Source: Arsukibacterium sp. UBA5043 (GTDB taxonomy: Bacteria > Pseudomonadota > Gammaproteobacteria > Enterobacterales > Alteromonadaceae). From it: a stretch of 64,000 bases of DNA. The notes under the pieces were generated by a model. That model worked only from the letters and a program-made list of their open reading frames with translations, was not told where the DNA came from and ran no database searches. A program made the position numbers and the translations under genes. Of this stretch, positions 1-64,000 are shown piece by piece. Where the stretch lies: positions 233,262-297,261 of the forward strand of contig DIBV01000013.1 in the NCBI GenBank assembly GCA_002415085.1. Reading direction: 5' to 3'. The number at the start of each line of letters is the position of its first letter. Positions within the stretch are counted from its first letter, which is position 1.

Positions 1-1169
1 TTACTTAGCTGCTCAATAACATATTGCGGTTTCAGTAACGGCGCAGCATCGTCGTAGCGGCCGCCATGCACGGCGCGCCATTCCTCAATTTGCTGCCACC
101 ATTTTTTCATCGCGCTGGCGTCCAATTTCTTTTTCTTTTGCTTTAGCAGCTCCAGCATTTCAGTCAGCACCGGCTGCACCAGGCCGACAATCGGAATATG
201 GGCATTGATGGTTTTACTGATGCTGGCCGGGTCGATATCAATATGGATAATAGTGGCATCGGGACAGAATTTTTTGGTGTTGTTGGTCACCCGATCGTCA
301 AAGCGGGCGCCGACAGCCAATATAAGATCGGCGTGGTGCATGGTCTGGTTGGCTTCAAAGCTGCCATGCATGCCCAGCATGCCGATAAATTGCTTATCGC
401 TGGCCGGGTAGCAGCCCAGGCCCATCAGCGTATTGGTTACCGGCAAATTCAGTAATTGCGCCAGTTCGGTCAGTTCATGCGAGGCGCCACCCATTATTAC
501 CCCGCCACCAGCGTACAAAATTGGTTTTTTCGCCGCGAGCAGCGCCGTAACAGCCTTTTTAATCTGGCCGCTATGGCCTTTTAGTTTTGGCTGATAAGAG
601 CGCAGTTTTACTTCACTGGGATAGTGGTATGCGAAAGTCTGGCTGGGAATGGTCATATCTTTCGGAATATCAATCACCACCGGCCCGGGCCGGCCGCTCT
701 GGGCGATATAGAAGGCTTTTTTTATAATAGCCGGGATATCTTGTGGCCGGCGCACCGACATATTGTGTTTACAAATCGGTCGCGAAATACCGAGCATATC
801 GGTTTCCTGAAAGGCATCATCACCGATTAAATGGCTCATCACCTGGCCGGTTAACACCACCATCGGAATAGAATCCATATAAGCGGTAGCAATGCCGGTT
901 ACTGCGTTAGTGGCGCCGGGGCCTGAAGTCACCAGTACCACCCCGGCTTTGCCACTGGCCCGGGCATAGGCATCGGCCATGTGGGTTGCCGCCTGCTCGT
1001 GGCGCACCAGCACATGCTTTACCTTGGTTTGCTGAAATAATGCATCATAAATATGCAGTACGGCGCCACCCGGATAGCCATAAAGATACTCTACTCCTTC
1101 ATCGGCCAGCGCCCGGATAACCATAGCGGCACCCGATAACATCTCGGTTTGTTTTGTTTGGCTTGTCAT
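1..1169 (-). CDS. ilvI: Acetolactate synthase large (catalytic) subunit, 3' end outside window
   Basis: Thiamine-diphosphate enzyme that condenses two pyruvates, or pyruvate with 2-oxobutyrate, in the first common step of valine, leucine and isoleucine synthesis. It works as a tetramer with the small subunit IlvH. The frame is open from the ATG at 1169 to the window edge, giving about 389 of an expected ~570 residues. The N-terminal TPP-binding half is clear: YGYPGG near residue 32, the catalytic glutamate in RHEQAATHMADAYAR near residue 58, then SGPGATN and GRPGPV, followed by the central domain with VGARFDDRVT. The C-terminal cofactor domain and any ilvH lie outside the window. The start overlaps the stop of a possible 20-codon upstream frame. 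The assignment to the ilvI/ilvG family is firm; the choice of symbol within it is less so. Confidence 0.93.
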   Translation of the reverse strand, partial: MTSQTKQTEMLSGAAMVIRALADEGVEYLYGYPGGAVLHIYDALFQQTKVKHVLVRHEQAATHMADAYARASGKAGVVLVTSGPGATNAVTGIATAYMDSIPMVVLTGQVMSHLIGDDAFQETDMLGISRPICKHNMSVRRPQDIPAIIKKAFYIAQSGRPGPVVIDIPKDMTIPSQTFAYHYPSEVKLRSYQPKLKGHSGQIKKAVTALLAAKKPILYAGGGVIMGGASHELTELAQLLNLPVTNTLMGLGCYPASDKQFIGMLGMHGSFEANQTMHHADLILAVGARFDDRVTNNTKKFCPDATIIHIDIDPASISKTINAHIPIVGLVQPVLTEMLELLKQKKKKLDASAMKKWWQQIEEWRAVHGGRYDDAAPLLKPQYVIEQLS

Positions 1170-1473
1170 GGTGTTGTCTCATAGTTTTTTATAGCAAAAG
1201 CGAGTGGCCAACGCTGCATAACCAGCATCGGCTCAATAATCTGCAGTACGCGTATGGTACCGCCTGTTTGCTACATGGACGGGTTGTAAACTATGGCGCT
1301 CTTGTTGTTGCTTCTTTTGAAGTCGTATTATCTGAACGCTATAACAACTTACGGGATCTCAGCGCCAATGTCGATGGTTTTTTCGAATTTGCGCCATCCC
1401 TTGCAGTGCTTGTAAAATAGCGCAACCGGCCACATAGTTAGGCCATTATGGCGAAATACAGGACCTGTCAGTT
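1170..1473. promoter_or_regulatory. Divergent intergenic region between ilvI and cnoX
   Basis: This 304-bp stretch must hold the promoters of both divergent genes. On the minus strand a small frame (1228 down to 1166) overlaps the ilvI start by ATGA. It is not rich in Ile, Val or Leu codons, and no clear terminator-type attenuator follows it, so a classical ilv leader is not supported. A plus-strand open frame here resembles no known protein. Confidence 0.4.
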
Positions 1474-2319
1474 ATGCAAAGCCCCATTGTAGAAGTCACT
1501 CTCCAAAATGCCCGTGAAGTGCTGGAGCAATCAAACACCCAACTGGTACTGTTTCAGTTTCATTCAGCACGCAGTGAAGGTTGTCAGCAGCTAACCCCCA
1601 TTTTAAAGGCGATCGTTCAACAGTACCCCAAGCAATTGTTGTTGGCACGAGTAGATTGTGACCAGCAGCAAGACTTAGCCATGCAATTTGGTGTGCAGTC
1701 ATTGCCCACCGTCATGCTGATTAAAGATGGCCGTCCGGTAGATGGCTTTGCCGGTGTTGAAACTGAACAAGCAATATTGGCCCGCTTACAGCCTTATCTA
1801 CCTAAGCCGGAGGATGAACTGATTGCCCGGGCACAGCAGTTTCTGGCAGAGCAAAACCCGGCTGAAGCGTATCCATTATTTAAACAGGCGCTGGATTTAG
1901 CACCACAGCGGGCTGAGCTGAAAGTCTGGCTGGCGGATACCGCGGTGAGTTTAGGTCAGCTGCCGCAGGCACAAGCTTTACTGGCAGAGGTAAAGCTGGC
2001 CGATCAGGACAGCGTTTACAAAGCGGTTGTTGCTAAACTGGAGTTGGCGATGGAAGCGGCTGATACCCCGGAAATTCGTGCCCTGGAGCAGCAGCTGGCG
2101 GCCAAACCTGATGACAACAGTATTAAAGAGCAGCTGGCAGTACAATACCAGGCTGCACAGCGCAGCGAAGAAGCGCTGGCGCTGTTGCTGGGAATTTTAC
2201 AGCAGGACCTCAATTACGGTGATAGCAAAAAACTGTTTCTGGATATTCTGGCAGCATTGCCCAAGGGAGATGCCGTTGCCAGTCAATATCGGCGCAAGCT
2301 TTACAGTTTGTTGTACTAG
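1474..2319 (+). CDS. cnoX: CnoX/YbbN-like thioredoxin-fold chaperone with TPR tail
   Basis: Thioredoxin-like protein of 281 residues. Residues about 1-110 form the thioredoxin fold, with the SLPTVMLIKDG segment holding the cis-proline. The redox site reads S-E-G-C near residues 34-37 instead of CxxC. E. coli CnoX has a comparable SxxC site and acts as a holdase for oxidatively damaged proteins, handing them to GroEL/ES. Residues about 115-281 are helical with TPR-like spacing. The start has AGGA ten bases upstream. The stop overlaps the GTG start of the next gene by one base, so the two are probably translationally coupled. Family assignment is good; the chaperone role is carried over from E. 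coli. Confidence 0.85.
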   Translation: MQSPIVEVTLQNAREVLEQSNTQLVLFQFHSARSEGCQQLTPILKAIVQQYPKQLLLARVDCDQQQDLAMQFGVQSLPTVMLIKDGRPVDGFAGVETEQAILARLQPYLPKPEDELIARAQQFLAEQNPAEAYPLFKQALDLAPQRAELKVWLADTAVSLGQLPQAQALLAEVKLADQDSVYKAVVAKLELAMEAADTPEIRALEQQLAAKPDDNSIKEQLAVQYQAAQRSEEALALLLGILQQDLNYGDSKKLFLDILAALPKGDAVASQYRRKLYSLLY

Positions 2320-3521
2320 TGACTAGCCCGGCTTCGCTGCAGCAGGCTTTTATCGCGTGTAACGCGGTGCTTCAGCAATACCGGCAATACTGGCAGTTGG
2401 TGCCTTTTGCCTGCCAGCAATTGCCCTGGCATAACCCGGCGCTGGCAGAGAAATTGCTGGCGCTGCCAGAGCAAGAGCTGGCAGGTATTGACCAGAGCTC
2501 TGCGCTGCAGCAACAGCATTTCGGCGAGCTTTTTAACGGCTTATTTCAGCTGGAAAATTATCTGAACGCAGCGGACAACGTATTGCCAGCGACCGAATTA
2601 AAGCCGGTGCCGTTCTGGCTGACTAATGGCATTGCCGGACGTAAGCTGCAGCAGATTGACGCTTTTGCCCGCCAGTTGCCGGCCAGCAAGCTGCCAATGC
2701 TGGAATGGTGTGCCGGAAAAGGCCATCTGGGCCGGTTGCTGGCCTGGCAGTTTAACCGGCCAGTAACCAGTATTGAATGGCAACAGCAGCTCTGTGCTGA
2801 TGGCAGCGCGCTGGCTAGTCAGTTTCAGATCCCGCAACGTTTTGTTCATGCTGACGTGCTGACAGTTCAGGGCAGCTCTGTGCTGGCACCGCAGCAGCAA
2901 GTGCTGGCGCTGCATGCCTGTGGTCAGCTGCATATCCAGCTGTTGCAGCACGCGGTTGCGACCGGTAGCCAGCAATTGAATATTGTGCCCTGCTGTTATC
3001 ATTTAATTGTTGATGCGCAGTATCAGCCGCTATCAGCTTTGGCGCAGCAACAGGATCTGCGATTAAGCCAGCATGATTTAAAACTGGCGGTGCAGGGTCA
3101 GGTAACCGCCGGCGCCCGGATTGAAAAACTGCGGCATACCGAAGTGCAGTGGCGTCTGGCCTATCAGGCGCTGCGCGCTGATCTTACCGGTGAGACTGAC
3201 TACCGACCGTTGTCGTCCGTTGCCAAGCACTGGTTCAGTGGCGACTTTGCGGAATTTGGCCGCTGGGCGGCGGAGCAGCATCAGCTGCCGCTGCCAGCAG
3301 TACCAGACTGGCAACATTATTTGCAGCAAGGTGCAGCGCATGCCGCGCTGGTGCGACGGATTGAACTGGTCAGGCATTTATACCGGCGGCCACTGGAACT
3401 GTGGCTGGTGCTGGATCGGGCATTATTTTTAGAACAGCATGGCTATCAGGTTAGGCTGGCTGCATTTTGTGACTATCAGGTCACACCGCGCAACCTGCTG
3501 TTGCAGGCTGAACGACATTAA
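2319..3521 (+). CDS. SAM-dependent methyltransferase, Methyltransf_32-like
   Basis: A 400-residue protein starting with GTG that overlaps the cnoX stop. The SAM-binding motif LEWCAGKGHLGRLLA lies near residues 129-143, followed by an LHACGQLH segment and by NIVPCCYH near residues 221-228. This order (GKG, then HACG, then CCYH) is typical of the Methyltransf_32 family, which includes GSTCD-like proteins. The substrate is unknown; rRNA or tRNA methylation is a guess. The sequence is unusually rich in glutamine and leucine. Its 3' end overlaps the convergent acyltransferase gene by four bases. Confidence 0.75.
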   Translation: MTSPASLQQAFIACNAVLQQYRQYWQLVPFACQQLPWHNPALAEKLLALPEQELAGIDQSSALQQQHFGELFNGLFQLENYLNAADNVLPATELKPVPFWLTNGIAGRKLQQIDAFARQLPASKLPMLEWCAGKGHLGRLLAWQFNRPVTSIEWQQQLCADGSALASQFQIPQRFVHADVLTVQGSSVLAPQQQVLALHACGQLHIQLLQHAVATGSQQLNIVPCCYHLIVDAQYQPLSALAQQQDLRLSQHDLKLAVQGQVTAGARIEKLRHTEVQWRLAYQALRADLTGETDYRPLSSVAKHWFSGDFAEFGRWAAEQHQLPLPAVPDWQHYLQQGAAHAALVRRIELVRHLYRRPLELWLVLDRALFLEQHGYQVRLAAFCDYQVTPRNLLLQAERH

Positions 3522-4465
3522 AGCTGCGGTCCTGCCCGGCAGGCCAGTTGCTGTTCGGTAACAGTTTGCTGCTCTTGCTGGTAAAACGCCTGAATATGTT
3601 GATCTTTGCCATGCCAGCGCTGATTTAACCACAGCTGGAAGCGCTCGCGGAACATCGGATCATTGAAGTAATCGCCAATCACCTGCTCGTCTACTGCCAG
3701 CACATCGGCCTGAATAACAATACGTTTTAACCGTCCCATCAGCATGTCTAATGCAACATGCTGCTGATTATCCGGGTAAATTAGGGTGACATCTAAAATT
3801 GCATTAAACTGTTCGCCCATACTGGCCAGGGTAAAGGCAATACCGCCGGCTTTGGGGGGCAGTAAGTATTGAAAAGGACTACTTTTTGCCAGGCGTTTTT
3901 GCTCGGTACAGCGGCTGCCTTCAACAAAATTTATAATGGTCGTTGGCACCGTTAAAAATTTGGCACAGGATTTTCGGGTAGTTTCAATATCTTTGCCTTT
4001 TAAATGCGGTTGCTTTGCCAGCGTGGCCGCACTGTAGCGCTTCATATACGGCATATCCAGCGCCCAGCAGCCCGTTCCTAAAAATGGTATCCATTTTAAC
4101 TGATCTTTTAAGAAAAACTTGGGCTCAGGAATAAGTTTATGGGCAAAGCCGCTGACTACCGGAATATCCAGCCAGCTTTTATGGTTGCTGATCAGCAAGT
4201 ACCAGCTTTCCCGGTCCAGAGCCTGTTCGCCACTTATTTGCCAGTCAACGGCGTTAAATAAATTGATCAGGCCGGTATTAACTTGGGTCCAGCCTCGAAA
4301 ACAGCCACGGCCAGCCGTCGCCAGCAGCCGGTGCACAGGCTTAAATGGCAGCAACAGTTTCAGGATGCCCAATGGAGTGACCACGATGCCCCAGAATGCC
4401 AGATTTAGCGCAAAACCCGTAAAACTGAACGGTAGCAGTAACCAACCCGGTAAAAAACTTAACAT
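3518..4465 (-). CDS. PlsC-family acyltransferase, YihG-like (second of tandem pair)
   Basis: Membrane acyltransferase of 315 residues in the lysophosphatidate acyltransferase superfamily. Acceptor and acyl donor are not predictable, but the layout matches E. coli YihG, which makes phosphatidate from lysophosphatidate. The catalytic motif NHKSWLD is near residues 93-99 and the phosphate-binding motif VEGSRCT near 180-186. The N-terminus is hydrophobic. The gene starts inside the stop of its upstream paralogue (TGATG) and has a strong AAAGGAG just before it, so the two are co-translated. They are similar along their length, consistent with an old tandem duplication. Confidence 0.83.
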   Translation of the reverse strand: MLSFLPGWLLLPFSFTGFALNLAFWGIVVTPLGILKLLLPFKPVHRLLATAGRGCFRGWTQVNTGLINLFNAVDWQISGEQALDRESWYLLISNHKSWLDIPVVSGFAHKLIPEPKFFLKDQLKWIPFLGTGCWALDMPYMKRYSAATLAKQPHLKGKDIETTRKSCAKFLTVPTTIINFVEGSRCTEQKRLAKSSPFQYLLPPKAGGIAFTLASMGEQFNAILDVTLIYPDNQQHVALDMLMGRLKRIVIQADVLAVDEQVIGDYFNDPMFRERFQLWLNQRWHGKDQHIQAFYQQEQQTVTEQQLACRAGPQL

Positions 4466-5358
4466 CAGCTTACTCCTTTATCTGCCAATGCGGCCAACTC
4501 CCGATCTTTCTGCTGCCATAGCTGGTTTACCCAGAGCTGAAACTGCTCACGGTAGACCGGGTCGTTATAATCGCCAACCAAATCACTGCTGATTGGCAGC
4601 ACGTTAATGTGGACTGTTATATCACGAACCTTACCCGAAATATAATCCCAGAAACTGGGAATGCCCTGTGGATAATAAATGGTAACATTGAGCATTTTAT
4701 GCAGCTGATCGCCCATGGCGCCAAGTACAAATGCTACGCCACCGGCTTTTGGTTTTAGCAAGCGCGCAAAGGGTGATTGCTGGATGTCATGTTTAGCTTT
4801 GGTAAAGCGGGTGCCTTCTACAAAATTCATAATGGTAGTGGGTTTAAACTGAAACTTAACACAGGCCTTGCGGGTAGTTTCGATATCTTTGCCCTGCAAC
4901 TGCGGGTTTCTCAGCAAAAAGTTCTTGCTATAACGTTTCATAAATGGGAAATCCAGCGCCCACCAGCAAATACCCAGCAACGGCACATAAATCAGCTCTT
5001 TTTTCAGAAAGAATTTTATAAACGGAATTTTGCGGTTAAAAATATTCTGTAACACCAGAATATCAGCCCATGATTGATGGTTGGCTAGCAGCAGATACCA
5101 GTCTTTACGTGATAATTGCTCCAACCCCTGTACGTTCCAGCGAATGCGGGTAAATAAACGGGTGGTAAAGTTGTTGACGCTGATCCATGCCACGGCACAG
5201 GCATCCAGCAGATAAGTCATCCAGCTTTGCCAGCGTTTAATCGGTGGCAATTTCAGCACTGCCAGCAGGGTGACCGGTACAAACCAGAACAAGGTATTTA
5301 AGAAATATAATAATACCGATATTGTGCCGACAACGGGTTTAGGTAGAAACGAAAACAT
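4465..5358 (-). CDS. PlsC-family acyltransferase, YihG-like (first of tandem pair)
   Basis: Acyltransferase of 297 residues with an N-terminal membrane segment, NHQSWAD near residues 93-99 and VEGTRFT near 180-186. It keeps the canonical EGTR form of the phosphate-binding motif, whereas the downstream paralogue has EGSR. The predicted role is acylation of a lysophospholipid at the inner membrane. The pair lies downstream of speA on the same strand but behind a strong hairpin, so it probably has its own promoter in the 110-bp gap. An AGGTG precedes the start. Confidence 0.83.
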   Translation of the reverse strand: MFSFLPKPVVGTISVLLYFLNTLFWFVPVTLLAVLKLPPIKRWQSWMTYLLDACAVAWISVNNFTTRLFTRIRWNVQGLEQLSRKDWYLLLANHQSWADILVLQNIFNRKIPFIKFFLKKELIYVPLLGICWWALDFPFMKRYSKNFLLRNPQLQGKDIETTRKACVKFQFKPTTIMNFVEGTRFTKAKHDIQQSPFARLLKPKAGGVAFVLGAMGDQLHKMLNVTIYYPQGIPSFWDYISGKVRDITVHINVLPISSDLVGDYNDPVYREQFQLWVNQLWQQKDRELAALADKGVS

Positions 5359-5411
5359 AGCGCACCTGGTTATTTAGTGTTGCCATCGCAGGCAACAGGA
5401 AATAAGCTTAA

Positions 5412-5450
5412 GACAAGTACAGAGCAGCCCCTGGCTGCTCTGTACTTGTC
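5412..5450 (-). terminator. 17-bp perfect hairpin downstream of speA
   Basis: The two arms (5412-5428 and 5434-5450) are perfect reverse complements of 17 bp around a 5-base loop. On the minus strand the hairpin lies 20 bases after the speA stop and is followed by only a weak T-rich run (TTAAGCTTATTT). It probably ends speA transcription or protects the 3' end of the transcript. Confidence 0.65.
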
Positions 5451-5470
5451 CGATCAGTGGCTATTCTAGC

Positions 5471-7357
5471 TTAATCTTCGAAATAGGTATAACCATAAAC
5501 GCCGGATTTAAGTTCATCCAGCAACGCTTCTTTCTGATCGGTACTCATGTCCAGTTTAGCCAACTGGTTGCTATATGACGTTAGCAGTTTAGCGGCGTCA
5601 AACTGCACATAGCGCAGTACATCAGCTACCGTGTCGCCCTTGATAATATTGGTCAGCTTGTAACCACCGTTATCATTCAGTTCAACATGCACTGAGTCGG
5701 TGTCGCCAAACAGGTTGTGTAAATCACCAAGGATTTCCTGATAGGCGCCTACCATAAACATGCCCAGTAAATACTGCTCGTCTTCTTTATATACCGGTAG
5801 CGGCAGGCTTGATTCGATACCGTTGCCGTCAGCATAACTTTTTAACTGGCCATCAGAATCACAGGTTATATCCTGAATAATGGCTCTGTGGTCCAGCGGC
5901 TCCAGCATCCGCTCGAGCGGCATGACCGGGAACAGCTGGTCAATACCCCAGGCGTCGGGCATTGACTGGAACAGTGAAAAGTTAACGAATAATTTATCGG
6001 CCAGTTTTTCATTCAGTTCGTCGTGAATAGCCCGGTGCGAGCGAGCGGATAAATCTAAGTTAGCTCTTACTTTGTTAATGGTGGCAAAGTAAATTTGTTC
6101 CAGCAATGACCAGTCTTGCAGAGTGAGCAAGCCGTGCACGTATTGGGCATGGGCATCGGTGAAATAGTGAATAGCATCATGATAAGCCTCAACCGCCGAA
6201 CGTGGCGTCACATTCTGGTAGGCCTCCCATAACCCTAAAATAACCGTAGGTGCATCGTCGCTGGGCTCAGGCAAATTGACTAAACCGGGCGCCCTTTCGA
6301 TATCAATGGCATCAGTTACCAATACCGCATGATGCGCAGTCATCGCCCGGCCAGACTCGGTTATAATATTCGGGTGTGGCAGGTCATACTCGTCACATAC
6401 TTCTTTTAAACCGTTCACCACATTGCGGGCATATTCCATCATGGTGTAGTTCATCGAACACGCAGAGCGGGATTTCGAGCCTTCGTAATCGACACCTAAG
6501 CCACCACCGACATCAACGGTGGTGATGGGGACGCCCAGGGTTCGTAATTCGGCGTAATGCCGGGCACATTCACGAATTGCGTTATGAATATCGCGAATGT
6601 TGGCAATTTGCGAACCGATATGAAAGTGCACCAGCTGAAGCAAATCCAGCTTGCCTGCCGCCCGCAGCACGTCAATTGCCTGCAGAACCTGGGTAGCCGT
6701 TAAACCAAATTTGCCTTTTTCACCACCGGTGTTTTGCCATTTACCTTTACCCACTGAGTTTAAACGGATCCGGATGCCAATACGCGGCGCTGCACCTAAG
6801 TTATCTATTTCGCGCAACAGGGTTTTTAATTCAGACAGCTTTTCAACCACCACATAGACGGTATGGCCCATCATCTGGCCAATGGTCGCCAGGCGCAAAA
6901 ATTCGCTGTCTTTATACCCATTACAGACAATCTGCAACGGTTTTTCGGTAACCCCTAAAATGGCCATTAGCTCAGGTTTACTGCCTGCTTCCAGGCCTAC
7001 TTTGCCACTTTCATGGCTTATTAAACGTTTAACGACAGAAAACTGCTGGTTTACTTTAATCGGATAAACGGCAGTGTACTGCCCCTGGTATTCTTTTTCG
7101 GCCTTGGCATTCTTAAATGACGTGATCAGGGTATCAACCCGGTGCTGCAATATATCGGTAAAGCGCACCAGCACCGGCAGTGTCAGGCCTTCTTCTTTAA
7201 AGCGGTTAGTCAGCTCAGGAAAACTGATTCCCGCTTTGCTATGATCCTGATCCGGATAGGCAATTAAATTCCCTTTCTGATCAACATCAAAATAGCCTTC
7301 ACTCCAGACGGCAACGTTATAAATTGAACGTGCTTTTTCAATACCCCAATCAGCCAT
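5471..7357 (-). CDS. speA: Biosynthetic arginine decarboxylase
   Basis: PLP-dependent decarboxylase of 628 residues, the usual length for SpeA. It converts arginine to agmatine, the first step of the agmatine route to putrescine. The fold-III N-terminus starts MADWGIEKARSIYNVAVW. The PLP lysine lies in YPIKVNQQ near residue 100, HFHIGSQ near 245 and DVGGGLGVDYEGS near 283. The catalytic cysteine-region segment and the family-specific C-terminal domain are present. AAGGA precedes the ATG. It is divergent from speE with 135 bp between them, so the intergenic region probably coordinates polyamine synthesis. No speB (agmatinase) is adjacent. Confidence 0.96.
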   Translation of the reverse strand: MADWGIEKARSIYNVAVWSEGYFDVDQKGNLIAYPDQDHSKAGISFPELTNRFKEEGLTLPVLVRFTDILQHRVDTLITSFKNAKAEKEYQGQYTAVYPIKVNQQFSVVKRLISHESGKVGLEAGSKPELMAILGVTEKPLQIVCNGYKDSEFLRLATIGQMMGHTVYVVVEKLSELKTLLREIDNLGAAPRIGIRIRLNSVGKGKWQNTGGEKGKFGLTATQVLQAIDVLRAAGKLDLLQLVHFHIGSQIANIRDIHNAIRECARHYAELRTLGVPITTVDVGGGLGVDYEGSKSRSACSMNYTMMEYARNVVNGLKEVCDEYDLPHPNIITESGRAMTAHHAVLVTDAIDIERAPGLVNLPEPSDDAPTVILGLWEAYQNVTPRSAVEAYHDAIHYFTDAHAQYVHGLLTLQDWSLLEQIYFATINKVRANLDLSARSHRAIHDELNEKLADKLFVNFSLFQSMPDAWGIDQLFPVMPLERMLEPLDHRAIIQDITCDSDGQLKSYADGNGIESSLPLPVYKEDEQYLLGMFMVGAYQEILGDLHNLFGDTDSVHVELNDNGGYKLTNIIKGDTVADVLRYVQFDAAKLLTSYSNQLAKLDMSTDQKEALLDELKSGVYGYTYFED

Positions 7358-7492
7358 TACGATTCCTTAAATATTTCTCTGTCAGATAGTGTAAAGCCTA
7401 TGCCGCTATGCTGCAGCAAAAAACGATAAAAATTTGTTTGTTGTCGCTCATACAGGCAAAATACGTGACCTATACGTAGAAGGGGAATAAAG

Positions 7493-8356
7493 ATGTCAGT
7501 ATTCGATGACAAAAAGTGGTTAACTGAGGTTTTTGCCGACAGCGGCAGCGTATTTGGCCTGGCCATTACCAAAAAGCTGGATGAAGTACAGTCGCCGTTT
7601 CAGAAAATTGCCATGTATGAAACCAGTCATTTCGGTAATTTAATGGTAATTGACGACGTGATCATGCTCAGTAGCCGTGACAACTTTTTGTATCATGAAA
7701 TGCTGAGTCACCCGGTATTATTTACCCACCCTAATCCGAAAAACGTGGTGATTATCGGCGGTGGCGACTGTGGTACCTTGCGCGAAGTGTTAAAACACCC
7801 CGGCGTAGAAACGGTTACGCAAATTGATATCGATGAGCAGGTTACCCGGATGGCTGAAAAGTACTTCCCGGAACTATGCGAATCAAATAATGACCCTCGT
7901 GCCACATTACAATTTGCCGATGGTATTCAGTTTATGCGGGATGCAAAAGCAGAATCAGTGGATGTTATTATTGTTGACTCGACCGATCCGATAGGCCCCG
8001 GCGAAGGGCTGTTTAACCGGGCATTTTATGCCAGCTGCCTGCAAGCCTTGCGCGCTGGTGGTATTCTGGTGCAGCAAAGTGAGTCACCGTTAATTCATAT
8101 GCCATTGTTATCGGCGATGCGGCAGGCGATGAGCGATGCCGGTTTTGCGGCGCTACAGACCCTGAACTTTCCGCAGATGGTATATCCTTCCGGTTGGTGG
8201 ACCTGCACCCTGGCACGCAAAGGCGCAGCGTTCAATGGTTTTCGTGAAGCGGATGCGCAACAGGCTCCTTTTAATACAGAATATTACAATGTTGATATTC
8301 ATAAAGCAGCCAGCGCCCTGCCAAACTTTATGAGAAAAGCGCTGGAAGCCAGCTAA
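7493..8356 (+). CDS. speE: Spermidine synthase (polyamine aminopropyltransferase)
   Basis: Transfers an aminopropyl group from decarboxylated SAM to putrescine to give spermidine. The protein has 287 residues, as usual for bacterial SpeE. It shows the beta-stranded N-terminal domain, the nucleotide-binding motif VVIIGGGDCGTLREVLKH near residues 84-101, the acidic QIDIDEQV segment, and the catalytic loop IIVDSTDPIGPGEGLF near 160-175. AGGGGA lies nine bases before the ATG. The decarboxylated SAM donor needs SpeD, which is not in the window. Confidence 0.96.
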   Translation: MSVFDDKKWLTEVFADSGSVFGLAITKKLDEVQSPFQKIAMYETSHFGNLMVIDDVIMLSSRDNFLYHEMLSHPVLFTHPNPKNVVIIGGGDCGTLREVLKHPGVETVTQIDIDEQVTRMAEKYFPELCESNNDPRATLQFADGIQFMRDAKAESVDVIIVDSTDPIGPGEGLFNRAFYASCLQALRAGGILVQQSESPLIHMPLLSAMRQAMSDAGFAALQTLNFPQMVYPSGWWTCTLARKGAAFNGFREADAQQAPFNTEYYNVDIHKAASALPNFMRKALEAS

Positions 8357-8422
8357 AGAAAGGTGTAAGCCCGATCAACTAGTTTGCGGCGAGTGAATGG
8401 CACAAAATAATTCTCAGAGAAG

Positions 8423-8446
8423 GCTTGCTAAATTGGCAAGCATTTT
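8423..8446 (+). terminator. Possible terminator of speE
   Basis: A six-base-pair stem (GCTTGC / GCAAGC) with a seven-base loop, followed by ATTTTGT. It is short and the T-run is imperfect. Confidence 0.45.
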
Positions 8447-8480
8447 GTACATTTATTGCTCATAAAAAGGGTGAAGTAAT

Positions 8481-8930
8481 ATGAGATACTTGTCGTTATT
8501 GTTTTTTGGGGCGTTTTCAGCGCAAGCGACGGTGTATAAATGTGAAACTAACGGCGTTGTTGAATTTAGCCAGTTTCCATGTGCCAAGGATGCTGAAGCA
8601 GTAGATATGCGGCCGGTGGGTACGGCCTTGTCAGGTACACCTGGTGAATTTAAACAGCAGGTTGACGCCGTGAAACGTAAAAGCCGGTTTGTCGAGTTTC
8701 AGATAGCTAAGCTTGAGCAGGAAAAAACGCTGTTACTCGAAGAGCTTAAAGCCGAACAGTATAAGTTACGACGCAGTTTCCCGCGGGCAGAAGAAGTGGC
8801 AGCCATTGCTCAGAAGATTGAGCGAACCGAGCAACGTTACGCTGAGCGTATCAGTACAGAGCGTGCTACTTTAAGAGGCTTGCAGGCTCAGGCAGTATCG
8901 CTTGAACGGCAATACGCCCAAAATCAGTAA
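8481..8930 (+). CDS. Secreted DUF4124-type protein with coiled coil
   Basis: Protein of 149 residues. A short signal peptide (residues 1-16, ending FSAQA) leads into VYKCETNGVVEFSQFPC, the DUF4124 signature of a strand-rich segment with two cysteines. Residues about 60-149 are charged and heptad-like, with Glu, Gln, Arg and Lys dominating, so a coiled coil is likely. The function of this periplasmic family is unknown. AGGGTGAAG precedes the ATG, and a strong terminator follows. A second protein with the same N-terminal signature lies at 12772. Confidence 0.75.
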   Translation: MRYLSLLFFGAFSAQATVYKCETNGVVEFSQFPCAKDAEAVDMRPVGTALSGTPGEFKQQVDAVKRKSRFVEFQIAKLEQEKTLLLEELKAEQYKLRRSFPRAEEVAAIAQKIERTEQRYAERISTERATLRGLQAQAVSLERQYAQNQ

Positions 8931-8952
8931 TTAATCCAAAACCGCAATTACC

Positions 8953-8978
8953 AAAAGCCCGCTAGATAGCGGGCTTTT
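8953..8978 (+). terminator. Rho-independent terminator
   Basis: An almost perfect palindrome, AAAAGCCCGCTA then TAGCGGGCTTTT, just after the DUF4124 gene. The A-run and T-run on both sides allow it to act in either direction. Confidence 0.85.
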
Positions 8979-9243
8979 ATCTTTGGTCTGTTTTATGGCT
9001 GCAACCTGCCGCACAATAGCCCACCCTGTTCGCCGATATCCATATTTAACCAGCCAGATTAGGCCAGCCCTAACACTCAGTTACGCTAACCCGTCGAAAT
9101 CATCTCCGGTAAAATATAAATAAAATTCACCTGGCAATATCATTTGTAATTATTTGTAATCCAAATGTGAAAGGGGTGGTTTCTATGCTACACATTTGTG
9201 GCTGTCTATGCGGCAGTACTAACACAAATAAAAAAGGAAGCAT
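8979..9243 (+). promoter_or_regulatory. Upstream region of the TonB receptor gene
   Basis: A stretch of 265 bp with no gene. It becomes AT-rich from about 9100 and contains a near-direct repeat of ATTTGTAAT around 9142-9160, where promoter and activator sites are likely. AAGGAAG sits just before the ATG at 9244. No palindrome of the TGAATACGTATTCA type occurs here, so this receptor is probably not in the starch regulon. Confidence 0.35.
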
Positions 9244-11829
9244 ATGAATACGCTATTTAAATATTCACTTTGTGCGCTGGCAGTCAGTTCTACCGGTTTT
9301 AGCTGTGCCAGTTTCGCTCAGCAGAGCTCAACGGACGCAACTGCACCTCAGGTTGAGCGAATTGAAGTAACCGGCTCACGAATCAAACGTAATGATTTGG
9401 AAGGCGCCGCGCCAATTGATATTATCAGCCGTGATGAAATTGCAAAATCGGGTTTCTCCAACCTGCAGCAACTACTGGAAAGGACACCGGTTGCTGGTAC
9501 TGGTACATTTTCTACCCGCGGCAATAACCAGGATTCAACCGCTAATGGTGGCGCGGCTATCAGCTTACGAGGCTTTGGTTCAGATGCGACCCTGGTGCTG
9601 ATCAATGGCCGGCGGGTTGCAGTCAGTGCTTTTGCTGAAAATATTGCCAACTCCTTTGTCGATATTAATTCTATTCCGGTTGCCGCGATTGAACGGATTG
9701 AAATACTTAAAGATGGTGCGTCTGCTGTGTATGGCTCAGACGCTGTGGCTGGGGTGGTTAATATTATCTTACGCAAAGACTTTGATGGTGCTGAACTCAG
9801 TGTCAGTCATGGTGGCACGACCGGGCCATCCTATGATGAAACCTCAGCAAGTCTGGTATGGGGCGCTGAGACAGATGATGCCAACGCAACCCTAATTCTG
9901 GATTATTTTAAAAACACCGTGATTACCGGGGCAGAGATGGGCCGCTTTGGCACGGCAAATCAGGAACCCTACGGTGGTTTGGATTTACGCTCTTCCCGTG
10001 GTTTCCCGGGCAACTTCATTGTAAATGGTGAAACCCGTATCGACCCGGGTTGCCCGGCTGAAAGAGCATTCGGTCAAACCTGTGTATTTGATTATGGTCC
10101 TTTTGGTATGGTGGTTCCTGCCGCAGAGCGGGTGGGTGCAATTTTTCTGGGGAGTCAGAGCCTTGGCAATGATTTGGAAGGCTATATCGAATTAGCGGTT
10201 CAGCATAACCGTTCCCAGGCAGCAGGGGCGGCAACTCCACTAGATGGCGATGCCGGATTAACAGTTCCTGCTTCGCATCCAGATAACCCTTTTAATGAAG
10301 ATATTGCGATAAACCGCTTTCGTACGGTAGATGCCGGACCGCGGACGTGGGATATAGAGTCTGATTCATTACGACTTGTCGTGGGGTTGCGCGGGCAATT
10401 GCAGAAATGGGACTGGGATATTTCTGCCCAGAAAGGCCGCAGTGAATCGATGCAAACCGGCAGCAAGCAACAGGGCTGGGTGCGCACTGATTTTCTGCAA
10501 GAGCAAATTAACTTAGGCAACTATAATCCATTTGGTGGCACCATTAATTCGCCAGAAGTGATTGACGCCATTACGACCTCGTTAGTTCGGCGTGGTGAGT
10601 CTCATATTACCGCATACGATGCCAGTATCAGCGGTGAAGCGTTTGAACTGGGGCAACAAATGGTCTCGTTTGCTGCTGGCGTTGAGTACCGGGAAGAAGA
10701 TGCCTTTGACCAGCCGGATGATCAGTTTCAGCGCGGTCTTATTTTCGGTACTGAGTCGGTTTCGGCGCAAGCACAACGCGATCAATATGCGGCTTATGTT
10801 GAATTATTAGTTCCGCTATCTGATGAGCTTGAATTTACTGTCGCCGGTCGCTATGACCACTACAGCGATTTTGGCTCTACCACCAACCCGCAATTAAGTA
10901 TGAAATGGCGGCCGCTGGAAAACTTTACCCTGCGTGCCTCATTCGGGCAGGGCTTTCGCGCCCCTTCATTGGCTCAAATTGGCTTGGGGCCATCTCAGGA
11001 ATCGGTATTTTTCACAGACACCTTTCGCTGTCCAACGATTGATCCGAGCAATCCAGCCTGCGCAGCAACCGACTACACTATTGTGTTTGTTGGCGCTGAA
11101 GGGTTGCAACCAGAAGAATCTGAAACATTTAATCTTGGCTTTGTCTGGCAGGTAAATGATGAATTTGATGTCACAGCTGATGTCTGGAGCATTACGCAGG
11201 ACAATAAAATCGACAAAAATAATTTTCAGAATGTCTATAACGCCGAATGTAATAACCAGAACAGTAGCATTTGCGTTCGCTTAGACCCCCTGCCAGGCCA
11301 AACCCTGGGTGAGTTGTCCCGCTTATTTAACAGTTATGTCAACATCAGCTCGCAGGAGGCAACAGGCATAGATCTGTCTACTTCATACCGGTTAGCGTTG
11401 CAGGATATGGGGCAAGTTCGCTTTAATCTGGACTGGTCATATATCAGTAAGTTCGAGAAAAATGGCATTGATTACGCGGGCGAATATAATTATCCGCAAC
11501 ATCGTTGGTTAGCTGCAGCAGACTGGAGTCATGGTGATTGGGGGGTCGTAACCAGCTTAAGCTACATTGGTGAGTTTGAAGACTATGCAGCACCAAGTGA
11601 TGTTGAAAGTACATCAACACGCTCGATTAGTGCACAAATGCTGTTAGATGTGCAGCTGCGCTATAACCTGAACGATAGCACGCAGTTTGTGCTGGGTATG
11701 AATAATGCACTGGATGAAGATCCGCCGTTTGCAATAGGTGATGGTGATGCCGACTTATACGGCTATGCGTCGCGGGTGCATAATCCACGTGGGCAGTTTG
11801 TATACGGAAAAATCAGTTATCGCTTTTAA
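9244..11829 (+). CDS. TonB-dependent outer-membrane receptor
   Basis: Receptor of 861 residues that would take up a scarce ligand across the outer membrane using TonB energy. Residues 1-26 are a signal peptide ending in FAQQ. The plug starts with RIEVTGSRIKRNDLEGAAP near residues 39-57 and contains LRGFGSDATLVLINGRRVA and the GASAVYGSDAVAGVVNIILR segment. The rest is beta-barrel and ends in SYRF with the terminal phenylalanine needed by the BAM complex. The GSRIKR plug type is common in alteromonads and xanthomonads, often for peptides, sugars or plant compounds. The ligand cannot be named, since no transporter or enzyme gene accompanies it. Confidence 0.92.
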   Translation: MNTLFKYSLCALAVSSTGFSCASFAQQSSTDATAPQVERIEVTGSRIKRNDLEGAAPIDIISRDEIAKSGFSNLQQLLERTPVAGTGTFSTRGNNQDSTANGGAAISLRGFGSDATLVLINGRRVAVSAFAENIANSFVDINSIPVAAIERIEILKDGASAVYGSDAVAGVVNIILRKDFDGAELSVSHGGTTGPSYDETSASLVWGAETDDANATLILDYFKNTVITGAEMGRFGTANQEPYGGLDLRSSRGFPGNFIVNGETRIDPGCPAERAFGQTCVFDYGPFGMVVPAAERVGAIFLGSQSLGNDLEGYIELAVQHNRSQAAGAATPLDGDAGLTVPASHPDNPFNEDIAINRFRTVDAGPRTWDIESDSLRLVVGLRGQLQKWDWDISAQKGRSESMQTGSKQQGWVRTDFLQEQINLGNYNPFGGTINSPEVIDAITTSLVRRGESHITAYDASISGEAFELGQQMVSFAAGVEYREEDAFDQPDDQFQRGLIFGTESVSAQAQRDQYAAYVELLVPLSDELEFTVAGRYDHYSDFGSTTNPQLSMKWRPLENFTLRASFGQGFRAPSLAQIGLGPSQESVFFTDTFRCPTIDPSNPACAATDYTIVFVGAEGLQPEESETFNLGFVWQVNDEFDVTADVWSITQDNKIDKNNFQNVYNAECNNQNSSICVRLDPLPGQTLGELSRLFNSYVNISSQEATGIDLSTSYRLALQDMGQVRFNLDWSYISKFEKNGIDYAGEYNYPQHRWLAAADWSHGDWGVVTSLSYIGEFEDYAAPSDVESTSTRSISAQMLLDVQLRYNLNDSTQFVLGMNNALDEDPPFAIGDGDADLYGYASRVHNPRGQFVYGKISYRF

Positions 11830-11845
11830 TCAGCGTAACTAATAA

Positions 11846-11873
11846 AAAAACAGCGCCTGTTGGCGCTGTTTTT
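11846..11873. terminator. Bidirectional terminator
   Basis: A perfect 12-bp stem, AAAAACAGCGCC / GGCGCTGTTTTT, with a TGTT loop. It lies between the convergent TonB receptor and OmpA-like lipoprotein genes and has T-runs in both directions. Confidence 0.88.
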
Positions 11874-11917
11874 GATTAATTTAAGTTAATTGCTACTTTA
11901 ACTTAATAGGTTGATTT

Positions 11918-12550
11918 TTATTCAACAATAGGTTCGATATGGATCTCTACCCGACGGTTTTGCGCTCGGTTAGCATCTGAAGTATTCGGTACTGCCGGAT
12001 AATTTGGGCCGTAGCCCTGAGTTTCCAGTCTGACAGACTGCACGTTTTGCGCCATCAAATAGTTTTTAACGGCATCGGCACGGGCCATCGATAAATTCAT
12101 ATTATATTGATAGGGGCCGGTATCATCAGTATGACCGGCAATGACCAACATGGTTTTTTCATAATCGCGAAGTACTTTAGCTATATCATTAAATACCGGA
12201 TACAAGTTTGCTTTAATATCTGACCGGTTAATATCAAAAGTAAGCTGGGCTGGAATTTCTAATTTTAAAATGTCGCCATCGCGGATTACTTTCACTCCTG
12301 AGCCGCTTAGCTCTTCGCGCATGGCTTTTTCCTGATTATCCATGTAGCTGCCAACGGCGGCACCTGCCAGGGCGCCTACAGCGGCTCCGATCACCAGGCG
12401 TTTATCTTTATGATTACCCGTAGCTTTTCCGGCAATAGCACCGGCAACAGCACCAATAGCGGCTCCTCTGGTGGCATTAGACTGATTAGCACAGCCGGCT
12501 AAGATCAGGCTGGCAACAAGGGTCGTAACAGCAAAAGACATAAACTTCAT
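11918..12550 (-). CDS. OmpA-family lipoprotein with glycine-zipper segment (YiaD-like)
   Basis: Lipoprotein of 210 residues. The lipobox is LAGC with the lipidated Cys20. Residues about 28-75 have two glycine/alanine-rich blocks (GAAIGAVAGAIAGKATG and GAAVGALAGAAVGSYMD) typical of glycine-zipper domains. Residues about 105-210 form an OmpA-type peptidoglycan-binding domain, with AGHTDDTG and LSMARADAVKNYL and NRRVEIHI at the end. It probably links the outer membrane to the cell wall. The ATG at 12550 is chosen because GAGGAG lies just before it and the lipobox position then fits; an in-frame ATG 36 bases upstream has neither. Confidence 0.88.
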   Translation of the reverse strand: MKFMSFAVTTLVASLILAGCANQSNATRGAAIGAVAGAIAGKATGNHKDKRLVIGAAVGALAGAAVGSYMDNQEKAMREELSGSGVKVIRDGDILKLEIPAQLTFDINRSDIKANLYPVFNDIAKVLRDYEKTMLVIAGHTDDTGPYQYNMNLSMARADAVKNYLMAQNVQSVRLETQGYGPNYPAVPNTSDANRAQNRRVEIHIEPIVE

Positions 12551-12771
12551 ATTGGGCTCCTCATAATGATGTACTGAGCTTAACACTGTTCTCTGAATTG
12601 CTGCTGAACTTAATCATTTACTTAAGTGTATAGGCCTGGTTACTATCTTCCAAAACAGGTCATGTAGATTTTTTGTAAATGGAATTCCCTTTCGCTGCTT
12701 TTTTGGGTAAGGTAGCTAAGTTTTTTGGTAGCAAGAATGGCTGCCAGCACCTTAGACAGTCGGGATAAACT

Positions 12772-13287
12772 GTGATGATAATAATAATTCGTTGTTTTTG
12801 TTTGTTTTTTATTTTGGGGCTTGCTCAGGTCGCACACGCCAACGTCTTTAAATGTACTGCAGCAGATGGCAGTGTGGTATTTCAGGGGGCACCTTGTGTT
12901 TCAGGTGATCAGGCCCAGATTGATATGCTGTTCGGTGAGCAGAAAGAGCGCGAGCGGATACCTTTGTTAGAGGGTAGCTGGTGTGAGCTGGGAACCTCTA
13001 AAGTGCTGGACGGCACCGTCTACCGGGATGAATCGCTAAGTAAAACCTGGATATTCGCCAAACATCAGATGACTCAGCACATTCAGCAAGGGCAACGCCA
13101 GGATACCTTTAATTATAATATCCGCCAACAAACAGGTAACTTTGTGATTGATCATCCGGCTTTTGGCAGCGGCCAGGTGAGTTGGCGCGTACGGCATCAC
13201 ACTGAACAAGAGCTTATCATCGCGGCGTATGGTAATTTTACCCATCTGACTGCCGGTGAGTGTAACGTTGCTGTAGCGCGCAACTAA
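12772..13287 (+). CDS. Secreted DUF4124-type protein
   Basis: Protein of 171 residues. A hydrophobic signal segment (residues 2-23, ending AHA) leads into VFKCTAADGSVVFQGAPC, the same DUF4124 signature as the protein at 8481. Beyond it lies a beta-rich region of about 115 residues without recognisable motifs. The four cysteines could form two periplasmic disulfides. The function is unknown. No strong ribosome-binding site precedes the ATG, so the exact start is uncertain by a codon or two. Confidence 0.7.
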   Translation: MMIIIIRCFCLFFILGLAQVAHANVFKCTAADGSVVFQGAPCVSGDQAQIDMLFGEQKERERIPLLEGSWCELGTSKVLDGTVYRDESLSKTWIFAKHQMTQHIQQGQRQDTFNYNIRQQTGNFVIDHPAFGSGQVSWRVRHHTEQELIIAAYGNFTHLTAGECNVAVARN

Positions 13288-13350
13288 ATAAAAATAGACA
13301 TGTAGACGCCTAAATCGTAAGCTGCTGCCAGGGTTAAACGGGAGTGGTTT

Positions 13351-14457
13351 ATGGCTTTTTCGTCCTGGCGTCGTATTGTTATCAAAGTAGGCAGTGCATT
13401 AATTGCGCCCTCTGCTCAGGGTTGTTCTACCCGCTATCTGTTAACTATTGCCCATTTTATTGCACAGTGCCGGCTGGCCGAAATAGAGGTGGTGCTGGTC
13501 TCCTCCGGCAGTGTCGCTGCCGGACGCAATGCCATTGTTGCGAAGCAACACCCTTTGCCAATCAATATTAAACAAGCAATGGCTGCGGTAGGCCAAAGCC
13601 GGATGATGGCCAGCTGGAGCCAGCTATTCGACTTTGATTGTGCCCAGATACTGCTAACCCATGATGATCTGCAAGACCGTCGCCGTTACCTGAATATTGA
13701 TAATACGTTGCGTACCTTGCTGGCCAATCAGGTATTACCCATTGTTAATGAAAACGACTCAGTGGCGACGGCGGAATTAAAAGTGGGTGACAACGACAAC
13801 CTGGCCGCGCTGGTTGCAATAGTGGTAGATGCCGATGCCCTGCTAATCTGCTCTGATATTGATGGTTTATATACGGCGAACCCCAGGCTGGTTGCTGATG
13901 CGCAGCATATTGCTGAAGTGACTCAGATCACCAAGACGATCTATGCCATGGCCGGTGGCAGCCATCATGCTATTGGTACCGGTGGTATGCTGACAAAAAT
14001 ACAAGCCGCCGATAAAGCGACGAGAGCCGGAATCGACACCCTGATAATCAATGGTCAGGATGCCAACAGTTTTGCACGACTTCTTGCTGGCGAGCCAACG
14101 GGTACCCGCTTTGTCCGGCAGCTGGAGCGGCTTAGTGCCAAAAAGCACTGGCTGTTAAACAGCCTGAAACAGTGCGGGGCGGTGCAAGTTGATGCCGGCG
14201 CCTGTGCGGCGTTGCAGCAACATGGCGCTTCGTTGCTGGCCAGCGGTATTGTAAGTTGTACCGGCAGTTTTGACAAAGGCGATGCGCTACTGATCACTGG
14301 TCCAGAACAGCAGGCGTTGGCAAAGGGCATTAGCCAGTACAGCTCGCACGAACTAACCAAAATACTGGGGCTGCACAGTAGCCAGATCGCCACTATACTC
14401 GGCTATTGCCCCAGTGAAGAGGTAGTACACCGCAACGATTTAGTGCTGTTAAGCTAA
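13351..14457 (+). CDS. proB: Glutamate 5-kinase
   Basis: Phosphorylates glutamate to gamma-glutamyl phosphate, the first step of proline synthesis and the point of proline feedback inhibition. The protein has 368 residues, the usual length. The kinase domain (about 1-260) shows RIVIKVGSAL at 8-17, LVSSGSVAAGR near 50-60, VNENDSV near 134-140 and GTGGMLTKIQAA near 210. The C-terminal PUA domain (about 275-360) is present. The usual partner proA is not adjacent; the next gene is a GlpD-like oxidoreductase 44 bp downstream and possibly co-transcribed. Confidence 0.95.
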   Translation: MAFSSWRRIVIKVGSALIAPSAQGCSTRYLLTIAHFIAQCRLAEIEVVLVSSGSVAAGRNAIVAKQHPLPINIKQAMAAVGQSRMMASWSQLFDFDCAQILLTHDDLQDRRRYLNIDNTLRTLLANQVLPIVNENDSVATAELKVGDNDNLAALVAIVVDADALLICSDIDGLYTANPRLVADAQHIAEVTQITKTIYAMAGGSHHAIGTGGMLTKIQAADKATRAGIDTLIINGQDANSFARLLAGEPTGTRFVRQLERLSAKKHWLLNSLKQCGAVQVDAGACAALQQHGASLLASGIVSCTGSFDKGDALLITGPEQQALAKGISQYSSHELTKILGLHSSQIATILGYCPSEEVVHRNDLVLLS

Positions 14458-14501
14458 CCAGCTGCGTACTGATTAACGTTACCCGAATAAAAGGAATGCT
14501 A

Positions 14502-15578
14502 ATGAAGCTGGCGATTGTAGGGGGGGGCATTAACGGTTTATCCAGTGCCTGGCAATTGGCGCTGGCGGGCCATCAGGTCACCTTGTTTGAACGAGACAGA
14601 CTTATGGCGGCAACCAGTAGCGCATCGTCTAAGTTACTGCATGGCGGTTTACGCTATCTGGAGCAGGGTGAGTTCCGGTTGGTGCGGGAGGCCCTGCAGG
14701 AACGGCGCTGGTGGCTTAAAAAAGCCCCGCAACTTACCCGCCGACTGCCCATTCTTTATCCTATTTATCATGATTCGCAGCGAAAACGCTGGCAACTAAA
14801 AATTGGATTGTGGCTGTATGATACGTTTGCCGGACGCAAAGGTATTGGCCGTCACCGCTGGCTAACGGCGTCGCAGACGTTACGATGCTCCGCACATTTA
14901 AAAGCTGAAGGGCTGACAGGTGCCTATCTTTTTTTTGATGGCCAGATGGACGACCAGAAATTGGGGCTATGGATGGCCGCGCAATGTACTAAAGCCGGTG
15001 TGCAAATTTGCGAATATACTGATGTACTGCAGGTTGATACGGGTGGCAAGGTATTGCTGGACAATGGTTGGCAATCCTTTGACCGGGTGATCAATGTCGC
15101 GGGCCCCTGGAGCCAGCAGTTGCTAAAGCAGTCAGATTTAGCGCAGCTACCGCTCGATTTAGTTCGCGGCAGCCATTTGCTGCTGCCGGCAAACAGTCGC
15201 TATGGCCATATGCTGGAGGTGCCCGGCGAGACGCGTATCGTATTCGTATTACCGTATCAGGGTAATACCTTACTGGGTACTACCGAGGTCAGGCAGCAAT
15301 TAAGCGACCCCATTACCTGCTCAGACGCCGAGCGAGACTATTTGTTAGCTGTGTATAACCATTATTTTCAGCCTGCAGCAGACCAGAACAGCGTGCTGGC
15401 TGACTTTGCCGGCGTGCGGCCATTGCTGGGTGGCAGTGCTAATGCCAGCAAAGCGAGCCGCGAGTATCGGCTCAACTGGCAGGGGCAATTGCTGACGGTA
15501 TCGGGCGGCAAGTGGACTACCGCCCGTGCCCTGGCAAAGCAGGTTAGGCTAGCGGTTGCTAAAAGCGAAACCAAGTAG
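14502..15578 (+). CDS. FAD-dependent oxidoreductase, short GlpD-like (DAO fold)
   Basis: Protein of 358 residues starting MKLAIVGGGINGLSSAWQLA, the FAD-binding glycine motif. ASSKLLHGGLRYLE near residue 45 is the hallmark of aerobic glycerol-3-phosphate dehydrogenases. Later motifs are VINVAGPWSQQLL, GSHLLLP, VLPYQGNTLLGTTEV and the closing GGKWTTAR. It ends where the DAO domain ends and lacks the ~130-residue C-terminal domain of GlpD, so it may oxidise glycerol-3-phosphate or a related 2-hydroxyacid, passing electrons to quinone. The second ATG is preferred: AAGGA lies six bases before it but directly abuts the first. Confidence 0.8.
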   Translation: MKLAIVGGGINGLSSAWQLALAGHQVTLFERDRLMAATSSASSKLLHGGLRYLEQGEFRLVREALQERRWWLKKAPQLTRRLPILYPIYHDSQRKRWQLKIGLWLYDTFAGRKGIGRHRWLTASQTLRCSAHLKAEGLTGAYLFFDGQMDDQKLGLWMAAQCTKAGVQICEYTDVLQVDTGGKVLLDNGWQSFDRVINVAGPWSQQLLKQSDLAQLPLDLVRGSHLLLPANSRYGHMLEVPGETRIVFVLPYQGNTLLGTTEVRQQLSDPITCSDAERDYLLAVYNHYFQPAADQNSVLADFAGVRPLLGGSANASKASREYRLNWQGQLLTVSGGKWTTARALAKQVRLAVAKSETK

Positions 15579-15667
15579 TATTGCGATAATATTTCGCGAT
15601 AAAAACTCGCATTGTCATTTAAATTAAGTATGATTTTGGTCACTAAAATAGCCGTTAAGAGGTAGGC

Positions 15668-17578
15668 ATGTTTTCATCATTTAACAAAATGGCGGTAAAA
15701 CAGCAATTTGTGCTGGTACTGGTGCTGTTAATACTAGTCAGTTCAGTACTAAGTGGCGTTCTGGCTTATCGTCAAGCGAAGCAGCTGGTGGTCAACCGGA
15801 TGCTGCAGCATGAAATGCCTGCCGTAGTAGGACAGATAGGCGAGACCCTGGAGGCGCAGGTAAGCAAGATGACGATGGCTACCCGACAGCTGGCAGAGAA
15901 CCCCTATATTTTACAGTGGGCAGAACAGGGCTTTCCTCCGCAGGAAGAAGCATTACTGCTGCAGCAAATTCGTAATGTTAAAAATCAGCTTGGTCTTGAT
16001 GCCGCGTCATGGGCAGACCGGCAAACCGGCCGGTACTGGAATCAGGATGGTTTTTTAAGGGTACTTAATCAGCAGGAAGACGGTTGGTTTTTTGCTTTCA
16101 GGGACTCCGCAGCCGCCACCAACGTCAGCTTGTTTACCGAACCTGGTGGCAAGGTAAGGATGTTTGTTAACTATCAGCAACTGAACGGGCGTGGTTTGTC
16201 AGGGATTGCCGTATCGCTGCAACAAATGGTCGATTATCTCCGCGGGCTGCGTATCGCCGACACGGGTCAGGCCTATCTGGCCGATGGTGATGGCAATATC
16301 GTGATCCACCCCGATACCAGTCTGATTGGCCAGCAAACGATGACGCAGTTATACGGCAGCGGCGTAACAGGACAATTAGTATCAGGAAAGGCATTACACA
16401 CTCAGGTCACCGACGATTTACTGCTGGTCAGTGTGCCGGTGCAGGGCACTGTCTGGTCGGTGGTTGCCCAGGTACCGCTGACTGAAGTGCTGGCCCCGGT
16501 GCAACAACTGCGCAATACGTTACTGTTAACCGGCTTGGCGGCCACGCTGTTTGCAGGCTTACTGGCCTGGTTACTGGCCAGCTCCCTCACCCGTCGTTTG
16601 CATTCGGTTGCGGAAACGCTGCAGAACATTGGTGAGGGCGAAGGTGATTTACGCCAGCGGTTGCCAGCCGATGGTGCCCTGGAAGTGCGCCAGATAGGTT
16701 CTGGATTTAACAATTTTGTGGCGAAAATTCATGGTCTGATCACCCAGCTGCATCAACAAAGTGAGCAATTGCAGCAGTCGGCCGTGCAGGTTAATAGTAG
16801 TGCTGATAATAACCGGGATCTGGCGCAGGAGCAGCGCGACAGGTTAAGCGGGATTGCTACCGCAATTGAACAGCTGTCTAACACCATCAGTGCCGTAGCA
16901 GGTAATGCTGCTAAAGCAGCCGATACCGCGGAACATACCAACCAAAATGCCAGCCGCGGGCTTGAAGTGATAGGTAACACCAGCCAGAGCCTGCAAAAAC
17001 TTACCCTGGAAGTCGACCATATCGCGGCAGTAGTGGCGACCCTCGCTAAAAACAGTGACAAGATCGGCGGCATTCTTAATGTTATCCGCGCTATTTCAGA
17101 GCAAACCAACTTGCTGGCGTTAAATGCGGCTATCGAAGCAGCAAGGGCCGGGGAGCATGGCCGGGGTTTCGCGGTGGTGGCGGATGAAGTGCGGCAACTG
17201 GCCCAGCGGGCAGCAAGTGCTACCGACGAGATTCAACAAATGATTAATCAGTTGAACAGTGAGTCACAGCAGGCAGTAAATGCGGCCGAGCAAGGCAAGC
17301 AACAAGCCAGTGAGAGTGCCCAGGCAATGGTGCAGGCAACTGCTGAGTTACAACATATCGTCGATGGTATTCGTGAGCTGGATCAGCTGAACCGGCAAGT
17401 GGCAACCGCTACCGACGAGCAAGCGGCGGTAGTACAGCATTTGGGACAAAGCGTGCACAGTGTGGCGCAGCTGGTAGATGACAGCACCAGTTCTGCTACC
17501 ACGCTGGCCGAGTTCAGTGTGCAGTTACGTCAGCTGTCAGTTGAATTAAACCGGCTGATAGACCGGTTTATTGTGTAG
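15668..17578 (+). CDS. Methyl-accepting chemotaxis protein with periplasmic Cache sensor
   Basis: Chemoreceptor of 636 residues. The first membrane segment is at about 12-32, the periplasmic sensor at about 35-278 (Cache-like, with [18 protein letters not shown] near 198-215), and the second membrane segment at about 280-302. A HAMP linker follows (about 303-357), then a long coiled coil with the signalling hairpin tip [21 protein letters not shown] near 478-498. It signals to CheA/CheW and is adapted by CheR/CheB. It ends in RFIV and lacks a CheR-tethering pentapeptide. The ligand is unknown; many Cache receptors bind amino acids or organic acids. It is transcribed towards argA, with only 31 bp between the two stops. 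Confidence 0.92.
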
Positions 17579-17609
17579 TCGTTTTTTAACGCAAGGTGGT
17601 GTCGCGGTT

Positions 17610-18929
17610 TTACAGGGTCAGCGCCAGGATTTTTGAACGGCGCTGATAATTATACAGCTGCTTTTTTTGGCTGGGTAAGTCATCTACCGTTACCAATTCA
17701 AAGCCCTGCTCTAAAAACCAGTGAATGCTGCGGGTAGTCAGGGCGAATACTTTGTCATAGCGGCGCTGCCGTGCCTGCTGAATAATATGCTTTAACAGCA
17801 AATAGCCCCGATCGGCATCGCGGTAATCGGGGTGCACCGCCAGGCAGGCAAATTCGCCAACATTTTCATCAATAAACGGATACAACGCTGCGCAGCCGAT
17901 CACCAGGCCATCGCGCTCAATTAAGGTAAAGTAGTCAATTTCCATTTCCAGCTGTTCACGGGAGCGGCGTACCAGCAACCCCTGTTGCTCCAGCGGCCTG
18001 ATTAAATCTAAAATACCGCCAATATCTCTTATCGTTGCCCGGCGCAGCTTTTCCGCTGATTCGGTAACAATCTGGGTACCGATACCATCGCGGGAGAACA
18101 ATTCCTGCAGCAGTGCGCCATCTTCGTCGTAACTAACCAGGTGGCAGCGTGGCACGCCACCACGGGTGGCGGTTATGGCGGCATGCAAAAAAGCCAGGGT
18201 TCCCGGGCAGGCACTATTGTTCTGAGCCAGCATCTGCAGAGTTGTTTCAGCATCATTGGGCATTAATTCGGCAATAATCTCGCCGTCGTCATCGGTAATG
18301 CCGCCCACTTCGCTAAAACCAATCATTTTGTCGGCTTTGAGCTTTATCGCCACCTGAGTGGCAATGTCTTCGGCTGTTAAGTTAAAGCTTTCACCGGTCA
18401 CCGAGGCCGCTATCGGCCCCATGAGCACAATGCCATTGTGCTCCAGCTGCCGCTTAATGCCGGCGACGTCTATGCGCCGAACTTTACCACTATGGTGATA
18501 ATCAACACCTTCATCAACACCTAATGGCTGAGCAATAACAAAGTTACCGCTTACCACGTTTATTTGGGCTCCCTGCATGGGAGTGTTACTTAAACTCATC
18601 GACAAACGGGCGGTAATATCCAGCTGCAGTGCGCCGGCTACCTGTTTAATCAGTTTAAATGAGTCGTCATCGGTTACCCGGACCCGGTTGTGATAGGTCG
18701 GTTCAAGCCCGGCTTGTCCCAGCGCCTGATTAATTTGTGGCCTGGCGCCATACACCAACACAATTTTAATACCGAGACTGTTAAGCAGGGCAACATCATT
18801 AATAATACTGCGAAAACCACCTTGAGTAATCGCTTCGCCGCCCAGCATTACCACGAAGGTTTTACCACGGTGAGCATTAACATAAGGAGCAGACTGGCGA
18901 AAACCGGAGACAAGTTCAGTAGTGCGCAC
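17610..18929 (-). CDS. argA: N-acetylglutamate synthase
   Basis: Acetylates glutamate with acetyl-CoA, the committed step of arginine synthesis. The protein has 439 residues, as usual for bifunctional-type ArgA. Residues about 20-290 form an amino-acid-kinase-like regulatory domain ([11 protein letters not shown] near 24-34, LVYGARPQI near 57-65) that senses arginine. Residues about 295-439 form a GNAT acetyltransferase domain with [21 protein letters not shown] near 372. The start is GTG with AAGGAAG ten bases upstream. Two ArgR-like boxes lie about 112-150 bp upstream, so arginine repression is likely. Confidence 0.95.
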
Positions 18930-19040
18930 GGGTAAGGGACTTCCTTTTACTTAAAAATTAACAGTATTTGTTATTAAAGATGGCAGCAAGATGACAAAAA
19001 GCCAAATTTACTGACAGCAAAATCAGCATTTTAGGTTGAA

Positions 19041-19079
19041 AGTGTATTTTTATCCACTTTTTTAGCATATATATTCTTA
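19041..19079 (-). promoter_or_regulatory. Tandem ArgR-like operator upstream of argA
   Basis: Two sites resemble the ARG-box core TGAATAWWTATTCA. TGTATTTTTATCCA (19043-19056) agrees at 12 of 14 positions, counting W as A or T, and AGCATATATATTCT (19064-19077) at 11 of 14. Their centres are exactly 21 bp apart, the spacing of paired ARG boxes (18 bp plus 3 bp) bound by one ArgR hexamer. Scores were counted by eye. Confidence 0.6.
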
Positions 19080-19135
19080 GCTTCAGGCTCAGGCGTTTTA
19101 AAATCACTCTGACCCATTTTTGGCGCAAGCGGCGA

Positions 19136-20284
19136 TTAGTCGAGGATAATATGTGGCAAAAAGCGTGAACTGTCTTTGGTGATCAGGCTGTTGTCTTCAC
19201 GGATGCAAATACCGGCTGCACTATCGCCAACCACCCAGCTCCCAATTAAGGTGTAGCTGTCGCCAAATTTTGGCAGCGGTGCCAGCGCCTGACGAATATA
19301 GCCGCTGTCGGTGTAAGGACCGTCTTCAGTTAAGCGCTGGCCACTGGCGGTCACCAGCTCAATATTGGCGCCCTCACGCGAGAATAACGGTTTTTTAACC
19401 CAACCGGGCTCAACCTGACTGTTGTCGGCAAAGAAGGCTGGCAATAAATTAGGATGGCCCTGATATTTTTGCCATAGCAGCGGCAAAATGCCTTTATTAG
19501 ACAACAATAGCTTCCAAATCGGCTCCAGCCACTGGGTTTTGCTGGTTAAAATGGTGCTGGCAAAATCTTCCTGCAGCATAAATTCCCAAGGGTATAGCTT
19601 AAACAGACCATTTACCGCAAAGCCAGCCATATCTACCAGCTGCCCTTCGATATCGCCTAATTGTTCCAACTGAATGTAACGACAATCCAGGCCAGCCTGC
19701 AACGCAATATCCATCAGGTAGTCAACGGTGCCTTTATCTTCGATGCTCTCGGTCACGCTGCTAAAATAAAACGGCTGGGCCAGCGGCAGCTGGGCGAAAG
19801 CCTGCTCCAGTTTGTCCTGTACCGAGTTAAACTGATCAGCGCCTTGCGGTAACTGACCTCGCATCAGCTGATCTTCCAGCCAGACCCATTGAAAGAAACC
19901 GGTTTCAAATAATGAGGTAGGGGTGTCGTAGTTCAGCTCCAGCAATTTTGCCGGGCCAGTACCGTTATAACTGAAGTCCATCCGACCATATAAGTGAGGT
20001 TCACCATTGCGCCAGCTATTAGCAATAAAGTCCCAGAACCGCTCAGGAATGGCGAGTTGTCTTAGTAATCGTTCGTCAGCCAGAATATCGGGCACCAGGT
20101 CCAGTGCCATCTGGTGCAGTTCTTCTGTTGGCGCTTCTAAATCCTGTTCTATTTGCGCAAGACTAAACTGGTAGTAAGCACTTTCATCCCAGTATCGTTC
20201 ATTATCGATGGTATGAAATTCAAAGCCAACGCTGCTGGCAAAGTCTTGCCAGCCCGGACGCGGCGCAATACTGTGTCGTTTCAC
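19136..20284 (-). CDS. Glutathionylspermidine-synthase-like ATP-grasp protein (YgiC/YjfC family)
   Basis: Protein of 382 residues matching the C-terminal synthetase half of glutathionylspermidine synthase. YGRMDFSYNGTGPAKLLELN near residues 100-119 and LNYDTPTSLFETGFFQW are family hallmarks. KKPLFSREGANIEL near 308-321 is the ATP-grasp lysine region. It would ligate a carboxylate to an amine using ATP. It lacks the amidase half found in E. coli Gss, so the true substrates are uncertain. The start is GTG, five bases after the DUF1190 stop. It is the last gene of a three-gene operon (DUF350, DUF1190, this) that mirrors E. coli yjfL-yjfM-yjfC. Confidence 0.86.
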   Translation of the reverse strand: MKRHSIAPRPGWQDFASSVGFEFHTIDNERYWDESAYYQFSLAQIEQDLEAPTEELHQMALDLVPDILADERLLRQLAIPERFWDFIANSWRNGEPHLYGRMDFSYNGTGPAKLLELNYDTPTSLFETGFFQWVWLEDQLMRGQLPQGADQFNSVQDKLEQAFAQLPLAQPFYFSSVTESIEDKGTVDYLMDIALQAGLDCRYIQLEQLGDIEGQLVDMAGFAVNGLFKLYPWEFMLQEDFASTILTSKTQWLEPIWKLLLSNKGILPLLWQKYQGHPNLLPAFFADNSQVEPGWVKKPLFSREGANIELVTASGQRLTEDGPYTDSGYIRQALAPLPKFGDSYTLIGSWVVGDSAAGICIREDNSLITKDSSRFLPHIILD

Positions 20285-20289
20285 TTAAT

Positions 20290-20904
20290 TCAGCCTCCGT
20301 AGCTGCGATTAGCGCTACGCTGTGCTGCCTGCGCGCCAAAACCACCACGCCGGGCCAGGGTTGCCGGTTTTGGTTGCACTGCTGAAGGCCGGATAGTAGT
20401 GGTACCCGACTGGCTGGCGACTGCGGTATTAGTGGCGGTGCGGAATGTATTGCGATCGTCACGCGATTTATACAGTGGTTGGGTTGGCACGGTATTGCGG
20501 CCGGTTGCGCCAGCCGTTTGCTGACTGGTGGCCTGGCCTGAACCTGCTGCCAAACCGCCGCGGTTTAACATCTGGCCAGCCATAAAGCCCATCATCATTG
20601 GCATAAAAAAACTGCCCTGCTGGTGTTGTTCCGGAGCGGTTTCACACTGGCCAGCGCCGAAATCAGCTTCGCATTCCTGTTTATTGGCATAGCGGGGGGC
20701 CACCTTGGGGTGCAGTTGTTCTGCCTCAGCAAATGCTGCCTGGCACTGGGCCGGCGGGTTATAAAATGCCGCGCATTCATCTGGCGTACTGAATACCTGG
20801 GCGGTCACCTCTTTTTCAGCGCAGCCATTTAGTACCAGGCCAGCGGCAGGTAGCATAAAGATCAGTGCAGCTTTCTGACTGCGTTTGCTGGGACGTAATT
20901 TCAT
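20290..20904 (-). CDS. DUF1190 (YgiB/YjfM-like) lipoprotein
   Basis: Protein of 204 residues. The N-terminal hydrophobic segment ends at a possible lipobox, VLNGC (Cys28). DECAAFYNPPAQCQAAF and KQECEADFGAGQCE are the paired-cysteine repeats of DUF1190. A low-complexity, glycine/threonine/alanine-rich tail ends in SYGG. The family almost always sits next to a glutathionylspermidine-synthase-like gene, as here, and its function is unknown. It starts ten bases after the stop of the DUF350 gene. Confidence 0.8.
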   Translation of the reverse strand: MKLRPSKRSQKAALIFMLPAAGLVLNGCAEKEVTAQVFSTPDECAAFYNPPAQCQAAFAEAEQLHPKVAPRYANKQECEADFGAGQCETAPEQHQQGSFFMPMMMGFMAGQMLNRGGLAAGSGQATSQQTAGATGRNTVPTQPLYKSRDDRNTFRTATNTAVASQSGTTTIRPSAVQPKPATLARRGGFGAQAAQRSANRSYGG

Positions 20905-20914
20905 CGGCTACTCC

Positions 20915-21343
20915 TTAATAACTCATACAGGCGGCATTTAACATACCCACCGTAACTGAACAGCCAGCTGAGAAAATGCCGGCGGCTAACTCACCCTGCG
21001 TAATACGTTGTGGCAACTGTTTCAAGGCAGCACTGCTAAGCAGAAAGGTCAGTACCTGAACCACTAATGCCACCCCCCCCCAGATGGCACAATCTAACAA
21101 TGACATTGAATGGGTGATAGCGCTGCTAAGTGGCCAGGCAAAGCCAACCAGAGCACCGGCAAAGGCAATGGCAGCGGCCGGGTTATTAGCACGGATAAGG
21201 GCAAACTCATCATGCGGGGTAACCCAGGTGTACAACCGGACAAATACCAGCAGCAGCGCTACTGCCAACGCAAAATATGCTAAAAAGGATGGAATACCCG
21301 CTAAAGAGCCTAATGCGGTGTTTAACATGGGGTTGTCTGACAT
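20915..21343 (-). CDS. DUF350 (YjfL-like) inner-membrane protein
   Basis: Protein of 142 residues with four predicted membrane segments (about 14-35, 49-69, 83-103 and 117-140), the layout of the DUF350 family. TPHDEFALIRANNPAAAIAF around residues 42-61 matches the family's conserved cytoplasmic-loop region. It is the first gene of the operon with DUF1190 and the GspS-like protein. Its function is unknown; the association suggests a membrane-anchored polyamine- or peptide-linked process. Confidence 0.82.
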   Translation of the reverse strand: MSDNPMLNTALGSLAGIPSFLAYFALAVALLLVFVRLYTWVTPHDEFALIRANNPAAAIAFAGALVGFAWPLSSAITHSMSLLDCAIWGGVALVVQVLTFLLSSAALKQLPQRITQGELAAGIFSAGCSVTVGMLNAACMSY

Positions 21344-21542
21344 AACAAGTCCTGCGATTCTATACCAGCGCTGATCCTGCGCAAAAAGCCGGCGTAATTC
21401 AAGTAAAACCGTATTAGGCCAATGACTTTACATTTTGTCGCAGCCTGGCGGCGGGTTAACCTGCCTTGCTTTACAACGGGGGCAGAGCTTTTACACTCTG
21501 GCGATATTTACAACAATAATAGTTATCACCCAAGGAACCTCT

Positions 21543-23612
21543 ATGAATAAAGTATCTGCCCTGGCATTAGGCGTAGCCTTATCGCTTGGTTTGGCTGCCT
21601 GTAACGGCCAGCCGGTTGCCACTAACGCTAAGCAAGCACAGCTTGAACAAGCGGCCCCTGCGTTAAGTTCAGGCATTGATCCGGCTAACATGGACACCAC
21701 CGTAGCGCCACAGCAGGATTTTTTCCGTTACGTTAACGGTAACTGGCTTACCGGTACTGAAATTCCGGCTGATAAAGCGCGCTGGGGCAGTTTTGATGAG
21801 CTTAGAGAAAATGCCGAAAAACAAGTGTTAGCAATTATTCAGGAGCTGGCAGCTACCGGACACGCCCAAGGTTCAGATAGCCAGAAAATGGCTGATTTGT
21901 ATCGATCCTACCTTGATGAAGAGCGCATTAATTCGCTGGGGCTAACCCCGCTGCGCAGTGAGATCAGCCGAATTGACAATATCGACTCTAGCGCTGCGTT
22001 AAGCCAGTACTGGGGGCAAAACCAACGTTATCGGATTGGTACGCCCTTAGCGGTCTATGTAGGCCAGGATCAACGCCAATCAGACCAATATATTACCGGT
22101 GCCAGCCAGGCTGGACTGGGTATGCCAGATCGCGACTATTATTTAAAAGATGATGAGCGCAGCAAGGTACTGCTGGCTCAGTATGAAGCTTTTATTGAAA
22201 CGCTGTGGCAGCTGGCGGGTTGGGATAACGCAGAGCAGGCGGCTGACAATATTCTGGCCATTGAAACTCAGCTGGCCAAGGCGCAGTGGAGCCGGATCCA
22301 GAATCGTGACCGCAATGCCACCTACAACAAATTAAGTAAAAAAGAGCTGGCAGAACTGGCGCCGGGCTTTGACTGGACGACGTTTCTAAATGCTGCCGAT
22401 CTGAATGATATTGAGCACATAGTGGTGCGCCAACCGAGCTATTTTAGCGCTTTTGCCAAAATTCAGGCAGAGGTACCGCTGGCTCAGTGGCAACAATACC
22501 TTAAATTTCATTTACTACGGGCGAACGCTAACAACCTGAGTGAACCTTTTGTCAATGCCAGCTTCGATTTCTATGGCCGGGTGTTAAGTGGTTTGCAAGA
22601 GCAGCGTAGCCGCGAGAAACGTGCAGTAAGCACGGTGGAAAGCACTCTGGGCTTTATGGTGGGCAAAGAGTATGTCGCACGGCATTTTCAACCAGAAGCA
22701 AAAGCGCGGATGGATGAAATGATTGAAAATCTGCGGCTTGCCTTTAAAGAAGCGATCAACGATCTGGAGTGGATGAGCCCGCAAACCAAGGTTGAAGCGC
22801 AGGCCAAACTGGGCAAATTTAATACCAAAATTGGCTACCCGGATGTCTGGCGCGATTACGATTGCGTCACGATTGCTGCCGATGATTTAATCGGTAACCT
22901 GCGCCGTAGTGCGGAATGCGAATATCAACGGATGACTGATCGTCTGGGGCAACCGGTCAACCGCGATGAATGGGGCATGACACCGCAAACGGTAAATGCG
23001 TATTACAGCTCAACTATGAACGAAATAGTGTTCCCGGCCGCAATATTACAACCGCCGTTCTTTAACGTTAACGCCGATGATGCCGTAAATTATGGAGCAA
23101 TTGGTGGGGTAATTGGTCATGAGTTTACCCATGGCTTTGATGATCAGGGCCGTCGCTCTGATGGTGAAGGTAATTTGCGTGACTGGTGGGTAACTGACGA
23201 CGAAAACCAGTTCCGCGAGCGGGCGCAGCGGATGATCGATCAGTACAGCAATTTTAACCCTATTGACGATCTGCGCTTACAGGGTGCCCTGGGTCTGGGT
23301 GAAAATATTGCCGATTTAGGCGGCTTAACTGTTGCATACAAGGCGTATCAAAACGCCACTAAAGATCAGCCGCCAGTTATTATCGATGGCTTTACGCCTG
23401 AACAGCGCTTCTTTATGGGCTGGGCACAGGTATGGCGGATTAAATTCCGTGATGAAGCTCTGCGCCAGCAAGTGATCACCGGACCCCACTCACCGGGTAT
23501 GTACCGGGTGCTTGGGGTACTGTCAAATATGCCAGAGTTTTATCAGGCATTTGACGTAAAACCAGGCGATGCCATGTACCGAGAAGAGGATGTACGGGTA
23601 AAAATCTGGTAA
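21543..23612 (+). CDS. pepO: M13-family zinc metallopeptidase lipoprotein (PepO/neprilysin-like)
   Basis: Secreted endopeptidase of 689 residues, the usual neprilysin length, that cleaves small peptides on the hydrophobic side. The lipobox LAAC puts lipidated Cys at residue 20. DFFRYVNGNWL near residues 60-70 is the M13 N-terminal hallmark. The zinc site is HEFTH (His526, Glu527, His530) with the third ligand Glu587 in GENIADLGG. The NAYYSSTMNEIVFPAAIL segment precedes it. The ATG at 21543 is chosen over one 108 bases upstream because AAGGAA precedes it and it gives a proper signal peptide. A strong terminator follows. Confidence 0.93.
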   Translation: MNKVSALALGVALSLGLAACNGQPVATNAKQAQLEQAAPALSSGIDPANMDTTVAPQQDFFRYVNGNWLTGTEIPADKARWGSFDELRENAEKQVLAIIQELAATGHAQGSDSQKMADLYRSYLDEERINSLGLTPLRSEISRIDNIDSSAALSQYWGQNQRYRIGTPLAVYVGQDQRQSDQYITGASQAGLGMPDRDYYLKDDERSKVLLAQYEAFIETLWQLAGWDNAEQAADNILAIETQLAKAQWSRIQNRDRNATYNKLSKKELAELAPGFDWTTFLNAADLNDIEHIVVRQPSYFSAFAKIQAEVPLAQWQQYLKFHLLRANANNLSEPFVNASFDFYGRVLSGLQEQRSREKRAVSTVESTLGFMVGKEYVARHFQPEAKARMDEMIENLRLAFKEAINDLEWMSPQTKVEAQAKLGKFNTKIGYPDVWRDYDCVTIAADDLIGNLRRSAECEYQRMTDRLGQPVNRDEWGMTPQTVNAYYSSTMNEIVFPAAILQPPFFNVNADDAVNYGAIGGVIGHEFTHGFDDQGRRSDGEGNLRDWWVTDDENQFRERAQRMIDQYSNFNPIDDLRLQGALGLGENIADLGGLTVAYKAYQNATKDQPPVIIDGFTPEQRFFMGWAQVWRIKFRDEALRQQVITGPHSPGMYRVLGVLSNMPEFYQAFDVKPGDAMYREEDVRVKIW

Positions 23613-23627
23613 ACCGATAGCACTTTT

Positions 23628-23664
23628 AACCCCCTGGCTGGCGCTGCTGGCCTGGGGGTTTTAC
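23628..23664 (+). terminator. Terminator of the M13 peptidase gene
   Basis: AACCCCC (23628-23634) pairs with GGGGGTT (23654-23660) around a structured GC-rich interior, followed by TT. It lies 16 bases after the stop. Confidence 0.75.
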
Positions 23665-23719
23665 CGACTATACTGTAAGTTTCGAATGTGATACATACCT
23701 TTAATTTAAGGATAATACA

Positions 23720-26146
23720 GTGAAAAAACATTTAGTTATAACACTCAGCTTGTTGCTGATGGTGCTATGTACTGAGCTGAACGCCAGTGCTGTCGCTACC
23801 GGTTATCGTCAGCCGGTAGCCGACATTACGGCCATTGTTGATGCCGCACCAACCCCCAGTGCCAGCTTAAGCCCGGACGGCACTACGCTACTGAGCCTGC
23901 AGTTTCCTGCGCTGCCCAGCCTGGCCGATTTAGCCGCGCCACAGCATCGCTTAGCAGGCGTGCGGATAAACCCGGCAAACAATGGCCCCAGTCAGCCACG
24001 TTATATTGCCGGAGTTACCCTTATCGATATTGCCACGGGTAACAGCCGCGAGATTAAAGGTTTGCCAGCAACCTTGAAAGTTATCACGGCAGAATGGTCA
24101 CCAGACAGCCGATATGTCGCCGTGGTGCAGTTAGAGGATAACGCCAGCAGTTTATGGCGGATTGATACCAAAAACGCCACTGCCAAACGCTGGGGCAAGC
24201 TACAGCCAAACGCCGTGCAAGGTGGCCAACTGGAGTGGGCAGCAAACAGTGATGCAATTTATCTGCTGGCAGTAGATCCGAAGCGTCCTGCGGCACCTGT
24301 TGCCGCCAAAGTGCCAGCCGGACCGGTGGTAACTGAAGCCCGTGGCCGCACTGCACCGGCACGGACCTATCAGGATTTATTAAAAGATACGCATGATGAA
24401 GCGCTGTTCAACCATTACTTTACCAGTCAGCTAGTAAAAATAAGCCTGAGCAACAAGGTCACCATGGTCGGTAAGCCGGCGTTAATCCGTCGCTTCAGCC
24501 TGTCGCCAGATAATCAGCACCTGCTCGTTACCCGCATAGTACCGCCATTCTCTTACGCGGTACCCATCTACCGTTTTGCCACCAACATTGAAGTGTGGAA
24601 CCCACGAGGCGAGGTAAGCTACACGGTAGCAGAACAACCGGTAGCAGATAACCTGCCCATCGCATTTGATGCGGTAGAAACCGGGCCGCGCAGTGTTAGC
24701 TGGCGGGCCGATGCGCCGGCCACGTTACACTGGGCGCAGGCGGCTGATGGCGGTGATCCGGCTAACAAGGCTGACGTTCGTGACCAGTTATGGCAGTTAG
24801 CTGCACCCTTTAACGCTGAACCGGTAAAATTACTGGATATGGCGTTTCGTTTTCGAGATTTACTGGCTGCCGACGCAGATACTGCCCTGGTATACGAAGG
24901 CTGGTGGCAGGAACGGCAGGAAAAAGTGTGGTTAATCAGCCCTGACGGCAGCAGTGAACCTAAACTGCTGTGGCAACGCTCTACCGAAGACCGCTATGCT
25001 GATCCGGGCCGACCGTTAATGACCACGGCCGACAATGGCCAGCGTTTGCTGCGGTTAGAAAATGGCCATATTTACCTGACCGCTGTTGGCGCGTCAGAAG
25101 AGGGAAACCGGCCTTTTATCGATAAATATGAATTGGCAAGCGGCGACACCGAGCGGCTATGGCGCTCAGAGGCGCCGTATTATGAATACCCGATAACCCT
25201 TTTGCCCGGCGCTAAATTGCTGACCCAGCGTGAAGCGCCGACGGAGCCGGCTGACTTTTATCTGCGCGATTTACAAAGTGGCGAGTTAACGGCACTAACC
25301 GACACCCCGCATCCGATGCCGCATACCCTGGGTATTAGTCGCGAGCTGATTAACTACCAGCGCGCTGACGGGGTACCGATGTCCGCTAATCTGATTTTAC
25401 CTGCTGGTTACGATGCAAAACGTGATGGCCCGTTGCCTACAGTTATCTGGGCATACCCGCGCGAGTTTCGTAATGCCGCCGCGGCAGGCCAGGTATCAGA
25501 CTCGCCGTATCGTTTTAACCGCATCAGCTACTGGACGCCTCAGTTTCTGGCTACCCAGGGTTATGCCGTACTGGACAACGCCACTATGCCCATTGTTGGT
25601 GAAGGTGAAATTGAGCCAAATGATAACTTTATTGCGCAACTGGTACTCAATGCCGAAGCGGCCATAGCGGCCGGGGTAAGTCGCGGTGTAACCGACCCTG
25701 AACGGGTAGCCATTGGTGGCCACTCCTATGGCGCTTTTATGACCGCCAATCTGCTGGCCCATACCAATTTATTTAAGGCAGGTATTGCCAGAAGCGGCGC
25801 TTATAATCGTAGCTTAACGCCTTTTGGTTTTCAGCGTGAGCAGCGTACTTTATGGGACGACCCTGATCTGTACCTGGCCATGTCACCGTTTTTTCATGCC
25901 GATAAATTGAAAACACCGTTGCTGATGATCCACGGTACCGACGACAACAACTCCGGTACTTTTCCGATGCAAAGCGAGCGCTTATACCAGGCAGTAAAAG
26001 GCCATGGCGGTACTACCCGTTTAGTTATGCTGCCATTAGAATCGCACGGCTACCGCGCCCGCGAATCGGTGCTGCATATGCTGTGGGAAACCCAGCAGTG
26101 GCTAGATGAATTCGTTAAAAATGCCGAGCCAGCCAAGGCAAAGTAA
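23720..26146 (+). CDS. S9-family serine peptidase, glutamyl-endopeptidase-like (S9D)
   Basis: Secreted peptidase of 808 residues. A signal peptide covers about residues 1-24. Residues about 30-540 look like the beta-propeller that limits substrate size. The alpha/beta-hydrolase domain (about 545-800) has Ser669 in GGHSYGAFM, Asp742 in HGTDDNNSGT and His776 in ESHGYRARE. The GGHSYGAFMTANLLAHT and DNNSGT segments match the branch of plant chloroplast glutamyl endopeptidase and its bacterial relatives. It starts with GTG, with AAGGA upstream. With the M13 peptidase just before it, the region looks suited to degrading external peptides. Confidence 0.9.
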   Translation: MKKHLVITLSLLLMVLCTELNASAVATGYRQPVADITAIVDAAPTPSASLSPDGTTLLSLQFPALPSLADLAAPQHRLAGVRINPANNGPSQPRYIAGVTLIDIATGNSREIKGLPATLKVITAEWSPDSRYVAVVQLEDNASSLWRIDTKNATAKRWGKLQPNAVQGGQLEWAANSDAIYLLAVDPKRPAAPVAAKVPAGPVVTEARGRTAPARTYQDLLKDTHDEALFNHYFTSQLVKISLSNKVTMVGKPALIRRFSLSPDNQHLLVTRIVPPFSYAVPIYRFATNIEVWNPRGEVSYTVAEQPVADNLPIAFDAVETGPRSVSWRADAPATLHWAQAADGGDPANKADVRDQLWQLAAPFNAEPVKLLDMAFRFRDLLAADADTALVYEGWWQERQEKVWLISPDGSSEPKLLWQRSTEDRYADPGRPLMTTADNGQRLLRLENGHIYLTAVGASEEGNRPFIDKYELASGDTERLWRSEAPYYEYPITLLPGAKLLTQREAPTEPADFYLRDLQSGELTALTDTPHPMPHTLGISRELINYQRADGVPMSANLILPAGYDAKRDGPLPTVIWAYPREFRNAAAAGQVSDSPYRFNRISYWTPQFLATQGYAVLDNATMPIVGEGEIEPNDNFIAQLVLNAEAAIAAGVSRGVTDPERVAIGGHSYGAFMTANLLAHTNLFKAGIARSGAYNRSLTPFGFQREQRTLWDDPDLYLAMSPFFHADKLKTPLLMIHGTDDNNSGTFPMQSERLYQAVKGHGGTTRLVMLPLESHGYRARESVLHMLWETQQWLDEFVKNAEPAKAK

Positions 26147-26180
26147 CGCATCAATTAATCTGATACTGACTACTCCTAAC

Positions 26181-26207
26181 AAAGGGGCTGCAATTGCAGC
26201 CCCTTTT
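26181..26207 (+). terminator. Rho-independent terminator after the S9 peptidase
   Basis: AAAGGGGCTGCAA / TTGCAGCCCCTTTT is a perfect stem ending in a T-run, 34 bases after the stop. Confidence 0.87.
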
Positions 26208-26881
26208 CATTTACTACGCGCGCCCGGCATTAAGCCGTACTGTAAGCTGGCAGCCCCAACTTAAAAAGCTGCCTTTTGCCACAAAATGAGTAATGGATAA
26301 AACCAGTCTAACCTTAATTAATGGTAATAAAATAAATCGCAAGCTTAAGCCGTGCTTTCCCCTACGTTGTGCCCAAGAGCACAACATAAATATGTTGATT
26401 TTAAGAAACGTAAAAGGTAACTTCAGCGCATTTACCAAGCATTAATTGTAATTTACATGTTTTGAAAGTGTGTCGGTGGTAAAGCGCACCCATTATGGGA
26501 AATGAGCAATCAATAAGCACGTCCATAACAATAAAATATTATCGCCGGTAAAAAGAGCTGGCTGCGACGCCAACCCACTGCGCTAAAGTTGAGCGTTATG
26601 AATAAGGAAGGGAAAGTGCAGAAAAAGGGAGTTTCGGAGTACATTCCTGACCAATATCAGGGTTTATTTGTCTTATTGTGCAATTAAATTTAAAAGCAAT
26701 ATTTATGTATATATTGGAAATTATCGTTGTGGGTTTTAATGGTAAGTAACTTGATAGCAAGGCACCAAAACAGAATTAGACCCGTTAGTTTGTTACTTTC
26801 TGCAACGTTTCAGCCGAAAATTTTACCCGCTTAATAGGGGGTAGATTACTTTTATATTATTAGTTAACTAAGGGATGTATC
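26208..26881. other. AT-rich intergenic region with no recognised gene
   Basis: This 674-bp region is clearly richer in A and T than its neighbours and has no open frame resembling a protein. A seven-base-pair hairpin (GTTGTGC / GCACAAC) is at 26366-26385. AAGGGA at 26870-26875 is the ribosome-binding site for the TTG start at 26882. The rest could be a long leader, an unrecognised small RNA or decayed sequence. Confidence 0.4.
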
Positions 26882-27373
26882 TTGAAAAAAATAGTACTAT
26901 TTCTCGCATTGATTGCTATGTCAGCCGCTGCCAGCGAGAGTGAAGCGGATAAACAATATTCTGTAGGTGTGGGAATGGGGGCGGCCTACAGTGGGCTCGG
27001 CGCAAACTTTGCTCTTATATCGAACACCGATATGAAGTATGTCTCAGTCGGCTGTGTGGAATATAGCTCCAGGTATGGTTCGACTTGCGGCGGGGGGGTC
27101 GGTTGGATTGTCACCGACCTGTTTAACGCGAGTTCAAACAAACATGGTTTAGGTGTGTATGTCACGAAAGCCGGTCATGAATCCTATGTAAGTAGAACTG
27201 GCGACACTTTTAGGATTGATGAAAATAAATATTATGCAGCCGGCATCAGTTACACCTATTTTATGAATGGCATCAATAAGCCTGGTGTTAACTTCGGGAT
27301 CTCTGCTCATGCAACAAACGCGAAATACGATGAAAAAATTAATGGATTTTTGCAGGTTGGTTATCAGTTTTAA
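26882..27373 (+). CDS. Small secreted protein, probable outer-membrane beta-barrel
   Basis: Protein of 163 residues. A signal peptide (about 1-18, ending AAAS) is followed by alternating hydrophobic and polar segments, with many Gly, Tyr, Ser and Asn, and the protein ends in QVGYQF. A terminal phenylalanine after such a pattern is typical of outer-membrane barrels; six to eight strands would fit. The start is TTG, with AAGGGA six bases upstream; a nearby ATG (26875) is out of frame. No specific family is recognised. Two cysteines occur near residues 59 and 70. Confidence 0.65.
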   Translation: MKKIVLFLALIAMSAAASESEADKQYSVGVGMGAAYSGLGANFALISNTDMKYVSVGCVEYSSRYGSTCGGGVGWIVTDLFNASSNKHGLGVYVTKAGHESYVSRTGDTFRIDENKYYAAGISYTYFMNGINKPGVNFGISAHATNAKYDEKINGFLQVGYQF

Positions 27374-27562
27374 CGCAAAAAACAATTATCGTCGGCAAAA
27401 CGTATGTCGCAATAGCGTTCCTAAAATAAGTTGAACAAACCTTGGTTATTAGATACCTTCAAAGTATTTACAATAACCATAATGCCATTTACAAGGATTC
27501 AGATGTGAAAGGTATAAACAGCTAACTGCAACAACTAAACACTACTACCGGAGACATCAGTT

Positions 27563-27967
27563 ATGTATAAATTATCGGCATTTATATTACTCAGCGTGTT
27601 ATTAACCAGTTGTACATCAAGCCCGTCAAATTCTGCACATCAATTAACCGGCCAGGCCCGGCCCGCAATTACCCCTGCAGAAGTGCTGGTATATAACGAG
27701 CCGCCAGCACAGTTTACAGAAATTGCTACCGTCACGGCGACCAGCGGCGCCTCAACAATCCCTTCTAATACTGATAAAAAAGCAGACGTATTAATGGCGT
27801 TGAAAGCCGAGGCGGCCGCACTTGGCGCTAATGGTATTATTTTAACCATGCTCAAAGAAGATGTGGAAACAGACCAGGTACCGATGAGCAATGGCACCCA
27901 GCAATATGTTCGAAATGTAACTAAGTACTATCAGACAGCAAATGGCATTGCGATATTTATTGAATAG
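27563..27967 (+). CDS. Small hypothetical lipoprotein
   Basis: Protein of 134 residues with lipobox LLTSC (Cys17). The mature part has ITPAEVLVYNEPP, then FTEIATVTATSG, then LMALKAEAAALGANGIILTM. This order resembles small outer-membrane lipoproteins that carry a YbjQ- or DUF4156-like fold (an A/G-rich helix before an IIL strand), but the match is loose. The function is unknown. An ACCGGAGAC segment precedes the ATG. Confidence 0.62.
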   Translation: MYKLSAFILLSVLLTSCTSSPSNSAHQLTGQARPAITPAEVLVYNEPPAQFTEIATVTATSGASTIPSNTDKKADVLMALKAEAAALGANGIILTMLKEDVETDQVPMSNGTQQYVRNVTKYYQTANGIAIFIE

Positions 27968-28094
27968 TATTGAACGGCTAAAGAGGAAGGGAGTAGAGGG
28001 TATTTTTGCTAATCCGCAGTAGTCAGCGGAGCAAAGCCTGACCATCGGCCAGCGCTAGCTGGTTAAAATATAAAAATAACTGGAAATCACAAGT

Positions 28095-28460
28095 ATGGAA
28101 AATCAACAAGTTAACCGGCCCTGGGGCGTAGATTTAAAAGCGTTTTGTTTACTGATGCATTTAGCGCAGTTTGCCGGGTTCATTATTCCGGGTGCGGGCA
28201 TTATTTTGCCAATTGTAATGTGGGTGACTAATAAAGATCAGTTTGCTGAAGTGGATGCGCACGGTAAGAATATTGTCAATTGGATCCTGAGCCTGTTAAT
28301 TTATTTAGTCGTCAGTATTTTTCTGATGTTTGTCATTGTCGGTTTTTTCCTGCTGTTCGCGCTGATTATTATTAATATCATTTTCATCATTATTGGTGCA
28401 GTTAAAGCCAACCAGAATGAAGCCTGGGAATACCCGCTTAGTATTAAGTTCTTTAAATAG
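28095..28460 (+). CDS. DUF4870-type membrane protein
   Basis: Protein of 121 residues with three or four hydrophobic segments (about 15-43, 63-85 and 87-105). FIIPGAGIILPIVMWVTNK and DAHGKNIVNWILSLLIY are the family hallmarks, ending in a cytoplasmic WEYPLSIKFFK. DUF4870 proteins are small inner-membrane proteins of unknown function. The gene stands alone and is followed by a terminator shared with the convergent malQ. Confidence 0.78.
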   Translation: MENQQVNRPWGVDLKAFCLLMHLAQFAGFIIPGAGIILPIVMWVTNKDQFAEVDAHGKNIVNWILSLLIYLVVSIFLMFVIVGFFLLFALIIINIIFIIIGAVKANQNEAWEYPLSIKFFK

Positions 28461-28566
28461 TGCCGGATAAGCGTTACGCATCCCATGCTTTTTGCAACGT
28501 AAATTAGCAGCAGCCAATAACTACCGAATAGTTGGCGTCGAATTAAACGGGGTGCTATTTAAAAAT

Positions 28567-28600
28567 AAGACCAGCAGAGGGTAGATTGCTGGTCTTGTTC
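28567..28600. terminator. Terminator between the DUF4870 gene and malQ
   Basis: AAGACCAGCA (28567-28576) and TGCTGGTCTT (28587-28596) form a 10-bp stem. It lies between two convergent genes and has A/T-rich flanks on both sides. Confidence 0.75.
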
Positions 28601-28624
28601 ATTTTATTGAGCTGTTATTAAACC

Positions 28625-30787
28625 TTACGTTGACTGACGCTGCTCTGCCATCGCCGTTATCAGTTGGCGCACCTCGTGTTGGGCTAACGCCTGCTCAAAT
28701 TCAAGGGGCAGTTTACGCCGCCAGTTAGGGTATTCATTGCTGGTGCCGGGAATATTAACCGGGGTGGCAACCAGCATAAGATCTTCCAGCTGATACGCCA
28801 TTAAGCGGGCCGGGGTGGCGGCCAGATAAAGATGACTGTTGCTCACCAGTTGCTGCACATTGCCGTGCTCCAGCTGCAGCTGCTGACAGAGCAACTGCTT
28901 TTCATCTTTACGCAATTGCTCCAGATTAGCCGCAATATCTGCGCTGGGAAATAAATCCAGCTTATGGCGCAGTGCCAAATCATGTTCATGCCAGTAGCCT
29001 ACCAGCGTTGGCATATCGTGAGTGGTAACGGTAGCCAGTGCCAGTGCCGGGTATGTTTGATCCCGATGCTGGTAACTGCCGGCTTTTTGTTCCAGCATAA
29101 ATACCCGGTAAGACATAACCTGATAGCTTGCCATTAACGCGCTGATTTCAACCGGCACTGTGCCTAAATCTTCGCCAATTACCACACAATGATTACGCTG
29201 GCTTTCCAGCGCCAAAATGGCAAACAGCTCATGCGCGGGCATGCTTATATAGCCGCCGGCTGTGGCGTCTGCGCCAGGAGGGCAGCACCACAGTCGCAAC
29301 AACGCCATTACGTGGTCGAGACGCAGCGCGCCGGCATAACGCATATTGGCGCGGATTAGCTGAATAAAAGGTTGATACGCTTTCTGGCGTAATGTCGCCG
29401 GATTATACGCCAGCAAGCCCCAGTTCTGGCCTTTAGGTGCCATAATGTCTGGCGGTGCCCCTACGCTCAGTTGCATCAGAAAGTCTTCCGGTGCACCCCA
29501 ACTCTCGGCACTGTTACTGTTCGCACCTACGGCAACATCACAATACAGGCCAATGGCCATACCTTGTTGCTGACATTCTTTTTTTACTTCAGCCAGTTGT
29601 TGCTGGGCCAACCACTGCAAATAAAGTTGTTGCTCAATGGCATCGCGATGTTCTGTGGCAAATTGCTGCACGGCGTCGCTGTGCGGATTTTGGTATTCTG
29701 GCGGGAAGTTTTGCCAGCAGGCCATCTGCATATTGCGGCGAAACAGCTCGGCCTGTAATACCTGATAACGCGCCAGATTAACCAGGCTGGCATCACTTTG
29801 TTCAATAAATTGATGAAACTGTTGAGCCCGCTCGCTATTGCTGCTCAGATGATGCTGTTTAAAATGCTGATACAGCAAGCTGGCCATTTCTGCTTTCAGA
29901 GCGCTTACCGCGTGGTAATCAACATCGGCAGCAGCCCGACAGCGCTGTAACCGGCTCTGAAATTGCTGACTTTGTAATAACTGCTGCGCCTGGACGCTTT
30001 CGGCAAATTCCGGGCTGTGTTCCAGCGCAACATACAAGGTATTTAGCCACAAGCGGCTGTTGGGGCTGTAAGGACTGCAGTCCTGAGGCAAGCCCGGGTA
30101 CAACGCGTGTAACGGGTTTAAACCAATAAAGTCGTTGCCCAGGGCAGCTAATGGCGCCACCAGGTTTTTTAAATCAACAAAATCACCTATACCCCAGTTG
30201 CGGCTGGACCGCAGCGCATACAGCTGAATAGCCGGGCCCATGGTTTTATGTAACACCGCCTGGTCTTGCAACTGAAAACAGCGACTGGGACTGACAATAA
30301 GTTGTTGCTGATACTGTTGTTGGGTGGCAGTGGAGGCGGCATCTGTTACTAGCGTCAACTGATGATAACCCGGTTGCAACTCGACATTAATCAGCAGATT
30401 AAACGCCAGATACGTGGTTTCATTCAGTTGTTGGCGAGCAATGATATCGCTGGTGGCAACCTGCAGCTGGCCCGAAAATTCTTGCTGCTGCTCGGTAACT
30501 AACCGCCACTGCCAGTGGCTGCAGGCGCTGGCAGCGGGCTGCTGGACCCGCACGCTGAATGATTGCTGCGCCGCGATCACCTGTACCGGTGCCACCACCT
30601 CAGCCCAGGGCTTTTGTTGTAACTCACTGATCTGACGTGCTATCGCCTCGGTAGTTGTTAAATCGTAACCCATAGCCGTCAGAATGGCCTGTTGATCGGC
30701 CAACGCAATATGTTGCGTGTGGCCCTGAGCATGAATATAACGGTCTTGCAGGCCCGCAAGCGTTGCGAGTTGCTTAATTGGTTCCAT
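28625..30787 (-). CDS. malQ: 4-alpha-glucanotransferase (amylomaltase)
   Basis: Cytoplasmic GH77 enzyme of 720 residues, close to the enterobacterial MalQ length. It disproportionates maltodextrins by moving glucan chains and releases glucose. Motifs are LYALRSSRNWGIGDFVDLK near residues 184-202, GLNPLHALYP near 218, the nucleophile Asp in ALRLDHVMALLRLW, the acid/base Glu in VVIGEDLGTVP and the stabilising Asp in TTHDMPTLVGYW. The start overlaps the araC-type gene by 14 bases, so translation is probably coupled. A maltodextrin-type operator lies upstream of that regulator. Confidence 0.95.
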   Translation of the reverse strand: MEPIKQLATLAGLQDRYIHAQGHTQHIALADQQAILTAMGYDLTTTEAIARQISELQQKPWAEVVAPVQVIAAQQSFSVRVQQPAASACSHWQWRLVTEQQQEFSGQLQVATSDIIARQQLNETTYLAFNLLINVELQPGYHQLTLVTDAASTATQQQYQQQLIVSPSRCFQLQDQAVLHKTMGPAIQLYALRSSRNWGIGDFVDLKNLVAPLAALGNDFIGLNPLHALYPGLPQDCSPYSPNSRLWLNTLYVALEHSPEFAESVQAQQLLQSQQFQSRLQRCRAAADVDYHAVSALKAEMASLLYQHFKQHHLSSNSERAQQFHQFIEQSDASLVNLARYQVLQAELFRRNMQMACWQNFPPEYQNPHSDAVQQFATEHRDAIEQQLYLQWLAQQQLAEVKKECQQQGMAIGLYCDVAVGANSNSAESWGAPEDFLMQLSVGAPPDIMAPKGQNWGLLAYNPATLRQKAYQPFIQLIRANMRYAGALRLDHVMALLRLWCCPPGADATAGGYISMPAHELFAILALESQRNHCVVIGEDLGTVPVEISALMASYQVMSYRVFMLEQKAGSYQHRDQTYPALALATVTTHDMPTLVGYWHEHDLALRHKLDLFPSADIAANLEQLRKDEKQLLCQQLQLEHGNVQQLVSNSHLYLAATPARLMAYQLEDLMLVATPVNIPGTSNEYPNWRRKLPLEFEQALAQHEVRQLITAMAEQRQST

Positions 30788-31295
30788 ACATCACCTGTCG
30801 GCTGGCCAGGGTATTCCCCGGATAAGAACGGCTTATTGTGGTGCTGCTTCGCTGGCGATATACACCAGGTGAGCAACCTTGCCAGCTTTTAAATGCTTTT
30901 TGAAAACTACTTTGTTCTTCAAAACCGAGCTGGGTAGCAATTTGTTGAATATTTAGCATATTTTGCTGCAGGTATTGCTTAGCCAACTGGTGTCGGCATT
31001 CGTTTACCAGCTGACGAAAGCAGGTATGGTGGCGCTGCAGAAAACGTTGCAATGACCGGCTGCTGATATTCAGTGCCCCGGCACAGTTGTTTAACCTCGG
31101 AACCTGTGGCAACTGCCGGCAAATATGCTGTTTTAACAGCGATAACTGACAATGGCGCTGGCCACTGCTAACCTCATCTGACAGACGGTAACGCATCAAG
31201 CCATGGTGTACGATAGTCATTGTGCAATGCTCCAGATTGGCAGCAAAGCAAAATACCCGGCTTTGCTCGTAGCTGCCATTAATTGGTGCAAGCAT
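30774..31295 (-). CDS. Short AraC-family transcriptional regulator
   Basis: Protein of 173 residues. The C-terminal ~100 residues hold two helix-turn-helix units: NNCAGALNISSRSLQRFLQRH, then LNIQQIATQLGFEEQSSFQKAFKSWQGCSPGVYR. Known AraC regulators with a ligand-binding domain have about 250-330 residues; here only about 70 precede the DNA-binding domain, and they match no cupin motif. It is either a stand-alone DNA-binding form or the remnant of a longer gene. It is probably co-transcribed with malQ, so it may act on maltodextrin genes. Confidence 0.8.
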   Translation of the reverse strand: MLAPINGSYEQSRVFCFAANLEHCTMTIVHHGLMRYRLSDEVSSGQRHCQLSLLKQHICRQLPQVPRLNNCAGALNISSRSLQRFLQRHHTCFRQLVNECRHQLAKQYLQQNMLNIQQIATQLGFEEQSSFQKAFKSWQGCSPGVYRQRSSTTISRSYPGNTLASRQVMYGTN

Positions 31296-31323
31296 AAATC
31301 AACGTTGGACCATAGTTAAACAT

Positions 31324-31341
31324 GCTGCATACGTATGCAGC
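31324..31341. promoter_or_regulatory. LacI-type operator, malQ/araC side
   Basis: GCTGCATACGTATGCAGC is a perfect 18-bp palindrome with a central CG, as in operators of LacI-family regulators. It lies 28 bp before the araC-type start codon. Its core TGCATACGTATGCA differs from the two receptor sites by one base pair per half. Confidence 0.65.
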
Positions 31342-31514
31342 GAAAATAGCCAGAAATGCACGCCTGGAAAAGCGTGTCAGAAAGCACGTTTGTTGACGTG
31401 GCCAGCAACAAAGTCAGCCAGTCACGGTTTAGCTGGTGGCTTTATGTACAAGGCCTGCACCCAATTTGTGCGCGCGGTAACCGCTTTGCCCTGTCATTGT
31501 GCAATAAGTCGCTT

Positions 31515-31530
31515 ATGAATACGTATTCAT
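31515..31530. promoter_or_regulatory. LacI-type operator, first starch-cluster TonB receptor
   Basis: ATGAATACGTATTCAT is a perfect 16-bp palindrome ending 129 bp before the receptor ATG and just before a -35-like TTGAGC. The same 14-bp core occurs at 41352. Confidence 0.72.
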
Positions 31531-31659
31531 GTTGAGCTTAGGCCCGAATAAGTTTAATAAATGACCATAGTAAAAGTTGGTTAGTAAGTTTTCACTGCTT
31601 GCGATAAGTCTGGAATGCTTTACTGCTGAACAATAACAACCTCACCGGGGATAAGGGTA

Positions 31660-34524
31660 ATGAAAAATTTTAAATTAAATATGCTGACTGTCGCGCTGAT
31701 TGCAGCCGGCGCCAGCACTGCCGCAGTGGCTCAGCAAACGACTGACGCCAGCGAACAGGCAAAAGAAGATGGCATAGAAGTTATTGCAGTAACCGGTTAT
31801 CGCGGTAGTCTGCAAAAAGCGCAAGCCATTAAAATGAGCGAAAGCTCAGTGGTAGAAGTATTATCAGCAGAAGACATCGGTAAGCTACCCGACACCAGTA
31901 TTGCTGAGTCGCTGGCCCGCTTACCAGGCCTGGCCGGTGAGCGTCGTAACGGCCGCACCAGCGGTTTGTCGGTACGTGGCTTTAATGAAAACTACGTAGG
32001 CACTTCGTTAAACGGTCGTGAACTGTTAGGCATGGGCGATAACCGTGGCGTAGAATACGACTTATACCCATCAGAAATTGTCTCTACCGCAGTAGTTTAT
32101 AAAACGCCGGATGCCACCGTCATGGCTCAGGGCATCGGCGGTACCATCGATTTGCAAACAGTGCGGCCATTAACTGCTGAATCTACCCTGACGTTTAATG
32201 CCAACTTTGAACAAAACGGCAAATCATCAGGTAACCCTGATTTTGATAATAGCGGCCATCGCTTCTCAGTAAACTTTGTTGAAAAGTTTTTAGACGATAC
32301 CGTTGGCGTTGCACTGGTCGTATCCTCAATGGAAACGCCGCGCCAGGAAGAACAATTTCGTGGATGGGGTTTCGCAAACGTAAACCTTGCCCGCAACCCG
32401 GATGGCAGCTTTGTTAATCCGCGCCGCGCTACCGATACCGTAACCGTGCCGGAAGGCACAGTGGTTTCAGGTGGCCACGACTCATTTACCCGTTCAGCGA
32501 TGCTGGAGCGCGACTCGTTCGCTGCCATCATTGAATATACGCCGACTGACAAACTGACCTTAAAGTTCGATGCTTTATATATCGACTTTACCGAAAACGA
32601 CGTCCGTCGTGGTCTGGAAGAAGGTGGTGCTGAGTGGGGTACTGGTGACTACACCATTACCGGCGTTGAAAACGGCCTGGTAACCTCTGGTTATTATGAT
32701 GGTTTTTACTCGGTAGTGCGTAACGATGCGCGCAGCCAGGAAGCCGACTTAATGACCTTCGGCTTAAATCTGGAATATGAATTAAGCGACGACTGGACTG
32801 CCCAGCTGGATATGTCCAGCGGTAAAGTTGAAAAAACCATTACTGACGTAGAAAGTTATTCTGGTGTGGGTCGTGCCGGTACGCCAGGTCGCCCGCTAGC
32901 CGCCCGCTCGTGGAATTTAACGTCCACTGGCGTCGTGTACAGTGACCATCCAACCCTGCCATCAGTAGATTATACCGATGCCAGCTTAATGCGTTTAGCC
33001 GGGCCGCAAGCCTGGGGTGGTGCATTAAATCCAATTTCACGCTTTCAGGGTGTCCCGGGTTTCGGCCCTGATACCGCGCAGGACGGTTTTGTTAACCAAC
33101 CAGTGTTTGAAGAAAATTTAGACAGCATCCGGCTGCAATTTAATGGCTTTGTAAACTGGGGCATTATTACCGGCGTTGAAACCGGTGTGGCGTATCAGGA
33201 ACGTACCAAAAGCAAAATTAACAATGGTGCCTTTTTAACGGCGCCGAGCTGGCCGGACGATGTGGCTATTCCTAACCCATTGGGTGTGGCCGATTTAAGC
33301 TTTATCGGTATTGAAGGTGTAACGGCTTATGACAGCTTAGGCTTATATAATAGCGGTTACTACATTGAAACCGACGCGGCCTTACTTGAGAACGGTCGTT
33401 TTGGTGATACCTATGCGATTAGTGAAGAGCTAACCACCTTATTTGCCAAGTTTGACATGAACACTGAAGTAGCCGGTATGATGGTCCAGGGTAATTTTGG
33501 TGTGCAGGTGGTTAATGCCAAGCAAAGTGGCCAGGGTTTCAGTACCACCAGTAATGCTCAGGGCTTTACCGTAGCCACACCGGTTAGTGACAGCGATGAT
33601 TACACCGATATTCTGCCATCGTTAAACCTTAGTGTCGAAGTGGCAGACCGTCAGTACGTCCGCACTGCCGTATCAAAAGTTATCAGCCGGCCACGGATGG
33701 ATAACTTACGGCCTAACGCGCAGGTTACCTTCCAGTTCAATGATGGCAATATTTTAAGTGATGACCCTGCTAACAGCCCATGGGGTGGTAATGCCGGTAA
33801 CACTAAGCTGAAACCGCTGGAAGCAAACCAGTTTGATTTAGCTTACGAGAATTACTATCACGATAATGGCTTCTTTGCTGCCAGCTTCTTCTTTAAAGAT
33901 CTGAAAAACTGGCACCGCAATGAAACCGTAATTGCTGATTTTTCTGATGTGTATATTCCGGGCTTCCACCAATCATCGGATGCGACTGGCAACCAACCAC
34001 CAGTGCTGTTTGTGGGCGGCTTATCGCAGGTAACCGATGGTTTACAGGGCTTTGTTCGTGGTTACGAATTCCAGGCCAGTGTACCGTTTGAAATTGTCCA
34101 TCAAGCCTTAGATGGGTTTGGTATTGTCGCCAGCGCCACCTTTATGGATGGTAAACTGGATGACGGTGGCCGGGTACCTGGTTTGTCAGAGGAAATCTAT
34201 ACCTTAACTGCTTACTATGAGTATAAAGGCTTTGAGTTCCGGATTTCCGGCACCAAGCGCGACGAGTTCTTAAGTGAAACCCGTGGCCTGAGTTTGTCAC
34301 TGGCGACCGTAGAAGATCGCGGTGCTGAGCTGTGGGATGCCCAGATTGGTTACGACTTCAGTGAATCAAATATCGATGCGCTGGACGGCCTGCGGGTTAC
34401 GTTCCAGGTGCAGAACATCACTGATGAACCAACCTTAAAAACCAACGGTGCTGACGTTCGTCAGGTTACTGAGTACCAGAGCTTTGGTACTAACTATATG
34501 TTAGGTCTGAACTACAAGTTCTGA
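31660..34524 (+). CDS. TonB-dependent receptor, probable maltodextrin uptake
   Basis: Outer-membrane receptor of 954 residues of the large Xanthomonas/Caulobacter type. Signal peptide is about residues 1-25 (VAQQ). The plug includes IEVIAVTGYRGSLQKAQAIK near 39-58, VVEVLSAEDIGKLPDTSIAE and VRGFNENYVGTSLNGRELL. The barrel ends in GLNYKF with terminal phenylalanine. A maltodextrin ligand is inferred from the operator shared with malQ and with the receptor-pullulanase pair. The downstream halogenase-like gene on the same strand, behind a terminator-like hairpin, is a common neighbour of such receptors. Confidence 0.88.
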   Translation: MKNFKLNMLTVALIAAGASTAAVAQQTTDASEQAKEDGIEVIAVTGYRGSLQKAQAIKMSESSVVEVLSAEDIGKLPDTSIAESLARLPGLAGERRNGRTSGLSVRGFNENYVGTSLNGRELLGMGDNRGVEYDLYPSEIVSTAVVYKTPDATVMAQGIGGTIDLQTVRPLTAESTLTFNANFEQNGKSSGNPDFDNSGHRFSVNFVEKFLDDTVGVALVVSSMETPRQEEQFRGWGFANVNLARNPDGSFVNPRRATDTVTVPEGTVVSGGHDSFTRSAMLERDSFAAIIEYTPTDKLTLKFDALYIDFTENDVRRGLEEGGAEWGTGDYTITGVENGLVTSGYYDGFYSVVRNDARSQEADLMTFGLNLEYELSDDWTAQLDMSSGKVEKTITDVESYSGVGRAGTPGRPLAARSWNLTSTGVVYSDHPTLPSVDYTDASLMRLAGPQAWGGALNPISRFQGVPGFGPDTAQDGFVNQPVFEENLDSIRLQFNGFVNWGIITGVETGVAYQERTKSKINNGAFLTAPSWPDDVAIPNPLGVADLSFIGIEGVTAYDSLGLYNSGYYIETDAALLENGRFGDTYAISEELTTLFAKFDMNTEVAGMMVQGNFGVQVVNAKQSGQGFSTTSNAQGFTVATPVSDSDDYTDILPSLNLSVEVADRQYVRTAVSKVISRPRMDNLRPNAQVTFQFNDGNILSDDPANSPWGGNAGNTKLKPLEANQFDLAYENYYHDNGFFAASFFFKDLKNWHRNETVIADFSDVYIPGFHQSSDATGNQPPVLFVGGLSQVTDGLQGFVRGYEFQASVPFEIVHQALDGFGIVASATFMDGKLDDGGRVPGLSEEIYTLTAYYEYKGFEFRISGTKRDEFLSETRGLSLSLATVEDRGAELWDAQIGYDFSESNIDALDGLRVTFQVQNITDEPTLKTNGADVRQVTEYQSFGTNYMLGLNYKF

Positions 34525-34571
34525 TGCTTAAGTTCTGATGCTTAAGCTCAGATAAGTAAGTTCTGATAATT
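34516..34571 (+). repeat. 14-bp tandem repeat spanning the receptor stop codon
   Basis: AAGTTCTGATGCTT occurs twice exactly (34516-34529 and 34530-34543), then twice in diverged form (AAGCTCAGATAAGT and AAGTTCTGATAATT). The first copy contains the codons for Lys-Phe and the TGA stop, so the duplication begins at the gene's very end. Confidence 0.8.
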
Positions 34572-34635
34572 CTGCTAGGCTGAGCCTGTTACACTAATAA
34601 CAGGCCGGCTACAGGCAGAGCAAGTTCTCCCTGGT

Positions 34636-34672
34636 AAAAGCCCGGCCTGGTTTAAGGGTCGGGTTTTTTTTC
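34636..34672 (+). terminator. Terminator between TonB receptor and halogenase-like gene
   Basis: AAAAGCCCGGCC pairs with GGTCGGGTTTT (one bulge, one G-T pair), followed by eight T residues. It ends just before the halogenase-like start, so some read-through or a separate promoter is needed for that gene. Confidence 0.72.
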
Positions 34673-34684
34673 GAGTACTGAAAT

Positions 34685-36199
34685 ATGATTAATGCAGTAA
34701 ACGATGTGGTAAAAAGTGCAGTAAAAAAAGTAGTGGTCTTAGGCGGCGGCACTGCCGGCTGGATGGCTGCAGCGTTGCTGAAAAAGGTGCTGGCCACTGC
34801 GGTCGATATTGAATTGGTGGAGTCGGAAGACATCGGCACCGTTGGTGTCGGAGAAGCCACCATACCACCCATCCGGTTGTTTAATAATGTGATGGGCATA
34901 AACGAAGCCGAGTTTTTACGCGAAACCAAAGCCACCATTAAACTGGCGATAAAATTTGATAACTGGCGGGTGCCGGGTGAAGGCTACTTCCATACCTTTG
35001 GCGCGCCGGGTAAAAGCCTGGCGTTTTGTCATTTTCATCATTTATGGCTGCGCGCCCGTCAGCAAGGCGATAAAACCGATTTATGGCAATACGATTTAAA
35101 CTATCTGTGCGCGATGGCGGGTAAGTTTGCGCCAATCAATGCCAAAGACAGCATCTTAGAACTGCCATATGCCTATCACTTTGATGCCGGTCTTTATGCT
35201 CGCTACTTAAGAAAGCTTAGCGAGCAAATGGGGGTGGTGCGTCATGAAGGTAAAGTACAGCAGGTATTTCAGCACCCCAGTGGCGATATAAAATGCCTGG
35301 TGCTGGACGATGGCCGCGAGCTTAGCGGCGATTTGTTTATTGATTGTTCGGGGTTTCGCGGTTTGCTTATTCAGGACAAGCTGAATGCCGGCTATGATGA
35401 CTGGAGCCACTTTTTACCCTGCGATCGCGCGGTAGCCGTGCCATCAGAGCGCTTTGAAAAAACCATACCTTATACCCGCGCAATTGCTCACAGTGCCGGC
35501 TGGCAGTGGCGGATTCCGCTACAGCATCGAAACGGCAATGGCCTGGTGTACAGCAGCGCCCATTATAGCGATGAGCAGGCCAGTGACTTACTGCTGGCCA
35601 ATTTAGAGCGTAAAGCGTTGGCCGAACCGAAGTTTCTGCGTTTTAAAACCGGCCGTCGTCGCCAGCAATGGCAGCGAAATGTGATAGCGGTGGGGTTAAG
35701 TAGCGGTTTTCTAGAACCACTGGAATCGACCAGTATTCATTTGATCCAGTCAGCCGTGGTGCGGTTGATCCAGCTGTTTCCGCACAATGGCATTTGCCAG
35801 AGTGCTATTAACGAATACAACAGGCAATCCGAGCTGGAATATACCCAAATTCGCGACTTTCTGATTTTGCATTATCACGTTAATCAGCGCAATGACAGCC
35901 AGTTCTGGCGTGATATGCAACAACTTGCGATACCAGACAGTTTGCACCAGAAAATGGCTATTTTTGCCGACAATGGTCAGTTGTTCAGGGATCAAAATGA
36001 TTTATTCCTGGAAAGCTCCTGGCTGCAGGTAATGTTGGGCCAGGGTATAGAGCCAAAAGATTATCATCCGATCGCCAATAATTTCAGTGCCGAAAAGCTG
36101 CGCGATATGCTGGCCAATATTCAGGCGATTAAGCAAGAACCGCTCGGTAAACTACCTGATCATGATACCTTTATTCAAACCATGATTAGCCGCAGTTAA
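34685..36199 (+). CDS. Flavin-dependent halogenase-like protein (tryptophan halogenase family)
   Basis: Protein of 504 residues. The FAD motif is VVLGGGTAGWMAA near residues 17-29. Lys86 in ATIKLAIKF is where the family keeps its catalytic lysine, and a WQWRIP segment matches the family signature WxWxIP. EPLES (344-348) in GFLEPLESTSIHL is a hallmark around the catalytic glutamate. Family members transfer activated chloride or bromide to aromatic rings using FADH2 from a separate reductase, which is not seen here. Members next to TonB receptors in sugar loci have no proven substrate, so the tryptophan label is only a family name. The ribosome-binding site is weak; a later start before the GGGTAGW motif cannot be excluded. 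Confidence 0.85.
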   Translation: MINAVNDVVKSAVKKVVVLGGGTAGWMAAALLKKVLATAVDIELVESEDIGTVGVGEATIPPIRLFNNVMGINEAEFLRETKATIKLAIKFDNWRVPGEGYFHTFGAPGKSLAFCHFHHLWLRARQQGDKTDLWQYDLNYLCAMAGKFAPINAKDSILELPYAYHFDAGLYARYLRKLSEQMGVVRHEGKVQQVFQHPSGDIKCLVLDDGRELSGDLFIDCSGFRGLLIQDKLNAGYDDWSHFLPCDRAVAVPSERFEKTIPYTRAIAHSAGWQWRIPLQHRNGNGLVYSSAHYSDEQASDLLLANLERKALAEPKFLRFKTGRRRQQWQRNVIAVGLSSGFLEPLESTSIHLIQSAVVRLIQLFPHNGICQSAINEYNRQSELEYTQIRDFLILHYHVNQRNDSQFWRDMQQLAIPDSLHQKMAIFADNGQLFRDQNDLFLESSWLQVMLGQGIEPKDYHPIANNFSAEKLRDMLANIQAIKQEPLGKLPDHDTFIQTMISRS

Positions 36200-36217
36200 C
36201 GAACGAATAAAACAACC

Positions 36218-36240
36218 GTGCGCGGAATGAAACCGCGCAT
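36218..36240. terminator. Hairpin between convergent halogenase-like and esterase genes
   Basis: GTGCGCGG (36218-36225) and CCGCGCAT (36233-36240) form an eight-base-pair stem with a seven-base loop. The T-run is weak. Confidence 0.5.
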
Positions 36241-36257
36241 GGCTGGCCTTTTCCAAC

Positions 36258-37541
36258 TTAGTCTGAATACTTTACGCTGTGTGGTTTAAATTTACCGTTT
36301 TTTGTAAAACGCGCTAACCATTTGGTAAATTTCACATTGGCGGCGCTTTGCTCCTGGTAAAACGGATGTGGTACCTCTGGGGTGGCAAAATCATCTGTCA
36401 GAATAGTGTGGATATTGCCGCTACCGATATAGTGCTGATAGTTGTTTGTTGTCTCAGCCAAAAAGGTTAACGAGGCTTCCATTCTGGCATTCCACTCGGC
36501 GAAATACATATAGTCATATTCGTTTATTCCCCATGTGAACGGATTGCTGTTACCCAAATCGTTTTGGTCCATAATTTTTAAAAACTGTACTTGCACCCAA
36601 TCGAGTTGGGTAGTGTATTGCGCGAATCGACTGTTTGGATAGGCTTCACTTAATCGACTGAAAATTTCATTGTTAAACCCCAGCGCAGAATAGGTCGTTA
36701 ATCCTTCGCTAAACAGCAATGGCAGGTTTGCTTCAACATTCCACACTTTATTAAAATCAAACACGCTATCGATAAAGCCCTGGGTAACAACGGCTGAAGA
36801 CGCATCGGCAAATAAGGCGCTATCTGCTTTGGGAAAAGCGGCCTGCAAATGCGGAAAATGTAAGGTCGCGCCATAACCACCGGCGCTTGAGCCTGTAACT
36901 AATAGCTTTTTCACCTTTTTCTGCTTTTTTTTATCAAAATGCTGTTTTAACCATGCTGTAACGGCCATAAAATTGTCAGAACCGCGGTGTTTAACGGTTA
37001 CCGGCGCGCCGGGATAACCGGTGATCGAGCCGTCTACATCGAGATAGACAACATCACTCGACCCGACATGAATGTCGCCGGTGCAATAAGGAATAAATAC
37101 CTTACTCCAGTCTTTAAACGGATTATCTTTCTCGCTATCGTTAAATATTCCACCGGCATTTAGCGGCGAATTATCGGTTAATATCGAAGGGTTATAAGCC
37201 GGGCGTGCTGCGGGCACACCAGCCAGGGCCAGTGACGCCACACAGGTTGCATCATTCCAGCATGCACCTCCGCCATTAAAATAAACTAACAAATTTTTAC
37301 TTTTTCCTTGTTTAAAGTAAAAGTGAAACGCGTTGTCCAGGGGTTCGCCGTTGATTGGGTTTAGCACGGTGTCAAAAGCACAGCTGGGATTAATGGTTTT
37401 GATGGTGCCCTGGTCATCTGTAATTTCCATTTGGGTGTCTACCGGGATTATTTCCCATTCAGCCGCAGCAGGTTTAGCTTGCGCATCAGCCGTTATGGTG
37501 CTTAACAGCAGTACTGCACCAAGCCATAGTAATTTTTTCAT
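36258..37541 (-). CDS. Secreted pectinacetylesterase-family hydrolase
   Basis: Protein of 427 residues with a signal peptide (about 1-22, ending ADAQA). YFNGGGACWND near residues 87-97 is the oxyanion-hole region, and the nucleophile is Ser219 in GSSAGG. The SDVVYLDVDGSITGYPG segment near 162-178 is also typical. The family includes plant pectin acetylesterases and animal Notum, which remove acetyl or acyl groups from polysaccharides or proteins. Catalytic Asp and His are likely in the C-terminal part but not fixed by eye. The substrate is unknown; a role in acetylated polysaccharide use would fit the neighbouring starch genes. Confidence 0.8.
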   Translation of the reverse strand: MKKLLWLGAVLLLSTITADAQAKPAAAEWEIIPVDTQMEITDDQGTIKTINPSCAFDTVLNPINGEPLDNAFHFYFKQGKSKNLLVYFNGGGACWNDATCVASLALAGVPAARPAYNPSILTDNSPLNAGGIFNDSEKDNPFKDWSKVFIPYCTGDIHVGSSDVVYLDVDGSITGYPGAPVTVKHRGSDNFMAVTAWLKQHFDKKKQKKVKKLLVTGSSAGGYGATLHFPHLQAAFPKADSALFADASSAVVTQGFIDSVFDFNKVWNVEANLPLLFSEGLTTYSALGFNNEIFSRLSEAYPNSRFAQYTTQLDWVQVQFLKIMDQNDLGNSNPFTWGINEYDYMYFAEWNARMEASLTFLAETTNNYQHYIGSGNIHTILTDDFATPEVPHPFYQEQSAANVKFTKWLARFTKNGKFKPHSVKYSD

Positions 37542-37867
37542 TTGAGGGTCCGTTTCAATGTTAAGAATTGCCAGTACAAAAAAGATAGAACACTCTTGTG
37601 GCTAAATATAGAATACTTGTTAAATAAATTGTGTTTTCCGGCAATTTTTACATCACAGCGTGAAGACTTTATAAATTCAGCACACGGCTTATCCACAAAG
37701 CTGCCATGGACAGCGGCTCTGGATGAGCTGGAACAATGTTTGCTTCTTGCCTATGGTTATAACAAGTAATGAGACGTTATACAGATGAGCCTGCTGAATT
37801 ACAGAGGCAATATTGTGTAACTTAGCTTCTCATCCGCGTGCAAACGATAACAATGAAGGAGCAATAA
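37542..37867. other. Intergenic region between esterase and OsmC genes
   Basis: A 326-bp stretch with no supported gene. It must hold the promoters of both divergent genes. One 9-bp match to the DnaA-box consensus (TTATCCACA, 37689-37697) is isolated. A 75-codon open frame here resembles no known protein. AAGGAGC precedes the OsmC start. Confidence 0.4.
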
Positions 37868-38305
37868 ATGGCCATTATCAATTGGGCAACGGCAAAATAT
37901 GAAGGCTTAGGCAAAGACGGCAAAGGGCATGTTTCAACCCAATCAGGGGCGTTAAAAGACCAACCCTATGGATTTAATACCCGGTTTGATAATAAAACCG
38001 GTACCAATCCGGAGGAGCAAATTGCTGCAGCGCACGCGTCGTGTTTTACCATGGCACTGGCGTTCGGTTTGGCTGATAAGGGATTTAGCAAAGGTACTCT
38101 GGAGTCTAAGGTTGAAATTACCCTGGTAAAAGACGGCGATGGTTTTACCATTACTAAATCTGAAATAAAGTTGGATGCTAAAGTGCCAGGTATGCACGGC
38201 AGCGATTTTGAAAAGGCAGCGGTAGAAGCCAAATTAAACTGCCCGATATCTAAACTGTTAACTTGCGATACTACCTTGGATATTACGTCGTTCGAAGGAG
38301 AGTAA
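37868..38305 (+). CDS. osmC: OsmC-family peroxiredoxin
   Basis: Thiol peroxidase of 145 residues that reduces organic hydroperoxides. The two redox cysteines are in AAAHASCFTMALA near residue 59 and in NCPISKLL near residue 125, the family's spacing. The N-terminus matches true OsmC (GLGKDGKGHVSTQSGALKD). AAGGAG precedes the ATG. No linked regulator such as OhrR is seen, which together with the N-terminus favours OsmC over Ohr. Confidence 0.9.
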   Translation: MAIINWATAKYEGLGKDGKGHVSTQSGALKDQPYGFNTRFDNKTGTNPEEQIAAAHASCFTMALAFGLADKGFSKGTLESKVEITLVKDGDGFTITKSEIKLDAKVPGMHGSDFEKAAVEAKLNCPISKLLTCDTTLDITSFEGE

Positions 38306-38382
38306 CGACGATGCGATTGCCTGCCAGCTGTTATTTTCTCTTTGCATATCATCGAGACACAAATGATTAAGAGTGCAAGGAT

Positions 38383-39711
38383 ATGACGAAGGAGCAGGGA
38401 AATGGCAGCAAAAAAGGCAGCCTAAGCCTGATCGGGGCTGTCTCGATGGGCACCGGCGTAATGATTGGCGCAGGCATATTTGCGCTGACCGGCCAGATAG
38501 CCGATTTGGCCGGTAGCTGGTTTCCGTTAGCCTTTATTCTGGCTGCTGTCGTTGCCAGTTTTAGTGCCTATTCTTATATCAAACTTGCTAATGCATATCC
38601 TTCGGCGGGCGGCATTGCCATGTTTTTAAAAAAGGCATATGGCCGCTCTCTGATGACAGGCGCGCTTGCTTTGCTAATGTATTTCTCGATGATTATTAAC
38701 GAAAGCTTGGTAGCACGAACCTTTGGCACCTATACCCTACAACTGTTTGACGCTAAAGATATGCCATGGTTGGTGCCTGCTCTGGGCGTTGCACTGCTCG
38801 TATTCGCATTCTGTATTAATGTGCTGAGCAATAAATTTATTCAGTCGGTATCGTTTATTGCGGCTTTTATAAAGATTGCTGGTCTGGCGGTGTTGGCAGT
38901 TGGGGGGCTTTGGGCGTCAGGTCTGAGCTTTGAGAGCATCTCCGCCGTTCCTGAACAAACAACGGCCGGCAGTTTTCTCGGCGCAGTAGCGTTAGGGATC
39001 CTTGGTTATAAGGGCTTTACTACTATTACTAATAGCGGAGGCGAGATTAGCAACCCCCATAAAAATGTGGGACGGGCCATCATTATTGCCATCGCTATTT
39101 GTACGTTACTGTACGTGCTAGTGTCCCTTGCAGTGGGAGCAAACCTGACTATAGCAGAAATTGTTCATGCCAAAGATTACTCTCTGGCAGAGGCGTCACG
39201 TCCAGCTTTTGGTCAATATGGGCTCTGGTTTACCGTAGGTTTTGCAATTATTGCCACGGTCTCGGGGGTGATCGCCAGCGTATTCGCCGTTTCACGGATG
39301 TTGGCGATGCTAACCAAAATGCAATTGGTGCCGCATCGTCATTTTAAATTGCCGGGCGATATTCAGATCCATACCTTGATTTATACGATTGTGATTGCCA
39401 TTTTGCTGACCATTTTTTTTGATCTCAGCCGCATAGCATCTCTTGGTGCTATTTTCTATATCATAATGGACATTGGTATTCATTGGGGCGTGTTCAGACA
39501 TTTACGCCGGGACGTTGCAGCAAACGCGACGGTCCTGATCATAGCGATGGTACTTGATGTGATAGTGCTGGTTGCCTTTCTCTGGGTTAAGGTGCAGTCA
39601 GACATGCTGGTGATCTGGGCATCGCTAATCGGGCTGACAGCAGTCTTCGTCGGTGAAAAGTATTTTCTGAAATTACATCATAAAGATGATGATGACCCAC
39701 ATTATACCTAG
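38383..39711 (+). CDS. APC-family amino-acid permease
   Basis: Inner-membrane transporter of 442 residues with about 12 predicted membrane segments. GTGVMIGAGIFALTGQIADLAG near residues 23-44 is the APC motif in the broken first helix that binds the substrate's amino and carboxyl groups. FKGFTTITNSGGEISNPHKN-like sequence near 210-229 is typical of the sixth-helix region. The substrate is not predictable. The histidine- and aspartate-rich tail (HHKDDDDPHYT) is unusual. It is convergent with the next gene, with a hairpin between them. Confidence 0.87.
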   Translation: MTKEQGNGSKKGSLSLIGAVSMGTGVMIGAGIFALTGQIADLAGSWFPLAFILAAVVASFSAYSYIKLANAYPSAGGIAMFLKKAYGRSLMTGALALLMYFSMIINESLVARTFGTYTLQLFDAKDMPWLVPALGVALLVFAFCINVLSNKFIQSVSFIAAFIKIAGLAVLAVGGLWASGLSFESISAVPEQTTAGSFLGAVALGILGYKGFTTITNSGGEISNPHKNVGRAIIIAIAICTLLYVLVSLAVGANLTIAEIVHAKDYSLAEASRPAFGQYGLWFTVGFAIIATVSGVIASVFAVSRMLAMLTKMQLVPHRHFKLPGDIQIHTLIYTIVIAILLTIFFDLSRIASLGAIFYIIMDIGIHWGVFRHLRRDVAANATVLIIAMVLDVIVLVAFLWVKVQSDMLVIWASLIGLTAVFVGEKYFLKLHHKDDDDPHYT

Positions 39712-39726
39712 TGTTGATGACAAGTA

Positions 39727-39755
39727 ACTGAAGCAAAAACTAATTTTGCTTCAGT
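39727..39755. terminator. Possible bidirectional terminator between convergent genes
   Basis: ACTGAAGCAAAA and TTTTGCTTCAGT are perfect 12-bp arms with a five-base loop. It overlaps the stop of the gene on the minus strand and lacks a long T-run. Confidence 0.5.
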
Positions 39756-41167
39756 ATGGCGTTTTGCCATAAATTCTGGTGCGCCGGCTCGTGAAAAAAC
39801 TGCTCCGGCTGCCAGCAGCGGGGCAGCAGTTTACGTAGATAGCGTTCTTCACCATCCTGATACAGGGCGTTGAGCAGGGCTTTTAAACGGTGTTCGGGTA
39901 GCACCTCCAGCCGTTCCCGTGCGGTTTTAAAGTACAGATTGTAGTCAGTTTGCAGGCTGATGTTGATACCGGTATTGCGATACTGCTGCTGGCGGCTGAC
40001 CACCCGGCAATTGGGTTGTTCAGGTTTTTGTGGGTATAAGCCGTTCACTATCGCGAATTCGTAGCGGTCCTGCGGTTGCTGATCGTCACCCAGTGGCGTA
40101 AATACCACACCATACCCTTGTGGAAATAAGCCGGTTATCCTCAGTAACTGGTCTACCAGCAAACCGTTATATTCATTACGCCTTACCCCTTCGCGCATCA
40201 ACAATGCAGCTTTTGGCAATAGCGCGTAATTAAAACGCTGTCGGCCCGGTAAGACAATAGATGCATACACCTGCGGCACTTTTAACAGACTGCCAAACAG
40301 CGTTTTGTCGCCCGGATTTAACTGCAACAGCTGACGTAACCACTGCAAGCGTTGCTGCTGAGCCAGCAGATAATGGTCGCGCTCTGTCCGGTTGTTGCCA
40401 ATATAAGGTGCTATGCCAAAGCCCTGTTGCAGTAATGCCAGACTTGCTTCGCTGCTAATTTTAAGCAGCTTTTGGCGCTCTGTAATATTTAATGGCCGAT
40501 CAGAATCGAACTGAGCCAGTTCGCCCTGAACAATGCCCAGCGCCTCAGGATGCAACAAACCAATGTCCTGCAGTAATACGGCCATGACAATGGGTAACTG
40601 CACATTTTGCCGGTACGGGCAGTCATCGGGAGCCTGCAGGTTGCGTAGCTGATAATGGCTAACCAGGGCGGGTTCGTCCAGCAGCTGCTGGGCCAGTAAA
40701 TGGTCAAGCAGACGCAGGCTGAGCACTGCCCGATATAAAGGTTTGTACGCAAATTGCACCAGTTCGCGCTGGCGTTTGGCGGTAGGCACCATAATTTGCA
40801 GGCAGCCGAGTAAACGCGCGCTGAAAGCCAGTGTCTCGCCGTTGCTATCACCTTCTGACAATTGCAATAACTGTTCGGCAAGCAGCTGTAAATCGGCCCA
40901 GCGCATTAAGCGGGCTTTTTCGTCCTGATACTGTAATTCACTGTAATGCTGGCGGGCCTGCTGGCGCTGAGTCTGGCTGGCGCTGCTGTCTTGTTGCAGC
41001 TGCTGCCAGCGTTGTTCAGCTTGTGTCAGTACCGTTTGTTGCTGGCGATAGCTGGTGAAAAACGCTTTGCTGCGCTGGAAAAAACAACTGGCGCTACTGG
41101 AATATAATACCTCCAGTAAACGTTCCAGCCGGTACACCATAACCGAACTTTTAGCGGATTTTTTCAA
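39740..41167 (-). CDS. Uncharacterised protein with degenerate HD-GYP-like domain
   Basis: Protein of 475 residues, rich in Gln and Leu. Residues about 40-105 look like a coiled coil. The segment VMAVLLQDIGLLHPEALG near residues 194-211 resembles the HD-GYP core LLHDIGKLGIP, but the catalytic His is Gln, so phosphodiesterase activity is unlikely in the present form. The GYP motif is not found. No membrane segment or signal peptide is seen, so it is probably cytoplasmic and perhaps a sensor. The start is TTG with AAGGA nine bases upstream; an in-frame ATG nine codons later is an alternative. Confidence 0.6.
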   Translation of the reverse strand: MKKSAKSSVMVYRLERLLEVLYSSSASCFFQRSKAFFTSYRQQQTVLTQAEQRWQQLQQDSSASQTQRQQARQHYSELQYQDEKARLMRWADLQLLAEQLLQLSEGDSNGETLAFSARLLGCLQIMVPTAKRQRELVQFAYKPLYRAVLSLRLLDHLLAQQLLDEPALVSHYQLRNLQAPDDCPYRQNVQLPIVMAVLLQDIGLLHPEALGIVQGELAQFDSDRPLNITERQKLLKISSEASLALLQQGFGIAPYIGNNRTERDHYLLAQQQRLQWLRQLLQLNPGDKTLFGSLLKVPQVYASIVLPGRQRFNYALLPKAALLMREGVRRNEYNGLLVDQLLRITGLFPQGYGVVFTPLGDDQQPQDRYEFAIVNGLYPQKPEQPNCRVVSRQQQYRNTGINISLQTDYNLYFKTARERLEVLPEHRLKALLNALYQDGEERYLRKLLPRCWQPEQFFHEPAHQNLWQNAILKQN

Positions 41168-41497
41168 CGAACAGCATCCTTTATTGCAGCAGGGGTTACG
41201 GGCATCTATTGCGACGTTACATTAGATTTATGCCGCATGCTACGTGACATTTGCTTTGAAACATAGCCTGAGTTAACCAAAATGAAAAGCCAGAACTGAC
41301 TTGCACCAGTTTGGCTATTGCCAGATCAATGTTGCGCCATTTTAGCGCTTGTGAATACGTATTCATATTGCCAGCTGCCCCAAATAGGTTAATAACTAAG
41401 CTACAACAATGATGGCTGCATTATTTCGTGCCCGGTCGGATGGCCTTAATAGCATGGAAAGCGCAACTAAAAATAAAAACAAAACGGGGACGAAAGT
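41168..41497. promoter_or_regulatory. Control region upstream of second starch-cluster TonB receptor
   Basis: A 330-bp region between divergent genes. It contains the palindrome at 41352 and, after it, TTGCCA and GTTAATAA, similar in layout to the receptor promoter at 31532. GGGGACGAAAG precedes the ATG at 41498. Confidence 0.5.
41352..41365. promoter_or_regulatory. LacI-type operator, second starch-cluster TonB receptor
   Basis: TGAATACGTATTCA, a perfect 14-bp palindrome identical to the core at 31516-31529, ends 132 bp before the receptor ATG, compared with 129 bp at the first site. Confidence 0.72.
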
Positions 41498-44356
41498 ATG
41501 AATAAGTTTAAGCTTAGTCTGCTTAGCCTTGCTGTGAGTACAGCAGGGCTAAGTTCGTTGGCGGTGGCTCAGCAACAACCGCCGACCGAAGACACCGCTG
41601 CAGAAGAGCAGCAGGTTGAAGTAATACAGGTACGGGGCTTTGCCAGCAGCTTGTTCCGCTCGCTCGATACCAAACGCTTTGGCGATGTGGTATCTGAAAC
41701 CATCTCAGCCGATGATCTGGGGGCCTTGCCCGATGTGTCAATCGCTGATGCCCTTACCCGCTTGCCCGGTATTTCCGCAGTGCGTACCGGTGGACAGGCA
41801 GCAGAAATTAACATCCGGGGTATGTCGGGTGGTTTTGTGTTTTCCACCTTAAACGGCCGCGAGCAGGTTTCGACCAGCGGTAAACGCAATATCGAATTTG
41901 ACCAGTATCCGTCGGAGTTAATTAATTCGGCAGCGGTATATAAATCTCCAAAGGCGTCGTTAATTGAAGGCGGCGTAGCCGGTACGGTTGAGCTGAAAAC
42001 GGCCAGTGTACTGCTGAATGAAAAAGACCATAGCTTTAACGTTAACCTGCGCGGCATGTTTAACGACCGGGCAGACGAAGTGCCGGATGGCCAGGATTTC
42101 GGCCATCGCTTCAGTTTTTCTTATCAGGGTAAGTTTCTGGACAACACCTTAGGGTTAGCACTGGGCTATGCCCGGCTGTATCAGCCCAGTGTTGCCACTC
42201 AGTTTATCGGCCTGGCCTACAATGGTCAGAAAGATGTGGCCGGCGATGAACAGAACGAGTTTATCAGCGAAGGTTTCGAAATTCAGCATCTGGGCGGTGA
42301 AGAAACCCGTAATGGCTATCTGGGCTCTATTGAGTGGCAACCGCATGATGCCTTTAGTTTAAAAGCAGATGCCTTTATTTCTCAGTTTGACAAAGAATCT
42401 TTTGCCCGCGGTTTACGGGTTAAATTTGGCGGCGACCAGGCCAATTATGCTAATCCGGTTCTAAATAACCGTTCAGTAATTGGTGCGAATGTTAGCCGTT
42501 CTAACAGCCCGGGCCGGGAAAGTTTTACCCGGGTAGAAATTGTTAATGATGATAACCGTGACTATGACGAAGTAAAAAGTTTTGGTATTGCTGCGGACTG
42601 GGATATCAACGATCGTACTAATCTGGTGTTCGACGTGTCGCACTCTACTGCCAACAGCGACTTCAGAAATGGCTTGTTGTGGGCGCTGGTGGCGGAAGAC
42701 GCGACGGTAGCAGCTCCCCAGCTGGATACAAATGTATCTATTTCCTACTTACTGAACGGCATGGACCTGCCCAGTATTGGCTTTAACCAGGCCGATGCGT
42801 TCTCCGATATCGACCGGGTTATGGTCAGTAAATACGGCATTTACCCCTTTGTAAACAGTGATGAAGTCAGTGCAGTAAAACTGGATTTAAGCTATGACCT
42901 GGATTTACCCATTGTCCGTTCGTTTGAAGTGGGGGTGCGATACTCAGAGCGCACTTACAGCAATGATCGTTCCGTATTTGAATATGGCAGCGATGGCGCC
43001 TTTTTAAATTCACAACCGCCGCTGCGTTTAACCGCAGATATGGCAAAAGTAGTGGATTTCAAGGGTGATTTTGCCAAATATCCAAGTTATCTGGCAATTG
43101 ATCTGGATAAGGCATTAGCGGCCTGGTTTCCGGAAGGGGTGCCCCAGCCGGTCCAAACCTGGGGCGCCGGTAATGTTGGGGTGATTAACCGCGACCCAAC
43201 CTCAAATGTCGATACCAGCTGGTCGGTGCTGCAAAGTGGTGAAGTATATGAAGATGTACTGGCTGCCTATCTGATGGCCAACCTCGATACCGAAATTTTC
43301 GATTTACCGTTAAGTGGTAATGTTGGGGTACGCCGGGTAACCACCGATCAGTCAGCCACCGATTTAACCCATGTTGGCGGCGACGAATTGCGCGGAGCCC
43401 AGAATATCACCGACGATGCCGGCCTGGTCAATAACCAGTATGCCCCTGGCATTCTGGGCGAGAAATATACTCATTATTTGCCTAGCATTAACTTAAATTT
43501 AAGCCTGACCGACACTACCCAGCTGCGGTTTGCGGCGGCGAAAGTGATTTCACGGCCACCGATTAACCGTTTGGCGTCCAATACTTCTATTAATATCAGC
43601 GATGATGGCGAAATTAGCGGCTCCAGCTCAAACAGCCCGTTCCTGCGGCCATTTGAAGCCAACCAGTACGATTTATCCTACGAGTATTATTTTGGCAGCG
43701 GCGCTGTGGTAGCAGCATTGTTTTATAAAGATATTCAGAATTTTATAAATGATTTTACCATTCAGGAGTTTGATTTTGCCGGCGCTGGTTTTGCCGTGCC
43801 GGACGTCATTATTGATGAAGATGATATTCCGCGAACTACTTTTAATGGCGCCTTTTCCACTGCGGTAAACAATGACCGTGGCGGCTATATCCGTGGCCTC
43901 GAGCTGGCGTACACCCATGTGTTCGACTTCCTGCCGGATTTCTGGTCGGGCCTTGGGGTAAGTGGCAGTTACTCCTACACCGAAAGTGAAGTAGAGCTGA
44001 TCAACACCCTGGGTGGTGAAGCAATAACCACCACCTTCGAAGGGCTGTCAAAAAATGTCTTTAACGGCACCCTGTTCTGGGAGCATGACGGCGTGGAAGC
44101 GCGGGTTAATGCCCGCTACCGTTCGCCCTTTGTCTCAAGCCAGGTAGGTATAGATGAGCAGATCACCAACTTCGACAGTGAATTAGTGGTTGATATGCAA
44201 TTTGGTTACGAGTTTAACGACAACCTTAAGCTGCTGTTCCAGGTGAATAACCTGACCGACGAGCCAACCAAAAGTTATTTTGGCCAGAAGGCCCAGACCG
44301 GTACCTTGCAGTTTTTTGGCAGACAGTACTTTGTCGGCGCCGTGTACTCGTTTTAA
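41498..44356 (+). CDS. TonB-dependent receptor paired with pullulanase
   Basis: Receptor of 952 residues of the same large type as the one at 31660. Signal peptide is about residues 1-25 (AVAQQ). The plug has VIQVRGFASSLFRSLDTKR near 44-62, VVSETISADDLGALPDVSIA and IRGMSGGFVFSTLNGREQ. The barrel ends in GAVYSF. It shares the palindromic operator with the first receptor and lies 70 bp before a pullulanase, so it probably imports alpha-glucan fragments released at the surface. The two receptors differ in sequence, so they may recognise different chain lengths or branches. Confidence 0.9.
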   Translation: MNKFKLSLLSLAVSTAGLSSLAVAQQQPPTEDTAAEEQQVEVIQVRGFASSLFRSLDTKRFGDVVSETISADDLGALPDVSIADALTRLPGISAVRTGGQAAEINIRGMSGGFVFSTLNGREQVSTSGKRNIEFDQYPSELINSAAVYKSPKASLIEGGVAGTVELKTASVLLNEKDHSFNVNLRGMFNDRADEVPDGQDFGHRFSFSYQGKFLDNTLGLALGYARLYQPSVATQFIGLAYNGQKDVAGDEQNEFISEGFEIQHLGGEETRNGYLGSIEWQPHDAFSLKADAFISQFDKESFARGLRVKFGGDQANYANPVLNNRSVIGANVSRSNSPGRESFTRVEIVNDDNRDYDEVKSFGIAADWDINDRTNLVFDVSHSTANSDFRNGLLWALVAEDATVAAPQLDTNVSISYLLNGMDLPSIGFNQADAFSDIDRVMVSKYGIYPFVNSDEVSAVKLDLSYDLDLPIVRSFEVGVRYSERTYSNDRSVFEYGSDGAFLNSQPPLRLTADMAKVVDFKGDFAKYPSYLAIDLDKALAAWFPEGVPQPVQTWGAGNVGVINRDPTSNVDTSWSVLQSGEVYEDVLAAYLMANLDTEIFDLPLSGNVGVRRVTTDQSATDLTHVGGDELRGAQNITDDAGLVNNQYAPGILGEKYTHYLPSINLNLSLTDTTQLRFAAAKVISRPPINRLASNTSINISDDGEISGSSSNSPFLRPFEANQYDLSYEYYFGSGAVVAALFYKDIQNFINDFTIQEFDFAGAGFAVPDVIIDEDDIPRTTFNGAFSTAVNNDRGGYIRGLELAYTHVFDFLPDFWSGLGVSGSYSYTESEVELINTLGGEAITTTFEGLSKNVFNGTLFWEHDGVEARVNARYRSPFVSSQVGIDEQITNFDSELVVDMQFGYEFNDNLKLLFQVNNLTDEPTKSYFGQKAQTGTLQFFGRQYFVGAVYSF

Positions 44357-44426
44357 CCCAGCATCACGTCACCCGCAGGCTGAGCCTGATGTGGCGGGAA
44401 ACAGAATAATCTGGAGTAACTGAATA

Positions 44427-47400
44427 ATGTTTAAGCCAACGATTTTTAATATAAAAAGTCTGCTCAGGCTAAGTACGCTTGCTATCACGGTAAGTGTACT
44501 GGCTGCTTGTGGCGACTCAACCGAGCCCGGTGAAGTATTATTAACCTGTAATGTGCCGCAAATACCCGATGCCAGTGGCGTTGAATGTATCGATCCACCA
44601 CCACTATCATGTCCTACCGGACAATTTCCCAACGAGACAAATGACAGCTGCATCGTGGGTAAAGATCCCAACGCGCCAGTTCCGGTGGTGTTTGCCGGAG
44701 AAAATCAGGCAGTGTTGTTTTACAACCGACCGGATGATAATTATAACGGCTACCGGTTACATACCTGGAACAATGAAGCCTGTGACGCTTATCAGGACTC
44801 GTCCATCGCCGAGTCGTGGGCTAACGGCCTAATCCATGACGGCGTTGATACAAATTATGGCGCTTACTGGATACTGGAACTAAAACCAGGTTATGCCGGC
44901 ACTGAGGGCGCCTGCGGTAATTTTATTATTCATATTGGTACTGATGACGCCGGTAAAGATCCGGGCGCAGATATGAGAATGCCGTTGTCACAGGATGACC
45001 CTGATTTTAGCCGGATGAACTGGGTTTTCTCTGGTGTAAACAGTGTTTTCGAATTTCCGGTGGTATCACTTGGCGTCAGCATTCAGGGCGCCGCTGGTCA
45101 CTGGTTAGACACCAATACCTTTATCTGGAATTCGGCAATTGCGGATACCGCCAACGAAATAAAACTTTTCTATGCAGCTGACGCTGATCTGGCTGTGAAT
45201 AATAATGATGAGCTGGAAGGCAGCAGTATCGAGTTAACTCCGGCGGAGTTGAGCGACGAGCAAAAAGCGCTGGTACCACATATGGCCAACGCCGCCGCTT
45301 TTAGTGCTGATTTTACCGCAGATGAAGCGAAAGCCATGGCGAAAAATCAGCTGGCACTGGCCGCTTACAACAGCGACGGTGAGCTGGTTGCCGCCAGTTA
45401 TGTGCAGGTCGCTAAAGTACTGGATGCCTTGTATACCACGGGTGATAACAGCGCGCTAAACGCCGATTTAGGGGTGCATTATGCCGAAGGCAATATCACC
45501 GCTGCGGTATGGGGCCCGACTGCCCGCAGCATGACCTTAAAAGTGTATAACAGCGATAAAACCGTTGCCGCCAGCCATTCGATGAGCCTGGATGCACAAA
45601 CCGGTGTCTGGTCTTACAGTGGTGCAGAAAGTGCGCTAGACCGTAAATTCTATCGTTATGAAATAACGGTATATCACCCGTTAACCCGGGCAGTAGAAAC
45701 CATTGAAAGCACCGACCCCTATTCAGTCAGTGTGTCGACCAATGGCCGCTACAGCCAGTTCGTTAACCTGGCTGATGCTGACCTGGCGCCTGAAGGCTGG
45801 AGCGAGCGCACTGTGCCGGTGGTAGCGAACCCGGAAGATAGCGTCATTTACGAAGGGCATGTCCGTGATTTTAGTATCCGTGATAGCAGTACCAGTGCCG
45901 CCAACCGTGGTAAGTACCTGGCGTTTACTGAGATGGAGTCTGCCCCGGTAAGCCACCTGAAAAAACTGGCCGACAATGGTTTAACTCATTTTCATGTGCT
46001 GCCATTAAATGATCAGGCCAATATTGAAGAGCGGGCTAACCGCCGGATTAACTTAACCGATACGGTTGCGCAGCTGTGTGCGTTAAATGCAGATGCACCG
46101 GTCTGTGGTGTGGCAAGCGACAGCGCCACCCTGCAATCGCTGCTGGAAGGCTACCTGCCCTACAGTGATGATGCCCAGGCACTGGTTGAGTCTATCCGCC
46201 GGATTGACGGCTTTAACTGGGGTTATGACCCGCATCACTTTATTGCCGTTGAAGGCAGCTATGCCTCTGATCCGGAAGGTGCAGTACGGATTAAAGAAGT
46301 ACGGGCGATGGTTAAAGCGTTAAACGATATTGGCCTGCGGGTAGCGCTGGACGTAGTATATAACCATACCAGCAGTTCTGGCCTGTTTGATAACTCGGTA
46401 TTTGATAAGTTGGTGCCGGGCTACTACCACCGTTATAACGAAGTCACTGGCGTGATTGAGCGCTCAACCTGCTGTGAAAACACCGCAACTGAACACAAAA
46501 TGTTCGATAAGTTTATTAAAGACTCGTTAGTTATTTTAGCCCGCGATTTTGGCTTTAATGACTTCCGCTTCGATATTATGGGCCATCATCCGAAAGATAA
46601 CCTGTTAGCCGCGCGCGACGCCGTGCGGGCGGTCGATGCCAATACCTATTTTTATGGTGAAGGCTGGAATTTTGGTGAAGTGGCAGATAACCGTTTATTT
46701 ACTCAGGCCAAGCAGCAGGATATGGCCGGTACCGAAGTGGGCACCTTTAACGACCGGATCCGGGAAGGTGTGCGTAGTGCGGCCATTTTCAGCGGCGTTA
46801 ATAACGATGGTAACCTGGCCGAGCAGGATATTATCCGGATTAGTTTAGCCGGTACCTTAAAAGATTATGTGCTGAAAAACTATCGGGATATTACCGGCCC
46901 GGCGTCCAGCGCCAACTGGAATGGTCAGGCTGCAGGTTATGCTGAAGACCCGGCCGATATTATCAACTATGTGTCTAAACATGATAATGAAACCCTGTGG
47001 GATATTCTGCAGAACCGCTTACCGCAGACATTAAGTGTGACTGAAAGGGTGCGGGCGCAGAATATGGCGATAGCCTTGCCGTTAATGAGCCAGGGTATTC
47101 CATTCCTGCAAATGGGTGGTGACTTCCTGCGCTCTAAATCGATGGACCGCGACAGTTATGACTCAGGCGACTGGTTTAACTATGTTGATTTCACCATGCA
47201 AACCAACAACTGGGCGGTTGGCCTACCACTGGCCGAGAAGAACCGTGATAGCTGGGACAGTATTGCTACGTTATTCCTGAACCCGCAAACTCAGGTTAGC
47301 AGCACCGACATTATGTTTGCGTCTGATGTGTTCGCTGAATTTCTGGCGATCCGCAGTGGCAGCCCGTTATTTCGCTTAACCACCGGCCAGGATGTAATGG

Positions 47401-48413
47401 ATCGGGTAGGCTTTCATAATATTGGCAGCAACCAGACCCAGGGTGTGATTGTGATGTCGATTGATGATGGCAGCGGCCTGACTGATTTAGACCCGATGCA
47501 TGACGCCTTAGTGGTAATGGTTAACGGCACCGCGCAGGAGCAGTCACACACTGTGCCTACTGCTACCGGTTTTGACTTGCACCCGCTACAGCAGGCGTCA
47601 GTTGATACTAATGTCAGTATGGCCAGCTTTACCGCGGGTACCGATGAAGGAACCTTTACTGTGCCGGCCTACAGCATGGCGGTATTTGTTAAAGCGCAAA
47701 TGGGTGAGCAAGGCCCGGGCTTAGCCGCGGATGCCACCTTAGGTGCACCGGATATTCCACCGTATGAAGCCACAACCATATTTGTCCGCGGTGGAATGAA
47801 TGACTGGGGCGAAAACGATGCCTTTAACTATGCTGGCGCGGGTATTTATAGTGCCACCCTGAATATTAATGCCGGTAGTTATGAGTTTAAGGTGGCTTCA
47901 GGGGATTGGTCTGCGGTTAATCTGGGCGCGGGTGCGGCGGGCAATCAGGTTGTAGTTGATACGCCTATCGTCATTGCACCAAGCAACGATAACCTGCTGT
48001 TAAATATTCCAAGCACCTCTGCTTACGTATTTACCTTAAATGCAGTAAATCCGGCAGCACCTACGCTAACGGTTAGCGAGTATGTGCCTTACGGCGCCAC
48101 TACGGTGTTCTTGCGGGGTGGCATGAATGACTGGGGTGAAGCGGATGCCTTCCAGTACCTGGGAGCAAACCAGTACAGCGTCGATATCAGTATCAACGCC
48201 GGCAGCTATGAGTTTAAAGTCGCGTCCAGTGACTGGGCCACAGTAAATATGGGGGCGGGGCCGGACGGTGCCACAGTATCCGAGGGCACCCCACTGCGTA
48301 TTCAGGGCAGCAACGACAATCTGAATATGAACTTTGCCGAAAACGCGGTATATAACTTCCTGTTAGATGCCACATTAACAGAAACACCCGAGCTGACGGT
48401 GACCAGGAAATAA
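44427..48413 (+). CDS. pulA: Pullulanase-type GH13 debranching lipoprotein
   Basis: Surface or periplasmic enzyme of 1,328 residues that cleaves alpha-1,6 branches in starch-like glucans. The lipobox is LAAC with Cys28. Residues about 85-190 look like a CBM41 domain (FYNRPDDNYNGYRLHTWN). A CBM48-like segment follows (VHYAEGNITAAVWGPTARSM near 350). The GH13 domain has ALDVVYNHT near 637-645, nucleophile Asp716 in FRFDIMGHH, acid/base Glu745 in YGEGWNFG and stabilising Asp853 in SKHDNETLW. Two C-terminal modules with a 109-residue period start near 1115 and 1224. It is probably co-transcribed with the TonB receptor. Confidence 0.93.
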   Translation: MFKPTIFNIKSLLRLSTLAITVSVLAACGDSTEPGEVLLTCNVPQIPDASGVECIDPPPLSCPTGQFPNETNDSCIVGKDPNAPVPVVFAGENQAVLFYNRPDDNYNGYRLHTWNNEACDAYQDSSIAESWANGLIHDGVDTNYGAYWILELKPGYAGTEGACGNFIIHIGTDDAGKDPGADMRMPLSQDDPDFSRMNWVFSGVNSVFEFPVVSLGVSIQGAAGHWLDTNTFIWNSAIADTANEIKLFYAADADLAVNNNDELEGSSIELTPAELSDEQKALVPHMANAAAFSADFTADEAKAMAKNQLALAAYNSDGELVAASYVQVAKVLDALYTTGDNSALNADLGVHYAEGNITAAVWGPTARSMTLKVYNSDKTVAASHSMSLDAQTGVWSYSGAESALDRKFYRYEITVYHPLTRAVETIESTDPYSVSVSTNGRYSQFVNLADADLAPEGWSERTVPVVANPEDSVIYEGHVRDFSIRDSSTSAANRGKYLAFTEMESAPVSHLKKLADNGLTHFHVLPLNDQANIEERANRRINLTDTVAQLCALNADAPVCGVASDSATLQSLLEGYLPYSDDAQALVESIRRIDGFNWGYDPHHFIAVEGSYASDPEGAVRIKEVRAMVKALNDIGLRVALDVVYNHTSSSGLFDNSVFDKLVPGYYHRYNEVTGVIERSTCCENTATEHKMFDKFIKDSLVILARDFGFNDFRFDIMGHHPKDNLLAARDAVRAVDANTYFYGEGWNFGEVADNRLFTQAKQQDMAGTEVGTFNDRIREGVRSAAIFSGVNNDGNLAEQDIIRISLAGTLKDYVLKNYRDITGPASSANWNGQAAGYAEDPADIINYVSKHDNETLWDILQNRLPQTLSVTERVRAQNMAIALPLMSQGIPFLQMGGDFLRSKSMDRDSYDSGDWFNYVDFTMQTNNWAVGLPLAEKNRDSWDSIATLFLNPQTQVSSTDIMFASDVFAEFLAIRSGSPLFRLTTGQDVMDRVGFHNIGSNQTQGVIVMSIDDGSGLTDLDPMHDALVVMVNGTAQEQSHTVPTATGFDLHPLQQASVDTNVSMASFTAGTDEGTFTVPAYSMAVFVKAQMGEQGPGLAADATLGAPDIPPYEATTIFVRGGMNDWGENDAFNYAGAGIYSATLNINAGSYEFKVASGDWSAVNLGAGAAGNQVVVDTPIVIAPSNDNLLLNIPSTSAYVFTLNAVNPAAPTLTVSEYVPYGATTVFLRGGMNDWGEADAFQYLGANQYSVDISINAGSYEFKVASSDWATVNMGAGPDGATVSEGTPLRIQGSNDNLNMNFAENAVYNFLLDATLTETPELTVTRK
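47769..48413 (+). repeat. Duplicated 109-residue C-terminal module of the pullulanase
   Basis: Two tandem copies, starting at 47769 and 48096 (327 bp apart), encode near-identical segments. Shared motifs are RGGMNDWGE, INAGSYEFKVAS and VN(L/M)GAG. The pattern of Trp and Tyr in short strands suggests a beta-sandwich, possibly for alpha-glucan binding. The family was not identified with certainty. Confidence 0.75.
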
Positions 48414-48428
48414 ACTGCTAAACTGATG

Positions 48429-48459
48429 AAAAAAGCTGCAGCCCGTCTGCAGCTTTTTT
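48429..48459. terminator. Bidirectional terminator after pulA
   Basis: AAAAAAGCTGCAG / CTGCAGCTTTTTT is a perfect 13-bp stem with a five-base loop and T-runs on both strands. It touches the stop of the convergent TPR gene. Confidence 0.9.
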
Positions 48460-49511
48460 TATGCTTCGGGCAGAGGCCACACACATTGAACAACATTGCC
48501 GAACCAGGGTCGGTCAAAGATTGGACGGGCTGCTGGCTCTGCAATGCTAATATTTACCTGTAATGGTGTTGCCATGTAACGGTGAAGCAAAATCTGTACT
48601 TTTGCATCTTCTATCTGCTGATATGAGTCGAGCAATTGCTGCCGGATTTGGTCACTAACCGGCTGTTGTTGCAGTTGCTCAAACCGGGTATGCAGCCAAA
48701 ACAACAAAGCCTGTTTTTCTTTATTAGGAAAGCTAAGGGTCAATGCGGCAGTAGGGCTGTATAGGCGTTGAAAACTGGTTAAATCGTCCTGAACCAAGAA
48801 TGTAAATAACAGGTTGATACCTGCCGATATTTGACCGGCACGCACACTGCTAGACTGATAGTGGCCTAATGCTGTGCGAAAATGGGACTCAGCGAGGGCG
48901 ATATTAGCCTGTTCGAGAGCAAGCAAACCAAGATTATTTTCTGTCATTGCCAGTATCTTGATCTGACCGGTCTGCTCTGCTAAAAGTCGGGCTCTGGTAA
49001 ATAAAAGGCGGGCCTTTTCGGTTTCATTTAACTGACGGGCTACCAGTGCCATACTGTTGCCTAACGTTAACCGCTGCCGGTCAGTACTAGCATGTTTGTA
49101 AGAGCATTCTAAACTGCTTATTGCTTCATTCAGGTAGTTGTTGCGCCTGAGCCAAATGCCTAGTGCACTGGTTATTGGTGTAAGTTGTTCTTTAAAGTAA
49201 GGGTGCTGGTGATGCTCAAAAATGTCGTCCAGCGCTCTGATTAACCGATCCATCTTATTGGTCGGCACTGCAGCTCTGAGTACTAATACCTGATGGCGAA
49301 TAAACAGCTCAGGTGCCAGGGCAGCAGGCTTTGTGATGCTGTCCAGTAGCAGCAGTGTTTGAGCCGGGTTTACCGTCAGATAATCTTCTGCTTCATCCAG
49401 TGTCGCTGTAATACTGGCATCTGCCGTCAGATAAAAAGAAGATAGCATCGTTATTAGGGTGAAAATAAATACGCGACGCTTCGGCAAGATTAACACCGCA
49501 ATGGTATGCAC
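48459..49511 (-). CDS. Secreted TPR-repeat protein
   Basis: Protein of 350 residues with an N-terminal hydrophobic segment (about 11-32, ending TADA) that may be a signal peptide or membrane anchor. Residues about 35-300 have helical repeats with TPR-like spacing, for instance AMTENNLGLLALEQANIALAE near residue 192. It lacks a C-terminal kinase, GGDEF or DNA-binding domain of the sort often attached to such sensors. Its function is unknown. It starts with GTG and is transcribed towards pulA, so it is not co-transcribed with the starch genes. Confidence 0.62.
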   Translation of the reverse strand: MHTIAVLILPKRRVFIFTLITMLSSFYLTADASITATLDEAEDYLTVNPAQTLLLLDSITKPAALAPELFIRHQVLVLRAAVPTNKMDRLIRALDDIFEHHQHPYFKEQLTPITSALGIWLRRNNYLNEAISSLECSYKHASTDRQRLTLGNSMALVARQLNETEKARLLFTRARLLAEQTGQIKILAMTENNLGLLALEQANIALAESHFRTALGHYQSSSVRAGQISAGINLLFTFLVQDDLTSFQRLYSPTAALTLSFPNKEKQALLFWLHTRFEQLQQQPVSDQIRQQLLDSYQQIEDAKVQILLHRYMATPLQVNISIAEPAARPIFDRPWFGNVVQCVWPLPEA

Positions 49512-49670
49512 AGATTAGTACTATACAACTCCCACTACCGATTTTCAAAACCCAGCCTTACAATGTCAGCAATACTAAGCGAGTGACGGCGTGTCGCTCT
49601 TCACATTTTTCTAACTGATTAAAAAGCTGGTCTATACTAATGCAGGTTTTACTGTACTAGGAGAAGCTGA

Positions 49671-50012
49671 ATGAAGCAGGTGTTAGTGGGTGGCGTGGTA
49701 ACGATGTTGTTGTTAACCAGTCAGCAGTTGCTGGCGCAACAGCAAGCCGGGCAAAGTATGCATTGCCAGCTGGGTGATGCAGTACGGGTGATTGAAGTGG
49801 TATACCCTGACGGCGGTGAGCTGCCGTGCGAAGTGCATTACACCAAAGACGGTACCGGCACTGTGCTGTGGCGGGCCAGCAATGAGGCCGGATACTGTGA
49901 ACAGCAGGCCGCAAACTTTGTTGAAAAACAGCGGGGCTGGGGCTTTGAATGTGTGGCCATGCCCTCTGCCAATGAAAACGCTGACAGCAATGACAGTAAA
50001 AGCAGGCAATAA
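49671..50012 (+). CDS. Small secreted protein with four cysteines
   Basis: Protein of 113 residues with a signal peptide (about 1-22, ending LLAQQ). The mature part has four cysteines, in MHCQLGD, LPCEVHYTK, GYCEQQA and FECVAMP, consistent with two periplasmic disulfides. The tail is acidic and serine/asparagine-rich. TAGGAG precedes the ATG. No family is recognised with confidence, although the cysteine layout looks conserved rather than random. Confidence 0.6.
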   Translation: MKQVLVGGVVTMLLLTSQQLLAQQQAGQSMHCQLGDAVRVIEVVYPDGGELPCEVHYTKDGTGTVLWRASNEAGYCEQQAANFVEKQRGWGFECVAMPSANENADSNDSKSRQ

Positions 50013-50025
50013 TTGATACCGGTTA

Positions 50026-51756
50026 TTATTGGGCGATGCTTATTAGCAGTTGCTGCACCTGGTGCTGGATGTCAGCTGCCAGCGCTGGGGTTAGCATAAC
50101 CCGCTGCAAGTAACTTTGTGCTTCGCCGTGCCGGCCAGCTTTTAGTAATATTTGGGCGGCCTGCAGATTGGCGTTGGCGTCGTGTGGTAGTGCATCGGCG
50201 ATGATTTTTAAGGTTTTTAATAGCATATCGCCATCGCCCTGCTGGTGATAATACTGTGCATTGCGATTTTGCAGGCTGAGCCAGTCCAGTTTGCCCGCGA
50301 CATATGCCTGGCCCCACTGCTGCTGTACTGTTTGTGCTGGCGGGAACTGCACTTGCTGCGGCTGCGGGCTAAACGGATAGTCGGCTTTCAGCTGTAAAAT
50401 ACGCAAATAGCCTGCATGCTCTTCGGCTGGGGTAATGGGTCTTTCCTGCCAGGCAATTTCTGGGGGGACCGGCTTGTGCCAGCTGCCCAATGCCTGGTTG
50501 CGACCCAGCGCGTTATAAAAACTGTCTGCCAGTAAAAAATAACCCTGCACGTTAGGATGCACATGCTCCAACAGCAGGTTGTTGCCGGTTACACCGTCAG
50601 GCGAATTAGCGATAAAAGCCGCTTCGTTGTCAACCAGGGTAGCGTTGTAGCGCCTTGCCAGCTGCCTGATCTGCTGGTTAATGGCTTCGGGTGCCCGAAA
50701 GCGCAATAGATCGTGTTCTTTTGCCAGCAAAAACTGAGCGTTAGCTTGCCGATGCTGGTTGCGCTGCTGATGCACCAGAGCCAGCTGATAATGAAAATCG
50801 GCTGAATGCTCTGCATCTGCCTGCGAGCTGAGCGTCGAGAGCAAAGCGGCATCGTTACTGTCTGCTGTACCCGCCTCGGTATTGGCCTCTGCCAATTGTT
50901 GTAGCTGTAGTTTTGCTGTGGCTGGGATCGGTTTGCTGTTAAAGGGTGGCTGGCCGGCCAAATTGCTGACCAGCGTGCTGATATACACCGGAATGCCTGC
51001 CCGCTGATACTTAGCCAGCAACCGGCTGAGGTTGCTGTCAAACTGCTTAAGGCCAGCCTGAAACTGTGCTGAGCCAAGCGCAATGTCTTTATCCCGCGCC
51101 ACTCTGGCCATAAAGGTGCGGCTGCTTTCATCGGCGCCCTGCAGCGGTTGGTTCAGCTGCTGATACAACTGCTCCATCAGCTGAAAGCTGTGTAATTTAC
51201 GCAAGCTGATCATCAGCCGGGTAGCGCCAGGGCTTTGTCCGGCCAGATAATGTGAACCCACCCCGAGCAATCCCAGATATTCGTTATGGCCAGCATAAAT
51301 GAGTACCGCATCCGGTTTAATGGCAATAATTTCATCGGCCAGGTCCAGCAAGGTATAGCTGTTAACAGCAGCTAAGGCAGTATTAACCACTTCTACCCGT
51401 TGGCCGCTAAAAGTGCGGCTTAGCCGTTGCTCCAGCATCGCCGCCAGTGAGGCTCCGGCGCCATACGGATAACCGGCAGCGGTTGAACCGCCTTGCACCA
51501 CTACCCGGATGGCGTTAGCAGGCTTGTCTGCCAGCACAAATGCCGGCTCCATTTTAACGCTAGGCAGCTGAGTATTATTGGCAAAATAACGTTTAACAAT
51601 ATCGGTTTCGCTAACCAGATAGGCCGGATTGGCCGGGTTGGTTTTAAATAAAGGCCAGTTATTGCCGGCACCGGTTGCCCGTAACGCCAGTTCTGCCAGT
51701 ACTACCACCAGTAGTGGTAAGGCCAGGGCAATGGCCCGAAATATCCAGATTCGCAT
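50026..51756 (-). CDS. Membrane-anchored SGNH/GDSL hydrolase with TPR segments (paralogue 2)
   Basis: Protein of 576 residues. One N-terminal membrane segment (about 5-25) puts the rest outside the cytoplasm. SGNH blocks: Ser91 in VQGGSTAAGYPYG, Asn158 in YAGHNEYLG, and His400 in LLEHVHPN. Here Glu397 takes the usual Asp position of DxxH. A helical TPR-like stretch is inserted at about 310-355 between blocks III and V, and another is at the C-terminus. The family usually adds or removes acyl groups from glycans. Its start is five bases after the stop of the upstream paralogue. The divergent carbamoyltransferase group lies beyond that paralogue. Confidence 0.78.
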   Translation of the reverse strand: MRIWIFRAIALALPLLVVVLAELALRATGAGNNWPLFKTNPANPAYLVSETDIVKRYFANNTQLPSVKMEPAFVLADKPANAIRVVVQGGSTAAGYPYGAGASLAAMLEQRLSRTFSGQRVEVVNTALAAVNSYTLLDLADEIIAIKPDAVLIYAGHNEYLGLLGVGSHYLAGQSPGATRLMISLRKLHSFQLMEQLYQQLNQPLQGADESSRTFMARVARDKDIALGSAQFQAGLKQFDSNLSRLLAKYQRAGIPVYISTLVSNLAGQPPFNSKPIPATAKLQLQQLAEANTEAGTADSNDAALLSTLSSQADAEHSADFHYQLALVHQQRNQHRQANAQFLLAKEHDLLRFRAPEAINQQIRQLARRYNATLVDNEAAFIANSPDGVTGNNLLLEHVHPNVQGYFLLADSFYNALGRNQALGSWHKPVPPEIAWQERPITPAEEHAGYLRILQLKADYPFSPQPQQVQFPPAQTVQQQWGQAYVAGKLDWLSLQNRNAQYYHQQGDGDMLLKTLKIIADALPHDANANLQAAQILLKAGRHGEAQSYLQRVMLTPALAADIQHQVQQLLISIAQ

Positions 51757-51761
51757 CGGGC

Positions 51762-53573
51762 TTAGTCTCCTGCTGCCAATTGTTGAAGTAATTGCTGTTG
51801 CTGACGCAACGCCACCTTGTGCTGCGGCTGCTGTGCCAGGACCCGCTCTACTTCTGCCAGCGCCCGCCTAAGCTGTTGCTGGTAATAATAACTGCGGGCC
51901 AGCATTAAGCGATAGTCGGTATTCTCTGGTGCGATGGCCACGGCTTTGCGCTGATAATGGGCTGCCAGAGGCAGTTGCTGGCTATCGAAATACAATTGGC
52001 CAGCCACAAAAGCCATATGACTCTCGGTAGGCAACGCATCCGCTAATAACGCCGCAACTTTGGCGGCATCGCTAATCCGGCCCTGCTGCTGATACAGGGT
52101 AACCAGCCGCTGACTGGCCTTAAGCCAGCTTAAGCCATTGCTGCGCTCGCGTGCCAGTGCAATAAAGGGGTTGCTGTCAGGTGCAAAGCTGACCGGTTGT
52201 GGTGATGCGACAAAAGGATAATCGGCGGTCAGCTGGCGCACCTTAAATTGTGCCAGTGCCAGATCCACTTCGGTTAAGGGAATGTCGGCCAGCGCTTGCG
52301 CGGGCGGTATCACACCGGTTTCAACCTGGTTCAGCCCCAGTTGTTGCTGCAACTCGGGCAAAAACGCTTCAGCCAGATAAAAATAGCCCAGCTGGTTAGG
52401 GTGCAGATGCTCCAGCATCAGTTGCTTGTCAATTATGCCATCAGGGCTGTGCCGGCGCAGCAGTGCCTCACTGTCTATCAAAGGGAGATTAAAATCGCTA
52501 CTTAACTTCTTCAGGGTTATGTTGATGGTCGCGGGTGCCCGAAAGCGCAGCAAATCATGCTCGCGCGCCAGCTGATAGTGGGCCAGTGCCTGCTGTTTGT
52601 CACCACGTTGCTGGTACAATCCGGCCAGTTGAAAGTGCCAGCTGGCAATATCGGATTCCGCATTCAGTGCCTGTTGCAGTTGCGGGATAGTCGGGTTTGG
52701 CAGTGCGGGCTTTGCCGAGACAAAAGGCGGCTGGTCGGCTTCGTTACTGGCAACGGTGCTAAGCAGAACAGGAATGCCAGCAGCCTGATATTTTGTCAGC
52801 AACAGGCCCATGTTGGCATGAAACTGTTCAATGCCAGCATTAAACAGGGCCGTGTCTTTACCAATTTCAGTATGGCGGGCAATTTGGGCCATCATGGTGC
52901 GGTTTGGTTGCAGGCTTGCAGGCGGGCTGACGCTGATATAAACACGTTGCAGCGCCTGAAATAATGCCAGTTTACGCAGCTTTAAATACAGCAGTTTAGT
53001 GCCGTGATTATACTCACCGGCAAAGGCAGACCCTACCCCCATTACCCCTAAAAACTCATTGTGGCCAGCATATACCAGCACCAGATCAGGCTTAAGCGCA
53101 ATGACTTCATCACTGATATCCAGCAGGGTATAGGAGTTTATTGCCGCCATAGCCAGGTTAATAACTTCAATATTCTGTTCGGGATACAATCGTTTTAAGC
53201 GTTGTTGCAACATGGCCGCCGGTGCGCCCCAGCGGCCATAAGGAAAGCCGGCAGCTGAAGAGCCGCCAATAAAAATGATCCGCTGCTGGTTCGGCGCTTT
53301 TCTGGCCTGAAAATACTGGGTGTCGGGGCTAACCTGCGGCGCCAGCTCAGGCGCGGCAAAATAGCGGTTAATCAGGGCCGGGTTGGCTTGCTGGTACCCT
53401 GCCATCGCTGGTACCGGTACCACTAACGGATAGCGTTGATACAGGCTGGTCTGGCGTAGCAGTAACTCTGCCAGCAGCAGTAATATAAGGGGTAACGCCA
53501 GGGCAATACTGTAAAACACTACTTTTTTACGGGTGAGTGTCTTGTTAGCTGTTACGGGCGGATAATCGGTCAT
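51762..53573 (-). CDS. Membrane-anchored SGNH/GDSL hydrolase with TPR segments (paralogue 1)
   Basis: Protein of 603 residues and the paralogue of the next gene. A cytoplasmic N-tail leads to one membrane segment (about 18-39). Ser105 in FIGGSSAAGFPYG, Asn172 in YAGHNEFLG and His391 in MLEHLHPN are the likely catalytic and oxyanion residues, again with Glu (388) in place of the usual Asp. TPR-like segments occur at about 310-345 (SWHFQLAGLYQQRGDKQQAL) and about 490-603. The intergenic region to the divergent carbamoyltransferase is about 150 bp. The two hydrolases probably work on the same modified polymer but may have different specificities. Confidence 0.78.
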   Translation of the reverse strand: MTDYPPVTANKTLTRKKVVFYSIALALPLILLLLAELLLRQTSLYQRYPLVVPVPAMAGYQQANPALINRYFAAPELAPQVSPDTQYFQARKAPNQQRIIFIGGSSAAGFPYGRWGAPAAMLQQRLKRLYPEQNIEVINLAMAAINSYTLLDISDEVIALKPDLVLVYAGHNEFLGVMGVGSAFAGEYNHGTKLLYLKLRKLALFQALQRVYISVSPPASLQPNRTMMAQIARHTEIGKDTALFNAGIEQFHANMGLLLTKYQAAGIPVLLSTVASNEADQPPFVSAKPALPNPTIPQLQQALNAESDIASWHFQLAGLYQQRGDKQQALAHYQLAREHDLLRFRAPATINITLKKLSSDFNLPLIDSEALLRRHSPDGIIDKQLMLEHLHPNQLGYFYLAEAFLPELQQQLGLNQVETGVIPPAQALADIPLTEVDLALAQFKVRQLTADYPFVASPQPVSFAPDSNPFIALARERSNGLSWLKASQRLVTLYQQQGRISDAAKVAALLADALPTESHMAFVAGQLYFDSQQLPLAAHYQRKAVAIAPENTDYRLMLARSYYYQQQLRRALAEVERVLAQQPQHKVALRQQQQLLQQLAAGD

Positions 53574-53721
53574 TGCTTAAGTAATCAGCGGCAGGATATC
53601 AACGACGGTAACCGATGTTTTTAAGCGCAGCAAGTTTTGGCGCATTTGAACTACCGGCAATTGTCAATTAAGGTTACTTTAGATAAGTATTTTATAATGG
53701 GTGCTGCTCGACAGCCGGCTT

Positions 53722-55560
53722 ATGCAATATATTCTGGGTATTTCCTGTTTTTACCACGATAGTGCGGCGTGTTTACTGGCCGACGGAGTTATTGTGGCTG
53801 CGGCCCAGCAGGAGCGTTTTAGCCGGTTAAAGCACGATGCAGGGTTTCCCGCCGATGCCATCCGCTATTGTTTAGCCGAGGCCGGGATCGGGGTGACTGA
53901 TTTAAGCGCCGTAGTGTTTTACGATAAACCGCTGTTAAAGTTCGAGCGTTTACTGGAAACCTATCTGGCCCATGTGCCCCGGGGTTTTCGCTCCTTTCTG
54001 ACCGCTATGCCGGTATGGTTAAAAGAAAAGTTGTATCTGAAAACCGTGCTGCGCCGCGAGCTTCGCACTTTGGCAGGTATGGATAGAAAAACCACACTGC
54101 CACAGTTGTTGTTTAGTCAGCATCATCAGGCACATGCTGCCTCAGCCTTTTATCCCAGCCCCTATCAGAACGCGGCTGTTATCTGTCTGGATGGGGTTGG
54201 CGAGTGGGCTACCTCTACTATCTGGCACGGTAAAGACACCAGCTTAACTCCATTGTTCGAATTGCAGTTTCCGCATTCGCTGGGGTTGCTCTATTCTGCC
54301 TTTACTTACTACTGTGGTTTTAAAGTTAACTCCGGTGAATATAAGCTAATGGGCCTGGCGCCTTACGGCGAACCACGTTTTGTAGAAACCATTTATCGAG
54401 AGCTGATTAAGGTAAAACCTGACGGCAGCTTTGCCCTGAATATGGCCTATTTTAGCTATCCGGTGGGCTCGCGCATGGTAAACCGCAAGTTTGAACAGTT
54501 ATTTGGTGTGCCGCCCTTAAGCGCTGAGGCAACGCCCAGCCAGTTTTATCTGGATTTAGCCCGTTCGGTGCAGCAGGTTACCGAAGAAATTGTGCTGAAA
54601 ATTGCCCATCATGCCCATCGTTTAACCGGAGCAACAAAGCTGTGTCTGGCTGGTGGCGTGGCGCTGAATTGTGTGGCCAATGGTCGCTTGTTACGGGATG
54701 GACCCTTTAGTGATATATGGGTGCAGCCGGCAGCCGGTGATGCTGGTGGCGCATTGGGCGCTGCGCTGCTGGCCTGGCATCAGTATTTTCAGCAGAGCAG
54801 AGCGGCAGATGAGCAGCATGATCAGATGCAGGGTAGCTATTTGGGACCGGCTTATAGCGATACCGAAATAGGTCGATTACTTGCAAGTCAACAAGTGCCA
54901 TATCAGCAATTAAGTGACAATATGCTGTATCACACCACCGCGGGTTTACTGGCAGCAGGCCAGGTAGTGGGCTGGTTTCAGGGGCGGATGGAGTTTGGCC
55001 CCAGAGCTCTGGGTAACCGCTCTATTTTAGCTGACGCCAGAAGCACTGCTATGCAAAGCATTCTTAATATAAAAATTAAACAACGTGAATCGTTCCGGCC
55101 CTTTGCCCCGGCGGTATTAACTGAACATGCCAGCGAATATTTTGATCTTAGTGCTGAAAGCCCTTATATGTTGCTGGTGGCTAAAGTGAACCCTGAATTG
55201 TGTATTAGCCTGCCGCCAGAAACCCGCGGCTTAGCCAAACAGGCAGAGCAGCGCTCTAGTCTGCCCGCCATTACTCATATTGATTATAGCGCCAGGGTGC
55301 AAACGGTGAGTAAGTCGGGTAATCCACGGTTTCATCATTTGCTGCAAACCTTTCACGAATTGACGGGAACGCCAATACTGATTAATACCTCGTTTAATGT
55401 TCGGGGCGAGCCGCCGGTTTGTAGTCCGGCTGAAGCGTTACAGGGCTTTCTGGCTACCGACATGGATTATCTGGTGCTGGGCAACTGTATCCTGAGTAAA
55501 GCTGAGCAGGACCCGGCACAGTTGGCCGCTGCCAGATTGCGCAGTTTTGCAAATGACTAA
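53722..55560 (+). CDS. Carbamoyltransferase, NodU/CmcH family
   Basis: Enzyme of 612 residues that moves a carbamoyl group from carbamoyl phosphate, through carbamoyl-AMP, to a hydroxyl. The N-terminus YILGISCFYHDSAACLL starts the Kae1-like domain. HHQAH near residues 134-138 in SQHHQAHAASAF holds the metal-binding histidines. The C-terminal domain has FQGRMEFGPRALGNRSIL near 420-437 and ends with the family motif LINTSFNVRGEPPV. Related enzymes modify Nod factor, cephamycin and other glycans. The ATG at 53722 gives the canonical N-terminus; a GTG seven codons upstream is in frame. It heads an operon with SxtJ-like and DUF5989 genes. Confidence 0.92.
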   Translation: MQYILGISCFYHDSAACLLADGVIVAAAQQERFSRLKHDAGFPADAIRYCLAEAGIGVTDLSAVVFYDKPLLKFERLLETYLAHVPRGFRSFLTAMPVWLKEKLYLKTVLRRELRTLAGMDRKTTLPQLLFSQHHQAHAASAFYPSPYQNAAVICLDGVGEWATSTIWHGKDTSLTPLFELQFPHSLGLLYSAFTYYCGFKVNSGEYKLMGLAPYGEPRFVETIYRELIKVKPDGSFALNMAYFSYPVGSRMVNRKFEQLFGVPPLSAEATPSQFYLDLARSVQQVTEEIVLKIAHHAHRLTGATKLCLAGGVALNCVANGRLLRDGPFSDIWVQPAAGDAGGALGAALLAWHQYFQQSRAADEQHDQMQGSYLGPAYSDTEIGRLLASQQVPYQQLSDNMLYHTTAGLLAAGQVVGWFQGRMEFGPRALGNRSILADARSTAMQSILNIKIKQRESFRPFAPAVLTEHASEYFDLSAESPYMLLVAKVNPELCISLPPETRGLAKQAEQRSSLPAITHIDYSARVQTVSKSGNPRFHHLLQTFHELTGTPILINTSFNVRGEPPVCSPAEALQGFLATDMDYLVLGNCILSKAEQDPAQLAAARLRSFAND

Positions 55561-55585
55561 CCCGTTAGCTTATTAAGGATGCATG

Positions 55586-55999
55586 ATGCAGTTGTTGTTA
55601 AAAACTGACCGCGCCGGGTTGCGTACCTTTGGCTGGCAAATGGCCATTGCCTTGCCGTTAGTGTTTTCGCTGTTGCTACCCTGGATATTGGATTCTCTTA
55701 CCGTGGCTACCTTGCCGCTATGGCCACTGATGGTAGCGGCGGTGTTTTTATTGCTGGCGGGTTTGTGGCCAACCGGCCTGTATTATCCGTACCGGGCCTG
55801 GATGGCTTTTGCCAGAGTAATGGCCTGGATCAACACGCGGCTGCTGCTTGGCCTGGTATTCTATCTGCTGCTATTGCCGCTGGGCCTGGTGCTGCAATTA
55901 CTTGGTAAGTTGCAGTATAAGCATAAACCAGCAGGTGACAGCTACTGGCTGGCGCCCGATAAAATACCCACCGCCAAAGATTTAGAGGATCCGTTTTAA
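55586..55999 (+). CDS. SxtJ-like small membrane protein
   Basis: Protein of 137 residues with three or four membrane segments (about 16-36, 42-61, 82-113). The start RAGLRTFGWQMAIALPL, the central LWPTGLYYPYRAWM and the end APDKIPTAKDLEDPF match SxtJ, a protein named from saxitoxin clusters whose function is unknown. It almost always follows a carbamoyltransferase of this type. AAGGA lies six bases before the second of two adjacent ATG codons, so that one is preferred. Its stop overlaps the next start (TAATG). Confidence 0.83.
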   Translation: MQLLLKTDRAGLRTFGWQMAIALPLVFSLLLPWILDSLTVATLPLWPLMVAAVFLLLAGLWPTGLYYPYRAWMAFARVMAWINTRLLLGLVFYLLLLPLGLVLQLLGKLQYKHKPAGDSYWLAPDKIPTAKDLEDPF

Positions 56000-56151
56000 T
56001 GCAGGAATTTTTAACTGATTTATGGGCATTTTTACGGGTTCGTAAAAAAATCTGGCTACTGCCAATCATTCTGGTGCTGGCGCTACTGGGCGCGCTGGTG
56101 GTAGTAAGCCAGCAATCGGCGCTGGCGGGGTTTATTTATACCTTATTTTAG
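55999..56151 (+). CDS. DUF5989-type 50-residue membrane microprotein
   Basis: A 50-residue protein that starts inside the SxtJ-like stop codon (TAATG). It begins MQEFLTDLWAFLRVRKKIWL, followed by a single membrane helix (about 20-37) and SALAGFIYTLF at the end. This layout (DLWxFxRxRKKxWLLPI and a terminal FIYTLF) matches the DUF5989 family found next to SxtJ. The function is unknown; it may be an accessory subunit of the membrane complex. The size puts it below common gene-calling limits. Confidence 0.8.
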   Translation: MQEFLTDLWAFLRVRKKIWLLPIILVLALLGALVVVSQQSALAGFIYTLF

Positions 56152-56282
56152 CCCGGATTTCGGCTTTGCCAGCATCAATATTGGCTAATAGCCAACAGAT
56201 CCTGTAAGCTGCACGCCCTTCAAAACGAGGGCCACTGCAGCTGCGGCAGATTTTTCTCGCAGCCTTTATTGCGGGATAACGC

Positions 56283-57521
56283 ATGCAATTTACCGATTTA
56301 AACCTGTCGAACGATATTTTAAAAGCCATTAGCGACAAAGGCTACACCACGCCATCGCCTATTCAGGCTCAGGCAATTCCTGCGGTGCTGGCCGGCCACG
56401 ACCTAATGGCAGCTGCCCAGACCGGTACCGGCAAAACCGCCGGCTTTACCTTGCCACTGTTGCAAATGCTGAGCGAGGGCAGTAACCAGGGCCGCAAAGT
56501 ACAGGCTAATCAGGTACGGGCGCTTATTTTAACCCCAACCCGCGAGCTGGCAGCACAAATTGCCGAAAGCGTAAAAGTATATGGTAAGTACCTGCCACTG
56601 CGCTCAGCGGTGGTATTTGGCGGGGTAAGCATTAACCCGCAACTGATGGCACTGCGTAAAGGCGTTGATATTCTGATCGCCACCCCGGGCCGCCTACTCG
56701 ATTTATACCAGCAAAATGCCATGCGCTTTACCCACTTAGAAGTATTGGTGCTGGATGAAGCCGACCGCATGCTGGATATGGGTTTTATCCGCGATATTAA
56801 AAAAATTCTGGCACTGTTACCGGCAAAACGGCAAAACCTGCTGTTCTCGGCCACCTTTTCTAACGAAATTCGTACCCTGGCCAAAGGCTTGTTGCACAAT
56901 CCGGTAGAAGTGACCGTAACGCCACCTAACAGTACCGTCGAAAAAATTGAGCAATGGGTCTATCCGGTAGATAAAAACCAGAAAGCCGCGGCATTAATTG
57001 CGCTGGCCAAACAACATAACTGGCAGCAGGTACTGGTATTTACCCGCACCAAACACGGTGCCAATAAACTGAGTTTACAGCTGGAAAAAGCCGGCATCAG
57101 CGCTTTGGCCATTCATGGCAATAAAAGCCAGAACGCCCGCACCAAAGCACTGGCTGAGTTTAAAGCCGGCACTATCCGGGTGCTGGTAGCGACCGACATT
57201 GCCGCCCGTGGTCTGGATATTGATATGCTACCGCAAGTGGTCAATTTTGACTTGCCGCATGTGGCTGAAGATTATGTGCACCGCATTGGCCGTACCGGCC
57301 GCGCCGGTAAATCAGGCCAGGCAATATCTCTGGTCTGTGCCGATGAGAGTAAAGAGCTGGCAGGTATTGAACGCTTAACCAAACAACAAATTCCACGGCA
57401 GGTAGTTGCCGGGTTTGAGCCGGTGCAGCAACTGGCAGACAGTAACCCAAACAGCAAACCCTACCGGCCGAAAAAGCCAAAAACTGAACATCGTGACGGC
57501 CGGCGCTCGTCGCGCAGTTAA
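56283..57521 (+). CDS. rhlE: DEAD-box RNA helicase, RhlE-like
   Basis: ATP-dependent RNA helicase of 412 residues, acting in RNA decay, ribosome assembly or cold adaptation. The Q motif [14 protein letters not shown] is near residues 20-33, Walker [10 protein letters not shown] near 44-52, PTRELA near 86, DEAD near 158, SAT near 190, and [11 protein letters not shown] and [11 protein letters not shown] near 300 and 334. The tail from about 380 is basic ([18 protein letters not shown]) and probably binds RNA. It matches RhlE better than SrmB or DbpA by length and tail. The start lies 131 bp after the microprotein gene, so it probably has its own promoter. Confidence 0.93.
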
Positions 57522-57575
57522 TCAAGGATAGGGCAGATACCGCCCTGGCAGTATTTATACAGTACTTATATCAAT

Positions 57576-57594
57576 GCCACGTTACTTACGTGGC
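57576..57594 (+). terminator. Terminator of rhlE
   Basis: GCCACGT / ACGTGGC is a perfect seven-base-pair stem with a five-base loop, followed by TTTGAAAATTTCATTT. The T-run is interrupted, so efficiency is uncertain. Confidence 0.55.
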
Positions 57595-57645
57595 TTTGAA
57601 AATTTCATTTCCCCAAAATTAAGCTGAATATAAACTGAATAGTGC

Positions 57646-57674
57646 TTGACGTTGTTAACAATTGCGGTTGAAAT
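57646..57674 (+). promoter_or_regulatory. Sigma-70-like promoter before the sulfotransferase remnant
   Basis: TTGACG (57646-57651) and TGAAAT (57669-57674) are 17 bp apart. The -35 matches at five of six positions and the -10 at four. It would transcribe the remnant and the adhesin gene just behind it. Confidence 0.4.
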
Positions 57675-57702
57675 GTGCACTGTTGAGCTTATTGAGCTGC
57701 CC

Positions 57703-57987
57703 ATGCCGCAAAAATTTCATTTTACTTCTGGTTTACCCCGTTCTGGTTCAACATTGTTGGCTGGCATTCTGCGGCAAAACCCCCGTTTTCATGCTGCAAT
57801 GAGCAGTCCGGTAGCCGGTTTAGTTATTGGCGCGTTGGAACAAATGGGCGCCGCCAGCGAGTCCTACTCCTTTTTCGATAAAGCAAAACGTAAATCGGTC
57901 TTCCGGCCATTGTTTAACGTTTATTGCGAAGATAAATCTACGCAACAAATTATATTTGCTACTAATGCAATAGTAACTTTAGGATGA
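57703..57987 (+). pseudogene. Truncated sulfotransferase remnant (N-terminal part only)
   Basis: The frame from 57703 gives 94 residues starting MPQKFHFTSGLPRSGSTLLA. GLPRSGSTLL is the 5'-phosphosulfate-binding loop of PAPS-dependent sulfotransferases. The family normally has 250-300 residues with further PAPS- and substrate-binding motifs; here it stops at IIFATNAIVTLG. Intact members continue IFDTNR-like at this place, so homology seems to end near ATN, about 57,965. The next gene begins eight bases after the stop, so this looks like a 5' fragment left by a rearrangement. A frame open upstream to 57646 adds 19 residues without recognisable sequence. Confidence 0.75.
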
Positions 57988-57994
57988 TCCCCTT

Positions 57995-60900
57995 ATGTTC
58001 CAATTTATAACCTCTGTTCGTTCGAGCTTCTTTGCACGGATCAGCCTGTTTCTTTCGCTTTTTTGCATAACTGCAGCGAGCCATGCGGCAACCTTTGATG
58101 GTGACGGCGGCTCCCTATCTGGAGCAAATTATATAGAGGCAGACAACGGTGATGGCATCACCATGACTGCGACTTTCAATGGTGACACGGCGGATGTAGC
58201 TGATGCTGGCAATGGCGGTGGCTCTAGCGGTAATGTTTTTTATGGTGTGGGTGCTACTGCTACATCCGTTCAAGTATCATTTTCTAGTCCGGTGAATATT
58301 TCGTCACTTGTCTACTTTGAAGCTGATGGCACCGCCAGTACGGGAAACTATACCTTTACCGTAACCTCCGGCTCAGGATCCACAATAGTAAAAACTCAGG
58401 CGGATTTTACTCTACTATCGGGTCTTGCCGGGGTAACGCTAACTCCAGTAGATTGGACCTCTGTCTCTACCTTTACCATTACAAGCGACGCTATCAATTT
58501 CGCACCAGGACTGGATACCCTAGTTTATACTATGGGCAATAACACCCCTGTGTTAACCAACCTTAACGGTGACAGCGTCACCTGGGCTGGCGTGGGCAAT
58601 TATGTGTCTTTAGATGCAGGCACTAGTCTTGGCGTTAGTGATACTGAGCTCGATGCTCTTAATGGTGGCAACGGTAACTATGCTGGTGCGACTTTAACCC
58701 TGCAACGGGTAGGCGCAGCAATTACCACGGATGTGTTTGGTTTCGATACCAGCGGCGCCCTGTTCAGCGTTAGCGGTGCTAATTTGCAGAGCGGCGGCTT
58801 AACCTTCGCAACCTTTACCAATGCCAGTGGTGTTTTGAACATCAATTTCAATAGCAGCGCCACCACAGCCACCAAATCACTGGTGCAGGATGTGTTACAA
58901 CGGATTCAATACAGTAACAATACTCCCGCCGCAGATGCGGCCTTGCGTTATAGCTTGAGTGATGGCACGGCCAGCACCACAGCAGATGTGACAGTCACCA
59001 GCGACAGCGTCTATGTCACCAGCACCACAGATACCGCCACGATTAATATCAACGACGGCGTGAGTTTCAGTGAGGCGGTTGCCATTGCCTTAGCAGACAC
59101 TACGGGTAGCCAGACGCTGATTTTATCCAGCGCCTTCACTAGCAGCATGTCACTGGCTGGAAATTTGAGCATTGCCGAAAACATGGCGATTGATGCCAGC
59201 GCCGCAGGGTCAAGCTTTGTGATTGCCGGCAGCACCTTAACCTTAGGTTCGGGTGTTACCCTGTCTTTAACCCACGCTAATCAATTGCAGATTTCAAGTA
59301 CTATTAATGGTGCGGGTAACTTGTCTAAAGCAGGAGCGGGTACCTTGCGCTTGACCGGAACTAACAGTAGCCGCACGGGTAGCACCTCTGTACTGGGGGG
59401 CACATTAGACATTGACGCTGACACTAACCTGGATGGTGCCAATACTGGTGTCTTGACTTTAAATGGCGGCACCTTGGCGATGACGGTGACCGGCGGCTCC
59501 ACTGGTAATCCCGTGATTCAAACGATTAATAATCCCATCACCCTGGGCGCCTCTGGCGGTTCATTCAATCCAACCGGCGGTGGTGGTCGAAACATTATTA
59601 ATCTGTCCGGGGTGATTTCCGGTAGCGGTAATCTGACTAAAATTGGCGCTTCAGTGTTACAACTTAGCGGCAACAATAGCTATTCAGGCCAGACCTTAAT
59701 CACCAATGGTGGGCTGATTTTGAGTCACAACAATGGTTTAGGGTCAACCTCTGGCAGCACTACCGTTAATGCGGGATCGGCACTGCGAATTGCCGCAGGT
59801 GTGGTTAGCCCAGAGCCACTGTTTCTCAATGGTACAGGCAGAAATATTGACGCTGTCGACTATGGTGCACTGGGCGCAGATGCCTACAGCCTAGGCACCA
59901 GCACAGTGTCCGGTAATATAGCGTTATCTACCGATACGAATATTAGCGTTACTGGCGGCAGTAATTTGATCGTAAGCGGCAGCGTTAGCGGTACAGGCAC
60001 TCTGACTAAGACTGATACTGGTAGCCTAACCTTAGCGGGTACTAATACTAATTCTGGCGCCACATCTGTCTCTGCAGGCACCTTAGTGCTGGATAATGGT
60101 GCTGCCATAGCAGACAGCACTGCGGTCAGTATAGCGTCTGGGGCGACATTGCGACTCGATGCCAGTGAAACCATAGGAGTACTTTCTGGCGCGGGAACAC
60201 TGGCCATGAATGGGGCACACCTTACGGTTAATCAAACCAGCGATAGCAGTTTTGCCGGCAATATCACCGGTAGTGGCAGCAATTTAACTAAGTCGGGTTC
60301 GAGTAAGTTGACCCTTTCGGGTACTAACACTTATACCGGTGTTACCAGCATCAGCGGCGGCAGCTTAAATCTAACTGGCGCCTTGAGTGGCACCACTGGC
60401 GCCACTATTGGCTCGGGTGGCACCTTAGAAGGTTCGGGCAGTCTCTTTGCCACCAGTTCAGCCAATACCTTGACTGTGCAAAGTGGCGGCATTTTGTCAC
60501 CTGGTATCTCAGGACCTGGCACAATCACAATCAACGGCAACCTGACCATAGCGGCAGGCGGTGCCCTGACGACACAAATTACAGGGACAGTGTTAGGCTC
60601 AGGTTATGACTCAGTGGCAGTAAACGGCACAGTGGATGTGTCAGCGGCCACACTGAATGTTAGTCACAGTTATACCGCAGGTTTAGGGGATAGTTACCGC
60701 CTGCTGGTTAATGATGGCGTGGATAGTATAACTGGGAGCTTCTCAGGCCTGCCTCAGGGCGGAACGGTGACTGCCAGTGGTAATAGCACTGTGCTTACCG
60801 CCTATTATGCTGCTACCGATGGCGGTGCTTACAGTGGCGGTAACGAGTTTATGTTAGTGGCGCCGGTAGACAGCACGCCGCCGACAGTGTCTTCTGTCAC

Positions 60901-63900
60901 AGTACCCGCCAACGCAACTTATGTTAGCGGACAGGTGCTGGATTTCTTGATTAATTTTGATGAAAACGTCACCGTTAACACAGCTGGCGGCACGCCGCAG
61001 CTAGCGTTAACCATAGGGGCGACCATTCGTCAGGCTACCTATCAGAGCGGTTCTGGCTCATCAAGCTTGTTGTATCGCTATACGATACAGAGTGGTGACG
61101 CCGACAGTGACGGCATTGCCATCGGTGCTTTAGCCAGCAATGGCGGTACGTTGCGGGATGCCACTGGTAATAATGCGAACTTAACCCTGAACTCAGTGGG
61201 CTCCACAGCATCTGTATTGGTGGATGCGGTCGCGCCAATTGTGTCTTCGGTCAATGTGCCAGCTAATAGCACTTATGTTAGCGGCCAGAATCTCGATTTC
61301 TCGATTAATTTTGATGAGAATATCACAGTCAATACTGGTGGCGGCACGCCGCAGTTGTCGTTAATCATCGGTGCAACTGCTCGTCAGGCGGTGTACCAAA
61401 GCGGTTCTGGCTCCTCGAGCTTATTGTATCGCTACACGATACAGAGCGGTGATGCTGACAGCGACGGTATAGCCATCGGCACCTTAGCCAGCAATGGTGG
61501 CACGCTGAGAGATGCGGCTGGTAATAATGCTAATTTGACGTTGAACGCAGTAGGCTCGACAGCATCTGTGCTGGTGGATGCGATCGCGCCAAGTGTGTCT
61601 TCGGTCAATGTGCCAGCTAATAGCACTTATGTTAGCGGCCAGAATTTTGACTTCGCTATTAACTTTGATGAAAACATCACCGTCAATACCGGTGGAGGTA
61701 CGCCGCAGCTGGCGTTAACCGTAGGCGCGATCACTCGGCAGGCAGTGTATCTGAGTGGTTCGGGTACTTCGAGCTTATTGTATCGCTACACAGTGCAAAA
61801 TGGTGACGATGACAGTGATGGTATTGCCATTGGCAGCTTAGCCAGCAATGGTGGCACGCTTAGAGATGCGGCTGGTAATAATGCTAATTTGACGTTGAAC
61901 GCAGTAGGCTCGACAGCATCTGTGCTGGTGGATGCGGTCGCGCCAAGTGTGTCTTCGGTCAATGTGCCAGCTAATAGCACTTATGTTAGCGGCCAGAATC
62001 TCGACTTCGCTATTAACTTTGATGAAAACATCACCGTCAATACCGGTGGAGGTACGCCGCAGCTGGCGTTAACCCTAGGCGCGACGACTCGGCAGGCCGT
62101 GTATCTGAGTGGTTCAGGTACTTCGAGTTTGTTGTATCGCTACACGATACAGAGCGGTGACGCTGACAGTGACGGTATAGCCATTGGCAGCTTAGCCAGT
62201 AATGGTGGCACATTGCGTGACAGCGCTGGGAATAATGCGAACCTGACGTTGAACTCCGTAGGCTCAACAGCCTCAGTATTGGTGGATGCAGCAGTGCCAG
62301 TAGTGGCAGGCGTTACGTCATCTAATGCTGATGGCAGTTATAAGGCTGGTGATGTAATAGTACTGCAGCTCTCGTTTAACGAAACAGTCACTGTAACAGG
62401 TTCGCCGCAGTTAACTCTGGAAACTGGGGTAACCGACCGCACAGTCAATTACGGCTCTGGTTCAGGCTCCAGCACCTTAGTCTTTAATTACATTGTTCAA
62501 GCAGGGGATGGTTCTGGCGATTTAGATTATACGGCTGTCAATGCTTTAATGTTAAATGGTGGCAGTATTAAAGACAGCGCTGGCAATGCAGCCAGTTTAA
62601 TCCTGTCTTTGCCTGGCACAACTGGCTCACTTAGTGCCAACAAGGCATTAATTATTGATACGTCTGCGCCAACTGTGCCCGCGGCGCCGGATTTAATCGC
62701 CGCCAGTGACACAGGCAACTCTGATACCGATAATATCACAGATATTACCACGCCAACTTTTAGCGGTACGGCGGAAGCTAGCAGTATCATTACGGTCTTA
62801 ATTGATAATATCAGTAACGGGACTACCACGGCGGATGGCAGTGGCAACTGGACGTATATAGCTACAGTGTTGACCGCTGGCTCACACACTGTTGCAGCCA
62901 CCGCAACTGACGCTGCAGGCAACGTGTCTGAGAGTTCGGCAAATCTGAATATTCAAATCGGCTTTAACGCACCGGCAGCGCCAGCTGCGGTCAACGCCAC
63001 TGCAGGAGATGCGCAAGCGAGCGTAAGCTTCAGTGCCCCTGTCAATAACGGTGGCGCAGTTATTACCAGCTATACCGCGACCTCCAGTCCGGGTGGCCTG
63101 ACTGCGAGCGGTGCGGCATCACCTTTAACTGTTACAGGTCTTACTAATGGCACGGCGTATACCTTTAGTGTGACTGCTACTAACTCTGCCAATACCAGCG
63201 TAGCGTCAGTCGCATCAAACAGCGTTACGCCGGTCGCACCGAACTCTGCGCCAACCATTAACGGCACGCCAGCGACTACTATCGCACAGGACACGGCTTA
63301 CAGCTTTGTGCCAACCGCAACCGATGTGGATGCGGAAACGACCCTGACCTTTAGCATTGTTAACAAACCTACGTGGGCCAGCTTTAACACGGCGACCGGT
63401 GCGTTAACCGGTACCCCAGCTAATGATGATATTGGGGTGACCAATGCGATTGTGATCAGTGTCACGGATGGCAGTTTAAGTGCTGCGCTACCGGCGTTTA
63501 ACTTAAGCGTGACCAACACTAACGATGCGCCAACTATTAGCGGCGCGCCTGATGTGACCGTAGCGCAAGATAGCGCTTATACTTTCACGCCTACCGCAAC
63601 CGATGTGGATGCGGATACCACGCTGACGTTCAGCATCGCCAACAAACCAAGCTGGGCCAGCTTTAACACGGCGACCGGTGCGTTAAGCGGTACCCCAACT
63701 AATGATGATATTGGCGTAACCAATGCGATTGTAATCAGTGTCTCAGATGGCAGTTTAAGTGCGGCGCTACCAGCGTTTAACTTAAGCGTGACCAACACCA
63801 ACGATGCGCCAACCATTAGCGGCGCGCCTGCTGTGACCGTAGCACAAGATGCGGCTTACAGCTTTGTGCCAACGGCCGCCGATGTGGATGCGGACACGAC

Positions 63901-64000
63901 GCTGACCTTTAGCATTGTCAACAAACCGAGTTGGGCCAGTTTTAACACAACGACCGGTGCGTTAACCGGTACCCCAACTAATGATGATATTGGGGTGACC
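57995..64000 (+). CDS. Giant repeat-rich secreted adhesin, 3' end outside window
   Basis: Open frame of 2,002 codons without a stop up to the window edge. Residues about 1-31 form a signal peptide (SLFLSLFCITAASHA). The N-terminal region contains a cadherin-like segment. Residues about 435-790 have at least four autotransporter-type strand repeats (for example GTLTKTDTGSLTLAGTNT near 665). Residues about 965-1435 contain four 118-residue repeats, then a diverged fifth. Ig-like (about 1570-1650), FN3 (about 1660-1748) and 93-residue putative-Ig repeats follow. The composition is Thr/Ser/Gly/Asn/Ala-rich, with hardly any Cys after the signal peptide, as usual for giant surface adhesins. The secretion route is not visible because the C-terminus is missing. 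AGGA is ten bases before the ATG. Confidence 0.88.
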   Translation, partial: MFQFITSVRSSFFARISLFLSLFCITAASHAATFDGDGGSLSGANYIEADNGDGITMTATFNGDTADVADAGNGGGSSGNVFYGVGATATSVQVSFSSPVNISSLVYFEADGTASTGNYTFTVTSGSGSTIVKTQADFTLLSGLAGVTLTPVDWTSVSTFTITSDAINFAPGLDTLVYTMGNNTPVLTNLNGDSVTWAGVGNYVSLDAGTSLGVSDTELDALNGGNGNYAGATLTLQRVGAAITTDVFGFDTSGALFSVSGANLQSGGLTFATFTNASGVLNINFNSSATTATKSLVQDVLQRIQYSNNTPAADAALRYSLSDGTASTTADVTVTSDSVYVTSTTDTATININDGVSFSEAVAIALADTTGSQTLILSSAFTSSMSLAGNLSIAENMAIDASAAGSSFVIAGSTLTLGSGVTLSLTHANQLQISSTINGAGNLSKAGAGTLRLTGTNSSRTGSTSVLGGTLDIDADTNLDGANTGVLTLNGGTLAMTVTGGSTGNPVIQTINNPITLGASGGSFNPTGGGGRNIINLSGVISGSGNLTKIGASVLQLSGNNSYSGQTLITNGGLILSHNNGLGSTSGSTTVNAGSALRIAAGVVSPEPLFLNGTGRNIDAVDYGALGADAYSLGTSTVSGNIALSTDTNISVTGGSNLIVSGSVSGTGTLTKTDTGSLTLAGTNTNSGATSVSAGTLVLDNGAAIADSTAVSIASGATLRLDASETIGVLSGAGTLAMNGAHLTVNQTSDSSFAGNITGSGSNLTKSGSSKLTLSGTNTYTGVTSISGGSLNLTGALSGTTGATIGSGGTLEGSGSLFATSSANTLTVQSGGILSPGISGPGTITINGNLTIAAGGALTTQITGTVLGSGYDSVAVNGTVDVSAATLNVSHSYTAGLGDSYRLLVNDGVDSITGSFSGLPQGGTVTASGNSTVLTAYYAATDGGAYSGGNEFMLVAPVDSTPPTVSSVTVPANATYVSGQVLDFLINFDENVTVNTAGGTPQLALTIGATIRQATYQSGSGSSSLLYRYTIQSGDADSDGIAIGALASNGGTLRDATGNNANLTLNSVGSTASVLVDAVAPIVSSVNVPANSTYVSGQNLDFSINFDENITVNTGGGTPQLSLIIGATARQAVYQSGSGSSSLLYRYTIQSGDADSDGIAIGTLASNGGTLRDAAGNNANLTLNAVGSTASVLVDAIAPSVSSVNVPANSTYVSGQNFDFAINFDENITVNTGGGTPQLALTVGAITRQAVYLSGSGTSSLLYRYTVQNGDDDSDGIAIGSLASNGGTLRDAAGNNANLTLNAVGSTASVLVDAVAPSVSSVNVPANSTYVSGQNLDFAINFDENITVNTGGGTPQLALTLGATTRQAVYLSGSGTSSLLYRYTIQSGDADSDGIAIGSLASNGGTLRDSAGNNANLTLNSVGSTASVLVDAAVPVVAGVTSSNADGSYKAGDVIVLQLSFNETVTVTGSPQLTLETGVTDRTVNYGSGSGSSTLVFNYIVQAGDGSGDLDYTAVNALMLNGGSIKDSAGNAASLILSLPGTTGSLSANKALIIDTSAPTVPAAPDLIAASDTGNSDTDNITDITTPTFSGTAEASSIITVLIDNISNGTTTADGSGNWTYIATVLTAGSHTVAATATDAAGNVSESSANLNIQIGFNAPAAPAAVNATAGDAQASVSFSAPVNNGGAVITSYTATSSPGGLTASGAASPLTVTGLTNGTAYTFSVTATNSANTSVASVASNSVTPVAPNSAPTINGTPATTIAQDTAYSFVPTATDVDAETTLTFSIVNKPTWASFNTATGALTGTPANDDIGVTNAIVISVTDGSLSAALPAFNLSVTNTNDAPTISGAPDVTVAQDSAYTFTPTATDVDADTTLTFSIANKPSWASFNTATGALSGTPTNDDIGVTNAIVISVSDGSLSAALPAFNLSVTNTNDAPTISGAPAVTVAQDAAYSFVPTAADVDADTTLTFSIVNKPSWASFNTTTGALTGTPTNDDIGVT
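60887..62302 (+). repeat. Four tandem 354-bp repeats in the adhesin gene
   Basis: Repeat starts at 60887, 61241, 61595 and 61949, each exactly 354 bp (118 codons) apart, marked by GTGTCTTC(G/T)GTCA. Every copy has VSGQ, INFDEN, GGTPQL, GSG(S/T)SSLLYRYT, DSDGIAIG, ASNGGTLRD and GNNANLTLN. The second to fourth copies are nearly identical over long stretches. A fifth, diverged copy begins at 62303 in the same register. Confidence 0.92.
63242..64000 (+). repeat. Three 279-bp putative-Ig/cadherin-like repeats in the adhesin gene
   Basis: Repeat starts are at 63242, 63521 and 63800, 279 bp (93 codons) apart; the third runs off the window. Each has APTI(N/S)G, TFSI(V/A)NKP(T/S)WASFN, TGAL(T/S)GTP, NDDIGVTNAIVISV and, in the complete copies, DGSLSAALPAFNLSV, the pattern of He_PIG-type domains. 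Confidence 0.9.

What the first reader, a model, noticed from the sequence alone, without database searches (positions are those of the whole stretch)
50026..56151. SGNH hydrolase pair with carbamoyltransferase, SxtJ-like and DUF5989 genes: candidate undescribed envelope-modification system
Two TPR-containing membrane-anchored SGNH hydrolases lie divergent from a carbamoyltransferase, SxtJ-like protein and a 50-residue microprotein, the last two coupled by TAATG. SxtJ and DUF5989 have no known function. A plausible reading is that the system attaches carbamoyl groups to a glycan or lipid and the SGNH enzymes handle acyl groups on the same polymer. No glycosyltransferase or polymer-export gene is nearby, so the carrier would be made elsewhere.
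Basis: partly seen in the sequence, partly recalled or inferred. Interest (0 to 1): 0.72.

Follow-up and report, generated by a model that had tools for sequence, protein, structure and literature searches.

The report
Carbamoyl-shuttle genes in starch-use locus
Five neighbouring genes of a water bacterium form a real, co-inherited unit that may make a small carbamoyl group inside the cell and pass it through a tiny membrane protein to enzymes outside, beside starch-eating genes; if so, it is a new way of moving such groups across a membrane.

Summary
In detail: two membrane-anchored SGNH proteins, divergent from a class III carbamoyltransferase (CT), SxtJ and DUF5989. They are a unit: of 98 relatives 24 have DUF5989, 24 a strong SGNH match, 23 both. 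Two things change the reading. First, DUF5989 ends in FIYTLF, the FXYXXF "acyl-shuttle" tail by which DltX and PatA hand an acyl group from a tyrosine to an SGNH serine (PMC12148441); that tyrosine is in 121 of 121 copies. In four genomes CT-SxtJ and DUF5989-SGNH lie apart. The window's genome has no MBOAT match. Second, the locus is for alpha-glucan use: 55 of 57 complete modules in named loci have GH13/GH31 genes nearby, against 0 of 59 shorter DUF5989 loci from a phylum sample. Best model: CT activates carbamoyl, SxtJ-DUF5989 carry it across on a tyrosine, SGNH transfers it to a carbohydrate outside. Loading, transfer, acceptor and SxtJ's role are inferred; SGNH proteins linked to the trio elsewhere look more like hydrolases. 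Saxitoxin clusters list the same kinds of part (sxtI-J-K-L).

The parts
50026..51756 (-). SGNH-A: membrane-anchored SGNH/GDSL protein, 576 aa; proposed periplasmic transferase (or esterase)
51762..53573 (-). SGNH-B: membrane-anchored SGNH/GDSL protein with TPRs, 603 aa; Ser104, Asn171, Glu387 and His390 invariant in 51 of 51 aligned sequences
53722..55560 (+). class III O-carbamoyltransferase, 612 aa from ATG 53722 (GTG 53701 also possible)
55583..55999 (+). SxtJ-family membrane protein, 138 aa, three hydrophobic segments; proposed membrane partner of the carbamoyltransferase
55999..56151 (+). DUF5989 microprotein, 50 aa; positive N-terminal part, then a hydrophobic stretch; proposed DltX-like shuttle
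56131..56148 (+). codons of the C-terminal FIYTLF hexapeptide (FXYXXF acyl-shuttle pattern; Tyr47 at 56137-56139)
44427..48413 (+). pullulanase-type enzyme beside the module (context)
   Evidence: Pullul_strch_C E 1.3e-56, Pullulanase_N2 4e-27, CBM_48
41498..44356 (+). TonB-dependent receptor (context)
34685..36199 (+). tryptophan-halogenase-like flavoprotein (context)
31660..34524 (+). TonB-receptor plug protein (context)
28625..30787 (-). GH77 4-alpha-glucanotransferase, MalQ-like (context)

Best explanation
The five genes encode a machine that moves a carbamoyl group across the inner membrane and puts it on a carbohydrate outside the cytoplasm. (1) The cytoplasmic class III carbamoyltransferase makes carbamoyl-AMP from carbamoyl phosphate and ATP (inferred from family and intact residues). 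(2) With the membrane protein SxtJ it loads the carbamoyl group on the invariant tyrosine of the DUF5989 tail FIYTLF, predicted to face the periplasm (inferred; role as in DltX). (3) The tail enters the active site of the membrane-anchored SGNH proteins, whose serine takes the group and transfers it to a hydroxyl of the acceptor (inferred by analogy with DltD/PatB). (4) In this lineage the acceptor is most likely an alpha-glucan or malto-oligosaccharide handled by the adjoining starch locus, or a surface glycan (weakly inferred). Shown here: gene content, co-inheritance, conservation of catalytic and tail residues, the split-genome pairing, absence of an MBOAT match in the window's genome, and the starch context.
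For: DUF5989 tail: Tyr at -4 in 121 of 121 copies, strict FxYxxF end in 102 of 121; of 1070 mechanically called background ORFs one ends that way, and it is an MBOAT. The motif's role is demonstrated for DltX and PatA (PMC12148441). DUF5989 mean net charge +2.3 before the membrane stretch and 0 in the last 12 residues; SGNH mean +2.0 before its segment and -0.1 after. Split genomes: 4 of 4 genomes with SGNH+DUF5989 but no CT in the locus have CT+SxtJ elsewhere without DUF5989, and only one DUF5989 match in the assembly, beside SGNH. G032 has two DUF5989 genes, each beside an SGNH gene, and one SxtJ match. No MBOAT match in the window's genome; one in 2 of the 19 module genomes among the 60 searched (18 with DUF5989, plus G074). 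CT iron ligands and general base conserved in 59 of 59. SGNH block II Gly replaced by Ala (43) or Ser (8) in 51 of 51. HypF, of a neighbouring class, carbamoylates a protein's C-terminal cysteine (PMC9633730 passage). Other lineages: a GDSL match within 6.5 kb of DUF5989 in 18 of 54 genomes, 0.69 expected. Starch context: 55 of 57.
Against: No DltX profile match at E up to 10 in the six DUF5989 proteins tested; the link is a six-residue tail plus architecture. SxtJ is small and its way of moving carbamoyl is unexplained. PMC12148441 gives Ser or Asn at block II as the transferase mark; here it is mostly Ala. In the 18 SGNH proteins near the trio in other lineages (two clusters, read by eye) 17 keep the block II Gly typical of hydrolases; the one with Asn lies beside an MBOAT. 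36 of 54 genomes have no GDSL match within 6.5 kb of DUF5989, though many contigs are short. 12 of 76 named SGNH loci show none of the other three families. G041 and G048 have a second divergent SGNH without DUF5989. MBOATs do occur in two module genomes of the genus. No structure prediction could be run.
Confidence: 0.47

Rival explanations
1. Carbamoylation in the cytoplasm, removal outside: CT, held at the membrane by SxtJ and DUF5989, carbamoylates a sugar or lipid-linked intermediate, and the SGNH proteins are esterases that later remove carbamoyl or acyl groups, as proposed for SxtL.
For: SxtL is proposed to be a decarbamoylase (PMC2679770, PMC3037375 passages). Most characterised SGNH proteins are esterases or hydrolases (PMC12148441). 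Trio-linked SGNH proteins of other lineages keep the block II Gly in 17 of 18 read by eye.
Against: Gives no reason for an invariant C-terminal tyrosine tail on DUF5989 or for DUF5989 staying with SGNH rather than CT in split genomes. Block II Gly is replaced in 51 of 51 TPR-SGNH relatives.
Confidence: 0.3
2. Accessory of starch use: the SGNH proteins de-esterify substituted glucans during uptake, and the CT group makes a carbamoylated molecule of its own; the genes are together because they are co-regulated, not because they form one machine.
For: Starch-locus context in 55 of 57 complete modules; an esterase gene (PF00756) lies in several of these loci.
Against: CT-SxtJ-DUF5989 occurs with other SGNH proteins outside starch loci. 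Identity distances correlate between CT and the near SGNH (Spearman 0.45) but also with the pullulanase (0.36), so this test does not decide.
Confidence: 0.13
3. Pure envelope modification: carbamoyl groups on LPS or capsule made elsewhere, the starch genes being incidental neighbours.
For: In other lineages neighbours of the trio include glycosyltransferase, GDP-mannose-dehydratase-like and LptF/G-like proteins.
Against: GH13/GH31 beside 55 of 57 modules versus 0 of 59 DUF5989 loci of the phylum sample with the same profiles (those loci are shorter, median 16.0 against 21.7 kb); all 23 relatives with both DUF5989 and SGNH carry the pullulanase, versus 36 of the other 75.
Confidence: 0.1

Closest known systems
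Dlt D-alanylation system (DltB-DltX-DltD) and PatA/PatB
   Same: Membrane microprotein (DltX) or MBOAT tail ending in FXYXXF with an invariant Tyr; SGNH partner with a catalytic Ser; group activated in the cytoplasm (PMC12148441 passages and Discussion).
   Different: No MBOAT in the module or in the window's genome; activation by a carbamoyltransferase; SxtJ instead of an MBOAT; no DltX profile match.
sxtI-sxtJ-sxtK-sxtL of saxitoxin clusters
   Same: Same kinds of part and similar sizes: carbamoyltransferase 1839 bp, SxtJ 405 bp, a 165-bp gene, a GDSL-lipase gene.
   Different: Here the SGNH genes are divergent, doubled and longer, in a starch locus. That SxtK is DUF5989 is inferred from size and listing order, not tested.
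Class III carbamoyltransferases (TobZ, GdmN, NovN)
   Same: Kae1-like and YrdC-like parts; iron ligands and general base conserved.
   Different: Those modify antibiotics; this one is too short for the GdmN dimerisation domain and comes with two small membrane proteins.
AT3-SGNH acetyltransferases (OatA)
   Same: Group crosses the membrane via a Tyr to an SGNH Ser (PMC12148441).
   Different: No AT3 domain among the five proteins (AT3 proteins elsewhere in the genome were not searched); the Tyr lies on a separate C-terminal tail.
Alpha-glucan (starch) utilisation loci
   Same: Pullulanase, GH13, GH31, GH77, TonB receptors, MFS, tryptophan-halogenase-like protein nearby in the window or relatives.
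   Different: The carbamoyl module is an optional addition: 12 of 16 genus members without it still have the pullulanase.

Membership tests
MBOAT-SGNH acyl-shuttle systems (Dlt, Pat) | C-terminal FXYXXF with invariant Tyr | tested here: met
   window FIYTLF; Tyr 121 of 121, strict FxYxxF 102 of 121
MBOAT-SGNH acyl-shuttle systems (Dlt, Pat) | MBOAT protein that loads the Tyr | tested here: not met
   0 PF03062 matches in the window's genome; one in 2 of 19 module genomes searched
MBOAT-SGNH acyl-shuttle systems (Dlt, Pat) | membrane-anchored SGNH with catalytic Ser and His | tested here: met
   Ser and His 51 of 51; one N-terminal hydrophobic segment, by hydropathy
MBOAT-SGNH acyl-shuttle systems (Dlt, Pat) | block II Gly replaced by Ser or Asn (transferase mark) | tested here: inconclusive
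   Ala 43, Ser 8, Gly 0 of 51 at the position read as block II; 17 of 18 trio-linked SGNH proteins of other lineages keep Gly
MBOAT-SGNH acyl-shuttle systems (Dlt, Pat) | DltX homology of the microprotein | tested here: not met
   no DltX match at E up to 10 for six DUF5989 proteins; HMMER filters can hide weak matches
MBOAT-SGNH acyl-shuttle systems (Dlt, Pat) | acyl-Tyr and acyl-Ser intermediates | not testable with these tools
   needs biochemistry
Class III carbamoyltransferase | Carbam_trans_N and _C domains; iron ligands and general base | tested here: met
   His12, His134, His138, Asp157, Asp340 in 59 of 59
Class III carbamoyltransferase | carbamoyl transfer activity | not testable with these tools
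   needs assay
sxtIJKL-type carbamoylation module | SxtJ-family protein next to CT | tested here: met
   PF19588 over cut-off
sxtIJKL-type carbamoylation module | SxtK belongs to DUF5989 | not tested
   toxin-cluster genes were not fetched; only size (165 bp) and listing order from papers
sxtIJKL-type carbamoylation module | GDSL/SGNH gene of the SxtL subfamily | not tested
   same superfamily by Pfam and by the papers' annotation; sequences not compared
Alpha-glucan utilisation locus | alpha-glucan glycosidase plus outer-membrane receptor genes beside the module | tested here: met
   window: pullulanase and TonB receptor; 55 of 57 complete modules with GH13/GH31; of 43 complete modules on full-length loci 42 with GH13/GH31 and 35 with a TonB or halogenase-like gene

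The most novel reading that the evidence does not exclude
A third kind of transmembrane acyl-transfer machine, beside MBOAT-SGNH and AT3-SGNH: a soluble carbamoyltransferase and the small SxtJ protein charge the C-terminal tyrosine of a microprotein (DUF5989) with carbamoyl, and SGNH proteins transfer it outside the cytoplasm, here to glucans of a starch-use locus. By extension SxtK would be the shuttle and SxtL the final transferase rather than a decarbamoylase in saxitoxin clusters.
Probability: 0.33. Interest if true: 0.9.

Novelty: new variant of a known kind. Interest (0 to 1): 0.72.

Why it matters
It would give a function to DUF5989 and SxtJ, families I found no function for (DUF5989 matches in 58 of 398 genomes of a phylum sample), explain how carbamoyl groups could reach molecules outside the cytoplasm, extend the tyrosine-shuttle principle to systems without MBOAT or AT3 proteins, and add an unexpected chemical step to bacterial starch use. 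It also gives a testable alternative for the unexplained sxtJ, sxtK and sxtL genes.

Tried and rejected
Rejected or weakened: (a) chance neighbourhood: against it stand. (b) DUF5989 as a recognisable DltX homologue: no profile match, so only likeness of tail and architecture is claimed. (c) TPR-SGNH partnered with an adjacent MBOAT where the trio is absent: ten chosen ORFs of L105, L112 and L123 gave hydrogenase subunits, a tRNA synthetase, P450, MOSC, a TPR protein, a CxxCxxCC protein and three without a family, no MBOAT; 7 of the 16 genomes searched do have MBOATs somewhere. One MBOAT ending FIYFDF lies in a trio cluster of another lineage (L168). (d) Solved structures: in the 60 rows shown of 213 the SGNH profile matched only through its TPR parts, so no SGNH template. 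(e) Distance correlation: CT-SxtJ 0.61, CT-near SGNH 0.45, CT-pullulanase 0.36, SxtJ-pullulanase 0.51; not decisive. (f) Promoter and terminator scans: 6 against 6.1 and 12 against 9.6 in shuffles. (g) Literature: no paper with DUF5989; searches for SGNH with carbamoyltransferase, SxtJ or exosortase gave 8 and 7 papers, none on such a module by title; the term search with acyl shuttle, FXYXXF, DltX, SxtK and carbamoyltransferase gave 10 papers, none joining the shuttle terms with SxtK or carbamoyltransferase as far as term counts and titles tell, apart from three that hold both DltX and carbamoyltransferase in other subjects; one paper, on PatA/PatB, for O-carbamoyl, carbamoyltransferase, MBOAT, SGNH, microprotein; four titles for carbamoyltransferase, pullulanase, TonB receptor and Alteromonas, none on this. 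bioRxiv and most subscription journals were not searchable; the DltX-mechanism paper was not held and is known here only through PMC12148441. Papers seen: passages of PMC2684587, PMC2679770, PMC7073992, PMC3037375, PMC9633730, PMC9487903 and PMC11035591; abstract, opening, passages and Discussion of PMC12148441; all others as listings only. (h) On re-reading I found that 17 of 18 trio-linked SGNH proteins of other lineages keep the block II Gly while the one beside an MBOAT has Asn (the pattern misread several, so the count is by eye from both printouts); I lowered the best explanation from 0.50 to 0.47 and the novel case from 0.35 to 0.33 and raised the esterase rival from 0.27 to 0.30 for this.
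Full report
What is there. The window carries SGNH-A (50026-51756, minus), SGNH-B (51762-53573, minus), a carbamoyltransferase (53722-55560, plus), an SxtJ-family protein (55583-55999, plus) and a 50-residue DUF5989 protein (55999-56151, plus), overlapping its neighbour as TAATG. The nearest named loci found with the SGNH profile are six Arsukibacterium contigs, 74-81% identical in SGNH-B, so the window comes from that group or close to it.

A real unit. Of 98 relatives DUF5989 occurs in 24 and a strong SGNH-B match (E < 1e-50) in 24, both in 23. The exceptions are G086 (the trio without a strong SGNH, on a 9.6-kb contig) and G074 (SGNH, CT and an SxtJ cut by the contig end). Within the genus 15 of 31 have both and 16 neither. 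Six further genomes had only weak SGNH-B matches (E 1.5e-9 to 9.5e-4), five of the six within the TPR part. PF02543 matches with E < 1e-60 occur in 25 genomes: the 24 with DUF5989 and G074. Five weaker long CT genes (in G005, G009, G030, G047, G095; E 5e-16 to 1e-53) lie on other contigs or in genomes without the module; the remaining rows are fragments or short weak matches. In 76 named loci found with the SGNH profile, 57 have all four families, 4 SGNH+DUF5989, 2 SGNH+CT, 1 SGNH+CT+SxtJ and 12 SGNH alone. The tool kept the best 80 of 486 matches, giving these 76 loci, so they lean to close relatives, and some are cut by contig ends.

Catalytic state. The CT matches GdmN, TobZ and a novobiocin carbamoyltransferase in the PDB. 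The residues named for GdmN (general base H27; iron ligands H133, H137, D156, D333; PMC9633730 passages) align with H12, H134, H138, D157 and D340, each conserved in 59 of 59 aligned CTs of at least 590 aa. In SGNH-B, Ser104, Gly169, Asn171, Glu172, Glu387 and His390 are invariant in 51 of 51.

The tail. PMC12148441 describes an acyl-shuttle hexapeptide FXYXXF at the C-terminus of DltX and of MBOAT proteins such as PatA; its tyrosine carries the acyl group to the SGNH serine. DUF5989 of the window ends FIYTLF. In two sets (60 ORFs of a phylum sample and 61 of named SGNH loci) the tyrosine at -4 is present in 121 of 121 and the strict pattern in 102 of 121. Of 1070 mechanically called background ORFs of at least 90 aa one ends with the strict pattern, and that protein is an MBOAT. 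Related sequences were not down-weighted. The N-terminal part carries a mean of 4.1 Lys/Arg and the last 12 residues none, which by the positive-inside rule (recalled) puts the tail in the periplasm, where the SGNH domain is predicted to be. No DltX profile match was found.

Who travels with whom. Four genomes have SGNH+DUF5989 in a locus without CT (L100, L103, L115, L117). Each has one DUF5989 match in the assembly, and one SxtJ match elsewhere, next to CT and without DUF5989 within the 1.5-kb flanks. Three of the four have no MBOAT match. G032 has two DUF5989 genes, each beside an SGNH gene, one of them in a locus with a GH16 gene, and one SxtJ match. Against this, G041 and G048 carry a similar second SGNH without DUF5989. 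Of 12 genomes searched that hold a TPR-SGNH gene apart from the trio, 11 have DUF5989; PF19588 was found in 12 of 17 genomes.

Wider occurrence. In a phylum-wide sample DUF5989 matches occur in 58 of 398 genomes, 56 above the family cut-off. I fetched 59 loci; left out were the window's own genome, G032 and two sub-threshold hits, and two adjacent copies of one genome share a locus. CT was found in 54 of 59, SxtJ in 45 of 59 with my own profile, and none of the GH13/GH31 profiles in 59. These loci have a median of 16.0 kb, 37 of 59 being 15 kb or more, against 21.7 kb for the named loci, so the contrast is not fully matched. A GDSL match lies within 6.5 kb of DUF5989 in 18 of 54 genomes, with 0.69 expected from match number and genome size. 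Representative neighbours include two SGNH groups, glycosyltransferases, a nucleotide-sugar dehydratase-like protein and LptF/G-like proteins.

Starch context. Neighbour families were identified as GH13, GH31, cyclomaltodextrinase, MFS, TonB receptor, tryptophan-halogenase-like and esterase; in the window a pullulanase and GH77. Of 57 complete modules in named loci 55 have GH13 or GH31 nearby, all 55 with a profile score of at least 100; the two without are L088 and the 6.7-kb L099. The pullulanase itself is in 59 of 98 relatives, including all 23 with both DUF5989 and SGNH and 36 of the other 75; so the module is an addition to a starch locus, not a requirement of it.

Model. CT activates carbamoyl; SxtJ and DUF5989 bring it across on the tail tyrosine; SGNH transfers it. 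[quoted passage not shown] The weak points are SxtJ, for which no mechanism is known to me, and the acceptor, which only the context suggests. Replacement of the block II glycine in the TPR-SGNH family (Ala 43, Ser 8 of 51) agrees with transfer rather than hydrolysis but is mostly not the Ser or Asn reported for OatA and PatB. Of 18 SGNH proteins near the trio in other lineages 17 keep the glycine; the one with Asn, in L168, lies beside an MBOAT (read by eye). That contrast speaks for hydrolysis in those lineages.

Relation to saxitoxin clusters. Papers list sxtI (1839 bp), sxtJ (405 bp), sxtK (165 bp) and sxtL (1281 bp, GDSL-lipase) with consecutive accessions and say SxtI acts together with SxtJ and SxtK. 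In Lyngbya wollei sxtI is truncated and sxtL missing, and the product lacks the carbamoyl group; the authors read SxtL as a decarbamoylase. These are the same kinds of part. That SxtK belongs to DUF5989 was not tested.

Verdict. The unit and its starch context are well supported; the shuttle mechanism is the best reading at slightly under even odds.

Noticed in passing
window 57995-64000 (+, runs off the end): An open frame of at least 2002 aa follows the DEAD-box helicase gene; it was not annotated here.
   Followed up: no
window 48459-49511 (-): A 350-aa TPR-like protein, no family above its cut-off, lies between the pullulanase and the module.
   Followed up: partly
window 49671-50012 (+): A small 113-aa protein beside SGNH-A, grouped with relatives in 6 of 30 compared loci; no family above cut-off.
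   Followed up: partly
window 34685-36199 and 36258-37541: A tryptophan-halogenase-like flavoprotein and a pectinacetylesterase-like protein in the starch region; the role of such halogenase-like proteins in sugar-use loci is not explained here.
   Followed up: no
L168 6704-14245 (-): An MBOAT protein ending FIYFDF, three GDSL-like proteins (one below the family cut-off) and the CT-SxtJ-DUF5989 trio lie in one cluster, so both kinds of shuttle may serve one pathway.
   Followed up: partly
L049, L058, L059: A longer SGNH protein (694-706 aa) in loci with GH16, cupin and halogenase-like genes, once with its own DUF5989: a possible second, beta-glucan version.
   Followed up: partly
SGNH N-termini (positions 35 and 39 of SGNH-B): Glu35 (47 of 51, the rest gaps) and Arg39 (47 of 51, one Lys, three gaps) at the outer edge of the membrane anchor are nearly invariant, perhaps a contact for DUF5989 or SxtJ.
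   Followed up: no
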